DNA from: Paeniglutamicibacter sp. Y32M11
GTDB taxonomy: Bacteria > Actinomycetota > Actinomycetes > Actinomycetales > Micrococcaceae
Direction: 5' to 3'
Length of the DNA: 64,000 nucleotides
Assembly: GCF_019285735.1 (NCBI RefSeq)
Contig: NZ_CP079107.1
Location: 3,286,001 to 3,350,000, forward strand
A program made the position numbers and the translations under genes. Positions 1 through 64,000 of this stretch are shown here, piece after piece. The stretch's first letter is position 1. Every line of letters starts with the position of its first letter. The notes under the pieces were generated by a model. It did no database searches. It was not told where the DNA came from and saw nothing but the letters and a program-made list of their open reading frames with translations.

Positions 1-20
1 CGGGGATACCCCGGCGGCCA

Positions 21-149
21 TCACTGTTTCAACGGCCAGTCATCATCCAGCGCCATGCTCAGCCGGATCAGGAGCATGCCAGCCGCGGCAAGAAGTGGCG
101 AACGCGCAACCCTTGGGGTGAAGAAGCGTGCCGCAATATCACTATCCAT
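21..149 (-). CDS. Possible 42-residue ORF, unproven
   Basis: A short ATG-to-TGA reading frame codes for 42 residues with an Ala/Leu-rich centre and a DDDW tail. It was picked out only because it fills an otherwise empty window edge. An AAGGG run directly abuts the ATG, which is too close for a normal Shine-Dalgarno site. I do not recognise the product, and chance is a good explanation. Confidence 0.2.
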   Translation of the reverse strand: MDSDIAARFFTPRVARSPLLAAAGMLLIRLSMALDDDWPLKQ

Positions 150-286
150 CCCTTGAGCCTACGCCCAACGAAGGCACGATCCCGCGTCCAAAAAATGCCC
201 ATTCCCATAGACCCGGATGGGACATAGGCTGTAATCAATCGGGGTTCATCCGAATATCCCGTCCCATGGCAAAGTGAGGGTTAACG

Positions 287-541
287 ATGAGCAGTACCTT
301 TGACGATACGGTCTTCGACGAGCCGCTTGATGATGACATGTTCGAGCCCGGTGATGGTCGAGATGGGCAACCCTATGAAGGCTCCTCCGATAGTCCCGAG
401 TCCATGACGGCCCTCGACCCGCTGCGCAAACACCTTTATCTCCTGGATGATGACCTCACCGCCGAAGACGAAGACAGTGATGAAGAAACGGTTGAGCAAG
501 AGTGGACCGACGACGAAATCTCGGAAGAAGAAAACCAATAG
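287..541 (+). CDS. Small highly acidic hypothetical protein (84 aa)
   Basis: The predicted product is dominated by Asp and Glu, with long acidic runs at both ends (for example DDDMFE near residue 16 and EEENQ at the C-terminus). There are almost no basic residues, no signal peptide and no membrane segment. It is probably a soluble, partly disordered cytoplasmic protein. A GTGAGGG stretch lies close upstream of the ATG and could serve as ribosome binding site. The LysR-type regulator follows on the same strand 84 bases later, so the two may share a transcript. I do not recognise a family. The strand was chosen because the complementary frame has no plausible start context and reads as a shadow. 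Confidence 0.55.
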   Translation: MSSTFDDTVFDEPLDDDMFEPGDGRDGQPYEGSSDSPESMTALDPLRKHLYLLDDDLTAEDEDSDEETVEQEWTDDEISEEENQ

Positions 542-625
542 CCGCTTGAGCCATAGGATGGGAAGCGGAGCGTAACCGATCCGGTCGCGCTCCCTTTCCT
601 TTTTTTGGACGGCACGGGAGTTTCA

Positions 626-1561
626 GTGGTCAATCCGGTTCATCTGCGCACGCTGATCGAAGTGGTGAAGCACAAGTCATTTGCTTCAGCCTCGCTCGCC
701 TTGGGTTACACGCCCTCGGCCGTCTCCCAGCAGATGTCGGCTCTTGAACGCGACACCGGAACCACGCTTTTTGCGCGTGGGGCTAAGAGCATTGACCCCA
801 CTCCCGCCGCTCTGACCATGATCCGTCATGCCCGGCGAGTCCTCACCGATATCGACACGCTCATGGCGGCGACGGCCACCCCCGATTTGGACGCCAGTGG
901 CAAGCCACTGCAGGAACTGAACCTCGGGATCTTCCCCTCGCTGGCTACCTATGCGCTACCTCGACTGCTGGGATCGGCCGATTGGGACAAGCTCGGCATA
1001 GCCCTGCGGGTGAATGTGGGCGAACCTCAACTCACCATCGGCGGACTGCGTCGGGACGGCGATCTAGACGTTGCCCTGATCTTCCAGGTGGGCCAGGGCG
1101 GGCTGGCCTGGCCGGCACAGTTGCAACGCCAATGGCTCGGGGACGATCCGTTCCGGGTGGTGGTTCCGGCCTCATGGAAACTTGATGGCTCGTCGATTTT
1201 CAGTGCCGACCAGCTGGCGGACATGCCCTGGATCATCCACCACCCCGGCACCTCCGATGCAACGGTGATCTCACGGCTCTTTGACGCGGTTAATCTGCAC
1301 CCACGCGTGGTGGCACACAGCGACGACTTTAACGCTTCCCTGCAGATGGCTGCCGCCGGACTCGGAGCTGCCTTGGTTCCCCAATTGGCCATGGCGCAGG
1401 CGCCAGCCGGCATTCAAGTCATCGATGCACCGGAAATACGCCTCGCCCGCAGCATCTTCGCCCTGCGCCCCGAGACGCGAGAAAACCCGAAGGTTGGCGT
1501 GTTCATGGATCGCCTGGCCGGAGTCTTGGCCGAGCTGGAGATCGCCCCAACCAAGAACTAG
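626..1561 (+). CDS. LysR-family transcriptional regulator
   Basis: The product (311 aa from this start) has the classic LysR layout: an N-terminal winged helix-turn-helix around residues 3-60, with the motif SAVSQQMSALERDTGTTLF, then an effector-binding domain with two periplasmic-binding-protein-like lobes to the C-terminus. GTG at 626 was chosen because GGGAG sits five bases upstream; a TTG at 605 would add seven residues but has no ribosome binding site. LysR proteins usually control a divergent neighbour or their own gene, but the upstream gene here is co-directional, so the target is not evident. The gene converges on the SpoIID-like gene with 25 bases between them. The regulator call is firm, the target and ligand unknown. 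Confidence 0.9.
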   Translation: MVNPVHLRTLIEVVKHKSFASASLALGYTPSAVSQQMSALERDTGTTLFARGAKSIDPTPAALTMIRHARRVLTDIDTLMAATATPDLDASGKPLQELNLGIFPSLATYALPRLLGSADWDKLGIALRVNVGEPQLTIGGLRRDGDLDVALIFQVGQGGLAWPAQLQRQWLGDDPFRVVVPASWKLDGSSIFSADQLADMPWIIHHPGTSDATVISRLFDAVNLHPRVVAHSDDFNASLQMAAAGLGAALVPQLAMAQAPAGIQVIDAPEIRLARSIFALRPETRENPKVGVFMDRLAGVLAELEIAPTKN

Positions 1562-1586
1562 GTGCCGTAACGGGGACTCGGCTTTG

Positions 1587-4190
1587 TTAGCTATTGCCAC
1601 TGACCGTACTGGTGCTCACCGAGACGACAGCCCCATTTGTGGTGCGCACACCGCTGGTATTGCCTACTCCGCGATTGTCCAAGATCTTGGATCCCGAAAC
1701 CTTCATGGTGGCCGAACCGGACGCGGCAATGCCACCGGTGAAGGTGGTCGGTTTGTACCCGGCCCACCCGTTGGCACTGATTTCCGTGCTCTTGATAACC
1801 GAGTTTTTCCCGGTGGAGCCGGTGATTCCCGACTGCCCGTTGAGTCGCACCAAGGAGCCGCTGATCGTGGTGGATTGTCCATTGCTCTGCACGCCAATGC
1901 CGTGATTCCAGGCGACGGTCGAGGCATACAGCGTTGAGTGGGCACCCTTGAGCCACAGCGCACCGGTGTTGCTCGGATTGGCGTAGCCAATGATGTACAC
2001 ATTGCCAAGCTTGGACCAGGTGCCCAGGTTCACGGAACGGGTGGCCGAGGCCATGGTGTATCTGTAGGTGGTGCTGCTGGCCTTGGTCGTATAGATGGAT
2101 CGGTTCTTGTGGTCGATCCAGTAGGTTCCGGCCACCACCGCGGCCTTGCTGGTGACCCTTTTGAGTGCTGCCCCATTGGCATAAAGTATCTGGGTGCTAT
2201 TGCAGAGGTTGCCGGTGGTGCAGGCCAGCCCGGTCGGTGCCGTGGACGGAATCTTGGTGGAGTAAATCCGCTGCAGGGTTCCGGAGGCGGTGGTGCTCAC
2301 CGCGACGGTTCCGTCCAAGCGGGTGTTGGATCGCGTATTACCCACCAGGGACTGGCGGGACTTGAGCGTGAGGTTATTGGGCTTGTGAGTTCCGGCGTCC
2401 AAGCAGATCACCGCTCCCTCGACGGCAGCCGAAACCGCCGTGGCCATGTTGGCCCCAACCTTCACCGTGGTGGTGCAGAAGTTTCGCGGATTGATGGTTG
2501 TTGCCACCGGGGCGGCCACGATCGGTTTGATGCTGGTGATCCACGCCGAGAACGCACCAACGCCGGTGCTCGAGCCGCGGAAAGCGTTGCCGGTCAGGGT
2601 TTTGCTGAGGCCGGTTGAGGACTTGGCCGTCGCCGATTTAATCGTCAGATCCGCCGACTTGGTGAAGGCCACCGAGGCCACATCCTTGAGTCCAAAGACT
2701 TGGGCCAACTTCGCCTGGGTGACTTTTTGACTCCAGGTCTTGTACGGGTTGTTCGCGTTGGTCTTCAGTGACCAGGGATCACTGCGCGAGCGCAGGTACG
2801 GGAATGGAGTTGACCAGACATCTTCGCTGTTTCGGGTGGCGCCTCCGCTCGAGGAGAAGTACAGGGTATCGGCAAGTCGCCCGGCATACATGACGACCTT
2901 CCCGGTGGCCGGAACGCCGGTGGAGGTACGCGTGAGGGTGGCTTCAACTGCCGCCTTCCACTTGGCTCCGTAACCGAGCCGTTCGTTCTCTTTCACAAAT
3001 CCGGTGAACTTTTGATCCAGCGTCTCATCGGTGACGTTACAGTCACAGGAGGACTTGAGCGTATTCACCTTGCGCATCGCGTAGGTTCGTCCGGCCATGG
3101 CCTGGGCTTGGAGCACCGCCGAGGGCCAGGAAGAGGGAACCTCGGCCAGACCATAGAGATACTCATCGTTGAGCCGCAAGGAGCTCACCAGATTGACCTG
3201 ATCGCTGAGTATCCCGGCTTCCAGCACCCCATGGCGGTAGATCCCGGGTGAAGAAGATTCGGCGTTGGACTTATTAATCAGGAGGGTTGCCGCGGTGGAT
3301 GAGGGCCAGGCCCGGGTGCCTTCCCACTGGATGCGCAATTTCCCGGTGACCAGGTTAGCCTGCGGAGCAGGGTTGATGTCCCTGACCCCATCCTTGTTCA
3401 GATCGCGTGCAATGACGTCGTATCCGGCCGGGGTCTTAAACGTATAGCTCAGCGACGTGCCGCTACGGGAGAAGGACAGTGTGGAACCCGCAGCCCCCGT
3501 GTAAGTCTTTTTGGCCGTCGGATCAATCACGCGCATTTTCCCGCTGGCAACGCTCAGTGAGCTGGTCGCGGACTTGAGCAGCTGCACACGAATGTCACTG
3601 GCTGCCGAGCTGGTGCTGGCCGTGACGGTGGCCGGGTTGTAGTAGTACTACAGGATGGAGGTCGCGCTCTTGCCCTCCTCTGCCATGGAACGGGCACCGT
3701 ATTGACTCATCCCTACCCCGTGCCCCCAACCGGACCCTGCAAGGGTGAAATCCCCCGGCTTGGGCGTCGGTAGCCAGTAGCTGGTGCCGTTGCTGCGTGC
3801 ACCCAGAATGCCACCGGTGAAGGCCTGCCGGGTGTCGGCTCCGTAGCTGTACTGTTCGGCGGTCGGGTAACCGAATCTACCGTTTTCCCAGCCGGTGTCC
3901 GCCCACGCCTGGGCCAACGCGTTGCGGACCGTCACGGCCTTACGAGTATCGGAATACACCACAATTCCGTCGCGGTGCGAACGCCACAGTCGCCCGTCCT
4001 TCAGCTTCCCGGTCGTGGCATCGGCACCGCCGAGGCTTGTTGCGGCCTTGGCCAGGTATGCAGCATTGGACTCGGCAATGGTTGCGGCCGGCACCATCGT
4101 GGTGATCGAGGGAGCTGCCGCGGCCGCGGTTCCGGGAATCAGCAGGCCGGCGAACAAAGTGGCAGCAAGCATCAGGGCGGTGGGTCTCAT
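1587..4190 (-). pseudogene. Secreted SpoIID-like / LGFP / beta-helix protein interrupted by in-frame TAG
   Basis: One 867-codon frame runs through this span, but codon 181 is TAG (3648-3650). The frame stays the same on both sides, and the text is typical of SpoIID proteins: SGWGHGVGMSQYGA, then TSIL-stop-YYYNPATV, where relatives normally have Gln (CAG). One C-to-T change explains it. Layout: signal peptide 1-26, LGFP-type repeat about 60-140, SpoIID amidase-enhancer domain about 155-550 (AQAMAGRTYA, FSSSGGATRNSEDVW), and a right-handed beta-helix-like C-terminal part with repeated Ser/Thr/Asn turns. ATG 4190 is preferred over GTG/ATG at 4241 because AAGGAA precedes it and the signal peptide starts there. 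The likely role was cell-wall binding or remodelling outside the cell. Readthrough or sequencing error cannot be excluded. Confidence 0.85.
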
Positions 4191-4295
4191 CGATTTCCTT
4201 GGGGCGGCGCGACGGCGTTGTCCGGTTACACCCGGGGCCATGAAATCTGATCATACGTCAGCTGCATTAACTCGGCAGCAGTTTCGCCTCACCCG

Positions 4296-5387
4296 GTGGT
4301 GCACGATATCTTGGCAGCAGCACCTTTCACGCCATCAAACAGGAGTTTTCTCATCTCTTCTCTCATCACCGCTTCCACCCATGGCTCGCTGGGTCTGGTG
4401 ATGTTGCGCCGCCCCGAGGCCATCAATGCCCTCACCCTGGGCATGCTGGAAGACCTCACTCGGATCTTCACGGAGTTTAGCAGTGATACCAAAATCTCCA
4501 TGGTCGTTCTGCAGGGTGAAGGAGCACGCGGATTTTGTGCCGGCGGGGATATCAAGGACTTTCACGCGGCGGTCAGCAGCGGGGAACACCAACGCTTCCT
4601 AGAGTTACTGAGACTCGAATTTGCCCTTGATGAGATGATCGCCAACTATCCCAAACCGGTGGTCACCATGGTCCATGGGCTGTGTATGGGCGGCGGGATC
4701 GGTCTGGCCTCCCATGCTCCGATCCGCATCACCACCCCCGAGGCTCGTTTCGCGTTGCCCGAGGCGCGCATCGGCTACTCTCCCGATGTGGGATCCACCC
4801 TGCTGCTGGCCAGGGCCCCGGGGCACGTGGGTGAATATCTGGCCCTGACCGGGACCAGCTTCACCGGTGCCGACGCGGTAGAACTGGGCTTTGCCGACAT
4901 GATGGTGAGCCAGGATCGCTTCGAGGAAATCTTTGAGGCACTACCCGACTTCGATTCGATGCCCGCGGCGGAAATCGCCGCTGGCATCGAGGTACTTTTT
5001 GGCTTCTTTGCCGCTTCCCCGCTCGCCAGCCAACAGCCGTGGATTGATGCTGCCTTCTGCGCACCCACCGTTCCGGAGATCATTCAGCGGCTTTCGACGA
5101 TGCGCCATCCGGCCGCCGCAGAGGCGCTTGCTGCCCTTCAGGCCAACTCCCCCACCTCGCTGCACTGCGCGCTGGGCGCCGTGCGGGCAGCACGCACCGA
5201 GGATCATCTGCGCTCGGCACTGGATCGTGAACTGCGGGTGGCCGAATACTTGATGTACCGCGGGGATTTGACCGAGGGCATCCGCGCCCAGGTCATCGAC
5301 AAGGACCGCTCCCCCCGCTGGAATCCGTCCACGGTTGATCCGGCCACCGAGCGCGAGATCAACGAGCTAATAGCCGGGGAACTGTAG
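4296..5387 (+). CDS. 3-hydroxyisobutyryl-CoA hydrolase-type crotonase
   Basis: The 363-residue product belongs to the crotonase superfamily and most resembles 3-hydroxyisobutyryl-CoA hydrolases, which release 3-hydroxyisobutyrate from its CoA ester in valine breakdown. Visible marks are the N-terminal strand with RRPEAINALT, the oxyanion-hole loops GFCAGGDIKDF and GLCMGGGIGL, and FALPEARIGYSPDVG, whose Glu and Asp match the hydrolase catalytic pair. The C-terminal extension of about 150 residues (ending near DPATEREINE) is typical of the hydrolase, not of short enoyl-CoA hydratases. The start is uncertain: tandem GTG codons at 4296 have only a weak ribosome binding site, and the conserved part begins about 30 residues later. 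It stands alone, divergent from the SpoIID-like gene. Confidence 0.85.
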   Translation: MVHDILAAAPFTPSNRSFLISSLITASTHGSLGLVMLRRPEAINALTLGMLEDLTRIFTEFSSDTKISMVVLQGEGARGFCAGGDIKDFHAAVSSGEHQRFLELLRLEFALDEMIANYPKPVVTMVHGLCMGGGIGLASHAPIRITTPEARFALPEARIGYSPDVGSTLLLARAPGHVGEYLALTGTSFTGADAVELGFADMMVSQDRFEEIFEALPDFDSMPAAEIAAGIEVLFGFFAASPLASQQPWIDAAFCAPTVPEIIQRLSTMRHPAAAEALAALQANSPTSLHCALGAVRAARTEDHLRSALDRELRVAEYLMYRGDLTEGIRAQVIDKDRSPRWNPSTVDPATEREINELIAGEL

Positions 5388-6212
5388 CCCTGCCCAAGAC
5401 CTGATCCTGTCTCACCGGACCAGTAGCGAGTGCTTCCACTGGCAACGAACGGCAAGGTTTCTACGAGCAGGAATGTTCGTCATCCAGAACAGTTCCTGCA
5501 AACTACGCAATCAACTCACCATCGACGAACTAACCAAAGAATTCCACCTCATCGATCAGCCCTAAAAATTCCATAACGGAGATCAAAAATTCACCGGTGT
5601 CACGTTCCACAGGCTGATTGGGCCGTCCCTGCACAATGCACCAAAATTGAATCGTGGGTCTAGATACTTACGGTCTGGTCTCACGATTCTTTAGTTGCGG
5701 CCGCGAGCCCTCTGTCCCCTCTGACGGTCTATGCGCGGTGCAAGATTACTCGTCCGTGAACAGTCCGTGAAGTCGGGCCCACATATCGTCGGATTGTTTC
5801 CCGGGACAGATCATCACGTTGCGTATCGGCGGCGTGATGGGTTGCACTTCGACACTTGTCCACGAATTCTCAGCCATGTGCACATCAATGACCATCTGGA
5901 TAAAGTCCTCTGCTCCGTCACAGCGGTACCGCCCCTGTCAGACTGTGAGTCCTTCCCCTCAATTCAGCAATTTGTTCAAGAACACGTAATAGACCTGTTC
6001 AGGGTCACTTATGGACTGCCCGAATGCGTTTAGTCGGGTAGATTCAAAGCATTCACTTGCAGCGTTATTCTTTTGGGGACTAACGCGGCTTTTCTCTCTT
6101 ACGGTCCCAGTTGTTTGCCGGCCGTCTGGATACAGGTTCCTCCGAGCCTGCTGACAATAGCTGCATTCGCCACGGCTAAGCCGTAATTCATATTCAAGGG
6201 GACACTTTCGTA
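5388..6212. other. Gene-poor spacer of about 800 bases
   Basis: I find no convincing gene here. A frame open from about 5389 to 5565 ends in IDELTKEFHLIDQP and could be the tail of a lost gene, but it has no start and no recognisable family. A 100-codon frame at 5731-6033 lacks a ribosome binding site and has unusual composition. The sequence is visibly less GC-rich than its surroundings, and the last 150 bases presumably carry the promoter of the downstream repeat protein. Confidence 0.5.
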
Positions 6213-9200
6213 ATGATGCGCTCGCTCGTCAGAGCTATGGGACTATTACTCGCCACAATCGTCATGTTCGCCGGCAGTTTGCAGCCGGCAGCAGCGGTCA
6301 ATATGGACACGCTGCCACCAGTGATCGTCAGCAGTAGCGTGAGCCCAGAATCAGTCAATCTAGCCGAGGGCGCTACCACGATCACGCTCACACTCCACAT
6401 CGTGGATGAGTCCGGAGTTCATGCGCCCACTGTCCAGTTCGAACATTCTGAGAGCATTCAGAGCGTGGGTTTTGGCTCGATGTCTCTGGTCGCGGGTACA
6501 GCATCCGACGGCGTTTGGAAGAAGAGCGTTGACTTGCCAGCTAGTGCCGGAGCTGGCGCGTGGAGCTTCCTAATGTTTCCCTTGACCGATTTCCCCGGCA
6601 ACATGGGGCAATTCAGCCATGTGGGAACCGTTCAGGTCGCAAACGAATCGGCACCCACGGAGAAAAACCCTCCCAAGATTATTGAGGTTTCTGCAACTCC
6701 CACAAGCGCCAATCTGCATGATGAACCAGCGAAATTTAATCTCCGGTTGCGCATTACAGACGAGACTGGGGTGCATTCTCCGACAGTTCTACTGGAGCAT
6801 CCGAGTGGCCAGCAGTACGGCTTTGGGGGTATGACTCTTGTTTCGGGTGATCACCGTGACGGCATCTGGGAACACGAAGTAGTTGTGAACAAGGGATCCT
6901 TTACCGGAACTTGGACATTCGTGCTATTCCCGCTCGTCGACTACCCGGGGAACAGCACATTCTTTCAAGATGTCGCACAAGTGACCGTGACGGACGCAGC
7001 CCCGCTCACCGCAGTAACCCCGACCATCACCGGCACCACCACCGTCGGCAAAACCCTCACCGCCGTCCCGGGCACTTGGGGACCGACAGACGTGAAACTC
7101 ACCTACCAGTGGTCCGCCAACGACACCAACATCGACGGGGCCACACAAAACACCCTGGACCTCACCCCGGCCCACGCCGGGAAGACGATCACCGTGACCG
7201 TCACCGGTTCCAAGCCCGGCTACGCCACCACCTCGAAGGCCAGCACCCCAACCTCGAAGATCGCCACCGCAAACCTCAGCACCGCTGTCCCGACCATCAC
7301 CGGCACCACCACCGTCGGCAAAACCCTCACCGCCGTCCCGGGCACTTGGGGACCGACAGACGTGAAACTCACCTACCAGTGGTCCGCCAACGACACCAAC
7401 ATCGACGGGGCCACACAAAACACCCTGGACCTCACCCCGGCCCACGCCGGGAAGACGATCACCGTGACCGTCACCGGTTCCAAGCCCGGCTACGCCACCA
7501 CCTCGAAGGCCAGCACCCCAACCTCGAAGATCGCCACCGCAAACCTCAGCACCGCTGTCCCGACCATCACCGGCACCACCACCGTCGGCAAAACCCTCAC
7601 CGCCGTCCCGGGCACTTGGGGACCGACAGACGTGAAACTCACCTACCAGTGGTCCGCCAACGACACCAACATCGACGGGGCCACACAAAACACCCTGGAC
7701 CTCACCCCGGCCCACGCCGGGAAGACGATCACCGTGACCGTCACCGGTTCCAAGCCCGGCTACGCCACCACCTCGAAGGCCAGCACCCCAACCTCGAAGA
7801 TCGCCACCGCAAACCTCAGCACCGCTGTCCCGACCATCACCGGCACCACCACCGTCGGCAAAACCCTCACCGCCGTCCCGGGCACTTGGGGACCGACAGA
7901 CGTGAAACTCACCTACCAGTGGTCCGCCAACGACACCAACATCGACGGGGCCACACAAAACACCCTGGACCTCACCCCGGCCCACGCCGGGAAGACGATC
8001 ACCGTGACCGTCACCGGTTCCAAGCCCGGCTACGCCACCACCTCGAAGGCCAGCACCCCAACCTCGAAGATCGCCACCGCAAACCTCAGCACCGCTGTCC
8101 CGACCATCACCGGCACCACCACCGTCGGCAAAACCCTCACCGCCGTCCCGGGCACTTGGGGACCGACAGACGTGAAACTCACCTACCAGTGGTCCGCCAA
8201 CGACACCAACATCGACGGGGCCACACAAAACACCCTGGACCTCACCCCGGCCCACGCCGGGAAGACGATCACCGTGACCGTCACCGGTTCCAAGCCCGGC
8301 TACGCCACCACCTCGAAGGCCAGCACCCCAACCTCGAAGATCGCCACCGCAAACCTCAGCACCGCTGTCCCGACCATCACCGGCACCACCACCGTCGGCA
8401 AAACCCTCACCGCCGTCCCGGGCACTTGGGGACCGACAGACGTGAAACTCACCTACCAGTGGTCCGCCAACGACACCAACATCGACGGGGCCACACAAAA
8501 CACCCTGGACCTCACCCCGGCCCACGCCGGGAAGACGATCACCGTGACCGTCACCGGTTCCAAGCCCGGCTACGCCACCACCTCGAAGGCCAGCACCCCA
8601 ACCTCGAAGATCGCCACCGCAAACCTCAGCACCGCTGTCCCGACCATCACCGGCACCACCACCGTCGGCAAAACCCTCACCGCCGTCCCGGGCACTTGGG
8701 GACCGACAGACGTGAAACTCACCTACCAGTGGTCCGCCAACGACACCAACATCGACGGGGCCACACAAAACACCCTGGACCTCACCCCGGCCCACGCCGG
8801 GAAGACGATCACCGTGACCGTCACCGGTTCCAAGCCCGGCTACGCCACCACCTCGAAGGCCAGCACCCCAACCTCGAAGATCGCCACCGCAAACCTCAGC
8901 ACCGCTGTCCCGACCATCACCGGCACCACCACCGTCGGCAAAACCCTCACCGCCGTCCCGGGCACTTGGGGACCGACAGACGTGAAACTCACCTACCAGT
9001 GGTCCGCCAACGACACCAACATCGACGGGGCCACACAAAACACCCTGGACCTCACCCCGGCCCACGCCGGGAAGACGATCACCGTGACCGTCACCGGTTC
9101 CAAGCCCGGCTACGCCACCACCTCGAAGGCCAGCACCCCAACCTCGAAGATCGCCACCGCAAACCTCAGCACCGCTGTCCCGACCATCACCGGCACCACC

Positions 9201-10469
9201 ACCGTCGGCAAAACCCTCACCGCCGTCCCGGGCACTTGGGGACCGACAGACGTGAAACTCACCTACCAGTGGTCCGCCAACGACACCAACATCGACGGGG
9301 CCACACAAAACACCCTGGACCTCACCCCGGCCCACGCCGGGAAGACGATCACCGTGACCGTCACCGGTTCCAAGCCCGGCTACGCCACCACCTCGAAGGC
9401 CAGCACCCCGACCTCGAAGATCGCCACCGCAACGGTTCGAGTTACCCCCGCAGCGCCGACATCGGACGCCACGACCGGCAGCTACACTGTGCCCACCACC
9501 AGCGGGGTCACCTATCTCGTCAACGGGAGCACCAAGGCGGCAGGAACCTATTCCTCCGGCTACACCAAGGTGACGATCTCCGCCGTGGCGAAGGACGGAT
9601 TCACGCTCACCGGGAGCACGTCCTGGACCTTTGATCTGTCCAAGAAGTCTGCGACAGCGACCGAGCCTTCGGTCAATTACTCCGCGAAGACGATCGCCAT
9701 CCCACGTGTCGCCGGGGTCGCCTACTACATCGACGGCATCCTCAAGGCAACCGGCACACATAAGGTCACGACCGCCACGACGGTCACCGCCAAGGCTGCT
9801 GCGGCGAACTACGTGGTCGCGGCGAAGACGTGGAAGTACGACCTGCGCACGGCAGTTGCACCCGCCAAGCCGGTCTTCGACGCCCCCAAGAACACCGTCA
9901 AGATCCCGACCAAGACGGGCGTCAGTTACTACGTCAACGGGGTCAAGCAGAAAGCGGGCACCTACAAATACACCGGCACGGGAACCGTCACAACCAAGAC
10001 CTCAAGCAGCTCCTACAAGCTCACCGGGACCACGTCGTGGAAGTTCGACAACCGAAACTCCGTTACGCCCACGAAACCCACCTTCAGCGCCTCGGCCAAC
10101 ACCGTTAAGATTCCAACCAAGACGGGCGTCACCTACTACATCAACGGGGTCAAGAAGACGGCCGGAACCCGTAAGTACACCGGCACGGGAATCGTCACCA
10201 CCAAGACCGCGAACAGCTCCTACAAGCTCACCGGAACCACGTCGTGGAAGTTCGACAACCGAAACTCCGTCACACCCGCCAAGCCTGTCTTCAACGCCTC
10301 CAAGAACACCGTCAAGATCCCGGCTAAGACGGGCGTCACCTACTACATCAACGGGGTCAAGAAAAAAGCAGGCACCCACAAATACACCGGGAAAGTCACA
10401 GTCACCACGAAGGCTTCGAACAGCTCCTACAAGCTTGCCGGAACCCAGAAATGGGCAGCCCGGCTATAA
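6213..10469 (+). CDS. Giant secreted protein with nine identical Ig-like repeats
   Basis: The 1418-residue product starts with a clear Sec signal peptide (residues 1-28, ending QPAAA). It has two related N-terminal beta domains of about 110 residues (each with FGSM or FGGM and a PLxDxPGN motif). Nine copies of a 90-residue Ig-like repeat follow (about 270-1079), each with LTYQWSANDTNIDGATQ and KTITVTVTGSKPGYATT. Five smaller repeats complete it (about 1080-1418), marked by GVTYYINGVKK and KLTGTTSWKFDN. No sortase motif or transmembrane anchor is seen, so it is probably released or held by wall-binding repeats. AGGGGA lies 10 bases before the ATG. The role is likely adhesion or matrix spacing; no catalytic domain is visible. 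A hairpin follows the stop. Confidence 0.9.
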   Translation: MMRSLVRAMGLLLATIVMFAGSLQPAAAVNMDTLPPVIVSSSVSPESVNLAEGATTITLTLHIVDESGVHAPTVQFEHSESIQSVGFGSMSLVAGTASDGVWKKSVDLPASAGAGAWSFLMFPLTDFPGNMGQFSHVGTVQVANESAPTEKNPPKIIEVSATPTSANLHDEPAKFNLRLRITDETGVHSPTVLLEHPSGQQYGFGGMTLVSGDHRDGIWEHEVVVNKGSFTGTWTFVLFPLVDYPGNSTFFQDVAQVTVTDAAPLTAVTPTITGTTTVGKTLTAVPGTWGPTDVKLTYQWSANDTNIDGATQNTLDLTPAHAGKTITVTVTGSKPGYATTSKASTPTSKIATANLSTAVPTITGTTTVGKTLTAVPGTWGPTDVKLTYQWSANDTNIDGATQNTLDLTPAHAGKTITVTVTGSKPGYATTSKASTPTSKIATANLSTAVPTITGTTTVGKTLTAVPGTWGPTDVKLTYQWSANDTNIDGATQNTLDLTPAHAGKTITVTVTGSKPGYATTSKASTPTSKIATANLSTAVPTITGTTTVGKTLTAVPGTWGPTDVKLTYQWSANDTNIDGATQNTLDLTPAHAGKTITVTVTGSKPGYATTSKASTPTSKIATANLSTAVPTITGTTTVGKTLTAVPGTWGPTDVKLTYQWSANDTNIDGATQNTLDLTPAHAGKTITVTVTGSKPGYATTSKASTPTSKIATANLSTAVPTITGTTTVGKTLTAVPGTWGPTDVKLTYQWSANDTNIDGATQNTLDLTPAHAGKTITVTVTGSKPGYATTSKASTPTSKIATANLSTAVPTITGTTTVGKTLTAVPGTWGPTDVKLTYQWSANDTNIDGATQNTLDLTPAHAGKTITVTVTGSKPGYATTSKASTPTSKIATANLSTAVPTITGTTTVGKTLTAVPGTWGPTDVKLTYQWSANDTNIDGATQNTLDLTPAHAGKTITVTVTGSKPGYATTSKASTPTSKIATANLSTAVPTITGTTTVGKTLTAVPGTWGPTDVKLTYQWSANDTNIDGATQNTLDLTPAHAGKTITVTVTGSKPGYATTSKASTPTSKIATATVRVTPAAPTSDATTGSYTVPTTSGVTYLVNGSTKAAGTYSSGYTKVTISAVAKDGFTLTGSTSWTFDLSKKSATATEPSVNYSAKTIAIPRVAGVAYYIDGILKATGTHKVTTATTVTAKAAAANYVVAAKTWKYDLRTAVAPAKPVFDAPKNTVKIPTKTGVSYYVNGVKQKAGTYKYTGTGTVTTKTSSSSYKLTGTTSWKFDNRNSVTPTKPTFSASANTVKIPTKTGVTYYINGVKKTAGTRKYTGTGIVTTKTANSSYKLTGTTSWKFDNRNSVTPAKPVFNASKNTVKIPAKTGVTYYINGVKKKAGTHKYTGKVTVTTKASNSSYKLAGTQKWAARL
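7021..9432 (+). repeat. Tandem array, 9 x 270 bp
   Basis: Units begin at 7021, 7291, 7561, 7831, 8101, 8371, 8641, 8911 and 9181. They are identical base for base, including third codon positions. The only difference I see inside the array is a synonymous A-to-G near 9410 in the last unit, which then diverges after about 9432. The period is a multiple of three, so gain or loss of units keeps the reading frame. Each unit encodes one 90-residue Ig-like domain. Confidence 0.97.
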
Positions 10470-10502
10470 ACGGGAAGCCCGATCGCTAACTACTGAGTGA
10501 AA

Positions 10503-10534
10503 CCTGTGCCACCGGCTGTTGTCGGTGGCACAGG
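10503..10534 (+). terminator. Hairpin after the repeat protein
   Basis: A perfect 12-bp stem (CCTGTGCCACCG and its complement) with an 8-base loop lies 34 bases after the stop codon. No long T run follows, so it may act as a weak intrinsic terminator or as a 3' stabiliser. Confidence 0.6.
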
Positions 10535-10760
10535 CGTTTGGCCGCCAGGACCATATCTAAGCATCGCTCGATACAGTACGAGCCGGTGCAAAAGTTCAGC
10601 GCTGTGAAACCAAATGTTCGATTACCGACATGATTATTCGACTCTGAACAGTCACTGTCTATGCCCACCTGACAAATCCACACTCCCACGTGGTCGACGG
10701 GTATCGTATGCAGGAAAACCAAAAACCCATGTCTTGTCGGCCGATAGTTGACCGCGCAAA

Positions 10761-11355
10761 ATGTCAGCCGCCCCAAATCTGATCGGCCGCCGCGAGCGAA
10801 ATAAGCAGGCCAAGCTCGAGCGAATCATCGTCGTCGCCAGCGAGCTTTTTGCCGAGCAGGGAGCCGGTGAGATCACCACACAACAAATCGCCGACAAGGC
10901 AGACATTGGCACCGGAACCCTTTTCCACTACGTACGGTCGAAGGGCGAGTTACTCCTATCTAGAGCAAAACTCCAATTATGCCCACGCACGGGCCGAGGG
11001 CAGCAACGCCGCTTCGCCCAGCAACGATACTCTAGAGGCGATCATGGCGATCCTCGTTCCGGTGGTGGAATGCAATCGCACCCAAGTCGACAATGGCCGG
11101 CCCTACCTGAAAGAAATGGTTTTTGGCGACCATGAGGAACGCCACCACCTCGGTCTGGCCCTTTCGTCCCAGTCCGAGGTGGCCATTTACATCGTCTTGC
11201 AGTCAGATCAGCGCTTTGGATCCGAGAACGCGGTCACGCTCGCACACTTCATCTCCGCAATCATGTTCCTGACACTGGCAGCCAGCGCCAATGCCACCAA
11301 GACCGTTGCTGAGCTCACGCAGGAGATCCAAACCCAGATCAACGTCCTGTTGTAG
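10761..11355 (+). pseudogene. TetR-family regulator with a one-base frameshift
   Basis: The N-terminal 65 codons encode a standard TetR DNA-binding domain (ASELFAEQGAGEITTQQIADKA, with recognition helix near TGTLFHYVRSKGELL). The frame then runs into nonsense, while the +1 frame continues with a plausible ligand-binding domain (VVECNRTQVDNGRPYLKEMVF). Removing one T near 10959 (CTATCTA to CTACTA) restores GELLLLEQNSNYAHA and a single protein of about 197 residues. TetR proteins are repressors of exporters and of lipid or amino acid genes; no obvious target is adjacent except the convergent MFS gene. It may be a genuine pseudogene or a sequencing indel. Confidence 0.8.
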
Positions 11356-11452
11356 CGGCAACACCGCCGTCACTTGGTGAGGATGAAGAGGTTGACGGCA
11401 GTCATGGCGGCACCCACGATGCTGCATCTAGTCGAGGGGAACCGAAGCTCCC

Positions 11453-12685
11453 TTAGTTCTTCAGCGAACGCAGCGGCACCACGGAGGCTAGGGTCACCAC
11501 GCCCATGGCAGTACCAAGGGCAGCAAATGCTCCGCCGGCACCCAAGGTGCTGGCAAAGATGCCAATGCCCACGGGAATCACCGACTGTCCTAACCGGTTG
11601 CCCAGCAATCGAATCGACATCCACGTGCCGCGGGTGCCCTCCGGGGCGATCAGCGTCACCACGCTCATGCTCAATGGTTGTCCAATGCCCAGCGCCAGGC
11701 CGGCCAATACCAACGCCACGGCCATCGCGATCACCGGCAGCGGCACCACCAGCAGCGCCACCAGAACCGCGGCCGCACCAGTGGAGACAAGCATGAGGGT
11801 GCCCCGGCCAAATCTGCGGACCAGGTGATCCAACCCCAGCCGGGAGAGCACCGTGGCACCGGCTCGTGCCGCCAGCAATAGCCCGACGGTTTGGGTGGAG
11901 ATGCCGCGTTCCACGGCCAACGCCGGAAGATAAACCTGCAAGAGGTCAACGGTGCATAACACCATCATGCTCAGCGTGATCGAGGCGATCAGCGGACGGC
12001 GGGCCGAACGTTCAACGTTCAGTGCGGTGCGCAGCTTCACTTGTTTTTTGAGCTCACCGCGTGGCACACCGATCGGGTGCCTGGCCATAAAGATGCTGGC
12101 CGCCAGCACCCCGAAGGCTCCCACCAGGTAGGCGCGCATCAGCAGTGAGGTATCCGGGGCTACCGCGCTCCCGCCCAGTACACCCAGCAACAACGGGGCC
12201 ACGGCCTGGGCCAGGGCCGTCACGGTCGTGTACAGCCCGAAGACTCGATCCATGTTCCGGTTACGGGCCGAGGCCAGCCGACTTTGCTCACCGATCAGGC
12301 TCATCAGGTGTCCCACACCCAAGAGCAGATTCCAGCCCAGCAGCGCCGGCAGGGTGGGCGAAGCAAAAAGTAATCCGGCACCGGGGATGATCAGCAGCGC
12401 TGAACCCACCAACAGGATGCTCTTCTCCCGGCCGCGATCCGCGGCCCGGCCAATCATGACGGCAAGGAACACCGGCAGGATGGAAAAGCTCGCCACCACC
12501 AGGCCCAGCAGCCCCGGATCTACCCCCAGCTCCAGCGCCTTGTAGGAGGTTGCTGGCCGCACCAAAAAGATCGACCCCTGCAATAAAAAGCCGTGGGCAA
12601 GCACGGACGGGAAACCGATGCCGGCGACGGGGTTTTTGGGGGCCATAAATGCCATTATCCCAAGCCGGGCGGCATCCCGGCGCAT
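11453..12685 (-). CDS. MFS transporter, probable exporter
   Basis: The 410-residue product has about 12 hydrophobic segments and the MFS loop signature (MIGRAADRGREKS after helix 2, and DHLVRRFGRGT in the second half). It is an integral membrane, proton-driven transporter. The substrate cannot be read from sequence. It begins nine bases after the stop of the FMN-binding glutamate-synthase-like gene, so the two are probably co-transcribed. The start could be any of three in-frame ATGs (12685, 12655, 12646); the first hydrophobic helix begins after all of them. It converges on the broken TetR gene, which might once have controlled it. Confidence 0.85.
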   Translation of the reverse strand: MRRDAARLGIMAFMAPKNPVAGIGFPSVLAHGFLLQGSIFLVRPATSYKALELGVDPGLLGLVVASFSILPVFLAVMIGRAADRGREKSILLVGSALLIIPGAGLLFASPTLPALLGWNLLLGVGHLMSLIGEQSRLASARNRNMDRVFGLYTTVTALAQAVAPLLLGVLGGSAVAPDTSLLMRAYLVGAFGVLAASIFMARHPIGVPRGELKKQVKLRTALNVERSARRPLIASITLSMMVLCTVDLLQVYLPALAVERGISTQTVGLLLAARAGATVLSRLGLDHLVRRFGRGTLMLVSTGAAAVLVALLVVPLPVIAMAVALVLAGLALGIGQPLSMSVVTLIAPEGTRGTWMSIRLLGNRLGQSVIPVGIGIFASTLGAGGAFAALGTAMGVVTLASVVPLRSLKN

Positions 12686-12694
12686 CGGCGGGAG

Positions 12695-14458
12695 CTACAC
12701 GTCCTGTTGTGGCGCAAGTTTGCCCTCCGGCCGCGCAGCCGCGGGGTGTACCGGGGCGACCGTATGGTGGGTCGAATCCTTGGGTTCCACCCGTGCCGGG
12801 CTCACGGTTCCGGTGACCACCGGGGCCGGTTCACGCTCGGTGGGTTCACGCGGGGTGGGCCAGGGCAATGGCGCGTGTTCGCCGAAGGTGTCGGCGTCAG
12901 CCTCCGCCCAGTCCGGGGCCCAACCGCGCGGCGGATCGGCCAGCAATTCGCCGGGCGCCAACCAGTGGTGCAGACCCGCGTAGCTGCGAGTGGTCAGCTG
13001 ATCAACGCGGCGGCGCAACATCCTGGTGTTCAGCTGGGCCGGATCACTCACGCCCATCGAGGCCATCAGCTGGGCGGCTTCCTGCACCGTGAGCTTGTGA
13101 TAGTTGTAGACCCGGTTGCCCTTGTCCACCACGTCCAGCGCGCGGAAGAGCCGTGGATCTTGGGTGGCAACACCCACCGGGCATTCGTTGGTGTGGCATT
13201 TCTGCGCCTGAATACAGCCGGTGGCCATCATCATGGCCCTGGCGCTGAAGGTGAAGTCGGCCCCCTGAATCAGCCGTTTGACCACGTCCGAGCCGGTGGC
13301 AACCTTACCCGCGGCGCCGAGTCGGATTTTGGCGCGCAGCCCGCAACCCACCAGCGCGTTGTGCACCAGCATCAGGCCCTCGGTCAGCGGGGTACCCACG
13401 TGGTCCTCGTACTCCAGAGGGGCGGCTCCGGTGCCGCCCTCGGATCCATCGATGGTGATGAAGTCGGGGGTGATCCCGGTGTCCAGCATGGCCTTGCACA
13501 TGGCCAGAACATCGGTACGTGAACCAACACAGAATTTATACCCCACCGGTTTGCCGCCGGAGAGTTTGCGCAGTCTGGCCACAAACTCCATCAGCTCGAT
13601 CGGCGTGGAGAAGGCCGAATGCGAGGCGGGGGAAATGCAGTCAATGCCCATCGGCACCCCACGCGTCTCGGCAATTTCTTGGGTGATTTTCGCCGCCGGT
13701 AAGACCCCGCCCAGTCCGGGCTTGGCGCCCTGGGAGAGTTTGATGGTGATCCCCTTAACGTGCTCGTTGGCGGCCTTGACGGCAAAGATTTGCGGGTCGA
13801 ATCTACCGGCCTCATCGCGGCAGCCAAAGTATCCCGAGCCGATCTCCCAGAAGAGGTCCGCCCCGTGTTCCAGGTGGTAGGACGCCAGCCCGCCCTCACC
13901 GGTTTCGTGGACAAAACCACCCATGGCGGCGCCCTTGTTCATGGCGAGTACCGCATTTTTGGACAGCGCCCCGAAGCTCATCGAGGAGATGTTCATCAGC
14001 GAGATCTCATATGGCTGGGTGCAGTCCGGGCCGCCGATGCGAACCCGGTGCTGCTGGGCGCTGACCTCTACCGGAACGGTGGAGTGCAGGAGGTATTCGT
14101 AGCCGACCTCGTTCACGTCACGTTCGGTGCCAAAGGCCTTGTGGCTATCGGCGCCCTTGGCGCGTGCATAAACCAGTGAGCGGGTGTCCCGGTCAAAGGG
14201 GCGGCCATCGGTATTGCGTTCGATGAAGTATTGCTGGATCTCCGGGCGAATGGATTCAAAGAGGAAGCGCATCCGCCCCAGGACCGGGTAGTTGCGCAGG
14301 ATGGCGTGTTTTTTCTGGATGACGTCGTGGATGCCCAGCCCCAGCAGGCCCACCATCAGCACGGCGATCACCCACCAGCCACCGGGCCCCAGGGAGGCGG
14401 CGATGATCGTGATGAAGCCGAGCAGGGACAACAACGCAAGAATCAGAAATCTCACCAT
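12695..14458 (-). CDS. FMN-binding glutamate synthase-family protein, membrane-tethered
   Basis: The 587-residue product carries the synthase domain of glutamate synthase: ISSMSFGALSKNAVLAMNKG, GITIKLSQGAKPG, DFITIDGSEGGTGAAP and the FMN-phosphate region. Three cysteines spaced C-x5-C-x4-C (CIQAQKCHTNEC) match the 3Fe-4S ligand motif of GltB. The amidotransferase and GXGXG domains of full-length GltB are absent. Two N-terminal hydrophobic helices (residues 1-45) should tether it to the membrane. Proteins of this stand-alone class have been linked to amino acid or methylamine nitrogen handling, but most have no proven reaction. It lies upstream of the MFS gene and downstream of the flavin amine oxidase on the same strand, 61 bases apart. 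Confidence 0.88.
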   Translation of the reverse strand: MVRFLILALLSLLGFITIIAASLGPGGWWVIAVLMVGLLGLGIHDVIQKKHAILRNYPVLGRMRFLFESIRPEIQQYFIERNTDGRPFDRDTRSLVYARAKGADSHKAFGTERDVNEVGYEYLLHSTVPVEVSAQQHRVRIGGPDCTQPYEISLMNISSMSFGALSKNAVLAMNKGAAMGGFVHETGEGGLASYHLEHGADLFWEIGSGYFGCRDEAGRFDPQIFAVKAANEHVKGITIKLSQGAKPGLGGVLPAAKITQEIAETRGVPMGIDCISPASHSAFSTPIELMEFVARLRKLSGGKPVGYKFCVGSRTDVLAMCKAMLDTGITPDFITIDGSEGGTGAAPLEYEDHVGTPLTEGLMLVHNALVGCGLRAKIRLGAAGKVATGSDVVKRLIQGADFTFSARAMMMATGCIQAQKCHTNECPVGVATQDPRLFRALDVVDKGNRVYNYHKLTVQEAAQLMASMGVSDPAQLNTRMLRRRVDQLTTRSYAGLHHWLAPGELLADPPRGWAPDWAEADADTFGEHAPLPWPTPREPTEREPAPVVTGTVSPARVEPKDSTHHTVAPVHPAAARPEGKLAPQQDV

Positions 14459-14519
14459 GGTTTGAGCCTAGCGCCAACTCCGAGCGCGGCGGCGCAGGCG
14501 CCGCGCTCGGCCGGCAGAA

Positions 14520-16226
14520 CTAGTTCCGCACACTCACGTTTTCATCAAGCTTCAGCGGACCGAGTTCGGCGAGGAATTGCCCGGGGCCCGGGTTCTGCGC
14601 GGCGTCTTCGCCGCCGAGGTGGCGCAGCACGCCCCAGACCGCGTTCAGTGCCGTGGTCACTGCGCCCTCGGCCCAGCCCGCGGTCCAGGACACGTCGTCA
14701 CCGGTCAGGAAGATGCCGCGGTGTTCGGCCGGGGCCTCACGCTGGTCAAAGTGCGTGTAGAGGCGTTCCTGGTAACGGTAGTGGCCGGGCAGGTTGGCCT
14801 TAAAGGCCCCCATGAAGTGCGGCTCGGCCTCCCAGGACACGGTGATCGGCTGACCGACGATATGGCTGCGAATATCCACCTGGGGGTAAATCTTCGCCAG
14901 CGAATGCAGCATCAGCTCCATGCGGCGTTCGGCCGAGAGGGCGAGCCACTTCAGGGCGTCATCATTCCAGGTGTAGGAGAGCAGGATGACGGCCGGGGCG
15001 TCATCGCCATTATCCAGCAGATAGGTGGCGCGGTTCAGTCGATCCGTCAGGGTCATGGAGAGCAGGAACTCACCGGTGACCGGGTCCCGGTCCTTCCAGA
15101 AGGGGCGGTCCACCATCACAAAGGTTTTGGATGACTGCATGTAGTGCGAGCGCTCGATCGCCGTCCAGAGTTCGGCGGGGAACAAATCTTCCTCGGTGTC
15201 GATCCCGGTGGAGAGCAACCAAGACTGCACGGAGGACACCACGGCCGGGTAGGTGTGGGTGCGGCCGAACTGTTCGGTGATCTCGATGGCCGTGGAGCCA
15301 TTAAATCCTGGCTCGTCCGAGCGGCGAATCGTGGCCACCGCCCCGCGGGGTGCACCGGCATGCAGCGAGGCCAGGGTGGTACCGGCCGGCCAGTGGGCCA
15401 GGTCCTGCGGTGCGTGGTTCCACAACCCGTGGGGCAGCTTCGCCGCTCCCCCGGTGATGCCGCGGTGATTATCATCCGCGTCGGTGTAGACCACCCGCAG
15501 GATTTCCAGGATGGAGTTGGAGAAGTCGGTGTCCCAGCCACCGGAGCCGAAGCCGACCTGGCCGAAGGCCTCGCGGTGCTCAAAGCCGGCCTCCTTGAAG
15601 GCCGCGGAGTTGGCGATAAAGCCGTAGAAGCTCTCCTCATCAAATTCTTCGAGCAGCGAGTTCCAGATCCGCTTGACCTCGAGCGCGTCACGCGACTTGA
15701 TGGCCCGCTGCATTTCATCAAAGGATGCGTCCTCGCGCAGCGCCCGCTTCCAGGCATCGGCGACCTCGTGGAAGAAGGCCGGCAGGTCTCCCTCCTTTTC
15801 CACGTAGACCTTTTTGCCCTTGAGCTCGATGACCGTGGAGTCGGTCGGTGCGGCCAGCGGGTTGGGGAAGTCGAAGGTTTCCAGACCCAACAAATCGATG
15901 TAGTGGTACAGCGCCTTGCTGGAGACCGGGAAGCGCATGCCCCCGAGATCACAGGTGATCTCCGGTGCGGAGGCGAAGCTGGCGGTGCGCAGCCGTCCAC
16001 CAATCTGATCGGCCTCGTAGATGACCGGCTTGAGGCCCAACTTCATCAACTCGTACGCCGTGACCAATCCGGAGAGTCCGGCGCCGATGATGGCAACTTC
16101 CGTGCCGTAGAGTTCCGGCGGAACACTGCCCAGACCGGCCGGATGAGCCAGGAAAAGATCGTAGTTAAAGGGGAAGTCGGGGTTCAGCATGTTGATCGTG
16201 CCATCACTCTGCGGCAAATTGTTCAT
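14520..16226 (-). CDS. Flavin monoamine oxidase, tryptophan/phenylalanine 2-monooxygenase-like
   Basis: The 568-residue product has the FAD-binding Rossmann motif VAIIGAGLSGLVTAYELM near residue 45, followed by YEADQIGGRLRT. A C-terminal FAD-contacting segment reads LTGDDVSWTAGWAEGAVTTALNAVW. The N-terminal lead (PFNYDLFLAH) and total length fit the tryptophan 2-monooxygenase / phenylalanine oxidase branch of amine oxidases better than short putrescine oxidases. Enzymes of that branch decarboxylate and oxidise an aromatic amino acid to the arylacetamide. The APC permease upstream and a nitrilase-family amidase across the PucR regulator fit such a route. Exact substrate is inference; a plain L-amino acid oxidase is the alternative. 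Confidence 0.82.
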   Translation of the reverse strand: MNNLPQSDGTINMLNPDFPFNYDLFLAHPAGLGSVPPELYGTEVAIIGAGLSGLVTAYELMKLGLKPVIYEADQIGGRLRTASFASAPEITCDLGGMRFPVSSKALYHYIDLLGLETFDFPNPLAAPTDSTVIELKGKKVYVEKEGDLPAFFHEVADAWKRALREDASFDEMQRAIKSRDALEVKRIWNSLLEEFDEESFYGFIANSAAFKEAGFEHREAFGQVGFGSGGWDTDFSNSILEILRVVYTDADDNHRGITGGAAKLPHGLWNHAPQDLAHWPAGTTLASLHAGAPRGAVATIRRSDEPGFNGSTAIEITEQFGRTHTYPAVVSSVQSWLLSTGIDTEEDLFPAELWTAIERSHYMQSSKTFVMVDRPFWKDRDPVTGEFLLSMTLTDRLNRATYLLDNGDDAPAVILLSYTWNDDALKWLALSAERRMELMLHSLAKIYPQVDIRSHIVGQPITVSWEAEPHFMGAFKANLPGHYRYQERLYTHFDQREAPAEHRGIFLTGDDVSWTAGWAEGAVTTALNAVWGVLRHLGGEDAAQNPGPGQFLAELGPLKLDENVSVRN

Positions 16227-16281
16227 CGTCCTGCGTCCTTCTGGTTATAGCTAAAAAATGGTTCGCGACAGCGAGGAAAGC

Positions 16282-17763
16282 TTAGGAATCGCCCGTATGG
16301 CTTTCAATGTACTGCGCCTTACTCAGGGCGCCCAGACGTGATCGAGATCGACCATAACCGAGGTAGAGTCCCACCCCGACGAGCATCCAGATCCCGAACA
16401 CCAGCCAGGTGTGCCAGGACAGGTTGGCCATCAGGAACAGGCAGGCTCCGATGCCCAGAATCGGGGTCAGCGGGTACAGCGGCGCCTTGTAGGTGCGTGG
16501 GGCGTGTGGCTGCTTGCGGCGAAGGTAGATGACCGAGACGCCCACCAGGGCAAAGGCGAAGAGTGTGCCGATGCTGGTGGCCTCGGCGAGGGCACCGAGC
16601 GGAATGAACCCGGCGGTGATCGCCACGATGCCACCGGTAATAAACGTGCCGGCCACCGGGGTGCCGGTACGCCGCGAAACGCGGGAGAAGATCGCTGGAA
16701 CGAGGCCGTCACGCGACATGGTCAGCAGGATGCGGGTTTGACCGTAGAGTACCGTGAGCACCACGGAGGCGATGGCCAGCACCGCGGCGATGGCAAAGAG
16801 CAGCACGATCCAGCTTTGTCCGGTGAGTTCACCGATGATCTGCACCAGTGCGGCCTCGGTACCCTCGAACCAGGTCCAGTCGCGGGCGCCGATGGCGGAT
16901 ACCGCTACCAAAACGTAGGCCACCGTCACGATGATCATCGAGAGCAGGATGGCCTTGGGAAGATCACGTTTGGGGTTGATGGCTTCCTCGCCGGCGGTTG
17001 ATGCCGCATCAAAGCCAATGTAGGAGAAGAAGACGATCGAGGCGGCGCCCGTGACACCCGCGGCACCCATGGGCAGCAACGGCTCAAAGTTCCCGGCATC
17101 AAAGGCGGTGAAGGCCACGATGGAGAAGAACACCAGGATGCAGGTCTTGATGATGACCACCGTGGTGTTCACGATGGCCGATTCCTTGGCCCCGCGGGCC
17201 AGCAGCAGCGTGGCCAGCAGCACCACGATCAGGGCCGGCAGGTTCACCACGCCGCCCTCACTGGGTCCGCCGGCCAGCGCGGTGGGGATTTCTAGGCCCA
17301 GGGTGTGCAGCGCCTCGTTGACGTATTCTCCGGCGCCCACGGCCACGGCGGCGACTGAGACGGCGTATTCCAGTACCAGGCACCAGCCGCAGACCCAGGC
17401 GATTCCCTCACCCATGGTGGCGTAGGTGTAGGAGTAGCTGGAGCCGGAGACCGGGACCATGCCCGCCATTTCCGCATAGGAGAAGGCGGAGAAGAGTGCC
17501 GTAACACCGGCCAGCACAAAGGAGATCCAGATGGCCGGTCCGGCCACCGGAACCGTGGCTCCGAGCACCACGAGGATGCCGGTGCCCATGGTCGCGCCCA
17601 CGCTGATCATGGTCAGCTGCATCAGCCCCAGGCTGCGGCGCATGGTGCCGTTGCCGCCGTTGTCCTCGGCCTCCCGGGCCATCGAGGAGATCGACTTTTG
17701 GCGCTTCAGCTGCTGACCGAGGCGCAGCGTTGCACGCTGTCCGGTATCGGTGGTGGTTTGCAT
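16282..17763 (-). CDS. APC-family amino acid permease
   Basis: The 493-residue product has about 12 transmembrane helices and the APC signature in helix 1 (SVGATMGTGILVVLGATVP), with an amphipathic N-terminal tail and GFDAASTAGEEAINPKRDLP in the loop typical of the cationic amino acid transporter group (YfnA/CAT). It should import an amino acid with protons. The start at 17763 is preferred because AAGGA lies seven bases upstream; the frame stays open to 17844 but without a ribosome binding site. It is followed at 55 bases by the flavin amine oxidase and is divergent from a PucR regulator about 100 bases away, which suggests a regulated uptake-and-oxidation unit. Confidence 0.88.
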   Translation of the reverse strand: MQTTTDTGQRATLRLGQQLKRQKSISSMAREAEDNGGNGTMRRSLGLMQLTMISVGATMGTGILVVLGATVPVAGPAIWISFVLAGVTALFSAFSYAEMAGMVPVSGSSYSYTYATMGEGIAWVCGWCLVLEYAVSVAAVAVGAGEYVNEALHTLGLEIPTALAGGPSEGGVVNLPALIVVLLATLLLARGAKESAIVNTTVVIIKTCILVFFSIVAFTAFDAGNFEPLLPMGAAGVTGAASIVFFSYIGFDAASTAGEEAINPKRDLPKAILLSMIIVTVAYVLVAVSAIGARDWTWFEGTEAALVQIIGELTGQSWIVLLFAIAAVLAIASVVLTVLYGQTRILLTMSRDGLVPAIFSRVSRRTGTPVAGTFITGGIVAITAGFIPLGALAEATSIGTLFAFALVGVSVIYLRRKQPHAPRTYKAPLYPLTPILGIGACLFLMANLSWHTWLVFGIWMLVGVGLYLGYGRSRSRLGALSKAQYIESHTGDS

Positions 17764-17865
17764 ATGCGAATCCTTGGTTGAACGGTTTCTAGCGCTTTCC
17801 GGTTCCCAGCTTAAACGTGTGACCTCAATCTCACGCCGAGCCAAATTGAACTAAAGTTGTTCAGC

Positions 17866-19491
17866 ATGGGACAAATTGCACCGAAGGACGAATCCGCATC
17901 CAGCCCGAACCTCGACTTCGCCAGACCCTGGGACTCCATTACCCTGACCCGGTTCTTGCGCCAGCTTCCCAGCGGAATCACCGTGCTCCACGATGCCGGA
18001 GACAGGCCACTGCGCTGGGTGGAACCCAGCGACATCGATGACCCCACCCCCTATCTGGTGGACCACGAACTGATCCTGACCAGTGGGTTCCCCCTCTTGG
18101 ACAGGATCAACGACGCCGAAGCGGTCCACGAATTTGTCGCCCGTCTGGTGGCGGCAAATGTCTCGGCATTAGGTTTTGGACTTGACCCCTACTTCTCCAC
18201 CGTTCCACCCACGCTCATCACCGCCTGTCGCGAGCTGGACCTTCCGCTGTGGCAAATTCCCGGCACGCTGCCCTTCGCGGCGATCGGGCTGGCCTTTGCC
18301 AATCTCATGGAGGCCGATAGCGCGCGGATGATGCGGCAGAACGCCGACGCCAATCGACTGCTGATGCGTTGTGTCAGCGGCGAAAACCCCGAGCAAGAAA
18401 TTATCACGGTGCTCGCCCAACGGGCGACGGCGGCGGTGCAATTACTTGATGCCGGCGGGCGCCTACGATATTTCGCCACCACCGCTGGCCAATCCGCCCT
18501 CCAGGGCCTGGAGCTGGAGTCGCTACTGGCGCAGGCGGCCGACCCGCAGGGGCCCAAGCTAGTTCTGAGCGAATCCGCCGGGCAACACCATCTGGCTTTC
18601 CCCATCCGCCCGACGGCACCGAGGGGGTCGCGGGTTCCGCCATTGTTGGGAGTGTTGCAGCTGAGCTTCGGGCACCAGCCGGGATCCGCTGAACACAACC
18701 TCATGTCCACCGCGCTGGGACTGCTGGAGGTGGTGGCGCGCCAACGGGTGATCGGTTCCTTCGCTCCCACACAGTTGGCCACCGCGCTCTTACTTGATGG
18801 CTCCGAGTCGTTGGACGCCGAAGCCCTCGAACTTTTTAACGGCTCCCTCGCAGGTTCCGCACGCCGAGCGCCGCGAGTGGTGCTCGCCATCCCGCGCCCC
18901 GACTCGGCGCCGCACGATCCGGGCCACGCCCTCACCCGTTTCCGTTCGTTATTGGAAACCAAACTGGTGGTTCACTCCGAGGGTCGACTCACGGCCATTA
19001 CGCGCGCCGAGCCCAGCCGCGAGGTGATCCATCGCATCGAGGCCGCCGGCTACTGGGCGGCCTTTAGCCGGCCGATAGATCAGCTTCAGCATGAGGGGCC
19101 AGGGATTTCGCTGGCCGCCGGCCTGCGCGAGATGGCCACCGAAGCCCGCGGATTGGTGCCGCGTTTACTTGATGAGGGACGCAGTCTCAGCGCCGAGAGC
19201 CTGCCGCAGTCCTTTGCCGCACTCCTGCCCCAGGCGGCTAGCCGGCAACTGGCCCAGTCGCTACTGGGCAATTTGTTGGAACTGCCCGCCAAACGACAAG
19301 ACCTATATTTGCAGGTGCTGCGAGCGTGGCTGGACGCGCATGGATCCTGGGATGCCACGGCGACGGCCATCGATATGCACCGCAACTCGGTGCGGCGCCA
19401 CATCACCGCGATCAGTGAGATCTTGGATCTGGATCTTGCCCGGGCCGAGGTGCGTTACGAGTTGTTCCTCGCCTTAAGGTTCTTGCCCTGA
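17866..19491 (+). CDS. PucR-family transcriptional regulator
   Basis: The 541-residue product has an N-terminal PucR domain (about residues 15-135, with VDHELILTSGFPL), a central GGDEF-like sensory region, and a C-terminal helix-turn-helix of the PucR/CdaR type (LDAHGSWDATATAIDMHRNSVRRHI, about 490-520). PucR proteins usually activate catabolic genes for purines, amino acids or related nitrogen compounds when the substrate is present. It is divergent from the permease and convergent with the amidase gene, so both are likely targets. ATG 17866 was chosen; a TTG at 17857 is equally open. The ligand may be the amino acid taken up by the permease. Confidence 0.88.
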   Translation: MGQIAPKDESASSPNLDFARPWDSITLTRFLRQLPSGITVLHDAGDRPLRWVEPSDIDDPTPYLVDHELILTSGFPLLDRINDAEAVHEFVARLVAANVSALGFGLDPYFSTVPPTLITACRELDLPLWQIPGTLPFAAIGLAFANLMEADSARMMRQNADANRLLMRCVSGENPEQEIITVLAQRATAAVQLLDAGGRLRYFATTAGQSALQGLELESLLAQAADPQGPKLVLSESAGQHHLAFPIRPTAPRGSRVPPLLGVLQLSFGHQPGSAEHNLMSTALGLLEVVARQRVIGSFAPTQLATALLLDGSESLDAEALELFNGSLAGSARRAPRVVLAIPRPDSAPHDPGHALTRFRSLLETKLVVHSEGRLTAITRAEPSREVIHRIEAAGYWAAFSRPIDQLQHEGPGISLAAGLREMATEARGLVPRLLDEGRSLSAESLPQSFAALLPQAASRQLAQSLLGNLLELPAKRQDLYLQVLRAWLDAHGSWDATATAIDMHRNSVRRHITAISEILDLDLARAEVRYELFLALRFLP

Positions 19492-19505
19492 GTCTCGGTA
19501 GCGCC

Positions 19506-20297
19506 TCAGATGCCCCATGCTTGGTAGAGGTCTGGGCGGCGATCACTCAGGTACGGGATCTCTGTACGGGCGGCGGTCAAAGTTTGCGGATCAATCTGTG
19601 CAAAAAGTAGCTCAGCGTTCGGTGAACCACTGGCCAGGACGTTGCCAAACGGGTCGGCGATGACGCTGCCGCCACCCAAGGCAAAACCGTCTTCCACGCC
19701 CGTGTGGTTGGCGTAGGCAATAAAAAGCTGCGATTCGATCGCGCGAGCGGGCACCAGGGTATTGCTCACCGAATCGTAGCCACGACCCAGCGCGGTGGGG
19801 ACCAGAAGTACCTGGGCACCGTGCACGGCTGCGGCACGCACCGTTTCCGGGAACTCAAGATCAAAACAAATGATCATGCCCAGCTTCAACCCTCGATAGT
19901 CAATGATGGTCGCGGGTTGAGTTCCGGGGCTGAATACTTCCTTTTCGGCATCGCCAAAGAGGTGAACCTTGACGTAGCTGCCGCGTGGGTTTCCGTTTTC
20001 ATCAACAAATGTCGAGGTGATTTCCCAACGGTTTCCCGTAATCGCCGGCAAGGAGTAGACGAGGGCTATACCGTGGCGGGCGGCGATCTGCCCCAAGGCA
20101 TCGTGCAGTCCCGGAAGCGAAGCTGGATCCAGTTCGGCGCGTAATTTCCGCGGTGCATAACCCACGACAAAGAGCTCCGGGGTCACCAAGAGCTCTGCCC
20201 CGGCCGTGGCTGCGGATTGGGCAGCCTTTTCGATAGCCGCAAGATTCGCCGCGCTATCGAGTACCTGCGCCTGCGCCTGCATGACGGCCAACAGCAT
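19506..20297 (-). CDS. Nitrilase-superfamily amidase (carbon-nitrogen hydrolase)
   Basis: The 263-residue product has the nitrilase fold with its Glu-Lys-Cys triad in place: E41 in VTPELFVVGY, K110 in GSYVKVHLF, and C144 in GMIICFDLEFPE. The length and loop sequences fit small aliphatic or aryl amidases of the Nit/R-amidase type, which hydrolyse R-CO-NH2 to acid and ammonia. ATG 20297 is chosen over TTG 20327 because GGAGG stands five bases before it. The stop lies 14 bases from the PucR stop. Beside an arylacetamide-forming flavoenzyme, an amidase of indole- or phenylacetamide is the attractive reading, but this is inference; omega-amidase or beta-ureidopropionase activity is also possible. 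Confidence 0.86.
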   Translation of the reverse strand: MLLAVMQAQAQVLDSAANLAAIEKAAQSAATAGAELLVTPELFVVGYAPRKLRAELDPASLPGLHDALGQIAARHGIALVYSLPAITGNRWEITSTFVDENGNPRGSYVKVHLFGDAEKEVFSPGTQPATIIDYRGLKLGMIICFDLEFPETVRAAAVHGAQVLLVPTALGRGYDSVSNTLVPARAIESQLFIAYANHTGVEDGFALGGGSVIADPFGNVLASGSPNAELLFAQIDPQTLTAARTEIPYLSDRRPDLYQAWGI

Positions 20298-20652
20298 TCG
20301 TTCCTCCAGGTCTGGGTCGGTGTTCAATTACAGCTTAGGGGCGCAACGACATCAGAAGCTCCGGCCATTTGGCACCGTATGTGGCCACGTTCGGGATGAT
20401 TCGCACCAACAACTGATCCGCCTCGCGTGGGCGTCATTCCCGGTTGCCGGCAATTCCCGTTGCCTTCAGCAGATCACACCATCACTCGAAGGAGAAGAGC
20501 TTCGACGGAGACAGCAGCGCGAAGGCAGATTCTGCGCGACGCGCTCCTTGATCAACTCCCCCAGACCCTTTCCTGGGGGCCGCTCAGCAGCTCAATCGGA
20601 GTCATGCGCGGGCGCAGGAATTAGTTGCAGGAGTCCACGCGTCGAGGGGGCC
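20298..20652. other. Spacer without a recognised gene
   Basis: No frame here has a credible start or family resemblance. The left end should hold the amidase promoter, reading leftward. The right end runs into the palindromic control region of the heptad-repeat gene. Confidence 0.5.
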
Positions 20653-20676
20653 TTAACTTACCCGTGGGTAAGTTAA
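20653..20676. promoter_or_regulatory. Perfect palindromic operator, site 1
   Basis: An 11-2-11 perfect palindrome: left arm TTAACTTACCC, centre GT, right arm GGGTAAGTTAA. This size and symmetry are typical of TetR-family dimer sites. It lies 13 bases upstream of the -35 element of the heptad-protein promoter. The cognate regulator is not adjacent. Confidence 0.75.
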
Positions 20677-20689
20677 TTCTCGAAACCCC

Positions 20690-20718
20690 TTGCAAACTTA
20701 CCCGCGAGTAGGTTCAAT
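20690..20718 (+). promoter_or_regulatory. Sigma-70-like promoter with operator site 2 inside its spacer
   Basis: TTGCAA (20690-20695) and TTCAAT (20713-20718) are separated by 17 bases. The spacer is covered by a second, imperfect copy of the upstream palindrome (20695-20714; AACTTACCC, GC, GAGTAGGTT, two mismatches between arms). A repressor on this site would block RNA polymerase. The predicted leader to the TTG start is about 165 bases. Confidence 0.6.
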
Positions 20719-20888
20719 GACTCTAGTTCCTTTTTGTAATCCAGATCACAACGAACCATGGGCTCGCTCGCAATCCGGGCCAGCTCCTCCCGTTCCACCG
20801 CGCATGAACACGTGGCGTGCTTTTCTGCGCCAAAAAACAGGTCATCTTCCCATTGCACCATCCAACGCTTCGCCCCCAAGGAGTCCAG

Positions 20889-23297
20889 TTGAATGCACAT
20901 TTAGCAGCCAAACGGCACACGCTTTTGCATGCGATCATCACAGTTTTGCTCGGCCTATTCCTCGTTGCCTTCCTGGCGTTCTACACCATGTTCTCCTCAC
21001 AGGTGGCAACCGGCGCCTCGGATCTCAACGACGGAATGGGAAAGGCCAACGACGGCGTCATCAAGCTCGCGGACGGCTCCAATGCCGCGTCCTCCGGCGC
21101 CACCGAACTGGCCGACGGCACCTCGGCACTCTCGGCCGGGGCACAAAAGCTGCTTGACGGTACGGATAAGGCCGCCAGCGGCGCTACCCGGCTTTCCGAG
21201 GGCGCCACCGAGCTAAACGCTGGAACGTCCAAGCTCTTGCTCGGTGCAGTTGATGCTTCGGCCGGTGCCACCAAGCTCGGCGACGGCGCTGGAACCCTGG
21301 CCACGGGCGTGGACAAGCTTGTCGACGGAACGCAGAAGGTTGATGCGGCAGCGGACAAGCTGAACTCCGGGGCTTCCAAGTTGGCCACCGGAGCAGGCAG
21401 CGCCAATACGGGTGCACAATCATTGAGTGCAGGTTCCACTAAATTGGCCGATGGCACCTCATCGCTGCTGACCGGAACCGGCGCACTGGATGATGGAGCA
21501 CAGGCGCTCAAATCCGGTTCTCACGGGCTCTCCGACGGACTCTCCGCCCTGGGCCTAGGCACCTCAAAGGTTGATGCCGGCGCCCAAGAACTCTCCACCG
21601 GTGCACAGCAGCTCTCCGCTGGAGCAGGTGCCGCCAACGACGGCGCACAGAAGATCGCCGCCGGCACACAGGCCGCAAACGCCGGTGCACAGAAACTCGC
21701 CACCGGCACCAGCAGTGCGGCAGCAGGCTCCGACGCGCTGGCTAACGGCAGCGACAAGTTGCTCGGCGGCGTCGAAGAACTCGCCGCCAAGGCTCCCGCC
21801 CTGATTGAGGGTGTCGGCGCATTGAAGGACGGCTCGGATCAGTTGGCCACCGGCAGCACCAAGCTGGCCGCCGGTACCAAGGCCCTGGCGGGCGCTGCTC
21901 CCGCGTTACGTGAGGGTATTGTCGCCGCTCAGGAAGGCTCGGTAGCGGTGGAAACCGGCGCCAAGAATCTTGATGGTGGGCTGCAGACCGCTGCCACCAA
22001 GGCGGGCGAACTGGCTGCTGGTTCAACTCGTCTTGCCGATGGGATGGATCAGCTGGCAACCTTCATCAAGGAGAACCCGGCAGTTCCGGTGGGCCTCTTG
22101 CAGGACAAGATCGAGAAGCTGAATGCAGGAGCCACAGAGCTCAACGCCGGCATGATCAAATTGGATGCTGGCACCACGACCCTCTCCGCCGGAGCCACCA
22201 AGCTTGCCACCGGATCCAGCAAGCTGGTTGACGGCATGACTCAGCTCAAGACCGGGACCAAGGATCTCAAAGATCAGACCACAGCGTTGAACGCGGGTGC
22301 TCAGACCATCAAGTCCGGTGCCAACTCGCTCGATGGTGGGCTCGGCAAACTCAGCGAAGGCTCCAAAGCCCTGGGCGTGGGTATCGGTTCACTCAAGGAC
22401 GGCGCCACCACCCTGAACGCCGGTGCCCAGAGTCTGAATTCCGGACTCACGCAGCTTGATGCGGGCTTCAACGATGAGAAGGCCGGCCTGCTGGTGGGAC
22501 TAGATTCGCTGGGCAATGGCGCCTCGGCGCTGGCCGAGGGCACCGACGCCCTGGCCACCGGATCAACCAAGCTCAGCACCGGTGCAGGTTCCCTCGCACA
22601 GGGAACCACGGCACTGAGCGAGGGCACGGGCAAGCTCAACACCGGCGCGCAGAAACTGGCGGCCGGCGGAACCAAGCTCGCCGACGGCACCTCTGCCTTG
22701 GAAACCGGTGCCACCGCCCTTGATCAGGGTGCCGCGAAGTTGGCCGACGGAAGCAAGAAGCTGGCCACCGGAACGCAGAAATTGCAGGATGGCAGCTCGA
22801 CCTTGGCCGCCGGCACCTCCACGCTGGCCACCAAAACTCCCGCGCTGGCTCAGGGTGCCGAATCGGCAGCTGCCGGTGCCTACAAGATCAAGGATGGCGC
22901 GCAAAGTCTCGCCGCGGGCAATGGCAAGATCGCCCGTGGCGCGCAGGATCTGGATGCCGGAGCGGCCAAGCTCGCCGGAGGAACCGAATCTCTGGACCTT
23001 GGCCTCGAATCATTGCGCAAGGGCACCTCGACCCTCTCCATCGGTGCCACCGCCCTTGATGAGGGTGCAACCAAGTTGGCCGACGGCAATTCGCAGCTCG
23101 CCACCGGGCTGAGCTCGCTCAACGAGGGATCCACCCAATTGGCCAGCGGCACCTCACGCCTGGAAGCCAGCACTCAGGCCGTGGCAGCTTCCAGCATCGG
23201 TAGCAGCCCCAGCGCCCTGTTGCTGTTGATTCCGCTGCTGTTGCTTTTGATCCCGGCGGTCATCATGATCCGCAATCGCCGGCACCTGCGCGGCTAA
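20889..23297 (+). CDS. Membrane protein built of Leu/Gly heptad repeats (YhgE/Pip-like stalk)
   Basis: The 802-residue product has a transmembrane helix near residues 12-38 (HAIITVLLGLFLVAFLAFY) and one at the C-terminus (ALLLLIPLLLLLIPAVIMI), followed by RNRRHLRG. Between them are over 700 residues of seven-residue repeats of the form x-x-x-Leu-x-x-Gly (LADGTSALSAGAQKLLDGT and so on). Such heptads occur in YhgE/Pip-type proteins of phage-infection, type VII and ABC-2 contexts; the ABC-2 membrane domain of YhgE is missing. TTG 20889 is preferred over GTG 20817 because AAGGAG ends five bases before it. It is monocistronic, flanked by palindromic operators and a strong terminator. An extracellular rod crossing the wall is a reasonable model; function is unknown. 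Confidence 0.85.
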   Translation: MNAHLAAKRHTLLHAIITVLLGLFLVAFLAFYTMFSSQVATGASDLNDGMGKANDGVIKLADGSNAASSGATELADGTSALSAGAQKLLDGTDKAASGATRLSEGATELNAGTSKLLLGAVDASAGATKLGDGAGTLATGVDKLVDGTQKVDAAADKLNSGASKLATGAGSANTGAQSLSAGSTKLADGTSSLLTGTGALDDGAQALKSGSHGLSDGLSALGLGTSKVDAGAQELSTGAQQLSAGAGAANDGAQKIAAGTQAANAGAQKLATGTSSAAAGSDALANGSDKLLGGVEELAAKAPALIEGVGALKDGSDQLATGSTKLAAGTKALAGAAPALREGIVAAQEGSVAVETGAKNLDGGLQTAATKAGELAAGSTRLADGMDQLATFIKENPAVPVGLLQDKIEKLNAGATELNAGMIKLDAGTTTLSAGATKLATGSSKLVDGMTQLKTGTKDLKDQTTALNAGAQTIKSGANSLDGGLGKLSEGSKALGVGIGSLKDGATTLNAGAQSLNSGLTQLDAGFNDEKAGLLVGLDSLGNGASALAEGTDALATGSTKLSTGAGSLAQGTTALSEGTGKLNTGAQKLAAGGTKLADGTSALETGATALDQGAAKLADGSKKLATGTQKLQDGSSTLAAGTSTLATKTPALAQGAESAAAGAYKIKDGAQSLAAGNGKIARGAQDLDAGAAKLAGGTESLDLGLESLRKGTSTLSIGATALDEGATKLADGNSQLATGLSSLNEGSTQLASGTSRLEASTQAVAASSIGSSPSALLLLIPLLLLLIPAVIMIRNRRHLRG

Positions 23298-23311
23298 TTA
23301 GTACCACTCTT

Positions 23312-23368
23312 ACAACAAGCGCGGTCGGTCAGTTCCCCCACGGGAAACTGACCGACCGCGCTTGTTGT
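23312..23368 (+). terminator. Strong intrinsic terminator
   Basis: A perfect 23-bp stem, starting ACAACAAGCGCGG at 23312 and closing at 23368, with an 11-base loop, begins 14 bases after the heptad-protein stop. It isolates that gene from the peroxidase downstream. Confidence 0.85.
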
Positions 23369-23444
23369 GGTGCAAAACGAATAAATTCGCAAAAAACATT
23401 GATCGTTCGGGAATGGACCGGCGCCGCACGGTGCTGAAGAAAGT

Positions 23445-23927
23445 ATGGACATCACCACCATTCCCATCTCCACGATGGACGGGCAAACCACTTCCCTCGC
23501 CGACTATGCAGGCCAAGTGGTTTTGGTCGTCAACGTCGCCTCACGCTGCGGACTCACCCCGCAATACGCCAAGCTCGAAGCCTTGCAAAAGACCTATGGG
23601 GAACGCGGTTTCACGGTGCTCGGTTTCCCCAGCAACCAATTCCTCCAAGAGCTGGGTAGCAATGAGGCCGTCGCCGAATTCTGCTCGAGCACCTACGGCG
23701 TGAGCTTCCCGGTCTTAGACCGGGTACGCGTTAACGGCAAGAACGCTCACCCGCTGTACACCGAGCTGAAGAAGACCAAGGATGCCGCGGGGAAGGCCGG
23801 GCGCGTCACCTGGAACTTCGAGAAGTTCCTGATCCTGCCCACCGGGGAGACTCAACGCTTCCGCCCGAAGGTTGAACCGGATGACCCGGCCATCATCGCG
23901 GCGATCGAGTCGGGTCTGGGAAACTAG
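23445..23927 (+). CDS. Glutathione peroxidase-family (thiol) peroxidase
   Basis: The 160-residue product is a full-length GPx of the bacterial cysteine type, reducing hydrogen peroxide or lipid hydroperoxides, usually with thioredoxin as donor. The catalytic tetrad is visible: C35 in NVASRCGLTPQY, Q65 in GFPSNQFLQELGS, W123 and N124 in VTWNFEKFL. Relatives usually read NQFxxQEPG; here it is QELGS, a mild deviation next to the active site. The protein is cytoplasmic with no signal. Its stop overlaps the stop of the convergent ABM-domain gene by four bases. No redox regulator site is obvious upstream. Confidence 0.93.
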   Translation: MDITTIPISTMDGQTTSLADYAGQVVLVVNVASRCGLTPQYAKLEALQKTYGERGFTVLGFPSNQFLQELGSNEAVAEFCSSTYGVSFPVLDRVRVNGKNAHPLYTELKKTKDAAGKAGRVTWNFEKFLILPTGETQRFRPKVEPDDPAIIAAIESGLGN

Positions 23928-24499
23928 TCGCGTTTGGGACGCCGCGGCCTACTGAGCCAGGGACGCAGTAAGCGTGTGGTGACCGGCAGGAAAATATAAG
24001 TCATCAGCGGGGTGAGGATGCAAGTGGTCAGTAAGACCACTAGGACCACCGGCCAAGCGCGCAGGTGCGGCACCAGCAAGAGGTTGGCGAGCAGGCTCAG
24101 CGGGAAGAACGGCAAGAAGATGGACACCGCTTGTTTCCAGCGCGGGGGAACTACCGTTTCGGAAATATTCACGGTGGTTTCCCCGGGATGCTCAAACCAG
24201 CCCTCGATCCCGGTGCGGTGCTCAACCTTGGTAATTTCTACCAGCTCTGACGCGCTGTTAATCCACCAGCGGCGTTCCTCTGAATCGTCCCACGCTGCCA
24301 GCGTTGCGGCCGAGGAGAACCGGTAGAGCACGTGCCATTCATTGGAATTCGCAGACGTGCGGATCCATCCGGATCCTAGGTAACCGTCCCATTCGCGAGC
24401 CAGGTCTTGACCCGCCTGGACCCAGGCGTTGAAACGTCGATGATGTTCGGGCAATACCGTCCGTGTGATGGAGACGGTTATAGGGGTAGCTTGTGGCAT
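23924..24499 (-). CDS. ABM-domain membrane protein (antibiotic biosynthesis monooxygenase-like)
   Basis: Residues 1-110 of this 191-residue protein resemble the ABM ferredoxin-like domain: SITRTVLPEHHRRFNAWVQ, an aromatic-rich strand WHVLYRFSSAATLAAWDDSEERRWW, then a C-terminal Glu/Val strand. Two hydrophobic helices follow (about 125-175, SIFLPFFPLSLLANLLL and VVLVVLLTTCILTPLMTYIFL), and a basic tail RPWLSRPRRPKRD. ABM-TM fusions are found in actinobacteria without known substrates; the ABM part can be an oxygenase without cofactor or just a small-molecule sensor. The gene is alone and overlaps the peroxidase stop tail to tail. Confidence 0.75.
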   Translation of the reverse strand: MPQATPITVSITRTVLPEHHRRFNAWVQAGQDLAREWDGYLGSGWIRTSANSNEWHVLYRFSSAATLAAWDDSEERRWWINSASELVEITKVEHRTGIEGWFEHPGETTVNISETVVPPRWKQAVSIFLPFFPLSLLANLLLVPHLRAWPVVLVVLLTTCILTPLMTYIFLPVTTRLLRPWLSRPRRPKRD

Positions 24500-24773
24500 T
24501 TAGACAATCTAGTACCCCATCCCCCGCTATGACGAACCGAGAACCGGACAAGCACTATCCACGGATCGATCTGGCGGCGTCTACGCCACGGCGAGCACGT
24601 TCTAGGGAAGAAGACGGCCAAGCCATCCCCTGATGTGTGCAGGCTGCTTTGAGCCTAGGCTTCCTCCCAGCCGGAGGGAACGACGTTGATACGACAAGGT
24701 CCTCACCCGGCTTAATCGGTCCTAGCAATTGGCTACACTCAACTTGAGAGCCAGCCACGTTAGGACCCATCCG

Positions 24774-25370
24774 GTGAAAAGATTCCCCTTGTCAACTACG
24801 TTATTCGTGCTCGCGCTCGCGCTCGCGGGATGCTCCAACACCCCAGGACCGTCCACACAAGCTTCCGCTGCAGTTCCCACAACCGTGGAAGCAACGGCGA
24901 AAACGGTGGAGCAGGTGAAGGTCAGAAGCGCCGATGAGGTGTTGGAATCGGCGCTCAAAGCCGGACGTCCCTCGGCGGCATTCGATAAGAACTGCGAAGT
25001 CTGGAAAATGCCTGCGGTAGATAGCGACGGGCAGGAATGGGCCAATGCTCTGATGATCGAGTTTTTTGAAACCCAGTCCGCGCAGTGCCCCGATGCCATT
25101 ACCTTTCCGCACTACTACATCGATACGTTCGAGCCCGGTGTCAACGGTGAACTTGTCATTACGGTGGAGCAGTACATGAACGTTATTTTGCATGGACCGG
25201 AGCGCGGTCGTTACTTTGAACTCGACTCGATGGCTCAAGAGGTCATGCACAGAATCATGAAAGACAATTCTTCGCTCAAAAAAGTCACAGTGAAAATGCC
25301 AAATGGTGAAAGGTATGGCAGCGCCACCCGGAAGGAAGTCGAACAGGCACGCGCCGACGGTCGTCTTTAG
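24774..25370 (+). CDS. Putative lipoprotein, unknown function
   Basis: The 198-residue product has a lipoprotein signal peptide (STTLFVLALALAGC, lipobox LAGC), so it should be lipidated at Cys and displayed on the outer face of the membrane. An Ala/Thr linker follows, then a mixed domain of about 150 residues with two or more Cys (FDKNCEVWKMP, SAQCPDAITFPHYYID). GTG 24774 is favoured because the signal peptide begins there and TTAGGA lies upstream; the frame is open from 24729. It faces a second lipoprotein gene with 11 bases between stops. I do not recognise the domain. Confidence 0.7.
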   Translation: MKRFPLSTTLFVLALALAGCSNTPGPSTQASAAVPTTVEATAKTVEQVKVRSADEVLESALKAGRPSAAFDKNCEVWKMPAVDSDGQEWANALMIEFFETQSAQCPDAITFPHYYIDTFEPGVNGELVITVEQYMNVILHGPERGRYFELDSMAQEVMHRIMKDNSSLKKVTVKMPNGERYGSATRKEVEQARADGRL

Positions 25371-25381
25371 CCAGCGCGGTG

Positions 25382-25927
25382 TCAACGTAGATATGGCCCC
25401 TGTTGCCCAGCTAAATCAGTCCGCGACGTGTCGCCACGGACGGTCAGCGGGCTCTGCACCGACAATGATATGCGGCGATCTGCGGCGTCGGCGGGCCACG
25501 AGATCTGCACGATCCACTCGCCATCAGGCTCACCGAGACGATAGACCGTAATAAACGACATCGTCCCACCTTGGTCAACCGTCGGCTCCGCGGTCCACTG
25601 CCGGTCTAGGAGGGATGCGCCTACCGCGCCGGCCGCGTCAGCGGGCATCGTATCTGCAGTGACTTCGACGGTAGACCAGGTTGTCCAGAAGGCTGTGTCG
25701 CGCTGCCCACCGCCCAACAGGTGGGGCTCGCCGAACTGCGGCTGGGAGGTCACGTGGTCTTCGAATGCGCTATTCCCTGGCACATGGTCGAGCATGTCCG
25801 CGTGGATCTGCTCGGCCCGGTCCCGGTACTCATCGAGTCGGCTCTCTACGGCCGGTGCCGAACACCCCGCAAGTGCCACAGCGATCATGATGATCAAGCC
25901 GATCCCGGCCCCGCGCAACGTCCGCAT
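25382..25927 (-). CDS. Putative lipoprotein, unknown function
   Basis: The 181-residue product begins with a lipoprotein signal (GLIIMIAVALAGC, lipobox ALAGC). The rest is soluble, with a helical start (RLDEYRDRAEQIHADMLDHVPG) and an apparent beta-rich C-terminal half ending in SLSVQSPLTVRGDT. It resembles small actinobacterial lipoproteins of unknown role. It converges with the previous lipoprotein gene and is probably monocistronic. Confidence 0.7.
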   Translation of the reverse strand: MRTLRGAGIGLIIMIAVALAGCSAPAVESRLDEYRDRAEQIHADMLDHVPGNSAFEDHVTSQPQFGEPHLLGGGQRDTAFWTTWSTVEVTADTMPADAAGAVGASLLDRQWTAEPTVDQGGTMSFITVYRLGEPDGEWIVQISWPADAADRRISLSVQSPLTVRGDTSRTDLAGQQGPYLR

Positions 25928-26239
25928 GCCACCAACCTAGCATTCGAAGAATCCTTGTGTCCGAAACTGCTCGCAAGGATCGCATACTGCCTCAGGCTAG
26001 GGAATTTGCCGACATTACGTATGAGCAGAGTTGATTGCTCGTTATCGGTGTCCAGCTATGTGTGAGGCTCGATCGCATCTCATGATCCGTCCCCCAAGAT
26101 CAGGCGAAAATGTCTAGTCAGCACCGTGTCAACGCAAAATAGCTGCAATAGTGCGGGGCACTAGACAGTACGAAGTGCTGCTCGATAAACATCGACGTAC
26201 TCGATACGAACGGATCCCAAAATCGGACCATCTCAGGCA
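25928..26239. other. Spacer without a recognised gene
   Basis: The sequence is moderately AT-rich. A leftward frame at 26118-26399, overlapping the next gene in another frame, encodes a compositionally sensible tail (RALVPEMVRFWDPF). It could be the true C-terminus of that gene if a frameshift lies near 26300. Otherwise nothing is seen. Confidence 0.4.
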
Positions 26240-26971
26240 CTAAAGCACGAGTGAAACCCCGACCAAGATTTCCTTCTGGCCAACCATATTTTCCCTCGCC
26301 ACCAAGATCATCAATTGTGAAAGCCATGCCACCAGCTCCGGCGACCACATGGTTACCGCAAAATTTACACGGACCTTGCACGCCAGATACTGGGACCACA
26401 AGAGATTTTCTTCATGAGGCTTGAAATCGGAGTCCGCCACCGCAAGTTGTGCCCGTACGATGGGCCCATCTGGATCAACGTAATACTGGAGCAGGTTCAC
26501 CAAACCCTCCACCTCAAGCACAAGAAGTGGATGAGCCCAAAGTTCGATATTGACTGAAGCATTTTGAGTTGCTGGCTTACCGAGAACAAACGTTTCTCGT
26601 GCCTGACTTATAGCTATTTCAGAATCGGTTGCCAAGTCGCGCGGGATTTGCATCAAGTACGCCTCGACGTTCCAGTCCTCATGCGCTCGGATGGCCGCAG
26701 CTACGCCATGCATGGCAAGTCCCAATGACGAGAACGGCGGGCTACCTGGTCCGATTCCGATTTGGACCCAAGCCAAAGATCCTGAACCGGCTTTTGAATA
26801 CTCAGCTTCCTCGAGTCGGAAGTAGTTCTTGACGGTGTCGTTCCATATATCGATGCCGAGCAGGCCAGCAGCTCCGGAGAAATACCCCGCTGGACTTCCA
26901 CCGTCATCGAGTACTGGCCCACCGGGTGCCGATGAGATTCCTCGGAGATCGATCACGAGCGGATGCGTCAA
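26240..26971 (-). CDS. Hypothetical protein, unusual start region
   Basis: The 243-residue product has no signal peptide or clear transmembrane helix, is rather acidic, and contains an alpha/beta body (LLGIDIWNDTVKNYFRLEEAEY, WAHPLLVLEVEGLVNLLQYYVDPDGP). I do not recognise a family. Translation appears to start at TTG 26971, with AAGAGG seven bases upstream inside a heptamer tandem repeat. Codon use is less GC-rich than neighbouring genes, which hints at acquisition. The last 40 residues may be out of frame, because an alternative frame from about 26399 gives an equally natural C-terminus. Its isolation between spacers would fit a small accessory gene. Confidence 0.55.
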   Translation of the reverse strand: MTHPLVIDLRGISSAPGGPVLDDGGSPAGYFSGAAGLLGIDIWNDTVKNYFRLEEAEYSKAGSGSLAWVQIGIGPGSPPFSSLGLAMHGVAAAIRAHEDWNVEAYLMQIPRDLATDSEIAISQARETFVLGKPATQNASVNIELWAHPLLVLEVEGLVNLLQYYVDPDGPIVRAQLAVADSDFKPHEENLLWSQYLACKVRVNFAVTMWSPELVAWLSQLMILVARENMVGQKEILVGVSLVL

Positions 26972-26977
26972 CGTTTA

Positions 26978-27005
26978 ACCTCTTACCTCTTACCTCTTAC
27001 CTTTT
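26978..27005 (-). repeat. Heptamer tandem repeat over the ribosome binding site
   Basis: On the plus strand ACCTCTT occurs three times in a row and is followed by ACCTTTT. Read on the coding strand of the adjacent gene it gives repeated AAGAGGT, so several Shine-Dalgarno-like units stand in line before the TTG start. The unit length is not a multiple of three and the array could expand or contract by slippage. Confidence 0.8.
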
Positions 27006-27319
27006 AGCGGGTGCATTTTAAGGACTGTATGGGAGTTGTTAACTTCTCAGGAGCGTGCGGATACCCGATCAGGTTTACATCAACTACGCTATGCCATTGG
27101 CGTCGTGAACATTATTCTTAGCAAAATCCGCGACAAGCCTATGGGGGTTTGATAAATATCGCCCCGGAGAAGGTGCACCTCATCATCCACCGGGAAGCGA
27201 CGGGGCCGCCACCGTCAACTGTGCCCACCGACACGACACTCATGCCTATTAATACAACCGCGACCACGCAGGCTTCTCTGCTGACCCGAATGTTTCGCTC
27301 ATTTCGTCCCGCCCCTCCG
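27006..27319. other. Spacer without a recognised gene
   Basis: No frame here has a good start or a recognisable product, and no tRNA-like fold was seen. It should include the promoter of the leftward hypothetical gene and the 3' region of the PucR-type gene. Confidence 0.45.
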
Positions 27320-28504
27320 CTATGACCAACCGACCACCAGCCGAGCCGCCTGCAGCGGAATGGTTGGGTCGACTCCGGTGAGTGTGGCAAAACGCTTGAG
27401 CCGGTTCATCAGCGTATTTCGGTGGCAGAAAAGTTCATCCGCGGCATGAGCAACACTGCCGGTGCGTAGGTAGGCGTGCACGGCCTCGGTGAGCCGTCGA
27501 CGTTCGGTGGTTCCGCATTGTTCCAGGGCCCGATCAACCTCCCCCAGCCCCGGTGCCCCAGCCTCGGCGAGCGCCAGTTTAGCCATCCGCGCCCAGCCAC
27601 GACTCCATGTCATGGCGCCTTCTTCGGCCGGCTCCAGGAGGTTGGCCAGTGCTCTCGCCACCTGTGAGGCCTTCCCAATATCCTCTAAGCTGCAGAACTC
27701 GGAAACCACTCCGCAGCTCAGCGTTTCAATCCGTGAGCTGAGGCGCAGACTTTCGGAGCCGGCCCGGGCATCGACGGGGTAAAAAACGATCAAGGCATCC
27801 GATACCGAATAGGTGTACACCTTATTGCTGGCTCGTTCATTCGCCAGAGCCAGCCGCAGGGCAGGAATCTGCTCCCTCAGCGCTGCCACCACCACGTACC
27901 TTGTATCCAGTGGCTGTCCCAGTTCCTGGGCAATGCGTTCCAGAGCGGTGGCCGAGAGATTGCGTTCGCTGAAGAGTGTGGCGAGGTATTCCTGTCGTTT
28001 GCTCGCGGCTTCGGCTTGAATTCTTGCCGCCTCCCGCACGTACGCTCGTTGGGTTTCGCCGGCGTAACTGTCCACAACCTCCCACACGCGGGCTGTGTGC
28101 CGCACCAGCAGCAGCGCATCCTCGGTGCGCGCCAATGACGTGATGGCTTCCCAGAGGATCGAGAAGTCCAGCCGGATCGCCGTCATCAGCGCCTCGATCG
28201 GCACTCCGGCCCGCGCCCTGGTGACCCCGACATCCAGGGAAATGGCGTCACGTTCACGCAGGGAATCCGGCTCGTCGTGTTCAACCTTCATCGCCACGAT
28301 CAACGCCTCAAATGATGCACCGCCGGTGCGCATGATTTCGCTCACCGGCAGCGGGGAGTTGGCGTAGCTGGGAATGGTACTCAGGCGTTGTACAAATTCA
28401 TGGGTCAGCTTCCCCACGTCCAGCCGATCCAGTAAAGCGGTCCAGCGCCTTGCCTCGTCGCTTTGGTGGCTTTCCGTTATTTCTGAGAAATCTGGCGTTA
28501 ACAT
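27320..28504 (-). CDS. PucR/CdaR-type transcriptional regulator
   Basis: The 394-residue product ends in a PucR-type helix-turn-helix (residues about 340-385; LTEAVHAYLRTGSVAHAADELFCHRNTLMNRLKRF). A GGDEF-like middle region precedes it, and an N-terminal helical domain (about 20-165) resembles RsbT/RsbRD-type sensory domains found in this group. It lacks the classical N-terminal PucR domain of the gene at 17.9 kb. It is divergent from the MHS transporter and the catabolic genes after it, with about 170 bases between, and is the obvious candidate for their control. The inducer is unknown. Confidence 0.85.
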   Translation of the reverse strand: MLTPDFSEITESHQSDEARRWTALLDRLDVGKLTHEFVQRLSTIPSYANSPLPVSEIMRTGGASFEALIVAMKVEHDEPDSLRERDAISLDVGVTRARAGVPIEALMTAIRLDFSILWEAITSLARTEDALLLVRHTARVWEVVDSYAGETQRAYVREAARIQAEAASKRQEYLATLFSERNLSATALERIAQELGQPLDTRYVVVAALREQIPALRLALANERASNKVYTYSVSDALIVFYPVDARAGSESLRLSSRIETLSCGVVSEFCSLEDIGKASQVARALANLLEPAEEGAMTWSRGWARMAKLALAEAGAPGLGEVDRALEQCGTTERRRLTEAVHAYLRTGSVAHAADELFCHRNTLMNRLKRFATLTGVDPTIPLQAARLVVGWS

Positions 28505-28517
28505 GACCTCATATTAT

Positions 28518-28572
28518 GTGCTTTTGCACTGTTTGTGATGCGCAACTCGTTGTAAAAAGTGCGCTACATCAC
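28518..28572. promoter_or_regulatory. Inverted repeats between PucR and transporter genes
   Basis: A GTGC-TTTT-GCAC mini palindrome at 28518-28529 is followed by a looser inverted repeat, GTGATG (28535-28540) with CATCAC (28567-28572). These are possible binding sites for the divergent PucR-type protein. Similar short repeats can occur by chance. Confidence 0.35.
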
Positions 28573-28673
28573 CGATGATCCTTGGGAAGATAAATAACGT
28601 CCCTCACATTCCCCGGATGGCGCGCAGCGAAGTATCGGCCCTCCTCCACTTGAGATTCAGGCAGAAAAACCCC

Positions 28674-29996
28674 ATGACGCACACTGGAACACTCGAAGCG
28701 GGTGCAACCCGGCAAATCTCCGACAAGGAGGCCACCAAGGTTGCCATCGGCGCACTCATTGGCACGGCCATGGAGTGGTACGACTTCTTCCTCTTCAGCG
28801 CGGCAGCCGCGCTGATCTTCAACGTTCAGTTCTTCGCGAGCCAGAACGCCACGGCCGCGGCCATGGCAGCCTTCGCCACCTTCGGCGTGGGACTCGTGGC
28901 TCGCCCCATCGGCGGCATGATCTTCGGCGTGATGGGAGATAAGATCGGGCGACGCAAGACGCTGATGGTCACCATCGTCGGCATCGGCATCATCACCGGG
29001 CTGATCGGCCTGCTGCCGACCTATACCGCCATAGGCATCGCCGCACCCATCCTCTTGGTACTGCTGCGCATCGCCCAGGGCCTGTTTGTGGGCGGCGAAT
29101 GGTCAGGCGCCATGACCATCGTGGTAGAAAACGCGCCACTGCACCGCCGCGCCCGCTACGCAGCCCTGCCACAGATCGGCTCCCCGATCGGCACCATCCT
29201 CTCCTCCGGCGGCTTCTTCCTGATGACCATCTGGCTCTCGAAGGCAAACTTCGACGCGTGGGGCTGGCGCATCCCCTTCCTCGCCGCCATCCCGATGCTG
29301 CTGGTGGCCCTGTATATCCGTAGCCGCCTGGATGAGTCCCCGGTCTTCAAGGAACTCATGGAGAAGGGCGAGACCGAAAAGGCCCCGATCCGCACCACGC
29401 TGGTCGAATCGTGGAAGCAGATCATCATCGGCATGGCCGCGGGCATGCTCGGCATTGGCGGCTTCTACCTGGTGACGGCGTTTGTGGTTTGGTACGGCGT
29501 CAACGTCCTGAAATACGAAAGCTCACTGATGCTGCTCGGCGGAATCATTGCCGCAGTGGTGGAGATCCCGGTCCTGATCCTCGGTGGACGCCTGGGCGAA
29601 CGCTTCGGTTCCTCCAAGGTCATCACCTACGGTGGCATCTTCTCCGCCATCGTCGCCTGGCCCGCCTTTATGCTCATCGATTCGGGCAACAGCGTGCTGG
29701 TCATCGTGGGCATGACCCTGGCCGTCGCCGCGCTCTCGCTGCCCTATGCGGCCTCCGGCACGGTACTGACCGGGCTGTTCCCGGCCAAGACCCGCTACAC
29801 CGGGGTGGGCTTTGCACAGAACACCGCCGGCATGATCTCCGGGTTCATCCCGCTGGCCGCCACCGCACTGGTCGCCGCGGCATCCAACCACTGGTGGCCG
29901 GCGGCCGCCATGCTGATCTTCCTCTCGCTCTTCACCGCCGTGGCAGGTCTCATCGCCCCGCGGATGAGCGTTGATCTGCCCGGCTTCAAGCACTAA
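28674..29996 (+). CDS. MHS-family (MFS) metabolite:proton symporter
   Basis: The 440-residue product matches the metabolite-H+ symporter group of the MFS. It has AMEWYDFFLFSAAAAL at the first helix, GGMIFGVMGDKIGRRKT in the helix 2-3 loop, GLFVGGEWSGAMTIVVENAP in helix 4-5, and about 12 helices in total. Such carriers import organic acids, betaines, shikimate and similar compounds. ATG 28674 is taken as start because the conserved part follows at once; earlier codons at 28575 add an atypical tail. It is followed by a hairpin and then by three enzyme genes on the same strand, and is probably the uptake step of that pathway. Confidence 0.9.
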   Translation: MTHTGTLEAGATRQISDKEATKVAIGALIGTAMEWYDFFLFSAAAALIFNVQFFASQNATAAAMAAFATFGVGLVARPIGGMIFGVMGDKIGRRKTLMVTIVGIGIITGLIGLLPTYTAIGIAAPILLVLLRIAQGLFVGGEWSGAMTIVVENAPLHRRARYAALPQIGSPIGTILSSGGFFLMTIWLSKANFDAWGWRIPFLAAIPMLLVALYIRSRLDESPVFKELMEKGETEKAPIRTTLVESWKQIIIGMAAGMLGIGGFYLVTAFVVWYGVNVLKYESSLMLLGGIIAAVVEIPVLILGGRLGERFGSSKVITYGGIFSAIVAWPAFMLIDSGNSVLVIVGMTLAVAALSLPYAASGTVLTGLFPAKTRYTGVGFAQNTAGMISGFIPLAATALVAAASNHWWPAAAMLIFLSLFTAVAGLIAPRMSVDLPGFKH

Positions 29997-30007
29997 GCAT
30001 TCCCCTC

Positions 30008-30050
30008 GGTGTGTTCCGTAGGTCTTCCCCAAGGTCCTGCGGAACACACC
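30008..30050 (+). terminator. Hairpin between transporter and enzyme genes
   Basis: GGTGTGTTCCG and CGGAACACACC form an 11-bp stem around a 21-base loop, 12 bases after the transporter stop, and a run of five T follows about ten bases downstream. It may be a partial terminator or attenuator that lowers expression of the following enzyme genes. Confidence 0.6.
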
Positions 30051-30095
30051 GGAACATCTCTTTTTACGCTCCAGCACAAAGGAACACCAGAGCCC

Positions 30096-31736
30096 ATGAC
30101 CATGTCAGCAGGACACCTCATCGTCAAGACCCTCGAGGCCCACGGTATCTCCCGCGTTTACGCAGTACCCGGGGAAAGCTACCTCGATGTTCTCGATGGC
30201 CTGCACGATTCATCCATCCATACCGTGGTCACCCGCCACGAGGGTGGTGCAGGTTTCATGGCCCTAGCCGAGGGTCGGCTGGGGAACACCCCCGGCATCG
30301 CCATGGTCACTCGCGGCCCGGGTGCCGCCAACGCCATGATTGCCATCCACACCGCCTGGCAGGATGCCACGGCCATGGTGCTCTTTGTGGGCTTAATTCC
30401 GCTCGCTGACCGGGGACGTGACTCCTTCCAGGAATTCAGCCTCGGCGGTTGGTTCTCCACCACCGCGAAGGGCGTTTTTGTCCTGGATGATGAGCATCAG
30501 GCCGGGGATCTGGTGGCTCGTGCCCTGCGTTTGGCCGCCACCGGCCGCCCGGGCCCCGTGGTGGTGGGTCTGCCCGAGGACGTCCTGGTCCGGCTGACCG
30601 AATCCCCTCTCCCGGCACCGCTGCCGCTGCCCACCTCCGCCCCCAGTGCCGCGAGCCTCGATGCCCTGGCCACCGCGCTGGGTAGCGCACAGCGACCGGT
30701 CCTCATTGTCGGTGGGGATGATTGGGAGACTCACACCTCGGTTGCCCTGGCCGGCTTCGCCGCCGCCGCGCACGTTCCGGTGCTCGCCGATTGGCGCGCC
30801 TACGATGTCATCAACCACGATTCCCCCGCCTATGCTGGCTGGCTGGGCTATGGCCGGGCCGAGCGCACCGTTCAGGCGTTGAACGACGCCGACCTACTGA
30901 TTTTTATCGGCTGCACCCGCTCCGATGTGCTCTCCGAGGGCTACAAGGCTGCCCTCAACACGCCAACCATCGTGGTGTCCACCGACGCCGAACTCATCGG
31001 CCACGCCGGACGGATCGACGCCCACCTGAGCGTGAGTCCCGCCGAACTGGTAACCGCGCTGCCACCAGGAGAGACAGTGCGCGGAACCCGCGGTTCACAC
31101 TGGATGGACACCCAACGGGCCCAACAGCTGGCCTTTAGCCGCCCGGGCCCCGACGGTGGCACCGGGGTGGACCTCGGTATCGCCTTCGAAGCGCTTGAAG
31201 CAGCACTGGATCCGGATCGGATCCTCACCTATGGGGCCGGCAACGCCACGCTCTGGGGCCACCGCTACCTCTCCCACCACGGGCCCAAGTCCCTGGTGGG
31301 TCCGCGCAATGGCGCCATGGGTCTGGCCGTTCCCGCGGCCGTGGCGGCCAGCATCATGTACCCGGGACGCCATGTGGTGGCCATCTGCGGGGATGGGGAC
31401 TTCTTCATGAACGCCCAGGAGCTAGCGGTGTCCTTCGCCCATGGCGGGACCCCGCTGGTGATTGTGGCCGATAACGGCATCTTCGGGACCATCGTGGCCC
31501 ACCAGCAAAACCACTATCCGCAGCGGCCCTCCGGCACGGCGATGGAGAACCCGAACTTCGCCCAATGGATTCAATCCTTCGGCGGACACGGGGAGTTTGT
31601 TGAGACGACCGCAGACTTCGCCCCGGCCCTTGAACGTGCGCTGGCCAGTGGAAAACCGGCGGTGCTGCACCTGAAGACGGATCCGAGCACCATGGGCCCG
31701 GGCACCGTGGCACACCATGAACTGGCCACCCGATGA
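30096..31736 (+). CDS. Thiamine diphosphate-dependent enzyme (acetolactate synthase/benzoylformate decarboxylase-like)
   Basis: The 546-residue product has the three-domain ThDP fold. The N-terminal PYR domain carries the catalytic glutamate E49 in TRHEGGAGFMA. The central domain has LIVGGDDWETHT. The C-terminal PP domain holds the metal/ThDP motif GDGDFFMNAQELAVSF...VIVADN. The enzyme should perform decarboxylation or carboligation of a 2-oxo acid. No small regulatory subunit gene (ilvN) is nearby, and sequence is unlike anabolic IlvB, so a catabolic decarboxylase is more likely. AAAGGA lies 12 bases before the ATG. Its stop overlaps the ATG of the amidohydrolase gene, which indicates translational coupling. 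Confidence 0.87.
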   Translation: MTMSAGHLIVKTLEAHGISRVYAVPGESYLDVLDGLHDSSIHTVVTRHEGGAGFMALAEGRLGNTPGIAMVTRGPGAANAMIAIHTAWQDATAMVLFVGLIPLADRGRDSFQEFSLGGWFSTTAKGVFVLDDEHQAGDLVARALRLAATGRPGPVVVGLPEDVLVRLTESPLPAPLPLPTSAPSAASLDALATALGSAQRPVLIVGGDDWETHTSVALAGFAAAAHVPVLADWRAYDVINHDSPAYAGWLGYGRAERTVQALNDADLLIFIGCTRSDVLSEGYKAALNTPTIVVSTDAELIGHAGRIDAHLSVSPAELVTALPPGETVRGTRGSHWMDTQRAQQLAFSRPGPDGGTGVDLGIAFEALEAALDPDRILTYGAGNATLWGHRYLSHHGPKSLVGPRNGAMGLAVPAAVAASIMYPGRHVVAICGDGDFFMNAQELAVSFAHGGTPLVIVADNGIFGTIVAHQQNHYPQRPSGTAMENPNFAQWIQSFGGHGEFVETTADFAPALERALASGKPAVLHLKTDPSTMGPGTVAHHELATR

Positions 31737-33394
31737 GACTCGATCTGTTAGTACGTGCCGGCACGATCCTCACCCTGGATGAGGATCGCCCCACGGCCCG
31801 GGCAATGGGCATTATCGGTGGCCGCGTGGTGGGATTTGATGAAGAATTGGATGGCTGCACCGCGGATCGGATCGAAGACTTCGGCGGCACCACGATCACC
31901 CCCGGATTCATCGACGCGCATTGCCACACCACCTGGTGGGGCCTGGGACTCTCGGCCCTGGATCTTTCGCCGGCACGCGGGCTCGAGGAGCTCTACGCCC
32001 TGCTCGAGGCCGAAATGCTTCGGCTTGAGCAGCAGCCGGGTGTGTGGCTAAACGGCACCGGCTTTAACCACAAGAACCACGGTGGGCTGTTCCCGGACAT
32101 CCAACGGCTCGACGCGATTACCGGCGGCCGCCCGCTCTACCTGCGCCATGTCTCTGGGCATGCATCCATCACCAACACCGCCACCCTCGCCCTGGCCGGT
32201 GCCCTGGAACCTCACTTCACCGATCCCGTGGGTGGTGCAGTGGTGCGCGATGCCAACGGAGCCCCCACCGGACTGGTCGAGGAAGCGGCGCAGGGCATCA
32301 TCCAAAAGATGCTGCTGCCCTATTCGGTGGAGCAGATCGTCTCGGCCCTGGACGCGGCGACCACCCGCTACGCCGCCGAGGGCATCACCTCCTTCACCGA
32401 AGCGGGCGTTGGTGGTGGCTGGATTGGGCATTCCCCGGTGGAAGTCACCGCCTACCAGCAGGCGCTGGCCGCCGGGAAGCTCCGCGCCCGCGCCCAGCTC
32501 ATGCCCACTCTTGATGCGCTGAAAGTGCAGTCATCACATGCTGCCGATGCTCACGGCACCGGAACCGGCAGGGGTCTAGAACTGGGCATCGTGGCCGGGT
32601 TCGGCAATGAACACCTCTCACTCGGCCCGGTCAAGGTGTTTATGGACGGTTCCCTGCTGGGCGCCACCGCCGCGGTGACCGAGGACTATTGCGGGCACCA
32701 GCACAATACCGGTTACCTGCTGGATGACCCGCAGGAGTATCGCGAACGTGTGGCGGACGCCTATCGCTCCGGGTGGCCGGTGGCTCTGCACGCCATCGGA
32801 GATGCGGCGATCGATCTGGCCATCGAGATCATTTCCGAGTTGCAGCTCAAGCATGGACCCAATGCCTTGCCGAACCGCATCGAACACTTTGGCATCGCCC
32901 GTCCCGATCAGGTCACCTCCGTGGCCAAGCACGGTATCGCCGTCACTCCGCAGGCCTCCTTCATTGGCCCGCTGGGCGATCAATTTGCCGCACTGGTGGG
33001 CCCCGAGCGCGAGGGCTGGCTCTACCGGGGCCAGTCGCTGCTGGAGGCCGGGGTTCTGGTCGCTGGAAGCTCGGATCTGCCGGTGGCAGATAACAATGTG
33101 CGTCGGGCCATGGCCTCGGCGGTTGACCGGTTGACGGAAAAGGGCAAAGTGCTGGGAGGCGCCGGCGAATGCCTGAGCCCGCTGGAGGCATTGCGGCTGT
33201 ATACCGTCAATGCGGCCAAGGCCACCGGTCAGTTCACCGACCGTGGATCCTTGACTCGTGGCAAGCTGGCGGACTTTGTCATCCTGTCCGAGTCGCCACT
33301 GACGACCTCCGATATTTCTGCCCTCACAATTCTCGGGACATTTGTTGGCGGGAAGCAAAGTTACGCCCCGCTCCCCGTCGCCGCGACCGCCTAA
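31733..33394 (+). CDS. YtcJ-like metal-dependent amidohydrolase
   Basis: The 553-residue product is an amidohydrolase-superfamily enzyme of the YtcJ/exoenzyme-regulatory AepA group. It shows TPGFIDAHCHTTWWG (first metal ligands), RHVSGHASITN, FMDGSLLGATAAV, ALHAIGDAAIDLAIEI, RIEHFGIA and VAGSSDLPVADNNV (distal metal Asp). These enzymes hydrolyse amides, formamides or related C-N bonds on a one- or two-metal centre; YtcJ members have few proven substrates. It is translationally coupled to the ThDP enzyme and followed after 38 bases by the AllC-like hydrolase. The neighbours suggest a cyclic or substituted amide as pathway substrate. Confidence 0.87.
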   Translation: MRLDLLVRAGTILTLDEDRPTARAMGIIGGRVVGFDEELDGCTADRIEDFGGTTITPGFIDAHCHTTWWGLGLSALDLSPARGLEELYALLEAEMLRLEQQPGVWLNGTGFNHKNHGGLFPDIQRLDAITGGRPLYLRHVSGHASITNTATLALAGALEPHFTDPVGGAVVRDANGAPTGLVEEAAQGIIQKMLLPYSVEQIVSALDAATTRYAAEGITSFTEAGVGGGWIGHSPVEVTAYQQALAAGKLRARAQLMPTLDALKVQSSHAADAHGTGTGRGLELGIVAGFGNEHLSLGPVKVFMDGSLLGATAAVTEDYCGHQHNTGYLLDDPQEYRERVADAYRSGWPVALHAIGDAAIDLAIEIISELQLKHGPNALPNRIEHFGIARPDQVTSVAKHGIAVTPQASFIGPLGDQFAALVGPEREGWLYRGQSLLEAGVLVAGSSDLPVADNNVRRAMASAVDRLTEKGKVLGGAGECLSPLEALRLYTVNAAKATGQFTDRGSLTRGKLADFVILSESPLTTSDISALTILGTFVGGKQSYAPLPVAATA

Positions 33395-33432
33395 TCTCAT
33401 CCCCTAAGACCCACCAATGAGCTGGAGTAGTT

Positions 33433-34725
33433 ATGACCCTGAACAGCGCAGCATTTCTTGCCGATTTCACCTCCATGAGCGCCAATGGAGCAACAGCTGG
33501 TGGTGGTGTTGACCGCCAGGCCGCCACGATTGCCGATGGACAGAACCGCAATTGGTTCCGGGGTCTGGTCGAGGGTCACGGATTCACGGTGCGTTACGAC
33601 GCGGTGGGCAACCAGTACTCGATGCTGGAGCTAACACCCGGTGCCCCATGGATTGCCGTCGGATCACACCTTGATTCCCAACCTTTGGGTGGTCGCTTTG
33701 ACGGTGCCTATGGTGTTTTGGCAGGTGCGCATGCGGCAGCGCGTGTCCGGGAATCCCTGACCGGCTCGAGCGAGAGCGCATCGTTTAATATCGTCGTGAT
33801 CAATTGGTTTAACGAGGAGGGCTGCAGATTTAAGCCTTCCATGATGGGTAGCTCCGTTTATACCGGCAAGCTTTCGGCACAGCAGGTCCTCGAAACGACA
33901 GATCCGGCGGGCATTCGCGTGCGTGAGGCGTTGGAAGCCATCGGAACCATTGGGGACTTTGAACTGCCGGTGGCTGCCTACGTCGAGATTCACATTGAGC
34001 AGGGTCGCTCCATGGAAGATTCCGGTGTGAGCATCGGCCTGGTTGAGTCCACCTGGGGCGCCAATAAGTACGAATTCATTGTCCATGGGGATCAGGCGCA
34101 TACCGGTGCCACGATCATCGCCGACCGTCAGGACGCATTGTTGGGTGCCTCGGCACTTGTCGTTGCGGCCCGGGAAATTGCGCTGGAGCATTCAACGGAT
34201 GAACACATGGTGATCACGTCCTGCGGTGAATTTAATGTCTTCCCCAATTCCCCGGTGGTGGTGGCGAGCCGGGTGAACTTATTGGTTGACGTTCGTTCAA
34301 CGGACCCCGATGTTCTTGCGGCGGCAGATGCCGATCTCCACGCCAGAATTGCAGCCATCGAAAAGATGGCGAATGTGAGCATTGAGCGTGGAGCCGAGCA
34401 TGTTTGGGGTGCCAAAGCCTATGACCAGGCCGGACTGAAGTTGGCCGCGGATGCAGCCGAGTCCTTGGGGCTGACCCATGGTGTGGTGCGCACCTTGGCC
34501 GGGCACGACTCAACAAATATGAAGGACATTGTCCCAACCATCATGTTGTTTATTCCGAGTGTTGAGGGCATTAGCCACAACGAACGCGAGCTGACCCATG
34601 ACGCTGACATGGTGGCCGGGGTTGATCTCTTGACCGAGGTGTTGTTGCGTGTGGTTCGCGGTGAATTTGTTTCTGCGTCTGGCAAGGCCCAAGACTCGGC
34701 ACTAGAGTCGTCGTCTGTTTCCTAA
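33433..34725 (+). CDS. Zn-dependent hydrolase, AllC / N-carbamoyl-L-amino acid amidohydrolase family
   Basis: The 430-residue product belongs to the M20-like hydantoinase/carbamoylase family. Two-metal ligands are visible: H in VGSHLDSQPLGG, D in GGRFDGAYGVL, the EE pair in NWFNEEGCRFKPSM, H in EIHIEQGRSMED, and H in GISHNERELTHDADM. Members cleave the carbamoyl group from allantoate, ureidopropionate or N-carbamoyl amino acids. After an amidohydrolase gene it could complete the opening of a ureide or hydantoin-type ring, but the substrate is unknown. It is the last gene before a strong terminator and completes a transporter-ThDP-amidohydrolase-carbamoylase set. Confidence 0.88.
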   Translation: MTLNSAAFLADFTSMSANGATAGGGVDRQAATIADGQNRNWFRGLVEGHGFTVRYDAVGNQYSMLELTPGAPWIAVGSHLDSQPLGGRFDGAYGVLAGAHAAARVRESLTGSSESASFNIVVINWFNEEGCRFKPSMMGSSVYTGKLSAQQVLETTDPAGIRVREALEAIGTIGDFELPVAAYVEIHIEQGRSMEDSGVSIGLVESTWGANKYEFIVHGDQAHTGATIIADRQDALLGASALVVAAREIALEHSTDEHMVITSCGEFNVFPNSPVVVASRVNLLVDVRSTDPDVLAAADADLHARIAAIEKMANVSIERGAEHVWGAKAYDQAGLKLAADAAESLGLTHGVVRTLAGHDSTNMKDIVPTIMLFIPSVEGISHNERELTHDADMVAGVDLLTEVLLRVVRGEFVSASGKAQDSALESSSVS

Positions 34726-34731
34726 GCACAC

Positions 34732-34790
34732 ACGGTGAGGGTCCGGTGGATGAATCGATTGATTCATCCACCGGACCCTCACCGTTTTTA
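34732..34790 (+). terminator. Strong intrinsic terminator
   Basis: A perfect 25-bp stem (34732-34756 with 34761-34785), four-base loop and a following T tract (34785-34789) begin seven bases after the stop of the AllC-like gene. The stem also ends the convergent HNH gene, whose stop codon touches the T tract. Confidence 0.9.
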
Positions 34791-36230
34791 TGCTTTGTCG
34801 TGGTCTTTCGCCACGGGATTCGCTGCTCGATCAGCGTTCAGTCGCCACAAAAGCTGCTCCACCAACCCAGGCAACCGCGGCGCCACCGACTCATACATCT
34901 GCCCACTACTGGTTGTCACCCGCAGCGCATGTCGCACACCCGGAACCGTTTCCTCCACCCACCCCGGAGACTCCTTCGTCGCATTACAACTACGACATCG
35001 GCCATCAAGATTCTCCACCGAACTCGGCCCACCCCGAGCCGCCTGCACCACATGATCAATCTCCCGAATCAAACCATTACACCCCGGCGTCCGACAATGC
35101 TGATCCCGTAACATCACAAACCACTTCAGTTTCCCGCTAATCACCCGCGCCTTAGAATCCATAGCCACCAAATCCCCCGCACCAGGTGCCGTATACAGCC
35201 GAAGTACCTCAATATCCTCCGGATTCTGCCACGTTCCCAGCAAAAGCTGCCGTGAGCGATCCGCACTGATATATCCAAACCCCGGAATCAATGCCGGCTC
35301 CCCCTCCCCCGTGAAAAACGTTCCCTCCGTCATCACCAGATTCAACCGGACCCGCATATTCTCGTGATCCGTGAAACCCGTCATCGAGGTCAAGAAGTAG
35401 TCGGCAGCTATTTGCCCCCGAGTGCGTTCATCCCCGGCCGCTTGCCCGCGTCCTTCTTCCCGAGCCAAGACCTGCAGTATCGCCGCCCCATATTCCACGG
35501 GGACCAAACCGTCGATACGCATCCGGTAAGCATCAAAGCGATACACATGAAGATAACGACCCGCCCGAGCCTTCTGCTCCGAATCTTCCTCCAGCTCCGG
35601 TTCTAACAGCAGCGCCCACTGATGAATCGACTCACGCAATAAGGCATCCCCACCGCTAAAACACAGGGGACAGTCGGTGAACAACAGCTCCTCGATGAGA
35701 CGCTGGTTTTCCTTCTTCAGATGCCGCACCCCACGGGCCACGATCTCGGCCTGATGGAAGGTAATCGTGTCATCACCCACCGCGGCCCGCGTGAGCGGTA
35801 AATCTCGGGAAATAACCCTTGAGAGATGCAAAAACTCCACCCCCGAGCAGCGCGGCTGCCGCAACACCAACGCCACCTCCGCACCGATACCCCAGGAAGG
35901 ATTCTTCTCCCGAACCCCCGCCGACTTGCGCGTAGCGATAATCGCGTCCTCATGAGCGCACGCAAGATCCGCTTGACGGGCACTGGCAGCAGACTTCAAA
36001 TACTCAAAAGCCCCCAACGCCTCGACCCGGTCAAAGGCCGTCCCCTCCATTGGAGTCTCATTCACGACGGTGGCCAAGACCCGCAGAGCGGCAGCTCCAG
36101 CACAAGCAAGATACTCAGCCACCAGCGCACCGATCTCTACCCCGCGCTGTATCAACGCGGCATTGGAGAGCTCTTCACCGGGCACCGCACAGAGGGTGCC
36201 GGGAATCTGAGGTGATGACGTCGTTGCCAT
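34788..36230 (-). CDS. DUF222 / HNH endonuclease-domain protein
   Basis: The 480-residue product has an N-terminal DUF222-like helical region (LSNAALIQRGVEIGALVAEYLACAGAAAL onward) and a C-terminal HNH nuclease motif near residues 390-430 (CRTPGCNGLIREIDHV, then GGPSSVENLDGRCRSCN), with CxxC pairs for structural zinc. This 13E12-type family is abundant and multicopy in actinobacteria; some copies are linked to mobile elements but no transposition function has been shown. It stands alone here between a terminator and the NmrA-like gene, with no intron or intein signs. The nucleolytic role is by family analogy. Confidence 0.88.
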   Translation of the reverse strand: MATTSSPQIPGTLCAVPGEELSNAALIQRGVEIGALVAEYLACAGAAALRVLATVVNETPMEGTAFDRVEALGAFEYLKSAASARQADLACAHEDAIIATRKSAGVREKNPSWGIGAEVALVLRQPRCSGVEFLHLSRVISRDLPLTRAAVGDDTITFHQAEIVARGVRHLKKENQRLIEELLFTDCPLCFSGGDALLRESIHQWALLLEPELEEDSEQKARAGRYLHVYRFDAYRMRIDGLVPVEYGAAILQVLAREEGRGQAAGDERTRGQIAADYFLTSMTGFTDHENMRVRLNLVMTEGTFFTGEGEPALIPGFGYISADRSRQLLLGTWQNPEDIEVLRLYTAPGAGDLVAMDSKARVISGKLKWFVMLRDQHCRTPGCNGLIREIDHVVQAARGGPSSVENLDGRCRSCNATKESPGWVEETVPGVRHALRVTTSSGQMYESVAPRLPGLVEQLLWRLNADRAANPVAKDHDKA

Positions 36231-36346
36231 ACCTCTATTATAGAAAATCCCAACGACACTTTGGAGTTCTACCTGACAATGCTAGGAAAAAGATTCGATG
36301 TCTTGATCAGGAGATGGCGCGGGCAAAGACATCCAGAGATGACGAT

Positions 36347-37192
36347 TTAGCCCCGCAATAGCTGTTCAAGCGACAGGGGCGGAATGCCGGTAATGCGTTC
36401 GATGTCGCCACTGACGTTTTCCATGGCGCCTGCGGCAATGGCCGAATAGGTCGACACCCAGGCATCAACCTGCCACTTTGGCGCTTCATACTCTGCCCGC
36501 GAAGCATAGGCTTCCTCGATCGTCTCATCGTGGAAGGAGACCTGACGGCGTCCAACGGCAGAAAGAATCTCCGCGATCTGCGAGAAGCTCAACGCCTCCG
36601 GGCCGGTGAGCTCATAGGTGGCCCCGAGGTGCGCCCGCGGGTTCTGCAAGATGACGGCAGCCGTACGCGCCACATCAGCGCGCGCCACCAGCGCTACCCG
36701 ACCGTCACCGGCGGGGCCACGAATGACACCATCTGCGCCCACGGTGTCGCTCATGAAGTCGGCGTAGAAGTTATCGCGTAAGAAGGTGTAGCCCAGCCCG
36801 GAGGCCCGGATATATTCCTCGGTCGCGTAGTGATCACGAGCCAGGGTGAACACGGCATCCTGCGCCGCTCCAACAAAAGAAACATAAATCAGGTGGCGAA
36901 CTCCGGCTGCCACGGCTGCGTCTACGAAGTCGCAGTGCTGGTCTAATCGCTCACGACTTTCGGATGCCGAGACCATAAAGACCGTCTGCGCTCCGGTCAG
37001 GGCAGTCCGGGTGGCCGAGCTGTTTTCGTACGCGGCCGCCAGTATCGTGGCGCCATCCAGCGGGGGCGCCTTGCGCGGAGTTCTGGCCAGCAGCCGTTGT
37101 TTCACCCCAGCGGCACTGAGCAGTCTGGCGACCTGGCCGCCGAGTTCCCCGGTAGATCCTGTCACTGCCAGCGCTGGAGGGATAAGACTCAT
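36347..37192 (-). CDS. NmrA-like NAD(P)-binding protein (quinone oxidoreductase 2-like)
   Basis: The 281-residue product starts with a Rossmann motif (LAVTGSTGELGGQVARLL, residues 8-25), then AAVAAGVRHLIYVSFVGAA and FLRDNFYADFM. It matches the atypical SDR branch of NmrA/QorB proteins, which bind NAD(P)H and either reduce quinones or sense redox state. There is no canonical Tyr-x3-Lys catalytic pair, as usual for the branch. It is leftward and separated from nanE by 70 bases, so membership in the sialic acid operon is unlikely in the sense of downstream co-transcription but not excluded. Confidence 0.85.
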   Translation of the reverse strand: MSLIPPALAVTGSTGELGGQVARLLSAAGVKQRLLARTPRKAPPLDGATILAAAYENSSATRTALTGAQTVFMVSASESRERLDQHCDFVDAAVAAGVRHLIYVSFVGAAQDAVFTLARDHYATEEYIRASGLGYTFLRDNFYADFMSDTVGADGVIRGPAGDGRVALVARADVARTAAVILQNPRAHLGATYELTGPEALSFSQIAEILSAVGRRQVSFHDETIEEAYASRAEYEAPKWQVDAWVSTYSAIAAGAMENVSGDIERITGIPPLSLEQLLRG

Positions 37193-37263
37193 GTTTCCAT
37201 TCCATCATTGATTCGCTTCCCCCGATACAAAATGACTTTAACCGGGGGAAGCGCGAGGGATCA

Positions 37264-37950
37264 TTAGGCGCGTAATGCCTCATCAAACCAACCGGTAATG
37301 GAGGCCGGATGGGTGATGGCGGTTCCCACCACCACGGCGAAGGCTCCGGCATCCAGTGCCGCACGGGCCTGGGCCGGAGTATGGATCCGCCCCTCGGCGA
37401 TCAGCGGGCGGTCAAGTTCGGCCGCCGCAATCGCTGCAATCAGATCAAGGTCGGGACCCTGAGTCTTTTCCCGCTCCCCGCTGTAACCGGCCAGCGTGGT
37501 GCCGATCAGATCGGCACCGGCCTCAACGGCGTTAAACGCATCCTTTAGTGACCCACAATCGGCCATGACCAGCGCATGAGTCTGCTCGTGGATCATGGTG
37601 ATGGTCGTCTTCAGATCCAGCCCATCGGGACGAGGACGGCGGGTTCCGTCGATGGCCACGATGTGCGCCCCGGCGTTGGCCACGGCAATCGCGTGCCGGG
37701 CGGTGGGGGTGATAAATACGCCCTCGTGACCATCCTTCCAGAGCCCAATGACCGGGACCTCAACGGCGCTGCGGGTGAACTGAACATCGGCCAGGCCCTG
37801 CACGCGTACCGCCGCGGCCCCGCCGATCACCGCCGAGGCAGCAATCTGCGCCATGGTGGTGGGGGTGCGCATGGGCTCACCCGGGTAAGCCTGAGCGGAG
37901 ACGATCAGTCGGCCGCGTAGGGCCTCCAAAACTGCGGGTTCTAAGATCAT
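37264..37950 (-). CDS. nanE: N-acetylmannosamine-6-phosphate 2-epimerase
   Basis: The 228-residue product is a TIM-barrel enzyme of the NanE family, converting ManNAc-6-P to GlcNAc-6-P. Recognisable segments are LIVSAQAYPGEPM, AAAVRVQGLADVQ, VPVIGLWKD, DGTRRPRP, MADCGSLKDAFNA, AEGRIHTP and VVVGTAITHP. Its start overlaps the nanK stop by four bases (37947-37950), so it is translationally coupled and last in the operon. The downstream genes nagA and nagB, needed to feed glycolysis, are not in this window. Confidence 0.92.
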   Translation of the reverse strand: MILEPAVLEALRGRLIVSAQAYPGEPMRTPTTMAQIAASAVIGGAAAVRVQGLADVQFTRSAVEVPVIGLWKDGHEGVFITPTARHAIAVANAGAHIVAIDGTRRPRPDGLDLKTTITMIHEQTHALVMADCGSLKDAFNAVEAGADLIGTTLAGYSGEREKTQGPDLDLIAAIAAAELDRPLIAEGRIHTPAQARAALDAGAFAVVVGTAITHPASITGWFDEALRA

Positions 37951-38927
37951 GAGCCGATTCTCTCTTGGTTGCCGGGGGCCAGGAAGAGTCCTGCCGCCCC
38001 AATGATTGCCGCGTTATTGCCCAGCGCTGCGGGGATCAGCTCCAGGGCTTGCAGCGGGTCGATGGCCTCTGCTTCGTAGCCTGCACACAGCGCATCCCAC
38101 CACAGCTCCCCCGCCCCGGCCATCCCGCCGGAAAGCACGATGACATCCGGGTCAAGGATGTTGGCCAGTGAGCCGGCGGCGATCCCCGCGGCACGTCCAC
38201 CAAGTTCCAATGCTTGGATGGCCAGTTCTTCACCGGCATAGGCACGGGCGGTGAGTTCGCGAGTGTCGGCCACTGTTGGATCCCCACCCAAGGCCAGGTA
38301 GTGGCGGTGGATGGCCGGTCCGGCGGCGATGGCCTCCAGATGCCCGGTGCGCCCGCAGGAGCAGGGTAGTCCGCTGGCCAGCGGTGAGGCGAAGTGCCCC
38401 ATGTGCCCGGCGATGTGGTGTGCCCCGGTCTGCGGGACACCGTTAAGCAGGAATGATCCGCCCACTCCGGTGCCCACGGCCAGCAGCAGCACCTGACTTT
38501 TGCCCGCTGCCGCTCCTTGCCAGGCTTCGCCCAGTCCGTGGGCGTGCACGTCGTTGATGGCGCGGATGCCGCATCCGGTGCGTGCCCCCAGCTCGGCGGC
38601 AAGGTCTGTACCGGCCCAGGCGGAGATGGTATCGGTGGCCGAGAGTACGCGAGCGCTCCGCGGATCAACGACCCCGGCCGCGCCGATGCCCAACCCGGTG
38701 ATCCGAAACTCGTGTGCGGCCTCGCGCAGCTGATCCACCACCGCGGCCACCGCATCAAGCACCGCTGCGGCTCCGCTGTGCGCCGGAGTAGGAAGGGAGG
38801 CGGAAGCCAGAATGCTGCCGTGCTCATCCACCAAACCGCCGGCAATCTTGGTGCCGCCCAGGTCAATGCCGAACGCGGCAATGCGCCCCGAGTGTTCGGG
38901 GCGCATTGATGCTGTTGCGTGATTCAT
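37947..38927 (-). CDS. nanK: ROK-family N-acetylmannosamine kinase
   Basis: The 326-residue product has the ROK ATP-binding motif AFGIDLGGTKIAGG near residue 18, VGGSFLLNGVPQTGAHHIAGHMGH with the catalytic region, and the zinc site CSCGRTGHLEA. No N-terminal helix-turn-helix is present, so it is a kinase and not a ROK repressor. Phosphorylation of ManNAc is inferred from its place between nanA and nanE; glucokinase activity would be the alternative outside this context. In the ROK zinc motif the usual second Cys of GC is His (GHLE), a tolerated variant. Confidence 0.9.
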   Translation of the reverse strand: MNHATASMRPEHSGRIAAFGIDLGGTKIAGGLVDEHGSILASASLPTPAHSGAAAVLDAVAAVVDQLREAAHEFRITGLGIGAAGVVDPRSARVLSATDTISAWAGTDLAAELGARTGCGIRAINDVHAHGLGEAWQGAAAGKSQVLLLAVGTGVGGSFLLNGVPQTGAHHIAGHMGHFASPLASGLPCSCGRTGHLEAIAAGPAIHRHYLALGGDPTVADTRELTARAYAGEELAIQALELGGRAAGIAAGSLANILDPDVIVLSGGMAGAGELWWDALCAGYEAEAIDPLQALELIPAALGNNAAIIGAAGLFLAPGNQERIGS

Positions 38928-38933
38928 CTGGAC

Positions 38934-39866
38934 TTAGAGCAGTCCGGTGCGGGTGAGGATGGTCTTGATGGCCGTGGCCTCGTCCGCGTTCAGTGCCTCC
39001 ATCGGGGCGCTCATGGCGTTGGAGTCAAAGAGGCCCATGGCCACCATGGCGGTCTTGAATGCGCCAAGACCTGCGGCTCCGCCCGAGACGCGGGAAGAAT
39101 CCGGGGTGTAGACGATCTCAAAGACATCCGCCAGGCGGTTCTGCTCCGCCGCCGCGGTGGCCCAGTCCCCCGCTACCGCGGCGTCAAAGAGGCGGCGGTA
39201 GCCGGCCGGGTCAACGTTGCCCAGACCCGGGACCACACCGTGGGCGCCGCCGAGCAGCGCACCGTCAACAACGACCTCGTGTCCGGTGAAGACGCTGAAG
39301 CCCTCAATGTCGGCGGTGGCCAGCAGCAACTGGCGGAAGGAGACATCGTCGCCGGAGGAATCCTTCACACCAACGATCACCCCTTCCTTGGCCAGCTTCA
39401 CGGCGGAGGAGACTGCCAGCTTCACGTGGGTGCGCACCGGCACGTCGTAGGCGAAGATGTCGATCTTCAGGGCCTCGTGGATGGCGCGGAAGTGCGCCTC
39501 AACCTCGGCGACGTTGGACAGCGCGTAGTACGGGGTGGTGACCACCAGGGCGTCGGCGCCGAGTGCGATCATCTTCGCGCCCTCTTCGATGACGCGAGCG
39601 GTGGTCTGCTCGTTGGCGCCCACGATCAGCGCCACGCGCCCGGCGTTGGCCTCGCGGATGGTGCCGACAACCAGTTCACGCTCGGCATTGGTCAGGTACG
39701 GAACCTCGCCCGAGGAACCGAGCACAAAGAGACCTGTTACCCCGCCGTTGATCAGGTGTTCCACAACGTTCTTCAGACCTTGAACATCGATGTCGCCCGC
39801 CGCGGTGCGCGGGGTGACCACCGGAGGAATGACGCCGGAGTACTTGGGGTTCTTAGCGTTAGCCAC
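38934..39866 (-). CDS. nanA: N-acetylneuraminate lyase (DapA/NanA family)
   Basis: The 310-residue product is a class I aldolase of the DHDPS/NAL family that splits sialic acid into ManNAc and pyruvate. It has VLGSSGEVPYLTNAERE (pyruvate carboxylate site), FAYDVPVRTH with the proton-relay Tyr, and the Schiff-base lysine in GVKDSSGDD. Placement in a nan operon supports NAL over dihydrodipicolinate synthase. GTG 39866 is chosen as start; the frame stays open to 39980, but that extension is a Pro/Arg-rich translation of a C/G-rich spacer with no family resemblance. The stop lies six bases from the nanK start. Confidence 0.86.
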   Translation of the reverse strand: MANAKNPKYSGVIPPVVTPRTAAGDIDVQGLKNVVEHLINGGVTGLFVLGSSGEVPYLTNAERELVVGTIREANAGRVALIVGANEQTTARVIEEGAKMIALGADALVVTTPYYALSNVAEVEAHFRAIHEALKIDIFAYDVPVRTHVKLAVSSAVKLAKEGVIVGVKDSSGDDVSFRQLLLATADIEGFSVFTGHEVVVDGALLGGAHGVVPGLGNVDPAGYRRLFDAAVAGDWATAAAEQNRLADVFEIVYTPDSSRVSGGAAGLGAFKTAMVAMGLFDSNAMSAPMEALNADEATAIKTILTRTGLL

Positions 39867-39983
39867 GAGAATGTCTTTCTTTTGGGGGTGGAGCATTTTT
39901 TGGGGGGGTGTTGGCGGGGTGCCGCGCATCCGCAGCTGTGTGGGACTGCGGTGCTTGGGGGCGGCGCGGCGCCCCACCAAGTT

Positions 39984-40790
39984 TTAGAGCTGGAGCAGCG
40001 TGGGAGCGGCGCCCAGCAGGGTGCGCGTGTAGTCGTGGGAGGGAGCGTCAAAGACCTGTTCGGCCGTGCCCTCTTCGACGATTTGTCCCGCGTTCATCAC
40101 GCAGATCCGGTCCGAGATGTAGCGCACGGTCTGGATGTCGTGGGAGATGAAGACCATGCCAAGGTTCAGCGTGGTTTTCAGGTCGGTGAGCAGATTCAGC
40201 ACCTGGGCGCGCACCGAAACATCCAGTGCGCTGGTGGGTTCATCGGCAACAATCACGTCCGGATCCAGGGCCAGGGCCCGGGCGATGGCCACGCGTTGAC
40301 GCTGGCCGCCGGAGACCTGGTTGGGCATCGCCGAGGCGGCGGAGGCCGGCAGGCCCACCACCGAGAGCAGCTCGTAAACCTTGGCGGAGCGTGAGGCATC
40401 GTTGCCGATGCCGTGGACCTTGAGCGGATCGGTGAGGATGTCATGGATACTCATGCGGGGATTCAGCGCGGTGGAGGGGTCCTGGAAGACCACCGCCACG
40501 GAGCGTCCAAATTCCTTGCGCCCGGCGGCATTACGCTTCGAGGCGTCCTGGCCGCGGAAGAGTACGGTCCCGCTGGTGGTTTCCTGCAGGCCCACCAGGA
40601 CCGAGGCCAGGGTGGATTTGCCGCAACCGGACTCCCCCACGATGCCCACCGTTTCACCGCGTGAGACGGAGAAGTTTACTCCGTTGACGGCGCGCACGAT
40701 GTTGGGGGAAAACAGCTTCCCACCGCGGACGCGGTGGTGAACGTGGATGTCGCGCAATTCGACGACGGGGACGTTGGTTTCCATGATCAC
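39984..40790 (-). CDS. Oligopeptide-type ABC transporter ATPase (sialic acid importer)
   Basis: The 268-residue product has Walker A GESGCGKST, signature VSGGQRQRVAIARAL and Walker B DVIVADEPTSALD, plus the C-terminal OppF-type region (FDAPSHDYTRTLLGAAP). It is the second nucleotide-binding domain of a Dpp/Opp-type importer whose first one is fused to a permease in the gene directly upstream. The start overlaps that gene's stop by four bases. Because nanA, nanK and nanE follow, import of sialic acid is the likely job. Confidence 0.93.
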   Translation of the reverse strand: MIMETNVPVVELRDIHVHHRVRGGKLFSPNIVRAVNGVNFSVSRGETVGIVGESGCGKSTLASVLVGLQETTSGTVLFRGQDASKRNAAGRKEFGRSVAVVFQDPSTALNPRMSIHDILTDPLKVHGIGNDASRSAKVYELLSVVGLPASAASAMPNQVSGGQRQRVAIARALALDPDVIVADEPTSALDVSVRAQVLNLLTDLKTTLNLGMVFISHDIQTVRYISDRICVMNAGQIVEEGTAEQVFDAPSHDYTRTLLGAAPTLLQL

Positions 40791-42787
40791 TTGGCTCCTT
40801 GCGCAATAGCGATGTTATGGCTGGCCCAGAAGTGTTCCGGGTGATTGCCCGCCGGCACAAAGTCGGTGGGCACCGACGGATCCGCATCCGCACGCTGGGA
40901 GCGCTCGGCGAACCGGTCCCCCATCGCGAAGGAATACGGCGAGGGGACGGTGCCGGGGATCTGGTGCAGGCGCTTGGCGCCGGATTCGATCGATAGCACC
41001 GCACCGAGCAGACCCTGGGTGTATTCGTGGGCCGGGGCGGAGAGAACGGCCGGAACCGGACCGGATTCCACGACCTGGCCCGCGTACATCACGGTGACGC
41101 GGTGGGCCAGCGAGGCCACCAGCGCCAGGTCGTGAGAGACGAAGACCATCGCGAAGCCCAGGGATTCGCGCAGCTCGTTGAGCAGGTCAACCACCTGCTT
41201 TTGGACCGTGACATCCAGGGCGGTGGTCGGCTCGTCGCAGACCACCAGCTTCGGGCTGCGCGAAAGCGCCATGGCGATGAGCACGCGTTGACGCTGTCCA
41301 CCGGAGAGCTCGTGCGGGTAGGAACGCAGCGTGCGCTTGGCATCAAGTTTCACCAGGGTCAGCAGTTCCTCGGGGGTTTTGCGTCCCCCGCGGCGGGTGA
41401 GCTGGCGCAGCTGATCCCCAATGAGCATCGAGGGATTCAGCGAGGACAGCGCATCCTGGTAAACCATCGCGATCTGTTCCCCGCGCAGGCCCTTGTAGGC
41501 CTTTTCATCCCCGGCGATAGCGGTGCCATCGGCACCGATGGGAAGCAGTTCCTTGTTTCCAAAGGTGATCGATCCGGTGATCGACGCGGTCTTGGGCAAC
41601 AGGCCCATGATCGCCAGCGAGGTGATGGACTTGCCACAACCGGATTCGCCCACCAACGCCATGGTCTCGCCCTCACGGACGGTGAAGGAGACGTTGTCGA
41701 CGATCCGGGTGTCCCCAAAACGTTCGGGGAAACGGATCGAGAGGTTCTTGACCTCCAGGATGACCTTCGGATCCCCGTCGAGGACCAGCCTGTCACTGCG
41801 CTGTTCTTCGGTGCGAGCGAGCAGTTGCAGCTCGCCGCTCAGACGTTCCAGCGCGATCGTGTCAACGGCCGGCTTGGAAGCAACCGCGGTGGTGGTTTCG
41901 CTGCTCGATGCACTCTTGCGGGTGCTCTTGGGATTCACCAGGGCATCGGTCATGCCCTCGGCCAAGATGTTCAGGGCGAGCACCGTGACCAGGATGGTCA
42001 GACCGGCGAACGTGGTGGCCCACCAGGCGCCGTTAAGCACCAGGGTACGACCGTAGGAGATCACGTTGCCCCAGCTGGGTGCCGGGTCTTGGATGCCGGC
42101 GCCGAGGAAGGAGAGCGAGGCCTCCAGGATGATCGCATCCGCGACCATGACGGTGGCGAAGACCAAGACCGGGGCCGCGCAATTGCGCAGCACGTGCCGA
42201 CCCAGGATGTGGAAGCGAGAGGCTCCGATGACACGTTCGGCGCGGACGTAGTCCTCGCCCCATTGCGCCAACACATTGGCTCGGACCACGCGGGCGATCT
42301 GCGGTACGTAGATCACCGCGATCGCGATGATGATCACCGGGAGGCTATTTCCCAGCGAGGCCAGCAGGGCCGCTGCCAGGGCGATGCCCGGGAAGGCCAT
42401 GAGCATGTCCATGATGCGCATGATGGTTTCATTGGCCCACTTGGCGCTGGTGGCGGCCAGGGCGCCGAGCAGTCCGCCGACCACCAGGGCCAGGGCCACG
42501 GCGCCGATGCCGATCAGCATCGAGGAGCGCGCCCCAAAGAGCAGGCGGGAGAGGATGTCGCGGCCCAGACGGTCGGTGCCGAAGAGGTGCTCGGGACCCG
42601 GTCGCTGGGCGGGGATGCCGGTAGCCAGCGGGTCGTGCGGGGCCAGCAGCGGGGCCAGGATGGCAGCCAGAGAGATCAGCACCAAGAAGACCAGGGAAAT
42701 CTTGGAACCCAGTGGCAGCGAGGTAAAGCGCGTGGTGCCCGAGCTCAGTCGAGTCACGAGTCCATTACGGGGGGCGAGGGAAGTCAT
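40787..42787 (-). CDS. Fused ABC permease-ATPase (DppC-DppD type)
   Basis: The 666-residue protein combines a DppC-type permease (about residues 25-290; GTDRLGRDILSRLLFGARSSM, EAA loop at YVRAERVIGASRFHILGRHV, and SFLGAGIQDPAPSWGN) with a complete ATPase domain (about 340-600; Walker A GESGCGKS, signature LSGGQRQRVLIAMAL, Walker B LVVCDEPTTALD). A Ser/Thr-rich linker of about 50 residues lies between. Usually these are two genes. The frame is continuous and the linker looks natural, so this is a true fusion. Fusion architectures exist in actinobacterial sialic acid importers of the SiaEFGI kind, as I recall. Confidence 0.92.
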   Translation of the reverse strand: MTSLAPRNGLVTRLSSGTTRFTSLPLGSKISLVFLVLISLAAILAPLLAPHDPLATGIPAQRPGPEHLFGTDRLGRDILSRLLFGARSSMLIGIGAVALALVVGGLLGALAATSAKWANETIMRIMDMLMAFPGIALAAALLASLGNSLPVIIIAIAVIYVPQIARVVRANVLAQWGEDYVRAERVIGASRFHILGRHVLRNCAAPVLVFATVMVADAIILEASLSFLGAGIQDPAPSWGNVISYGRTLVLNGAWWATTFAGLTILVTVLALNILAEGMTDALVNPKSTRKSASSSETTTAVASKPAVDTIALERLSGELQLLARTEEQRSDRLVLDGDPKVILEVKNLSIRFPERFGDTRIVDNVSFTVREGETMALVGESGCGKSITSLAIMGLLPKTASITGSITFGNKELLPIGADGTAIAGDEKAYKGLRGEQIAMVYQDALSSLNPSMLIGDQLRQLTRRGGRKTPEELLTLVKLDAKRTLRSYPHELSGGQRQRVLIAMALSRSPKLVVCDEPTTALDVTVQKQVVDLLNELRESLGFAMVFVSHDLALVASLAHRVTVMYAGQVVESGPVPAVLSAPAHEYTQGLLGAVLSIESGAKRLHQIPGTVPSPYSFAMGDRFAERSQRADADPSVPTDFVPAGNHPEHFWASHNIAIAQGAK

Positions 42788-42792
42788 GAGGG

Positions 42793-43749
42793 TCAGACCG
42801 TCCTGATGCGGGGGTTGATAAGCAGGTAAAGCATGTCGACGAGGATGTTGACCAGCACGAAGGTGATCGCGATGGTGAGCACCACGCCCTGGACCAGGTT
42901 CACGTCAGAGTTGGTGATGCCGTTCATGATCAGCTGCCCCATACCGGGCAGGGAGAAGATCATTTCAATCACCACGGCGCCGCCGAGCAGGTAGCCGATG
43001 CGCAGGCCCAACACCGTGACCGGGGTGACCAGCGCATTACGCAGCACGTTGCGGGTGAGTACCTCGCCGCGTGGCACGCCGTTGCCGATGGCCGTGCGGA
43101 CGTAGTCCTTGTCCAGTTCCTCCACCATCGAGGTACGCACCACGCGAATCAGCGAGGCGGAGACCGGGATGGCCAGCGCCAGGGCCGGCAGGGTCATGTG
43201 CATAAACCAGCCACCGATGCCGCTGCCCATGGGTGCGGATCCACCGGAGGGGAAGATCGGGCTTTTGCCCAGCGCCAGCCACTGGATCAGCAGGATGCCG
43301 AGCCAGAAGGAGGGGGTGGCGACCGCGGCGATGGAGAAGATGCGCACCAGCTGGTCGGGCAGCCGGTCGCGGTACAGGGCGCCCAGAACACCGAAGACCA
43401 GCGAGATCACCACGGCGATCAGCACACCATAGAAGGTCAGCTGCAGCGTCAGCGGGAAGGCGTTGAAGATCATCTCCGTCACCGGGCGGGCCGGTGGGGT
43501 GGTCTTGCCGAAGTCGAGGGTCAGCAGTCGGCCCAGGAAGGAGACATATTGCAGGACCAGGGGCTTGTTCAGCCCGCGTTCTTCGCGGTAGGCCTCCTTG
43601 GCTGCATCGGAGGCACCCTCGCCCAGGGCGGAGGTGGCTTCGTCGCCGGGAGAAAGTTTGAGGATGACAAAAACCAGGAAGGTGATTCCCAGGATCATCA
43701 CGGGCAGGACAGCTATGCGGCGCAACAGCAACCGTAGGAGGGTTCCCAC
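42793..43749 (-). CDS. Oligopeptide-type ABC transporter permease (DppB type)
   Basis: The 318-residue product has six transmembrane segments, the N-terminal helix RIAVLPVMILGITFLVFVIL, and the DppB EAA loop (YVRTAIGNGVPRGEVLTRNVLRNAL). It pairs with the permease half of the downstream fusion protein, five bases away. It lies 93 bases after the solute-binding protein gene, with a stable hairpin in the gap. Function follows from operon context: uptake of sialic acid or a sialylated compound. Confidence 0.93.
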   Translation of the reverse strand: MGTLLRLLLRRIAVLPVMILGITFLVFVILKLSPGDEATSALGEGASDAAKEAYREERGLNKPLVLQYVSFLGRLLTLDFGKTTPPARPVTEMIFNAFPLTLQLTFYGVLIAVVISLVFGVLGALYRDRLPDQLVRIFSIAAVATPSFWLGILLIQWLALGKSPIFPSGGSAPMGSGIGGWFMHMTLPALALAIPVSASLIRVVRTSMVEELDKDYVRTAIGNGVPRGEVLTRNVLRNALVTPVTVLGLRIGYLLGGAVVIEMIFSLPGMGQLIMNGITNSDVNLVQGVVLTIAITFVLVNILVDMLYLLINPRIRTV

Positions 43750-43795
43750 GAAAGAACTCCGATGGATAGAGGGTGGTGCGGGTGATCAAGAAGGC

Positions 43796-43835
43796 GCAAG
43801 CGGGCGCGCGCTTGGGAGAGAACGCGCCCGCTTGC
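43796..43835 (-). other. Intra-operon hairpin after the solute-binding protein gene
   Basis: GCAAGCGGGCGCG and its complement form a perfect 13-bp stem around a 14-base loop just after the solute-binding protein stop. There is no T run on the downstream side. Such hairpins often stabilise the upstream message so that more binding protein than permease is made. Confidence 0.7.
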
Positions 43836-43842
43836 CGGGAGC

Positions 43843-45450
43843 CTAGGCCTTCGGGGCTACGCCAACGAAGGAGACGCCCGTGGTCGGCAGCGGCTTAAAT
43901 CCATCCAGCTTGTCCGGGTTCCAGGCGGTGGGCAGCTGACGGTGGAAGACCGGGTAGAGCGGCACTTCGTCGGCGAGCAGGTTGATCGCCTGCGTCCAGG
44001 CCGCAACCGCGCCCTTCTCGTCCTTGGCCTTCACCGCGGTGTCGAGCATGCCCTGCAGCTTCTTGTACTCGGCGCTGGTGGACCAGCGGAAGCGCTTGGT
44101 GGGCCAGACATCGCCACGGTAGAACCAGCTCAGGAGCAGATCGAGGTCGTTACCGAAGACCGAGGGGTCACCGGGGGCAGCAACCACCTTGAACTTTCCG
44201 GTGTCAACGTAGTCGGTGTACAGGGACCCGGACTGCAGGTTCTGCATGGTGACCTTGACGCCGGGCAGCTTGTTCCAGGATTCGAGCAACAGCGGTGCCA
44301 CGTCCTTCACCCAGGAGGTGTCGGTGGTGAGCAGCTCAAATTCGAGGCTGGTGACGCCGGCTTCCTTGAGCAGGGACTCGGCCTTGGCCGCGTCGTAGGC
44401 GTAGGTGGTGGCGGCCTTGACGTACTGCGGGTGGGTGTCCTGCACGTAGGAGGTGGCCGCCTTGGCGTTGCCCAGCAGCGCACGATCGATGATCGTCTGG
44501 GTGTCGGTGGCGTAGTGGAAGGCCTGACGCACGCGCTTGTCGGCAAACGGTCCCGATTCGCAGTTGAACATCAGGAAGAGCAGGCCGAATGACTGTACGG
44601 CTTCGACGGTCATCTTGGACTTCAGGCGATCAACGTCCAGGTACGGGACATCCTCGATGACCGAGACGCGGCCCGATTCTGCGGCGGTGACGCGGGCCGC
44701 GGCATCCGAGAGCAGGTACCAGATCATGTCGTTGGCCTTGGCCGGGTAGGCACCGTTGTAGTCGTCGAACTTCGCGAAGACGATCTTGTCGTCCTTGGTC
44801 GCGGAGACCAACTTGTACGGGCCCGAGCCCACCGGGGCCGCGTCAAACGCTGCCTGATCGGCGGAGGCGAGCTTCTTCGGGACGATCTTGACCACGGAGA
44901 TGCGGGTGGCGAACAGCGGGAAGGCGTAGTTCAGGGTGAAGACGACGGTGTCTTCCCCCTTGGCCTTGACCGACTTGATGAACGGGACGAACTGCGCGAA
45001 GAGCGAGGCGTTTTTGGTGTCTGTCACGCGATCGAAGGAGTAAATGACGTCGTCGACGGTGACGGGATCGCCATTGTGGAACTTGGCACCCGAGCGCAGT
45101 GTGACCTCCCAGGTGGTGTCGTTCACCTGCTTCGGATCGGCCTTGGCCAGGGCCAGGTACGGTTCGCGGGTTGCCGGGTGAAGATCAACAAGACCCTCGA
45201 AGATGTGCATATTGGCGGCGAACGGGGTGGCACCCGAGGAGGTCATCGGGTCAAAACCTGTTGACAGCGCGTAGGAGATGCCGGCTTCAAGCAGCGTCGT
45301 GGACCCGGCACCGGTGGCACCGGTAGTCGTGGACGGGCTAGAGCAGGCGGCGACGGTTGCCGAGAAGGCGGCAGCGGCACCGAGCATGCCCGTCAGCTTC
45401 AGAAATTCACGACGGCCACGGGGCTTGCTGGCCAAATCCTTGAGGGTCAT
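43843..45450 (-). CDS. ABC solute-binding lipoprotein, family 5 (probable sialic acid-binding)
   Basis: The 535-residue product is a peptide/nickel-type (family 5) binding protein. It begins with RRGREF-like twin-arginine text ([15 protein letters not shown]) and a lipobox SATVAAC, so it is exported, possibly by Tat, and lipidated. Family marks include [34 protein letters not shown] 45450 is chosen because AAAGAGA stands before it and the signal peptide starts there; the open frame extends to 45612 over the promoter. It is first gene of the nan operon and likely to bind sialic acid, although family 5 proteins also bind peptides. Confidence 0.9.
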
Positions 45451-45490
45451 TTTAAATCTCTTTCGTTTCCAGGTTCCGGAAAAGTGGGAC

Positions 45491-45506
45491 GTAGGATGTC
45501 CTACGC
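45491..45506. promoter_or_regulatory. Palindromic operator of the nan operon
   Basis: CGTAGGA-TG-TCCTACG is a perfect 7-2-7 palindrome located about 12 bases downstream of the -10 element, between promoter and first gene. Position and symmetry fit a FadR-type GntR dimer acting as a roadblock repressor, most simply the divergent regulator next door. Confidence 0.7.
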
Positions 45507-45517
45507 CATGCATTAGA

Positions 45518-45546
45518 CTGTAAGCGTGATCACCAATGAACGTCAA
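45518..45546 (-). promoter_or_regulatory. Promoter of the nan operon
   Basis: On the minus strand TTGACG (45541-45546) and TACAGT (45518-45523) are spaced by 17 bases, a good housekeeping sigma match. The operator palindrome lies directly downstream. Confidence 0.65.
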
Positions 45547-45635
45547 CCACATCACACAAAAAACCTCGCACCGCAAGGAAAAGTTTTCAGCACACAGATC
45601 TCGGCACTTCATACGAAAGAGGCACCAACCTGCTC

Positions 45636-46385
45636 ATGAACAGCCCTCGTAGCCCCCGCCTTGATGCCCACGCACGTTTGCGGGCACTGACCGGCGATAT
45701 CACCGATCTCATCCTTGAACGTGGACTATTGCCGGGCGACGCGATGCCCACGGAACAGGACCTCATTGCGGAACTCGGCGTGGGAAGAAATACGCTGCGC
45801 GAGGCGCTGAAGGTGCTTCAGGCCCAGGGCGTGGTGGAGATTCGACACGGCTTCGGCATGTTTGTTGCCGCCGAGAATCTAGTGGCGCTGGCGGACTCGC
45901 TGACCTTCCGCGGACAGATGTCCCTGCGGCACAAGGGGCACGAGGCCAATGAGCTGGTGGATGTGCGCCAGGCGCTGGAGGCCGGTCTGGTCGGTTCCGC
46001 CATCATCGCGATGACGGATGATCAGCTCGAAAAGCTGGAGGACGTGGTGCGCGCCATGGAGAGTCTTGCCGCGGCCGGTGAAGTGTTCATCGAGCAAGAC
46101 AAGGATTTTCACCGGTTGCTCTTTGAACCGCTGAACAACCAGCTGCTCAGCGACCTCTTGGGTGTCTTCTGGGAGGTCTACCGCAGCATCCACCGCGGCA
46201 TTGGCACCCAGGTCCCGACCAACGCGACGTTGATCGAAACGGCTCAGGCGCATCGTGATTTGCTCGAGGCGGTCCGCAATGAAGATCAGACGCTGGCCAG
46301 CGATCTGCTCGGGCGGCACTTCGACGGCATCCGCGCCAGACTCGCGAACTTCAGCTGGGATTCGGGAAACTCAGTGCCCAAGTAG
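45636..46385 (+). CDS. FadR-type GntR regulator (probable sialic acid regulator)
   Basis: The 249-residue product has an N-terminal GntR winged helix (residues 12-75; LERGLLPGDAMPTEQDLIAELGVGRNTLREAL) and a C-terminal FCD domain with likely metal ligands D and H in EQDKDFHRLL, H in AHRDLL and H in GRHFDGIR. It is divergent from the nan operon, and a palindrome lies in the shared intergenic region, so it most likely represses nan genes until sialic acid or ManNAc-6-P is present. This is context inference; the symbol nanR is not assigned. A DUF2384-like gene begins two bases after its stop. Confidence 0.9.
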   Translation: MNSPRSPRLDAHARLRALTGDITDLILERGLLPGDAMPTEQDLIAELGVGRNTLREALKVLQAQGVVEIRHGFGMFVAAENLVALADSLTFRGQMSLRHKGHEANELVDVRQALEAGLVGSAIIAMTDDQLEKLEDVVRAMESLAAAGEVFIEQDKDFHRLLFEPLNNQLLSDLLGVFWEVYRSIHRGIGTQVPTNATLIETAQAHRDLLEAVRNEDQTLASDLLGRHFDGIRARLANFSWDSGNSVPK

Positions 46386-46387
46386 GC

Positions 46388-46804
46388 ATGGTTTTTGCGG
46401 CGTCGCGGGATCATGCTTGGTTCATGACAACGTTGAACCACAGCGCCGTGTTTGTGGAAGCGACACGTGCCGATATCCACCAGTTGGTCCGCACCATGGT
46501 TGACGCCATTGGCGCACCCCTGGTCCAGATTCTCTCCGGTGCCAAGGACAACACCGCGCCGCACCGCTGGGCGCATCCCGAAAGCACCGAACCCGACACG
46601 CTGACCGAAGAACGCCTCCGCCTGGGCTACCGGGTGTGGCTAACGCTGCAGGCGGCCGAGGACCGCGATGGCGCACTGACCTGGCTTCGGGACAAGAATC
46701 CGGTCCTAGATGACGAGCGGCCCGTGGATTTCATTTATCAGCAGCACGCCCAGCAGGTGGTGCACGCCGCGGAGTCTTGGGTCAGTGGCACGCCTACCCG
46801 CTGA
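46388..46804 (+). CDS. DUF2384 (MbcA/ParS/Xre antitoxin)-like protein, orphan
   Basis: The 138-residue product has a C-terminal half resembling the toxin-binding domain of MbcA/ParS/Xre antitoxins: ERLRLGYRVWLTLQAA, then ALTWLRDKNPVLDDERPVDFI and a final amphipathic helix. The N-terminal part is helical, with no classical Xre motif obvious to me. Normally a RES-domain toxin gene lies next to it; the next gene is instead a convergent thioesterase. It starts two bases after the GntR regulator and would be co-transcribed. ATG 46424 is an alternative start. It may be a solitary relic or act with a toxin elsewhere. Confidence 0.6.
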   Translation: MVFAASRDHAWFMTTLNHSAVFVEATRADIHQLVRTMVDAIGAPLVQILSGAKDNTAPHRWAHPESTEPDTLTEERLRLGYRVWLTLQAAEDRDGALTWLRDKNPVLDDERPVDFIYQQHAQQVVHAAESWVSGTPTR

Positions 46805-46805
46805 T

Positions 46806-47354
46806 TTAGCGCCAGAGATGTGGGGCCGGGCGGCGCGTCCCGGGAAGCGCGGTCTCATCACGCCAGCGCTGGACCCAGTCGGGAAGCACCCGATCATTCG
46901 GGAGTTCGACGGCCAGCTGGCGCAGAATCTCTTCGTTGGCGACCGGGCCCTCTTTTGACAGCAGCCGCGTGGCGATGGTCGCCTGCACGTAGATTTCGCC
47001 GTTGACGACCATCCGCTGTTCGAAGTAGATGCACTTATCGTCCATGCCCAAAATTCGCGTTTCTTGGGTGAACTTCTGGTTGAACACCACGGACTTGCGG
47101 AAGGTGATGGTCTCGGCCTGCACCACCGGCGTCCATTTGTTTTTCTTCATCAAATCCCAGGTCCCAGAACGGACCATGAGATCAAATCGACCCAGGTCGA
47201 AGAGGGAGAAATACATACCGTTGTTGATATGACCGGCAATATCGATGTCGGTCAGCAGCGCCCGCATGGGCACCGACGAGAGATCAAACATGGAGAGCTT
47301 GGGGCGCTTGCGTGCGGTGGCGATCAGGAGCAGAAGACGAAAGATTGCGTGCAT
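46806..47354 (-). CDS. Hotdog-fold thioesterase
   Basis: The 182-residue product resembles the 4HBT-type acyl-CoA thioesterases: LTDIDIAGHINNGMYFSLFDLGRFDLMVRSG carries the substrate-binding helix, with the usual Asp (DIAGHINN) position for catalysis. A beta-hairpin run IYFEQRMVVNGEIYVQATIATRL follows. A short hydrophobic N-terminus (AIFRLLLLIATARKR) may touch the membrane. ATG 47354 fits better than 47390 because a GTAGGG stretch precedes it and it starts with the conserved part. The acyl substrate is unknown. It converges with the DUF2384-like gene, two bases between stops. Confidence 0.85.
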   Translation of the reverse strand: MHAIFRLLLLIATARKRPKLSMFDLSSVPMRALLTDIDIAGHINNGMYFSLFDLGRFDLMVRSGTWDLMKKNKWTPVVQAETITFRKSVVFNQKFTQETRILGMDDKCIYFEQRMVVNGEIYVQATIATRLLSKEGPVANEEILRQLAVELPNDRVLPDWVQRWRDETALPGTRRPAPHLWR

Positions 47355-47499
47355 GAAGCCAACCCTACTCGTTGGTAACTTAGCTGTCACCCATTATTCA
47401 ACATGCTAGTGATTGACTTTATTCAATGAGTTGCCCCATGATTAGACGGGGAACACCACCGTATTCCCCACCATCACCAGCATCCTCAGGATCACCATC

Positions 47500-48783
47500 A
47501 TGACCCCGCGCGCGCTTCGTCCCTTCGCTCATCGCGATTACCGCATCCTTCTGATCGCCATGGCCATCAGCGTCTTCGCCCATGGCATGTGGGCAGTCGC
47601 GATGGTTTATCAGGTCAAACACCTCGGCGGCGGACCCGCTCAACTTTCGGTGGTTGCCACGGCCACTTCCTTGGGGCTCCTAGGTTTCGTGCTGATCGGC
47701 GGCATCACCGCCGATAGGATCAGCTGCCGAAAAATCATCATCACCGTCGAGGCCATCTCATTGTTGGTGATGATCACCGTGGCGGCTCTGGCCCTCACCG
47801 GAACCATGGAGCTCTGGCATCTTGCCGCGGCCGGATTCATTCAGGGATCCGGTGCAGCATTCTTCTTCCCTGCCTACTCGGCACTGCTCCCCCGGATTCT
47901 TCCGTCCGAGGATTTGCTGGCCGCCAATGGCATGGAGGGGATGTTCCGCCCGGTCCTGCAGCAGGCGGCGGGACCTGCGGTCGCCGGTGTTATCGTCGCG
48001 TCCTTCGCACCATCAATGGCGATCGCCGGAATAGCACTCTGCCATCTGCTGGCCTTCGGTGTGCTTAACCTTCTGGGTCATCACCGCGCCTACGACGAAC
48101 ACCTGGCACCGGGAGAAAAGCGCCCCAGTGCCCTGGCCGATCTGCGCGAAGCCGTTTCGTATACCGTGGGAACGCCGTGGCTGCTGTGGACCTTGCTCTT
48201 TGCCGTCATCTCCGTACTCAGTTTCATCGGCCCGATCGAGGTGTTACTTCCCTTCGTGGTGGAGGATCAACTCGGCGGCGACGCCAAGACCTTCGGCTTT
48301 ATGCTGGCGGCCTTCGGCATTGGCAGTGCCGTGGGATCGTTCGTGACGGCGTCCCTCCCCTTGCCGCGCCGCTACCTGAGTTTCATGATGGCGTTCTGGG
48401 GCTTTGGCACCTTGCCACTGGCTCTAATTGGCATCATCAGCACACCGTTCGCGCTGGCGATTCTGCTGGTGGTCGTGGGCATTACGGGCGGGCTCGGTCA
48501 GGTCATCTGGGGCACGTTGCTCCAGCGGCGAGTTCCCGCTCATATGCTCGGAAGAGTTTCGTCGTTGGACTTCTTCGTTTCGCTGGCGCTCATGCCGGTC
48601 TCGATGGCGCTGGCCGGACCGCTCGGAGCCATCATGCCGATCTGGATCATCTTTGTGGTCGCAGGGGTAGCATCGCCGGTGGTCGGTGCCATCGCGTGGT
48701 TCGCCGGGAAAATGTACCAGGACGAGATCGATCACCCGCTTGATCATCATGAGAAATCCGACAAGCTGGTCTCTGACCTGTAG
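47500..48783 (+). CDS. MFS transporter (EntS-like exporter group)
   Basis: The 427-residue product has about 12 hydrophobic helices, starting FAHRDYRILLIAMAISVFAHGMW, with TADRISCRK in the helix 2-3 loop and PLPRRYLS mid-protein. The pattern matches the MFS_3 group that includes enterobactin exporter EntS and macrolide exporters. AGGA lies eight bases before the ATG. The gene is monocistronic, divergent from the thioesterase. Substrate is unknown; drug or siderophore efflux is a family-level guess. Confidence 0.87.
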   Translation: MTPRALRPFAHRDYRILLIAMAISVFAHGMWAVAMVYQVKHLGGGPAQLSVVATATSLGLLGFVLIGGITADRISCRKIIITVEAISLLVMITVAALALTGTMELWHLAAAGFIQGSGAAFFFPAYSALLPRILPSEDLLAANGMEGMFRPVLQQAAGPAVAGVIVASFAPSMAIAGIALCHLLAFGVLNLLGHHRAYDEHLAPGEKRPSALADLREAVSYTVGTPWLLWTLLFAVISVLSFIGPIEVLLPFVVEDQLGGDAKTFGFMLAAFGIGSAVGSFVTASLPLPRRYLSFMMAFWGFGTLPLALIGIISTPFALAILLVVVGITGGLGQVIWGTLLQRRVPAHMLGRVSSLDFFVSLALMPVSMALAGPLGAIMPIWIIFVVAGVASPVVGAIAWFAGKMYQDEIDHPLDHHEKSDKLVSDL

Positions 48784-48932
48784 CTGGTCGGCCCGGAGCC
48801 GTTCGGTGTTTTTGCGGGGGAAATGCCCACTGTGCATTGCCCAAAAGAGCCTGTGGAAAACCTCTGCCAATGCTCCCCGTTCGGGGCTAGGATGACAGCT
48901 AATCGACCCCCACCGAATCGTAGGCCGTTGGC

Positions 48933-49589
48933 ATGGTTACGAAAATCAAAAAGGTCAGTCTCATCTTCTGCTCCGCCGCATTGGTTTTCGCAGCAGCGGG
49001 ATGTGTGGGAAGTGCAGACCCGGTTGAGCCCACGCCTACCGCCTCGAATCCCACGGCCACCGCATCCAGCTCTCCATCCACAACATCATCAAGCCCGAGT
49101 ATCAAGCCCACGCCGAAACCGATTCCGGCGAGCTCGACTGGGCCTGCGAAGAACTGGCCCGTTCCGGTCATGCCCGATGCGGCGAAGAAAAACACCGAAG
49201 CCGGGATCAAGGCGTTTACCGAGCACTACTACGAACTCGTTGAATACACGATCCAAACGAACGACACGAAACCGATCAAAAAGGTGTCAAAACGAACTTG
49301 CCTTGAATGCGGAAACGTATTTATTGATCCATTCGACAATAATAAGAAAGCCGGCTCCTGGATGACAGGTGCAGAATTCAATGTCACCGTAACTAGGGCC
49401 ATTCTTCAACTGCCTCAAGGTATCTCGCTGTACACAACGACGCAAGGTGAGATGAATCTGTTCATGAGCGATGGGACACTTCAAGGCACCTTTCCAGCAA
49501 CCCCAAAACCCGCGCCCCTAATGATGATTCTCAGATTCGACCGTGGATGGATGGTCGAAAGCGTGGAGTATCTCGATGAAGACTCTTAG
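48933..49589 (+). CDS. DUF6318-like lipoprotein
   Basis: The 218-residue product begins with a lipoprotein signal (KKVSLIFCSAALVFAAAGC, lipobox AAGC) and a 60-residue Thr/Ser/Pro linker. The body resembles DUF6318 lipoproteins common in Arthrobacter relatives: PVPVMPDAAKKNTEAGIKAFTEHYYELVEYTIQTND, a CLECG cysteine pair, and a beta-rich end (FDRGWMVESVEYLDEDS). It would sit on the outer membrane face of the cytoplasmic membrane. Its last 14 bases overlap the start of the PKD-like gene, so the two proteins are likely made together. Function is unknown. Confidence 0.78.
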   Translation: MVTKIKKVSLIFCSAALVFAAAGCVGSADPVEPTPTASNPTATASSSPSTTSSSPSIKPTPKPIPASSTGPAKNWPVPVMPDAAKKNTEAGIKAFTEHYYELVEYTIQTNDTKPIKKVSKRTCLECGNVFIDPFDNNKKAGSWMTGAEFNVTVTRAILQLPQGISLYTTTQGEMNLFMSDGTLQGTFPATPKPAPLMMILRFDRGWMVESVEYLDEDS

Positions 49590-50523
49590 AAATATGTCTG
49601 TATTCACGATCGTCTTTGCACTCGCACTGATGACATCCCCATTTGAAGCTTCGACATTCGCAGCAGGGGAAAACCGTTGCACAGTCATTGAACGCATGGG
49701 TAATAGTTTCATTGAGACCCACGTCAAGTGTTCTGACGAGAACGAGGAAAATTCAGCGCATTTCGTGCCAAACAACGAAAAATCAAAGACCATTTCGAAC
49801 GGACCCAAGCTTCGATACTCGGTGAACTACTACAGCGAATGCACACCCGATCTCACTTTGGTTCTATCCTGTGATGCGATTGCGGACCCGACTTGTCCTG
49901 ATGGTGGGTACAGAACTATCAGGACGATACGTGCAATAAATGGCCCCAGAGCCGGCCAGATCGTTTCGACCACGCAATACTGCAGCGCCGAACCCCCGAC
50001 GACGATTCCCGGCGCGGAAGACGATATCGCCAAGATGACTCTGGCGGATTTTCGACGCCTAAATATCCTCGCTTCAATCATCATCAGCCAGCCAGAAAGC
50101 TTCTCGCTCCGTAACGGAAATGCCCACATGTACGCGGACGCAGAATCCCAGAATTTTGCCGTCACCATCTTTGACCAAAACGTACGGGTGCGAGCTATTC
50201 CAGTGTCATATGCGTGGAGTTATGGCGACGGAGCAACACGATCCTTCAGTTTCCCGGGACAACCCATGGCACAGCGCGGATTCGACGAACCGACAACCAC
50301 CAGTCACGTTTATACAAACACCGGTGATTTTGTTGTCGGACTCTCCACGCGGTTCCGCGGCGAATACTCCACCGAGGGCGGACCATGGACGCCCATCCCC
50401 GGAGTGGCGAATGTGCCCAGCGAACAAATCACGATGAGTGTCTGGCGGACCAAAAAGATCCTCGTTGCGGAGAACTGCACCGAAGGCGCGAGGACGCCGG
50501 GTTGCGCCTCGCTCTTCGAATGA
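49576..50523 (+). CDS. Secreted protein with PKD-like domain
   Basis: The 315-residue product has a Sec signal peptide (about 1-30, ending STFAAG). It then has a Cys-containing region (ECTPDLTLVLSCDAIADPTCPDGG). Around residue 210 comes a PKD-like beta domain with SYAWSYGDGATRSFSFPGQP and TSHVYTNTGDFVVGLSTRFRGEY. ATG 49576 is preferred because GGAG precedes it by seven bases and the signal begins there; an earlier ATG at 49543 lies inside the lipoprotein frame. Translation is coupled to the lipoprotein gene. The base composition of both genes is visibly more AT-rich than surroundings. Extracellular binding is likely, partner unknown. Confidence 0.78.
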   Translation: MKTLRNMSVFTIVFALALMTSPFEASTFAAGENRCTVIERMGNSFIETHVKCSDENEENSAHFVPNNEKSKTISNGPKLRYSVNYYSECTPDLTLVLSCDAIADPTCPDGGYRTIRTIRAINGPRAGQIVSTTQYCSAEPPTTIPGAEDDIAKMTLADFRRLNILASIIISQPESFSLRNGNAHMYADAESQNFAVTIFDQNVRVRAIPVSYAWSYGDGATRSFSFPGQPMAQRGFDEPTTTSHVYTNTGDFVVGLSTRFRGEYSTEGGPWTPIPGVANVPSEQITMSVWRTKKILVAENCTEGARTPGCASLFE

Positions 50524-50526
50524 ACC

Positions 50527-50901
50527 TCAGAGGTACGGACGAGTGATGAACTCGATGTAGTGGCCTGACGGATCCAACAGGTACACCCCGCGACCTCCAT
50601 GCTCCGTGTTGGTCTTCCCAGGTAACGCCCGCTGCGGGTCTGCCCAATGCTCGATGCCCTGCGCCTGAATCTTGGCATAGGTGCGGGCGAAGTGCTCGTC
50701 ATCGATCAAGAAGGCATAGTGCTGCGGCGGGAAATCAATGGGCGGGCAAGCAAACTGCAACATCACCCCATCATCAAGTTGGATGTTGGTGAAGGGGCCC
50801 CAGCTAGTCACGCTGTGGGCCTCGGCCAGATCGATAAAGAACTGGGCCGAGACTGTCGGATCTTTTGCGGCAATGATCGTGTGGTTAAAGGAAATGCTCA
50901 T
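50527..50901 (-). CDS. VOC-family (glyoxalase/dioxygenase fold) protein
   Basis: The 124-residue product is a single glyoxalase-type domain: SISFNHTIIAAKDPTVSAQFFIDLA, then QHYAFLIDDEHFARTYAKIQAQG, then GGRGVYLLDPSGHYIEFITRPY. His, Glu and the paired bab motifs fit metal-dependent VOC enzymes such as lactoylglutathione lyases, dioxygenases or fosfomycin/bleomycin resistance proteins; the actual reaction cannot be told. ATG 50901 is taken because the family begins there, although the frame is open to 51309. It is convergent with the PKD gene (three bases between stops). Confidence 0.88.
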   Translation of the reverse strand: MSISFNHTIIAAKDPTVSAQFFIDLAEAHSVTSWGPFTNIQLDDGVMLQFACPPIDFPPQHYAFLIDDEHFARTYAKIQAQGIEHWADPQRALPGKTNTEHGGRGVYLLDPSGHYIEFITRPYL

Positions 50902-51317
50902 GGTGTGTTTCTGCTTTCGGTTCGGAGAGTCCGAAGCGCGCAGGCAACGCATGGCCCAGCTGCAAGGCAAAGTAAAAGGAAGTGTGTGCCGGATACGGAG
51001 GGGCTCCTGCCAATGGCAAGACTGTCGCCGGCGAGCGCTCAAGGCAAGGCCCTGCGCTGCTGCAATATGGCGACAACGTGTGTTGCCGTTACCTCCTGGA
51101 AGCTCAGCCCATCTGGGGCACACCAAGGATTCTGCCACGTCCGCCAAGGTTCCTTCAAGCCCAAGCCGCGAGACGCCGGAGTTTATCTCCGGGGCCCCGT
51201 CCCGTTGCTGTTCCGTCGTTTGAACTTCATGCTGCCTGTCTACTCTCATGAACACGGCCTCGAGCCATTGGTGCTCGACATATCCCCCGGCCGGTTTCCC
51301 GAAAGGCACGCATTTTC
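50902..51317. other. Spacer of about 415 bases
   Basis: This divergent gap carries the promoters of the VOC and phosphoesterase genes. Long open frames here are extensions or shadows with unnatural composition. I see no RNA gene or repeat. Confidence 0.5.
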
Positions 51318-52323
51318 ATGAAGTCCACTTCCACGTCCGTTCCCCGCCGCGGCATCTTGCTCGGCGGAACCGCCGCAGCCCTCTCCGGCATACTGGCCGG
51401 GGCGCGTCCCGCCGCCGCTTCGGTGCCGCTGGCCAAGGCCTCCCCGGCGAGCGCAAGACTCAAGTTCGGGGCGAACGGGAAATTTAAGGTTGTCCAGTTT
51501 AACGACACTCAGGATGGTCCGCGCACCGATCGGCGCACCCTTGAACTGATGGAAGCCGTTCTGGATGCCGAGAAGCCCGGATTCGTGGTCATCAATGGCG
51601 ATGTCATTGATGGTTCTCCAAACTCTCCACTCGAGGTCAAGCAGGCCATCAACAACGTTGTCCAGCCCATGGAGTCCCGCAAGATCCCGTGGGCGCTCAC
51701 CTTCGGAAACCACGACGAGGATTCCACCTCGCATGGCACCAAGATGACCGAGGCCAAGATCCTCGACTTTGTGCGCCGTTACGACTACAACCTCAATACC
51801 AAGGAAGACGACGTCTTCGGCTCCTCAAACTCGCAACTGCTGATTGCCTCGGCACGGAGCAATAAGCCGGCCTTCGGCATTTGGCTCTTGGATTCCGGCC
51901 GCTACGCCCCGGACTCCGTGGGCGGACAGGACTTTGAGGGCTTGATGTCGTATGACTGGATCCGCCCCGAGCAGATCGACTGGTATCGCGAGGCCTCACG
52001 TGCCACCGAGCGCCGGCATGGCAAGGTTGATTCGCTGATGTTCTTCCACATTCCGTTGTGGGAACACCATCACATGTGGTTCGGTTCGCAGTTCACCTCC
52101 AACGAGGCAGACCATGCCAAGGCGGTCAAGAAGCACGGCATCGTGGGCGTGAAAAATGAGGAAGTCTATGTCGGCGCCTTCAACTCGGGCCTGTTTGCAG
52201 CCCTGCAGGCATGCGAAGAATGTCTACACCGGCACCCGCACGGTCTTTGCCAAGGATCTGGGCATCAACATGGATCCGGCCCGCAAACCCCTGGATCAGC
52301 CGCTGCCACTTCCCCAGGACTAA
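51318..52323 (+). pseudogene. Tat-secreted metallophosphoesterase with internal deletion
   Basis: Residues 1-295 encode a calcineurin-like phosphoesterase behind a twin-arginine-type signal (PRRGILLGGTAAAL): metal motifs FNDTQDGPRTD, INGDVIDG, GNHDE and FHIPLWEHH are present. The expected GHDH motif, which should follow NSGLFAALQ, is missing. At about 52205-52225 the frame jumps: the +1 frame then gives VYTGTRTVFAKDLGINMDPA and ends PLPLPQD-stop at 52321-52323, a natural C-terminus. Frame 0 instead runs on as nonsense to 52442, overlapping the next gene. An internal deletion, about 100-250 bases by comparison with my memory of the family, best explains this. The product cannot hold its second metal site. 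Confidence 0.82.
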
Positions 52324-52345
52324 GAGCCGGGAACCGCGCCGCGGG

Positions 52346-54172
52346 CTACTTTGGTCCGCGGCGCGGTCGTGCCGCGCGCATCCCCGCCGCTTCTTCGATG
52401 GCGTCGGCCGCACGAATCAGTCCCAGGTGTGAGAGTGCCTGAGGAAAATTGCCGGCCATTCGTCCGGTGACCGGGTCAAACTCCTCGGACATCAGACCCA
52501 GGTCGTTCACGATTGCCGCCAGTCTCGCCAGCAGTCTTCGAGCATCATCGAGGCGACCGCAGTGGGCGTATTGCTCGATGAGCCAGCAGGTGCACACCAT
52601 GAATGTGTACTCCCCCGGTGGCAGGCCGTCGGCCCCGGATTCACTGCGGTAGCGGCGGAGGAAACCATGCTCGTCCAGCAAATCCGTTTCAATCCTTTTC
52701 AGCGTGCCCAGCATTTTCGGATCTGCGTAGTCAAGGAAACCCACCTGGGCGAGCACTAGCAGCGAGGCGTCCACCTCCGTGCTGCCATAGGTCTGCGTGA
52801 ACGAATTCAGTTCCTCGTTAAAGCCTTGGACCATGATCTGTTCCCGCAGCGCATCACGCGCCATTTCCCACGCCGGGGCATCTCCGGAGAGCCCGTGGTG
52901 CGTTACTGCCCGCACCCCGGCATCCAGCGCGGCCCACATCATGACCCGCGAATGCGTGAAGTAGGCCGGTTCCCCGCGCATCTCCCACAGGCCGTGGTCC
53001 TTGCGATCTAGATGGGCCAGCACGTCCTCGAGCAGTGCCTTCTGCAGCGGCCAGGAGAAGTGGTCCTCGCGACCGCCCATGGTGCGAAGTTCATCCAGGG
53101 CCACCATGACCTCACCAATAACATCACCCTGGTACTGATTCACCGCGGCATTACCCACGCGCACCGGTTTGGCGTCGCCATAGCCCGGCAGGTGCTGCAG
53201 AATCTTTTCCGGCAATTCTCGTTCCCCGCCCACTCCGTACATGATCTGCAAACGGCGGTGATCCCCCGCGATGGCGCGCAAGAGCCAGTCACGCCAACAC
53301 AGCGCTTCTTCCTCAAAACCGTGGGTCATCATCACCTGCAGGGTCAGCGCTGCATCACGCAACCAACAGAAGCGGTAGTCCCAGTTGCGCTCGCCACCAA
53401 AAAATTCGGGAAGCGACGTGGTGGGGGCCGCGACGATGCCGCCGGTCTCCCGGTGGGTCAGCGCCTTGAGCACCAGGAGCGAGCGGCGCACCAGGGCCTC
53501 GTGGGCCCCGTGGGTGGGGATCTTTGCTGCCCACTGGCGCCAGGTGCGGGAGGTTTGGGTCATGGCCAGGCCCACGTCGTTGGGTTCCGGGATCCCGGTG
53601 TGGGAGGGGTAGCAGGCAAACTCGAAGTCGTAGACCTCCCCGGCCTTAACCTCAAACTCGTCATGATGGGTGTGGTTTTTGGCCTTGGGGAGTCGGGTGG
53701 CGTGCAGCACCGCAGCGTGCGGTCCGGCGACTGCCACCAATGATTCGGTGCCCTTCACCGCGTCAAAGTTGCGCCGCACCCACGGCAGCACCTTGCCGTA
53801 GTCGTACCTGATGATCAGCTCATGCTCCATCCGCATGGAACCCGATAACCCCTCAACTCGGCGCATGATGCTGGAGCCACCATTGCCCAGCGGCATGAAA
53901 TCGGTGACAAGTACCTGAGATCCGCCGCTGGCCCAGAGGGTACGCAAGACAAAGGAGGAATCAAGATAGGTCAGACTGAGCACTTCACCCTCGATGGGGG
54001 CCAACAACCAGCGACCATGTTCGCGGTTGCCCACGAGGGCTCCGAACACCGAGGCGGAGTCAAAGCGCGGGAAACACAGCCAGTCCACCGAGCCCCAGCG
54101 GGAGACCAACGCGGCGGTCCGCTGGTCAGAAAGCATCGCGTAGTCTTCGATTCCGGTTCCCATGCCTCCCAC
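52346..54172 (-). CDS. Glycoside hydrolase family 15 protein (glucoamylase/trehalase-like)
   Basis: The 608-residue product matches actinobacterial GH15 proteins: N-terminal SRWGSVDWLCFPRFDSASVFGAL beta-sandwich lead, then the (alpha/alpha)6 barrel with FFGGERNWDYRFCWLRDA, DHGLWEMRGEPAYFTHS (catalytic acid Glu region) and MSEEFDPVTGRMAGNFPQALSH (catalytic base region). Mycobacterial relatives hydrolyse trehalose; others act on short alpha-glucans. No signal peptide is visible, so it is cytoplasmic. GTG 54172 and ATG 54163 are both possible starts. Its stop is 23 bases from the stop of the broken phosphoesterase. Confidence 0.9.
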   Translation of the reverse strand: MGGMGTGIEDYAMLSDQRTAALVSRWGSVDWLCFPRFDSASVFGALVGNREHGRWLLAPIEGEVLSLTYLDSSFVLRTLWASGGSQVLVTDFMPLGNGGSSIMRRVEGLSGSMRMEHELIIRYDYGKVLPWVRRNFDAVKGTESLVAVAGPHAAVLHATRLPKAKNHTHHDEFEVKAGEVYDFEFACYPSHTGIPEPNDVGLAMTQTSRTWRQWAAKIPTHGAHEALVRRSLLVLKALTHRETGGIVAAPTTSLPEFFGGERNWDYRFCWLRDAALTLQVMMTHGFEEEALCWRDWLLRAIAGDHRRLQIMYGVGGERELPEKILQHLPGYGDAKPVRVGNAAVNQYQGDVIGEVMVALDELRTMGGREDHFSWPLQKALLEDVLAHLDRKDHGLWEMRGEPAYFTHSRVMMWAALDAGVRAVTHHGLSGDAPAWEMARDALREQIMVQGFNEELNSFTQTYGSTEVDASLLVLAQVGFLDYADPKMLGTLKRIETDLLDEHGFLRRYRSESGADGLPPGEYTFMVCTCWLIEQYAHCGRLDDARRLLARLAAIVNDLGLMSEEFDPVTGRMAGNFPQALSHLGLIRAADAIEEAAGMRAARPRRGPK

Positions 54173-54292
54173 ACAACCGCATTAAGGGATGACAGACAAG
54201 AGGTTTTCCCCGCGGCACCTCACCTGCGATAGGTTCAAGATGCCGGAGGTTTGGACCACCGGCCCACCACTGTGTCTGTCTGAGGACTGAGT

Positions 54293-55681
54293 ATGAAACT
54301 TCTGGCCCTGCGCCACCGCTTGTTGCCCGGCGATTTACCGCCCGAGGGTTGGGAACGCAAGCAACCGAGCGCCGCGGCATTACGCCACGATGTGTGGGTA
54401 GCGCTGGTGGTGATGGTGATCGCCGTCGTGGGCATGGAAATGATTCTGAGTTTCGGCCCCGCGGAAAACGCACCGGATCGAATTCCCAGTTATCTGGCCA
54501 TGTGCGCACTCACGGCGCCGCTGGCCGTGCGACGCCGTTTCCCGATTATCGCCATGCTTCTGCTCTCCGGAATGTTCATGGGCTTCGGGATTTGGATGCC
54601 GCAGGTCATGGTCCAGCTGACGCCGCAGGTCACCTACTTTGTAGGACTGTACTCGGCCGTCACCTGGGCCAAGGACCGACGCTCACTGCGGCTAGCGCTC
54701 GCCGCGGTCATTTTGGCCATGTTCCTCTGGCTGGTCATTGGAATCACCAACGCCAAGCTCCTCTTCGGAACCGAACTTGATCTGCCCACCTCCATCGAGA
54801 CCTCCGGATTCCTTGATCCGGTGATCGCCTATGCCTCCTACAACTTTCTGATTAACCTGCTCTACTTCGGCGGGGCCATCTTCATGGGCCTGATGTCGTG
54901 GCGCGGTGCTTGGCAGCACGAGCTGGTGGTGGAACAGGCAGATCAGCTCCGGGCCCAATCCGCGGAACTGGCCCGCCGTGCGGTCATTGACGAACGTCTG
55001 CGCATTGCCCGCGAGTTACATGACGTGGTGGCCCACCATATCTCGGCCGTTGGGGTGCAGGCGGCAGCCGCGCGCATGGTTCAGCCCCGGGATCCGCAAC
55101 GCGCCGCCGAACTCATGCGCGGCATCGAGGACTCCGCACGGCAGGCGGTGGGTGAGACCCGTTCGCTGTTGCGCGTGCTGCGCCATGAGGGTGCCGACGA
55201 ATCCGTTTCCACCGATCCCACCGCCCAGCGCGCTCCGGAACCCTCGCTGGAACAGTTGCCGGCCCTGGTGGAACAGTGTTCGCGTGCCGGCCTGCGGGTT
55301 GAACTCATTACCGTTGAGCACCGGAGTGATGCCCTCCAGGAGGTCAGCGCCGGACTGGGTCTGGCGCTCTACCGCATCGCCGCCGAATCCCTGGCGAATG
55401 TCCGCGAGCATTCCACCGCCCGGAGCGCGGTGCTTTCGCTACGCAGCGGCGGTGATACGCACGGCGAGTGGGTGGAGGTTGAGGTCACCGACGATGGTGC
55501 GCCCCGCCCCGGAACCGCCGGCAGCGGCTTTGGCCTGCGCGGCATTCGTGAGCGCGCCGAATTGCACCACGGTCTGGTGGACATCGGTCCGCGCTCCCCC
55601 ACCGGCTGGAGGACTCGTGCACGCTTGCGCCTGCTGAATTCCGCCACCGCACCCACCACCACACAAGGAGTTGCCCCGTGA
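54293..55681 (+). CDS. Sensor histidine kinase (NarL/DesK-type)
   Basis: The 462-residue product has five to six N-terminal transmembrane helices (about 35-205), a HisKA_3 dimerisation domain with phospho-His at about residue 243 (RIARELHDVVAHHISAVG), and an HATPase domain (NVREHSTARSAVL; DDGAPRPGTAGSGFGLRGIRER). There is no large extracellular sensor loop, so it probably senses the membrane or a ligand within it. The GTG start of the response regulator overlaps the stop (GTGA), so they form one unit. The downstream ABC exporter is the likely target, in the manner of drug- or lantibiotic-sensing systems. Confidence 0.92.
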   Translation: MKLLALRHRLLPGDLPPEGWERKQPSAAALRHDVWVALVVMVIAVVGMEMILSFGPAENAPDRIPSYLAMCALTAPLAVRRRFPIIAMLLLSGMFMGFGIWMPQVMVQLTPQVTYFVGLYSAVTWAKDRRSLRLALAAVILAMFLWLVIGITNAKLLFGTELDLPTSIETSGFLDPVIAYASYNFLINLLYFGGAIFMGLMSWRGAWQHELVVEQADQLRAQSAELARRAVIDERLRIARELHDVVAHHISAVGVQAAAARMVQPRDPQRAAELMRGIEDSARQAVGETRSLLRVLRHEGADESVSTDPTAQRAPEPSLEQLPALVEQCSRAGLRVELITVEHRSDALQEVSAGLGLALYRIAAESLANVREHSTARSAVLSLRSGGDTHGEWVEVEVTDDGAPRPGTAGSGFGLRGIRERAELHHGLVDIGPRSPTGWRTRARLRLLNSATAPTTTQGVAP

Positions 55682-56370
55682 GGAAAACCCGCATTCTGAT
55701 CTGCGATGACCAGCCGCTCATCCGGTCCTCCCTGGCCCTGATCTTGGGTACCGAGGAGGACTTTGAGGTGGTGGGCACCGCCGCAGACGGGCAGGAAGCC
55801 GTCACCTTGGCGCTGGAGCTAACCCCCGACGTGGTGCTCATGGACATTCAGATGCCGGTGCTCGACGGCGTCGGAGCCACCGCGCAGATCACCGCGGTGA
55901 GCGCGGCCAAGGTCGTGGTGCTGACCACCTTTGATCGCGATGACTACCTCTTCGCCGCCATCGATGCCGGGGCCAGTGGCTTCCTGCTGAAAAACACCGA
56001 ACCGGAAATGATCATTGCCGCGGTGCACGCGGCGGCCGACGGACAGGCATTACTCTCCCCGGAGGTCACGCTGCGCATCATCCAGCGTGGCACCGTCGCC
56101 GCTCAGGGCTCGGTGGCACAGTCAGCAAGTGGAAGCATCACCCCCGGTGACCAACGGATCCTCGACGAATTGACGGCGCGGGAGCGCGAGGTGCTCACTG
56201 CATTAGCCAGCGGCAAATCCAACGTAGAGATTGCCGGGACGTTATTTGTTTCCGAGGCAACGGTAAAAACTCACCTTTCGAACATCCTGTCCAAGGCCGG
56301 TCTACGCGATCGGGTGCAGGCGGTGGTCTTCGCCTACCGGGTGGGGCTCATCCCTTCGACGGAGGTCTAA
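55678..56370 (+). CDS. NarL/LuxR-type response regulator
   Basis: The 230-residue product has a receiver domain with D10/D11, phospho-acceptor D56 (VVLMDIQMP), conserved T84 region (VVVLTTFD) and K105 (FLLKNTEP). A LuxR-type helix-turn-helix follows at about 165-225 (LTAREREVLTALASGKSNVEIA, VSEATVKTHLSNILSKAGLRDR). It is the partner of the kinase directly upstream. It lies 141 bases upstream of the ABC genes on the same strand, whose promoter it probably controls. Confidence 0.94.
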   Translation: MRKTRILICDDQPLIRSSLALILGTEEDFEVVGTAADGQEAVTLALELTPDVVLMDIQMPVLDGVGATAQITAVSAAKVVVLTTFDRDDYLFAAIDAGASGFLLKNTEPEMIIAAVHAAADGQALLSPEVTLRIIQRGTVAAQGSVAQSASGSITPGDQRILDELTAREREVLTALASGKSNVEIAGTLFVSEATVKTHLSNILSKAGLRDRVQAVVFAYRVGLIPSTEV

Positions 56371-56511
56371 GTCCGCGCGCCACCGCCGGGAACTCCCAAG
56401 TTCATTCCTTTGAACGATCCTTTGTCCCCAAGCCAGAAAGTAGATTGGAAGCTAAGAAGGGTTTGGGCCAGCATGGCTTGAACCATCAGGGATCACAGGA
56501 AAGAGAACACC

Positions 56512-57393
56512 GTGTTAGAGGTCAAGAATCTCACCCGGCGCTTCGGGGATCGGGTGGTGCTCAACGATGTTTCGTTCAGCGTTCCGGCCAATGGCATGAC
56601 GGGATTTGTTGGCGCCAATGGTGCCGGCAAGACCACCACCATGCGCATCATCATGGGCGTGCTGAAATCCCACGCCGGGTCGGTGTACTTCAACGGCACA
56701 CAGATTGTTGATGCGGATCGGGCTCGTTTTGGCTACATGCCCGAGGAACGTGGGCTTTACCCCAAACAGCAGGTCCTGGATCAGCTCCAGTACCTCGGCC
56801 AGCTCCACGGCATGAGCCGCAGTGATGCCCGTATCGAGGCTCTGGACCTCTTGGATCGCTTCGGCATTGCCGATCGGATCAAGGACAAACTCGAATCCCT
56901 CTCGCTGGGCAACCAGCAACGCGTCCAGGTCGCTGCCTCGCTCATGCATCACCCCACCGCGTTGGTGCTCGATGAGCCCTTCTCGGGACTGGATCCGCTG
57001 GCCGTGGACTCGATGACCTCACTGTTGGCCGAACGCGCAGCCACCGGGGTACCCATCCTGTTCTCCAGCCACCAGCTGGATTTGATCGATCAGCTCTGCG
57101 ACAACCTGGTGGTGTTGGCCGACGGCAAGATCGTCGCGTCCGGTACTGCCGCCGAGCTGCGAGCACGGGCCAGCGCAAAACATGTGGTGGTGACCCCTCC
57201 GGATGCCGGCTGGCTGCGCGAACAGATGGGCGTTAGCGTTCTTGATGTTGCTGGCCCACGTGCCCTGGTCGAGTTCAGCGATGAGGCAACAGCCCAGCGC
57301 ATTTTGCGTATCGCGGTAGATCGCGGCGCCGTCACCGAATTTGCCCCGCAACGTCCCTCGTTGGCGGAAATCTACCGGGAGGTCATCCGATGA
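56512..57393 (+). CDS. ABC exporter ATPase (NatA-like)
   Basis: The 293-residue product has Walker A GANGAGKTTT, a slightly off-consensus signature LSLGNQQRVQVAASL, Walker B TALVLDEPFSGLDP and switch His in FSSHQLD. A C-terminal DUF4162-like extension (ARASAKHVVVTPPDA) is typical of NatA/YhaQ-type exporters. It starts at GTG with AGGAAAGAG upstream. The stop overlaps the start of the permease gene by four bases. Export of sodium, a peptide or a drug is possible; the substrate is not evident. Confidence 0.92.
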   Translation: MLEVKNLTRRFGDRVVLNDVSFSVPANGMTGFVGANGAGKTTTMRIIMGVLKSHAGSVYFNGTQIVDADRARFGYMPEERGLYPKQQVLDQLQYLGQLHGMSRSDARIEALDLLDRFGIADRIKDKLESLSLGNQQRVQVAASLMHHPTALVLDEPFSGLDPLAVDSMTSLLAERAATGVPILFSSHQLDLIDQLCDNLVVLADGKIVASGTAAELRARASAKHVVVTPPDAGWLREQMGVSVLDVAGPRALVEFSDEATAQRILRIAVDRGAVTEFAPQRPSLAEIYREVIR

Positions 57394-58622
57394 GCACCAC
57401 CGAGTTAGATATCAAGGACGCACCGTCAAAGCTTGCGGCACCGAAGTCGCAGGGCGCACCGTGGCTGATCGTCACGCTGCGCGAGGTGACGGTGAAGCTC
57501 CGTGACAAGTCATTTATCATTTCCACGCTAATCACCCTGGTCCTCATTGTCGGATCTGTGGTCATCTCCGGTTTCATGGGTAATAGAACCACCGAAGCCT
57601 CCGTGGCCTTTGGCCCCGGCACAGAAGCGGTAGAGCTGATCAACACCGCGAACGACCTGGCGGTTAAAAACGATCAAAAGATCGTCTTGACCGCCAATCC
57701 GCTGGGTTCGAATGATTTCGCCTTGGACTCGCTTCGCGACAAAAATGTTGATCTGGTCCTGACACCAGCGCCCGAGGGCTACACGCTCACCGGGCTAAGC
57801 GACGTGCCAGCAGACATCGCTTCGTTGCTGTCGGAGGCGGCAGAGGCTCGCGCATTGGATACCAATGCCGGCACCCTGGGTGTCACCCTTGAGCAGTTGA
57901 AGGAGGGTTCAACCCTGACTCAGGCCTTGCTTGAGGGAAGCCAAGAACGCAACTCCATGGCCCTGATCATGGGCTTGATCTTCTCGTTCCTCTTCTACAT
58001 GTCGGCCATGATTTTCGGCATGCCAATTGCGAACTCCGTGGTGGAGGAAAAGCAGAACCGCGTGGTGGAGATTCTTGCCACGGCCATCCCGATCCGCCAG
58101 CTACTGGCCGGCAAGATTTTGGGCAACCTGATCTTGGCCATGGGGCAGTTATGCCTGTTCGTCGGGATCGGGTTGCTGGCACTGAGCCTCATGCCCACAG
58201 AGATTCCATTTATCTCGGTGGTCTTTGCCACCGCAGGCTGGTTCCTGGCCTTCTTCCTCGCCGGTTTCCTGCTTCTGGCTGCCGCGTGGGCTGCGTTAGG
58301 CGCCATGGCATCGCGTACCGAAGACCTGCAGCAGTCCACCGGTCCGGTCATCATGGTGTTGATCGCCGTGTTGTTCACCGGTATCTACGCCAAGGGCCAG
58401 TTACTGGTGGTTGCTTCCTACGTCCCGGTAATTTCCTCGGTTGCCATGCCCATCCGACTACTCAATAGCGATGTTCCGCTGTGGGAACCCATCGCATCGT
58501 TGGCTATCGCTATCGCTGCAGCGTGGGCCATGGTGTTGCTTGGTGAGCGCATCTATCGCCGGGCGATCATGCAGACCGGTTCGGCCTTGTCCTGGCGCAA
58601 GGCGCTAAAGCTCGAGGACTAG
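57390..58622 (+). CDS. ABC-2 type permease (NatB-like)
   Basis: The 410-residue product has a TM helix near 45-65, an extracellular domain of about 140 residues (NRTTEASVAFGPGTEAVELINTA...), and five further helices (from SMALIMGLIFSFLFYMSAMIFGM). The signature VVEEKQNRVVEILATAIPIRQLLAGKILG is typical for ABC-2 permeases. It partners the ATPase just upstream as NatAB-type exporter. The two-component genes upstream likely regulate it. The block ends with a hairpin 28 bases after the stop. Confidence 0.92.
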   Translation: MSTTELDIKDAPSKLAAPKSQGAPWLIVTLREVTVKLRDKSFIISTLITLVLIVGSVVISGFMGNRTTEASVAFGPGTEAVELINTANDLAVKNDQKIVLTANPLGSNDFALDSLRDKNVDLVLTPAPEGYTLTGLSDVPADIASLLSEAAEARALDTNAGTLGVTLEQLKEGSTLTQALLEGSQERNSMALIMGLIFSFLFYMSAMIFGMPIANSVVEEKQNRVVEILATAIPIRQLLAGKILGNLILAMGQLCLFVGIGLLALSLMPTEIPFISVVFATAGWFLAFFLAGFLLLAAAWAALGAMASRTEDLQQSTGPVIMVLIAVLFTGIYAKGQLLVVASYVPVISSVAMPIRLLNSDVPLWEPIASLAIAIAAAWAMVLLGERIYRRAIMQTGSALSWRKALKLED

Positions 58623-58649
58623 CTTCAAACCTTTGACGAAAAAGGCTGT

Positions 58650-58680
58650 GGCGTGCGATCTCTTATGCGGATCGCACGCC
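58650..58680. terminator. Bidirectional hairpin terminator
   Basis: GGCGTGCGATC and GATCGCACGCC form an 11-bp stem with a 9-base loop between the convergent permease and XRE genes. TTATTTT follows on the plus side and CTTTTTCG (plus AAAAAGG) on the minus side, so it can serve both. Confidence 0.75.
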
Positions 58681-58708
58681 GTGGTTATTTTCGTTCTATG
58701 GCTGGTGC

Positions 58709-58948
58709 CTACTTCTCAAGCACCAGCAGCTCGCCGATCTCGCATTCCAAGACCCGGCAGATCGAGACAAGAGTGCTGAATCTGATGGCCTTCGCCCTGT
58801 CATTTTTCAGAACCGACAGATTCACGATGCTCACCCCAGCAAGCTCACCCAGCCGGGTCAGTGTCATGGATCGTTCGTGCAGCAGCGCATCTAGTCGGCA
58901 GTGGACCCCACTGCTCAGATCCATGTCGTCATTATTGCGTGCCATCAC
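58709..58948 (-). CDS. XRE-family helix-turn-helix regulator (YozG-like)
   Basis: The 79-residue product is one Cro/C1-type domain: RLDALLHERSMTLTRLGELAGVSIVNLSVLKNDRAKAIRFSTL, ending CRVLECEIGELLVLEK. This is the compact form that pairs with DUF2975 membrane proteins in Firmicutes and actinobacteria. Its start overlaps the stop of the DUF2975 gene by four bases (GTGATG). It probably autoregulates the pair through the palindrome upstream of the first gene. Confidence 0.92.
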   Translation of the reverse strand: MMARNNDDMDLSSGVHCRLDALLHERSMTLTRLGELAGVSIVNLSVLKNDRAKAIRFSTLVSICRVLECEIGELLVLEK

Positions 58949-59625
58949 ACCAAACCATCTGTATCCAGGTGCAAACGTTGACCGCGACGCAGAACCAACG
59001 ACAAGAGGATCAGGACAATACCGAGGGCCAACAAGGGGTGGTTAGCATCTTGGAAGCTGAATTCCGCGGAGGTCACCAACCAATTAACATCTCCAGCATT
59101 CTCTGGAATTTGCGTTGCTGTGCCGGGTATCCCGAGTTCGGCAGCCGCTAAGTGGTTTGATACGTCCGCAAGCCAAGGCGCAAAAAGAGCGGTCATACCG
59201 GCCATCGCGCCGAGAACCAGCATCGCCCAATGTGCTAGCGCCGTGAACGGATGGTTCTTCCACAACCTGCGGCAGATCATGATGATGGAGGCGCAGCCAG
59301 CAATGAACAACAGGAAGTACAGCGCTTCGGATATGGCAAGTATCAGTCGTAGACCGAAAAGCCTTTCGTCGCTTTCCACGAATGCGCTGCCATACGTCAG
59401 GTGCGATTCCCCAATGCTTCCCCGAAGCTGAGGAACCTCGTTCATGCGGGTAGCCATCGAAGCCTCAAAAACGAAAGACCTGGTGAAGTGTTCCTCGGTG
59501 AACCACGCCAAGTAAAGCACGCCAAATAGTCCAGCTATGGCCGCGATGATCGCCGCTGTCATCAGGAATGTTCGTCCTCCGATGTGTCCAAGTTTTAGCA
59601 CCTTGGTGCTCATTTCCGCGCCCAC
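58945..59625 (-). CDS. DUF2975-like four-TM membrane protein
   Basis: The 226-residue product has four hydrophobic helices: FLMTAAIIAAIAGLFGVLYLA, EALYFLLFIAGCASIIMICRRLW, WAMLVLGAMAGMTALFAPWL and LLALGIVLILLSLVL. An external loop of about 60 residues lies between helices 1 and 2. The layout and the following XRE gene match the DUF2975/YozG pairs, whose function is unknown. GTG 59625 has AAGGTGG close upstream; ATG 59613 is the alternative. The final helix is followed by the basic RRGQRLHLD tail. Confidence 0.82.
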   Translation of the reverse strand: MGAEMSTKVLKLGHIGGRTFLMTAAIIAAIAGLFGVLYLAWFTEEHFTRSFVFEASMATRMNEVPQLRGSIGESHLTYGSAFVESDERLFGLRLILAISEALYFLLFIAGCASIIMICRRLWKNHPFTALAHWAMLVLGAMAGMTALFAPWLADVSNHLAAAELGIPGTATQIPENAGDVNWLVTSAEFSFQDANHPLLALGIVLILLSLVLRRGQRLHLDTDGLV

Positions 59626-59651
59626 GACCCCACCTTAACGATTGTCGATAA

Positions 59652-59666
59652 TAACGATAATCGTTA
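59652..59666. promoter_or_regulatory. Palindromic operator upstream of DUF2975/XRE genes
   Basis: TAACGAT-A-ATCGTTA is a perfect hyphenated palindrome, and a further CGATAAT half-site lies just to its left (59646-59652), all within 45 bases of the DUF2975 start. It is a likely XRE dimer or tetramer site. Confidence 0.65.
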
Positions 59667-60005
59667 ACATACTCATTTGCCCCAGCCGAGTCAACCTCAA
59701 CGCGGCTCACACGAGCCACAAACTTTCATGGGAAACCCAGCGGACCCGTGAATTGAACGGAAGTGAACACGTTCACGCGCTGCTGAGTAGCGGAAAACAA
59801 CAAACTGGCAGTGGCCGGAAACAAAAACCTCCCACCGTCGATTTCTGCGTTCGGCACTTTCTCAGCTCTCGAATGGCATTCATCGATGAGACGGAAAACC
59901 ACGACGCGCGAAATCCCACGTCACAGCCGTGCGCTGTGGTGGAACTTGTCATTCCGGGAACTAGACTGCAAAAAATGCTTCCCTCTAGATGCCTAGGATC
60001 ATCGA
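59667..60005. other. Spacer without a recognised gene
   Basis: Frames at 59642-60055 (plus) and 59773-60033 (minus) are open, but have unnatural composition and no ribosome binding site. The right end should carry the promoter of the next gene. Base composition drops from here on. Confidence 0.45.
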
Positions 60006-61220
60006 TTGCCCATCGAATCTGTACCTGCGCCAACCGCAGTCTCCCCTACCACTGATATTCGTGCCGCGTTCGATTTCCCGCGCATCCCGTCGGTAGATCT
60101 CAAGAAAGTCATCATCAACGGAAAAGCCGAAGGCCCCGACGGCTTTAGTGACCTCCGAATAGCGCCGACGCTGTTCATCATTGACGTGGACGGTCAGCAA
60201 TCCATCACAGTAGGGAACTGTCAGATATTAACTAGCGCATCCGGAAGGACTCAGATCAGTGCCCATGTGGTGGAATCTTGGACCATCAAGAATACTCAGT
60301 CGGCGACATCACGACGAAAATCTCGTCGCACTGATCGGCGCCAAAACACAACGACCAAGCAGCTAGAGGCGACTTCCATTACCGAGTCCAGCTCAGATAT
60401 CAGAAATGAAATCACCACTTCGGTGGAAAAGATTCTACGTCTGCTGACCGACTCATGTACGTCTGAGAATCATCTTGACCGGGCTCCAGAAATCGCGAAA
60501 CGGCTCTGCGAGCTCTCGAGGAACAACGTCGCAGAGATACGAGACCTGCGATATGGCCTGGAGAGTGACTTAGCCAAATCGAGCCGCGATAGTTTAGCGA
60601 CGGAAAACTACACCAATATGGTCGCCAACCTGCTGCAGCTAAATGTAATCTGCGGTCGGGCCGCCGATCAGGCGAGAGAGGCAGTTCGAGAAGGTTTATG
60701 GGTCCATGGTCCGGATTCCGAGGCTTATCATGCCTACCGAAAACTGCAGGATCCCTCCATTGTGAATGCCTTCGAACCGGCAAATCATGAAATGCGCACA
60801 TGGATGAGAATTCACGATGCCGCCATACGCCAGTGCCAGCAGATGCAGCTACAACTGGAAGCCGAATCAACCTCGATCCACGCGTTGCTCAGTTCCGCGT
60901 CCAGTGTTTCTAGTTCACGTGAGGCAGATGCTCAAACACGTTTTAATCTGCTGGTGGGGCTAGTCTCTATCGGATTGGGTGTACCTGCTCTTTTCCTCGC
61001 CCTATACAGCGCAACTATTTTGTTGCCGCTAAACACCAGCTCGAAGATCATGTCCTTCCTGCCTGTTGCAATCCCCCTGTTGATTGCCTCGCTATTTGCA
61101 CTATTCATGCCTCCTCAAGGGTCGACCAGGAAGTACTGGATAGGAAGTGGGCTTGTTACGCTGTTGGTTTTTGGCGTTCTCATTGTCGTAGCAATTGGTG
61201 CACCAATATCAAGTCCATGA
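60006..61220 (+). CDS. Unrecognised protein with C-terminal three-TM membrane domain
   Basis: The 404-residue product starts at TTG, with AGGA seven bases upstream. Its first 90 residues look beta-rich (LFIIDVDGQQSITVGNCQIL). A basic, Arg-rich linker follows (about 100-120). A long helical region (about 125-320) comes next, with several Cys (DSCTSENH, KRLCELSRN, VICGRAADQ, RQCQQMQ). Three hydrophobic helices complete it: LVGLVSIGLGVPALFLALYSA, FLPVAIPLLIASLFALFM and GSGLVTLLVFGVLIVVAIGA. The helix-then-TM layout recalls CorA-type or effector membrane proteins, but no GMN motif is present. Codon use is clearly less GC-rich than neighbours, which suggests recent arrival. Function unknown. Confidence 0.7.
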   Translation: MPIESVPAPTAVSPTTDIRAAFDFPRIPSVDLKKVIINGKAEGPDGFSDLRIAPTLFIIDVDGQQSITVGNCQILTSASGRTQISAHVVESWTIKNTQSATSRRKSRRTDRRQNTTTKQLEATSITESSSDIRNEITTSVEKILRLLTDSCTSENHLDRAPEIAKRLCELSRNNVAEIRDLRYGLESDLAKSSRDSLATENYTNMVANLLQLNVICGRAADQAREAVREGLWVHGPDSEAYHAYRKLQDPSIVNAFEPANHEMRTWMRIHDAAIRQCQQMQLQLEAESTSIHALLSSASSVSSSREADAQTRFNLLVGLVSIGLGVPALFLALYSATILLPLNTSSKIMSFLPVAIPLLIASLFALFMPPQGSTRKYWIGSGLVTLLVFGVLIVVAIGAPISSP

Positions 61221-61834
61221 GCTTCGCAATGTCGAAGGAAAAGCCACCGCAACGTCGTCTGCTTTGACTCGCCTTACGTTGTGGCCATTTATCCACCGGT
61301 GGCGATCTAGAAAAAATTTGGCGCGAGTAGACCATCTCGCTCGGCAACGGTTTAGACAACGACATTTCGCTTCATCACCTAGGGAGTGCGCGGCGGACCT
61401 TGGTGTTGAAAAATTGTCTACGGGACGACCGACTCGTTCGGGTTACTCGGGGCGCCCTTCGAGGCGCCGAAGCGGTGCGCGGTAATGGAGCCTGCATGAA
61501 CGTGCAGGAAGATTAGCATTTCCACTCGTCCGCATGCCCACATTTAAATACGCTGAATCATCGAGGAGAGATAGTTCCGAGCGTTACGTGGCCGGGCTAG
61601 GACTGCCGAAGGCCTGTTCACAGTGACTCGTGACATCGCTCCTGACGGCACTCACTCCTGACCAGACACATTTAGTCCAATGCAGGTCATAAAGAATTTA
61701 TAGGCGAGATTCGACTCATATCCAGATAGATTAATGTTGGCTGCCATTTTCTTGGTCGATCATCGAAACACAAAGTGCCTGGAACAACAATGGCCAGCAA
61801 TTATCGCTTTATTCTTAAACCCTGGGGGAAAACT
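61221..61834. other. Spacer of about 600 bases
   Basis: A rightward frame at 61195-61485 has a basic, low-complexity product and overlaps the previous gene; I reject it. Small inverted repeats are seen (GGCGCC twice around 61451-61465; CCTGCA and TGCAGG at 61491-61508). The stretch from about 61650 to 61770 is AT-rich and probably the promoter of the surface-protein genes. Confidence 0.45.
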
Positions 61835-62680
61835 ATGGCCATACGTAAAACGTTGATGAAACGACGCAAGGTGAAACCGATCTTCCTCGGAATCATAAGC
61901 GGCGCGGTTTTGGCGACGGGGTTGACGGCAACATCAGCATCTGCCGAAGAAATCACCTTGACACATGAGATTCCGGCGGGAACCAGCAAGGTCTGGATTG
62001 AAATCGAGTCTCCCCACGTAAACACCGAGAACACAAGTGCCATATTGCACGCACCGGGTGGGTACATCGAACTAATGCTCAAGCAAACCGCATTCGGTGC
62101 CGGTGCCATCATCGATGCGCCTGTTGGCTCGATCGAGTTGAACGTAGATGTCAGCGTGGCCACCAAGGCCGACATCACACTCACCTACGAGGGCGAAAAT
62201 TCCACGGTCCTACGAGCGGATCACCGCCGTTCGACTTTCAACGTTGACCTGCCACCTTCGCCGGTCAACCCTAGTGAGTCGACGAGGCCAACCGAACCGC
62301 CCTCAACGGCCCAACCGACAGAATCGACCGCACCAACAGAATCGTCCGCATCGGCCCAACCGTCAGAATCAACCGCACCAACCTCATCCACGGCGCCATC
62401 CTCGTCACAGCCTTCCACGACTACGGGCCCAGGTGAAAGCCCCGAGGCGAGTCCGACCCCGAGCAGTGGTGGCCCGAATAGCCCATCGATCGAACCGGTG
62501 GCTGCACCGGGAGGTGACGCGGGGACCGACGACGGTTCCACGACAGCGGGTCCGAAGAACGATTCACTTGCCGTCGCCGGATTCACCTCAATTGCCGTCG
62601 CAATAGCCGCATTCGCGCTTATTGCTGCGGGCGGAATCTTCATGGTCCTTTCCCGTCGACGCAAGGGAGCGCACCGATGA
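61835..62680 (+). CDS. Secreted stalk protein with LAVAG sorting-like tail
   Basis: The 281-residue product has a long signal peptide (residues 1-37; GIISGAVLATGLTATSASA), a beta domain of about 110 residues without Cys, and a Ser/Thr/Pro/Glu stalk (about 140-230). The tail reads SLAVAGFTSIAVAIAAFALIAAGG, then FMVLSRRRKGAHR. The order motif-hydrophobic-basic is that of sortase substrates; class E sortases prefer LAxTG, and here the Thr is Ala, so covalent anchoring is doubtful and the helix may simply hold it in the membrane. ATG 61835 follows GGGGGAAAACT; the open frame extends to 61775. Its stop overlaps the ATG of the next gene (ATGA). Confidence 0.78.
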   Translation: MAIRKTLMKRRKVKPIFLGIISGAVLATGLTATSASAEEITLTHEIPAGTSKVWIEIESPHVNTENTSAILHAPGGYIELMLKQTAFGAGAIIDAPVGSIELNVDVSVATKADITLTYEGENSTVLRADHRRSTFNVDLPPSPVNPSESTRPTEPPSTAQPTESTAPTESSASAQPSESTAPTSSTAPSSSQPSTTTGPGESPEASPTPSSGGPNSPSIEPVAAPGGDAGTDDGSTTAGPKNDSLAVAGFTSIAVAIAAFALIAAGGIFMVLSRRRKGAHR

Positions 62681-64000
62681 AAATCACCCACAACCTCAGA
62701 AAGACGCTCGGTGCAACCGCGGCGATGAGCCTTGCGGCAAGCCTCCTCGCCGGAAGCATCCTTGCCGGAAGCACGCTGCCGGCCAACGCGGCCCCGGCCA
62801 CTGAAAGCGACCCGATTGTGCAGGGCGGTTCTGGTGGAGCCTATATGCCGACAACGATATTGCCACTGGTAGAGTCCCAGCTCGGATTGGGCACATCACT
62901 CAAGGCCGGGGAGGCTGCTTCGGTCAAGGTCCCGGGGTTGGCCAACGGCTCTGCGCTGGTCAGGCTCAGCGTCCTGTCGCCCAAGAAGGACCTCATGCTC
63001 AACGCCGCAGAAACTCCCGCTTTAAGCACGCCTGCGGGAGTCTCGGCCAGCACCACTGTCCTCGTTCCGGTGAAGGCCGGTTCAATCGCCCTCTCGGCAA
63101 CTCAGGATACAGATATCCGGGTCGAAGTCGTTTCGACATTCGGCGACGGGGAACTCGGGGCCGGCGGAACGAAGGCACTCGATTCCCCGGTCAACCGTGC
63201 CGACTCCGCCGATGCCTACGGCATCGGCGCTGCAGCCGGAGATGAAAAGGTGGGAGTGGGGGTTGTCGGTCGCGGCGGCGTCCCATCCACAGATGTACGT
63301 GCCGCACATGTGTCGGTGGTGGCGACCGCTAACGGAGACGAAAACATCTTGATCGAAGGCGTCGAACAGCGCCTTCACGCGGGGACAAACGTCATCAACA
63401 CCATCGCCAACGTCTCGGATCTCGGCACTGTAGACGTGACATCGGATGCGCTCGACACCAAGGTTTTCGTGCGCGGATTCGTTCGCGGTGCGGCGCAAAA
63501 CGAGACGACTCAGAGCATCGACAACGGCTTCAACGCCAGCGTCGACGCCCCGACCGTCCGTCTAGACGTTGCCGAGGATACCCCAGCAACCGTCGATCTG
63601 AAGGCGCCGACCGACGCAACCCACGTATTGGTTTCCGTCTCGGCAAATAACGCCACCGAGTCGACGTTCCTGCAGGTCGGAGCGTCCATACCGGGCCGCG
63701 GCAAAGGAATCATCGCCAACCCGCAAGAACCAACGAGCAACCAGATCGCCCTGGCTGAGCTGGACGATCAGGGCCTGTTGCCGCTGTCGATCCGATTCGG
63801 TAGTGCCGATGTCACGGTCAAGCTCTTGGGCTCAGTGGCTGGCAACGCCAGGCGCTCCGGGGCCGCAGCCGAACTTGTGATCACCTCTCCGGAGGCGGAC
63901 GCGGAAGTGGACCTGCGCACGGTCGGAACCTTCACCGTGACAGGGTCGATCACCACGCCCAATTCATCGCTGGACCGTGTGGACGTCACTGCCGATGGGC
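62677..64000 (+). CDS. Large secreted beta-rich protein, truncated by window end
   Basis: From ATG 62677, with AAGGGAG seven bases upstream and coupled to the LAVAG gene stop, the frame is open through the last base (about 441 codons, no stop). It has a Sec signal peptide (KTLGATAAMSLAASLLAGS, cleavage near PANAAPA). The mature part is Val/Ala/Thr-rich with short repeating beta segments (VKVPGLANGSALVRLSVLSP, VLVPVKAGSIALSATQD, VTVKLLGSVAGNA). No Cys or catalytic motif is visible so far. It looks like a surface or fibre component that may work with the LAVAG-tailed protein. Anchor or later domains lie outside the window. Confidence 0.8.
   Translation, partial: MKITHNLRKTLGATAAMSLAASLLAGSILAGSTLPANAAPATESDPIVQGGSGGAYMPTTILPLVESQLGLGTSLKAGEAASVKVPGLANGSALVRLSVLSPKKDLMLNAAETPALSTPAGVSASTTVLVPVKAGSIALSATQDTDIRVEVVSTFGDGELGAGGTKALDSPVNRADSADAYGIGAAAGDEKVGVGVVGRGGVPSTDVRAAHVSVVATANGDENILIEGVEQRLHAGTNVINTIANVSDLGTVDVTSDALDTKVFVRGFVRGAAQNETTQSIDNGFNASVDAPTVRLDVAEDTPATVDLKAPTDATHVLVSVSANNATESTFLQVGASIPGRGKGIIANPQEPTSNQIALAELDDQGLLPLSIRFGSADVTVKLLGSVAGNARRSGAAAELVITSPEADAEVDLRTVGTFTVTGSITTPNSSLDRVDVTADG

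Follow-up and report, generated by a model that had tools for sequence, protein, structure and literature searches.

An array of near-identical Ig-like domains in Paeniglutamicibacter, probably a further case of an established type of bacterial surface stalk

How does a bacterial gene come to carry nine long repeats that agree even at silent positions, and what would the encoded protein do with them? The question is raised by a 1418-aa ORF (6213-10469, forward strand) of Paeniglutamicibacter sp. Y32M11, a member of an environmental-type genus, located in the window (the whole 64,000-nucleotide stretch analysed, positions 3,286,001 to 3,350,000 of contig NZ_CP079107.1). From its N-terminus, the encoded protein comprises a start resembling a signal peptide, a pair of DUF7743-like domains, nine Ig-like 90-aa units and five 69-aa beta modules. 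The 270-bp units form an array at 7019-9432 (8.94 units), where TRF reported a period of 270, 8.9 copies and a 99% match (score 4821). Comparing the sequence with itself at a lag of 270 gave a match without break over 7019-9139 (2121 bp; array span 7019-9409), then a single mismatch, 9140 versus 9410, and again a match up to 9432. All eight units starting at 7020, 7290 and so forth to 8910 exhibit 0 differences in 270 bp, while unit 9 (9180-9432) carries one A>G at 9410, a silent third-base change in a Pro codon, and leaves the unit sequence after 253 bp, 17 bp short. The original prediction of nine repeats, of a period of 270 that preserves the reading frame and of one silent change near 9410 is thus correct; its start, 7021, lies two bases late.

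The array gene makes up most of the cargo of a 6-kb stretch (5463-11453), where a TetR-like gene with a broken frame comes after it. The stretch lies between convergent genes coding for a 3-hydroxyisobutyryl-CoA hydrolase (4296-5387, forward strand) and an MFS transporter (11453-12685, reverse strand). Other genomes of the genus either lack this stretch or have a different one; the slot is closed in 12 of 15, and that of the closest relative carries other, probably surface-related, cargo. One gene in one slot, with identical units and a countable length, offers a clean test system.

Synonymous changes among the eight units amount to 0 over 584 synonymous sites, with a 97.5% upper bound of 0.0063 per site, or 0.0085 when unit 9 is counted. 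The two flanking genes compared with the nearest relative diverge at fourfold sites by 9.6% and 11.2%. Silent divergence inside the array (upper bound 0.6-0.9%) is therefore far under the flanking-gene divergence from the closest relative (10-11%), which bears out the earlier proposal of recent amplification or ongoing homogenisation. A chance origin of the likeness is excluded, since the best unit from outside the array gene, among 214 units collected, is only 64% identical in DNA. The array gene also shows the highest within-gene unit identity (mean 0.992, against a median of 0.57) of the 52 multi-unit ORFs examined, 45 of which have an average unit likeness greater within the ORF than to other ORFs.

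Short reads cannot count identical 270-bp units. An assembly artefact, in which the true unit number differs or differing units were collapsed or over-polished, would draw on this uncountability (PMC8201768) and on the broken frame of the neighbouring TetR-like gene, together with an in-frame stop in an upstream SpoIID-like gene. Yet a collapse, as the original prediction feared, would give one or two units, not nine separate copies in a single 4.17-Mb contig; the silent difference in unit 9 is preserved; and the alignable coding flanks are free of frameshifting indels, the only indels relative to the closest relative over 1888-5462 and 11454-15159 being one of 15 bp at 12834 and two single bases, intergenic, after 5387. 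We consider such an artefact very improbable, although the true number may differ from nine by a unit or a few.

What the array is part of can be read from the layout of the protein. Directly upstream of the gene start lies AGGGGA, by eye a ribosome-binding-like sequence. The N-terminal sequence, MMRSLVRAMGLLLATIVMFAGSLQPAAAV, judged by eye, fits an exported protein, consistent with the earlier description as secreted; the signal peptide-like part (6213-6296, forward strand) is likely cleaved after ...PAAA. It is followed by the two DUF7743-like domains (6297-7004, forward strand; Pfam DUF7743 28.5 bits, cut-off 27), which share 44% identity over 110 residues and belong to an acidic stretch, residues 29-268 (pI 4.7, charge -15). 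DUF7743 is not among the domains known to be adhesive, and no mention of it was found in the literature searched.

The nine units (7019-9432, forward strand) encode one Ig-like domain each, of near-neutral charge (+2). Although the unit falls under the cut-off of every Pfam Ig-type family in a Pfam scan of the array protein, a 175-aa model covering almost two units reached a pLDDT of 97.7 and a pTM of 0.82, and its beta sandwich matches solved Ig domains (3shs, 4dix, 8y47). An immunoglobulin-like fold, initially a guess, is thus supported by the model. The likeness to these domains of phage Hoc and plant SCAB1 is one of fold only and implies no shared function. The ZirU family (NCBIfam NF040485) scored 84.9 bits, under its curated cut-off of 100, and was not retained; at E up to 1 it nevertheless matches 10 stretches of the protein, the strongest of them on the Ig-like units, which may bear a distant likeness to it.

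The C-terminal part (9438-10466, forward strand) consists of the five 69-aa beta modules, strongly basic (+39) and a candidate wall-retention tail by their charge. Net charges of +3, +5, +9, +10 and +13 were obtained in order, the modules being increasingly basic towards the protein end. DUF4183 (PF13799) was tried for this module and rejected: the whole protein scores 24.8 bits, just below the curated cut-off of 25.1, and 1 of 30 single modules is matched (E 0.00045).

Taken together, we favour, with a probability of about 0.68, an exported stalk of the Periscope Protein type, whose units would be kept uniform by inter-unit recombination and whose reach could be altered by in-frame gain or loss of domains. 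The 270-bp units would recombine mutually, by unequal crossing-over or slippage between copies, which would keep them identical and could also insert or delete complete domains without shifting the frame, with a possible change in the reach of the protein. The edge unit may have retained the lone silent difference because it has fewer recombination partners. The length per Ig domain is about 4 nm, so nine beads would make a rod of roughly 35 nm, presumably displaying the DUF7743-like pair at its tip, while the basic tail would stick to the anionic cell wall.

Periscope Proteins, which include SasG, Rib, Sgo_0707 and CdrA, were described by Whelan et al. 2021 (PMC8201768), who used long-read genomes from a type-culture collection and the criterion of repeats over 50 residues that are at least 80% identical. 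Ig-like beta sandwiches are their commonest fold, and repeat-number variation is most extreme where repeat identity is highest (PMC8201768). The array protein, with 90-aa units of which 8 of 9 are base-identical (mean DNA identity 0.992), shares with them the tandem repetition of a long domain, here predicted to fold, as well as N-terminal non-repeat domains, probable export and a probable stalk. Unlike them, the array protein has no sortase anchor, its host is an actinobacterium outside the type-culture set, and the array is known here from one genome. The type would be extended to an actinobacterium whose array surpasses in uniformity all 51 other multi-unit ORFs of the comparison.

A single recent burst that made eight or nine copies of one unit, with neither turnover nor length change of functional value afterwards, accounts equally well for the identity of eight units and for the one silent mutation as a later event. 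A related gene of the same genus (G001; two DUF7743-like domains then three Ig-like units, N-terminal part 32% identical to the array protein) also speaks for it, having just these three units, 89-92% alike. However, the same domain is homogenised elsewhere, with two 100% identical units in L082, a paralogue in the array genome, and a mean unit identity of 0.876 in L015 from Sporosarcina. Arrays of other domains in relatives likewise show concerted evolution. In G131 (L121) and G050 (L122), mean unit identity of DUF7743 is 0.977 and 0.978 within genes against 0.754 between them; the corresponding values are 1.000, 0.982 and 0.721 for the 69-aa module, and 0.965, 0.951 and 0.866 for the SLH-type repeat. 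These arrays point to a recurring process, and a lone burst is unlikely.

L121, L122 and L123 share the N-terminal and 69-aa domain classes of the array protein (L123 also has one Ig-like unit, L121 and L122 none) and are, by their architecture, surface proteins. Unlike the array protein, they end in three SLH-type repeats, confirmed as SLH by Pfam in L095 (same gene as L121), and have 69-aa modules that range from neutral to acidic. The array protein itself contains no LP.T[GA] motif anywhere and no C-terminal hydrophobic end (mean hydropathy of its last 40 residues -0.68), so a sortase-anchored protein was discarded; an S-layer-homology anchor was discarded as well, the whole-protein Pfam scan at E up to 1 giving no SLH repeats (PF00395). 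CWB2 has no match in it either.

These absences would also fit a protein that is released or bound to extracellular matrix, its basic modules binding acidic polysaccharide or extracellular DNA and its repeats adding only bulk or multivalency. Repeat-variable proteins without wall-attachment motifs are on record (PMC9704523), and several proteins ending in basic Ig-like units have, judged by eye, the look of secreted enzymes, L085 being subtilase-like and L083 GH16-like. We nonetheless find release rather unlikely, as relatives that match the array protein in N-terminal and 69-aa domain classes finish in SLH-type repeats, and modules that precede an SLH-type or sortase-like tail are non-basic. 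The basic tail and the SLH-bearing relatives rather suggest attachment of the array protein, which is probably a cell-surface protein, and we infer that the tail would hold it to the cell wall.

In the fibrillar adhesin survey (PMC8286594), nearly half of the proteins have no recognised anchor (1,785 without a known one) and novel anchors are proposed. As in those adhesins, the array protein has an N-terminal candidate tip, a mid stalk and a candidate C-terminal anchor, but it differs in having no recognised adhesive domain (only DUF7743) and no recognised anchor. Basic terminal modules replacing a known anchor would bear on that part of the survey. More tentatively, and less likely than not, a charge-graded beta-module tail may form its own class of non-covalent wall anchor in Actinomycetes, in place of LPXTG, SLH or CWB2; here the 69-aa modules would have taken anchoring over, freeing the Ig-like units (+2) to homogenise into a length-adjustable stalk.

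Where the 69-aa module ends the protein (5 of 5 cases), the last copy has a charge of +8 to +13, although these proteins were retrieved with a basic query and possibly form a single clade. Where an SLH-type or sortase-like tail follows (19 of 19 cases), the charge of the last module lies between -14 and +2. In a further 28 rows, with the tail cut or without a nameable anchor, it is likewise non-basic; therefore the absence of a nameable anchor alone does not predict basic modules. As for Ig-like units, charge ranges from -8 to +3 where an anchor of known type follows, against a terminal median of +11 (range -6 to +23). The planned comparison of terminal and internal Ig-like units revealed no significant charge difference (43 vs 17, two-sided p = 0.25); only when divided post hoc by anchor are the units separated by charge (43 vs 5, one-sided p = 0.0003).

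The repeat array spans positions 7019-9432 with a period of 270 bp and 8.9 copies (TRF), within a plus-strand ORF (6213-10469; 1418 aa) whose product combines a signal-peptide-like start, two DUF7743-like domains, nine Ig-like units and five C-terminal 69-aa beta modules. The eight units starting at 7020 to 8910 show no difference in 270 bp (8/8), while the ninth matches the others over 253 bp with a single silent A>G at 9410. Both TRF and the unit-by-unit comparison thus bear out the original prediction of nine 270-bp repeats with one silent change near 9410. Among 214 units collected, the nearest one outside this gene is only 64% identical at the DNA level, indicating that the copies arose from one another, with no other gene seen as their source. 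The source genome is a single contig of 4,173,408 bases. Very long ORFs overlap the array in other frames (6924-9761, minus strand; 6911-9634, plus strand) and are a by-product of identical units with a length divisible by three.

Each unit contains 73 synonymous sites. With no synonymous change in eight units, the 97.5% upper bound per site is 0.0063; counting the one change in nine units, it is 0.0085, the copies being treated as a star in both cases. Fourfold-site divergence from the closest relative, G014, amounts to 19/197 (9.6%) and 31/276 (11.2%) in two flanking genes, far above the within-array bound, which places the last homogenisation long after the split between the two genomes. 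Protein-level selection is ruled out as the cause of this uniformity because synonymous sites stay free of it. Homogenisation in this stalk-like exported protein is real and either very recent or continuing; the synonymous bound set against flank divergence upholds what had been proposed as recent amplification or continuing gene conversion.

The array gene was compared with other genes carrying two or more units, a set of 52 ORFs drawn from the window, 36 loci of named genomes, L082-L085 taken by place and 15 further search-derived loci. It ranks first in within-gene unit identity (0.992; median 0.57). The next highest values belong to L082 (0.930), its paralogue in the window genome, to L084 (0.897), a G001 gene with which it shares the N-terminal domain class, and to L015 (0.876), which encodes a protein of Sporosarcina. 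Only 3/52 ORFs contain a pair of units that are at least 95% identical, a rarity that may be overstated as short-read assemblies in the set can conceal perfect arrays. Mean unit identity is higher within the ORF than to other ORFs in 45 of the 52 and not so in seven. The L015 protein, from the Firmicute Sporosarcina beigongshangi and hence from outside the actinobacteria, carries a partly homogenised array of this same Ig-like unit, followed by a CAP domain (Pfam).

A search with the C-terminal module matched 38/395 family genomes and led to proteins joining DUF7743 with the 69-aa module. L121 (G131:C2) holds a minus-strand ORF of 977 aa arranged as three DUF7743, four 69-aa modules and three SLH-type repeats. 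L122 (G050, on one contig of 3.86 Mb) places two further modules ahead of the same series. The two genomes, G131 and G050, are from a single genus, and the layouts of the two proteins differ. L123 (G138) consists of two 69-aa modules, two DUF7743, four modules, one Ig-like unit and three SLH-type repeats, and thereby contains every domain class of the array protein, plus SLH. Within-gene mean DNA identities for DUF7743, the 69-aa module and the SLH-type repeat are 0.977, 1.000 and 0.965 in L121 and 0.978, 0.982 and 0.951 in L122, compared to 0.754, 0.721 and 0.866 between the two genes. In some such genes, therefore, neighbours repeatedly overwrite whole domain arrays, while those of L123 are less uniform (0.55-0.89 between adjacent units). 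The homogenised arrays of L121 and L122 are the best evidence that a recurring process, rather than a single accident, lies behind the window array. L121 combines three distinct domain arrays in one protein, each nearly or wholly base-identical internally.

The array gene lies in a slot (5463-11453) between convergent genes for a 3-hydroxyisobutyryl-CoA hydrolase (4296-5387, plus strand) and an MFS transporter (11453-12685, minus strand). Of the 15 genus genomes, the window genome being one of them, 12 have the matches to these two genes separated by 8-540 bp (540 bp in G007); the distance is 35.9 kb in G002, 6.07 kb in the window genome and 8.33 kb in G014. Outside the slot, G014 and the window are about 95% identical up to 5462 and again from 11454. 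Their slot cargoes gave no hit against each other by blastn (E up to 1), and searches with the array protein's N-terminal part, unit and C-terminal part found no match at the G014 slot; the slot's contents therefore differ between these two close species. The G014 cargo (L117:3574-11810) encodes a GT2-family glycosyltransferase, a GGDEF-EAL protein, a CBM5/12 protein with a weak GH18 match and a TPR protein, and we read both cargoes as surface- or matrix-related. No tRNA or Rfam feature marks the slot. A TetR-like regulator (10761-11355, plus strand) is frame-broken, its N-terminal domain and the rest lying in separate frames. A SpoIID/LytB-like gene (1587-4241, minus strand) is interrupted by an in-frame stop near 3648; the corresponding stretch in the closest relative is a single long ORF (L117:3-2363).

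Charge was compared between 69-aa modules and downstream tails in a family sample of 31 rows and an order sample of 30 rows (best-match loci only), each protein counting as one row. The last module carries +8 to +13 in 5/5 module-ending proteins (window, L086, L088, L092, L093), a group that came from a basic query and whose members may be related to one another. It carries -14 to +2 in 19/19 proteins in which SLH-type repeats (13, recognised by the motif RDAMAAF, two Pfam-confirmed) or a sortase-like tail (six, two called by motif word and four by eye) follow, giving a one-sided p = 0.0004 with descent ignored. The chain end is more positive than the chain start in all five module-ending proteins, not stepwise. 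In 28 more rows, in which the tail is cut or could not be named, the last module is also non-basic, tying basic charge to the end position and not strictly to a missing nameable anchor. For Ig-like units, the planned charge test was negative (43 terminal versus 17 internal, two-sided p = 0.25). A post hoc split by anchor separated five anchored proteins (-8 to +3) from the 43 terminal ones, whose median is +11 and whose values run from -6 to +23 (one-sided p = 0.0003, descent ignored). Of the five, L031 (truncated at its contig end), L038 and L041 have CWB2 and L042 has SLH, all by Pfam, and L013 has a sortase-like end called by eye. The array's Ig-like stalk units are at +2, like the anchored class, and the terminal units of the paralogue L082 at +14 to +17. 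Judging from these charges, a basic tail may replace a classical anchor in the array protein. A 1909-aa ORF in L086 and L087 (G013, G012), with a heme-peroxidase-like part bearing RTX-like repeats (by eye), ends in seven 69-aa modules whose basic charge increases along the chain; in L086 a similar ORF adjoins it.

Periscope Proteins, as presented in PMC8201768 and PMC9704523, provide the literature frame, and fibrillar adhesins (PMC8286594) were also compared. In its way of working the array protein would resemble a Periscope Protein, and it is a candidate member of that group, its repeat number coming from one genome and a recognised anchor being absent. Judged by titles and abstract starts, no published description of the protein was found among the papers listed for Periscope and surface tandem repeats, Paeniglutamicibacter genomes, Arthrobacter surface or SLH repeats, intragenic recombination in actinobacteria or charge-type wall binding, and searches on DUF7743 and on concerted evolution in bacterial surface proteins returned nothing. 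The present analysis adds three points: in related genes, arrays of several domain types evolve in concert; the slot's cargo changes between genomes; and, as a testable hypothesis, a basic tail would stand in for the missing anchor.

Elsewhere in the window, a plus-strand gene (20817-23297) encodes a protein of 826 aa with abundant X-X-X-Leu-X-X-Gly heptad repeats (TIGR03057, 255 bits). The 7-mer ACCTCTT occurs four times at 26978-27006, just upstream of a minus-strand ORF starting at 26971, and this could be a slippage-prone site.
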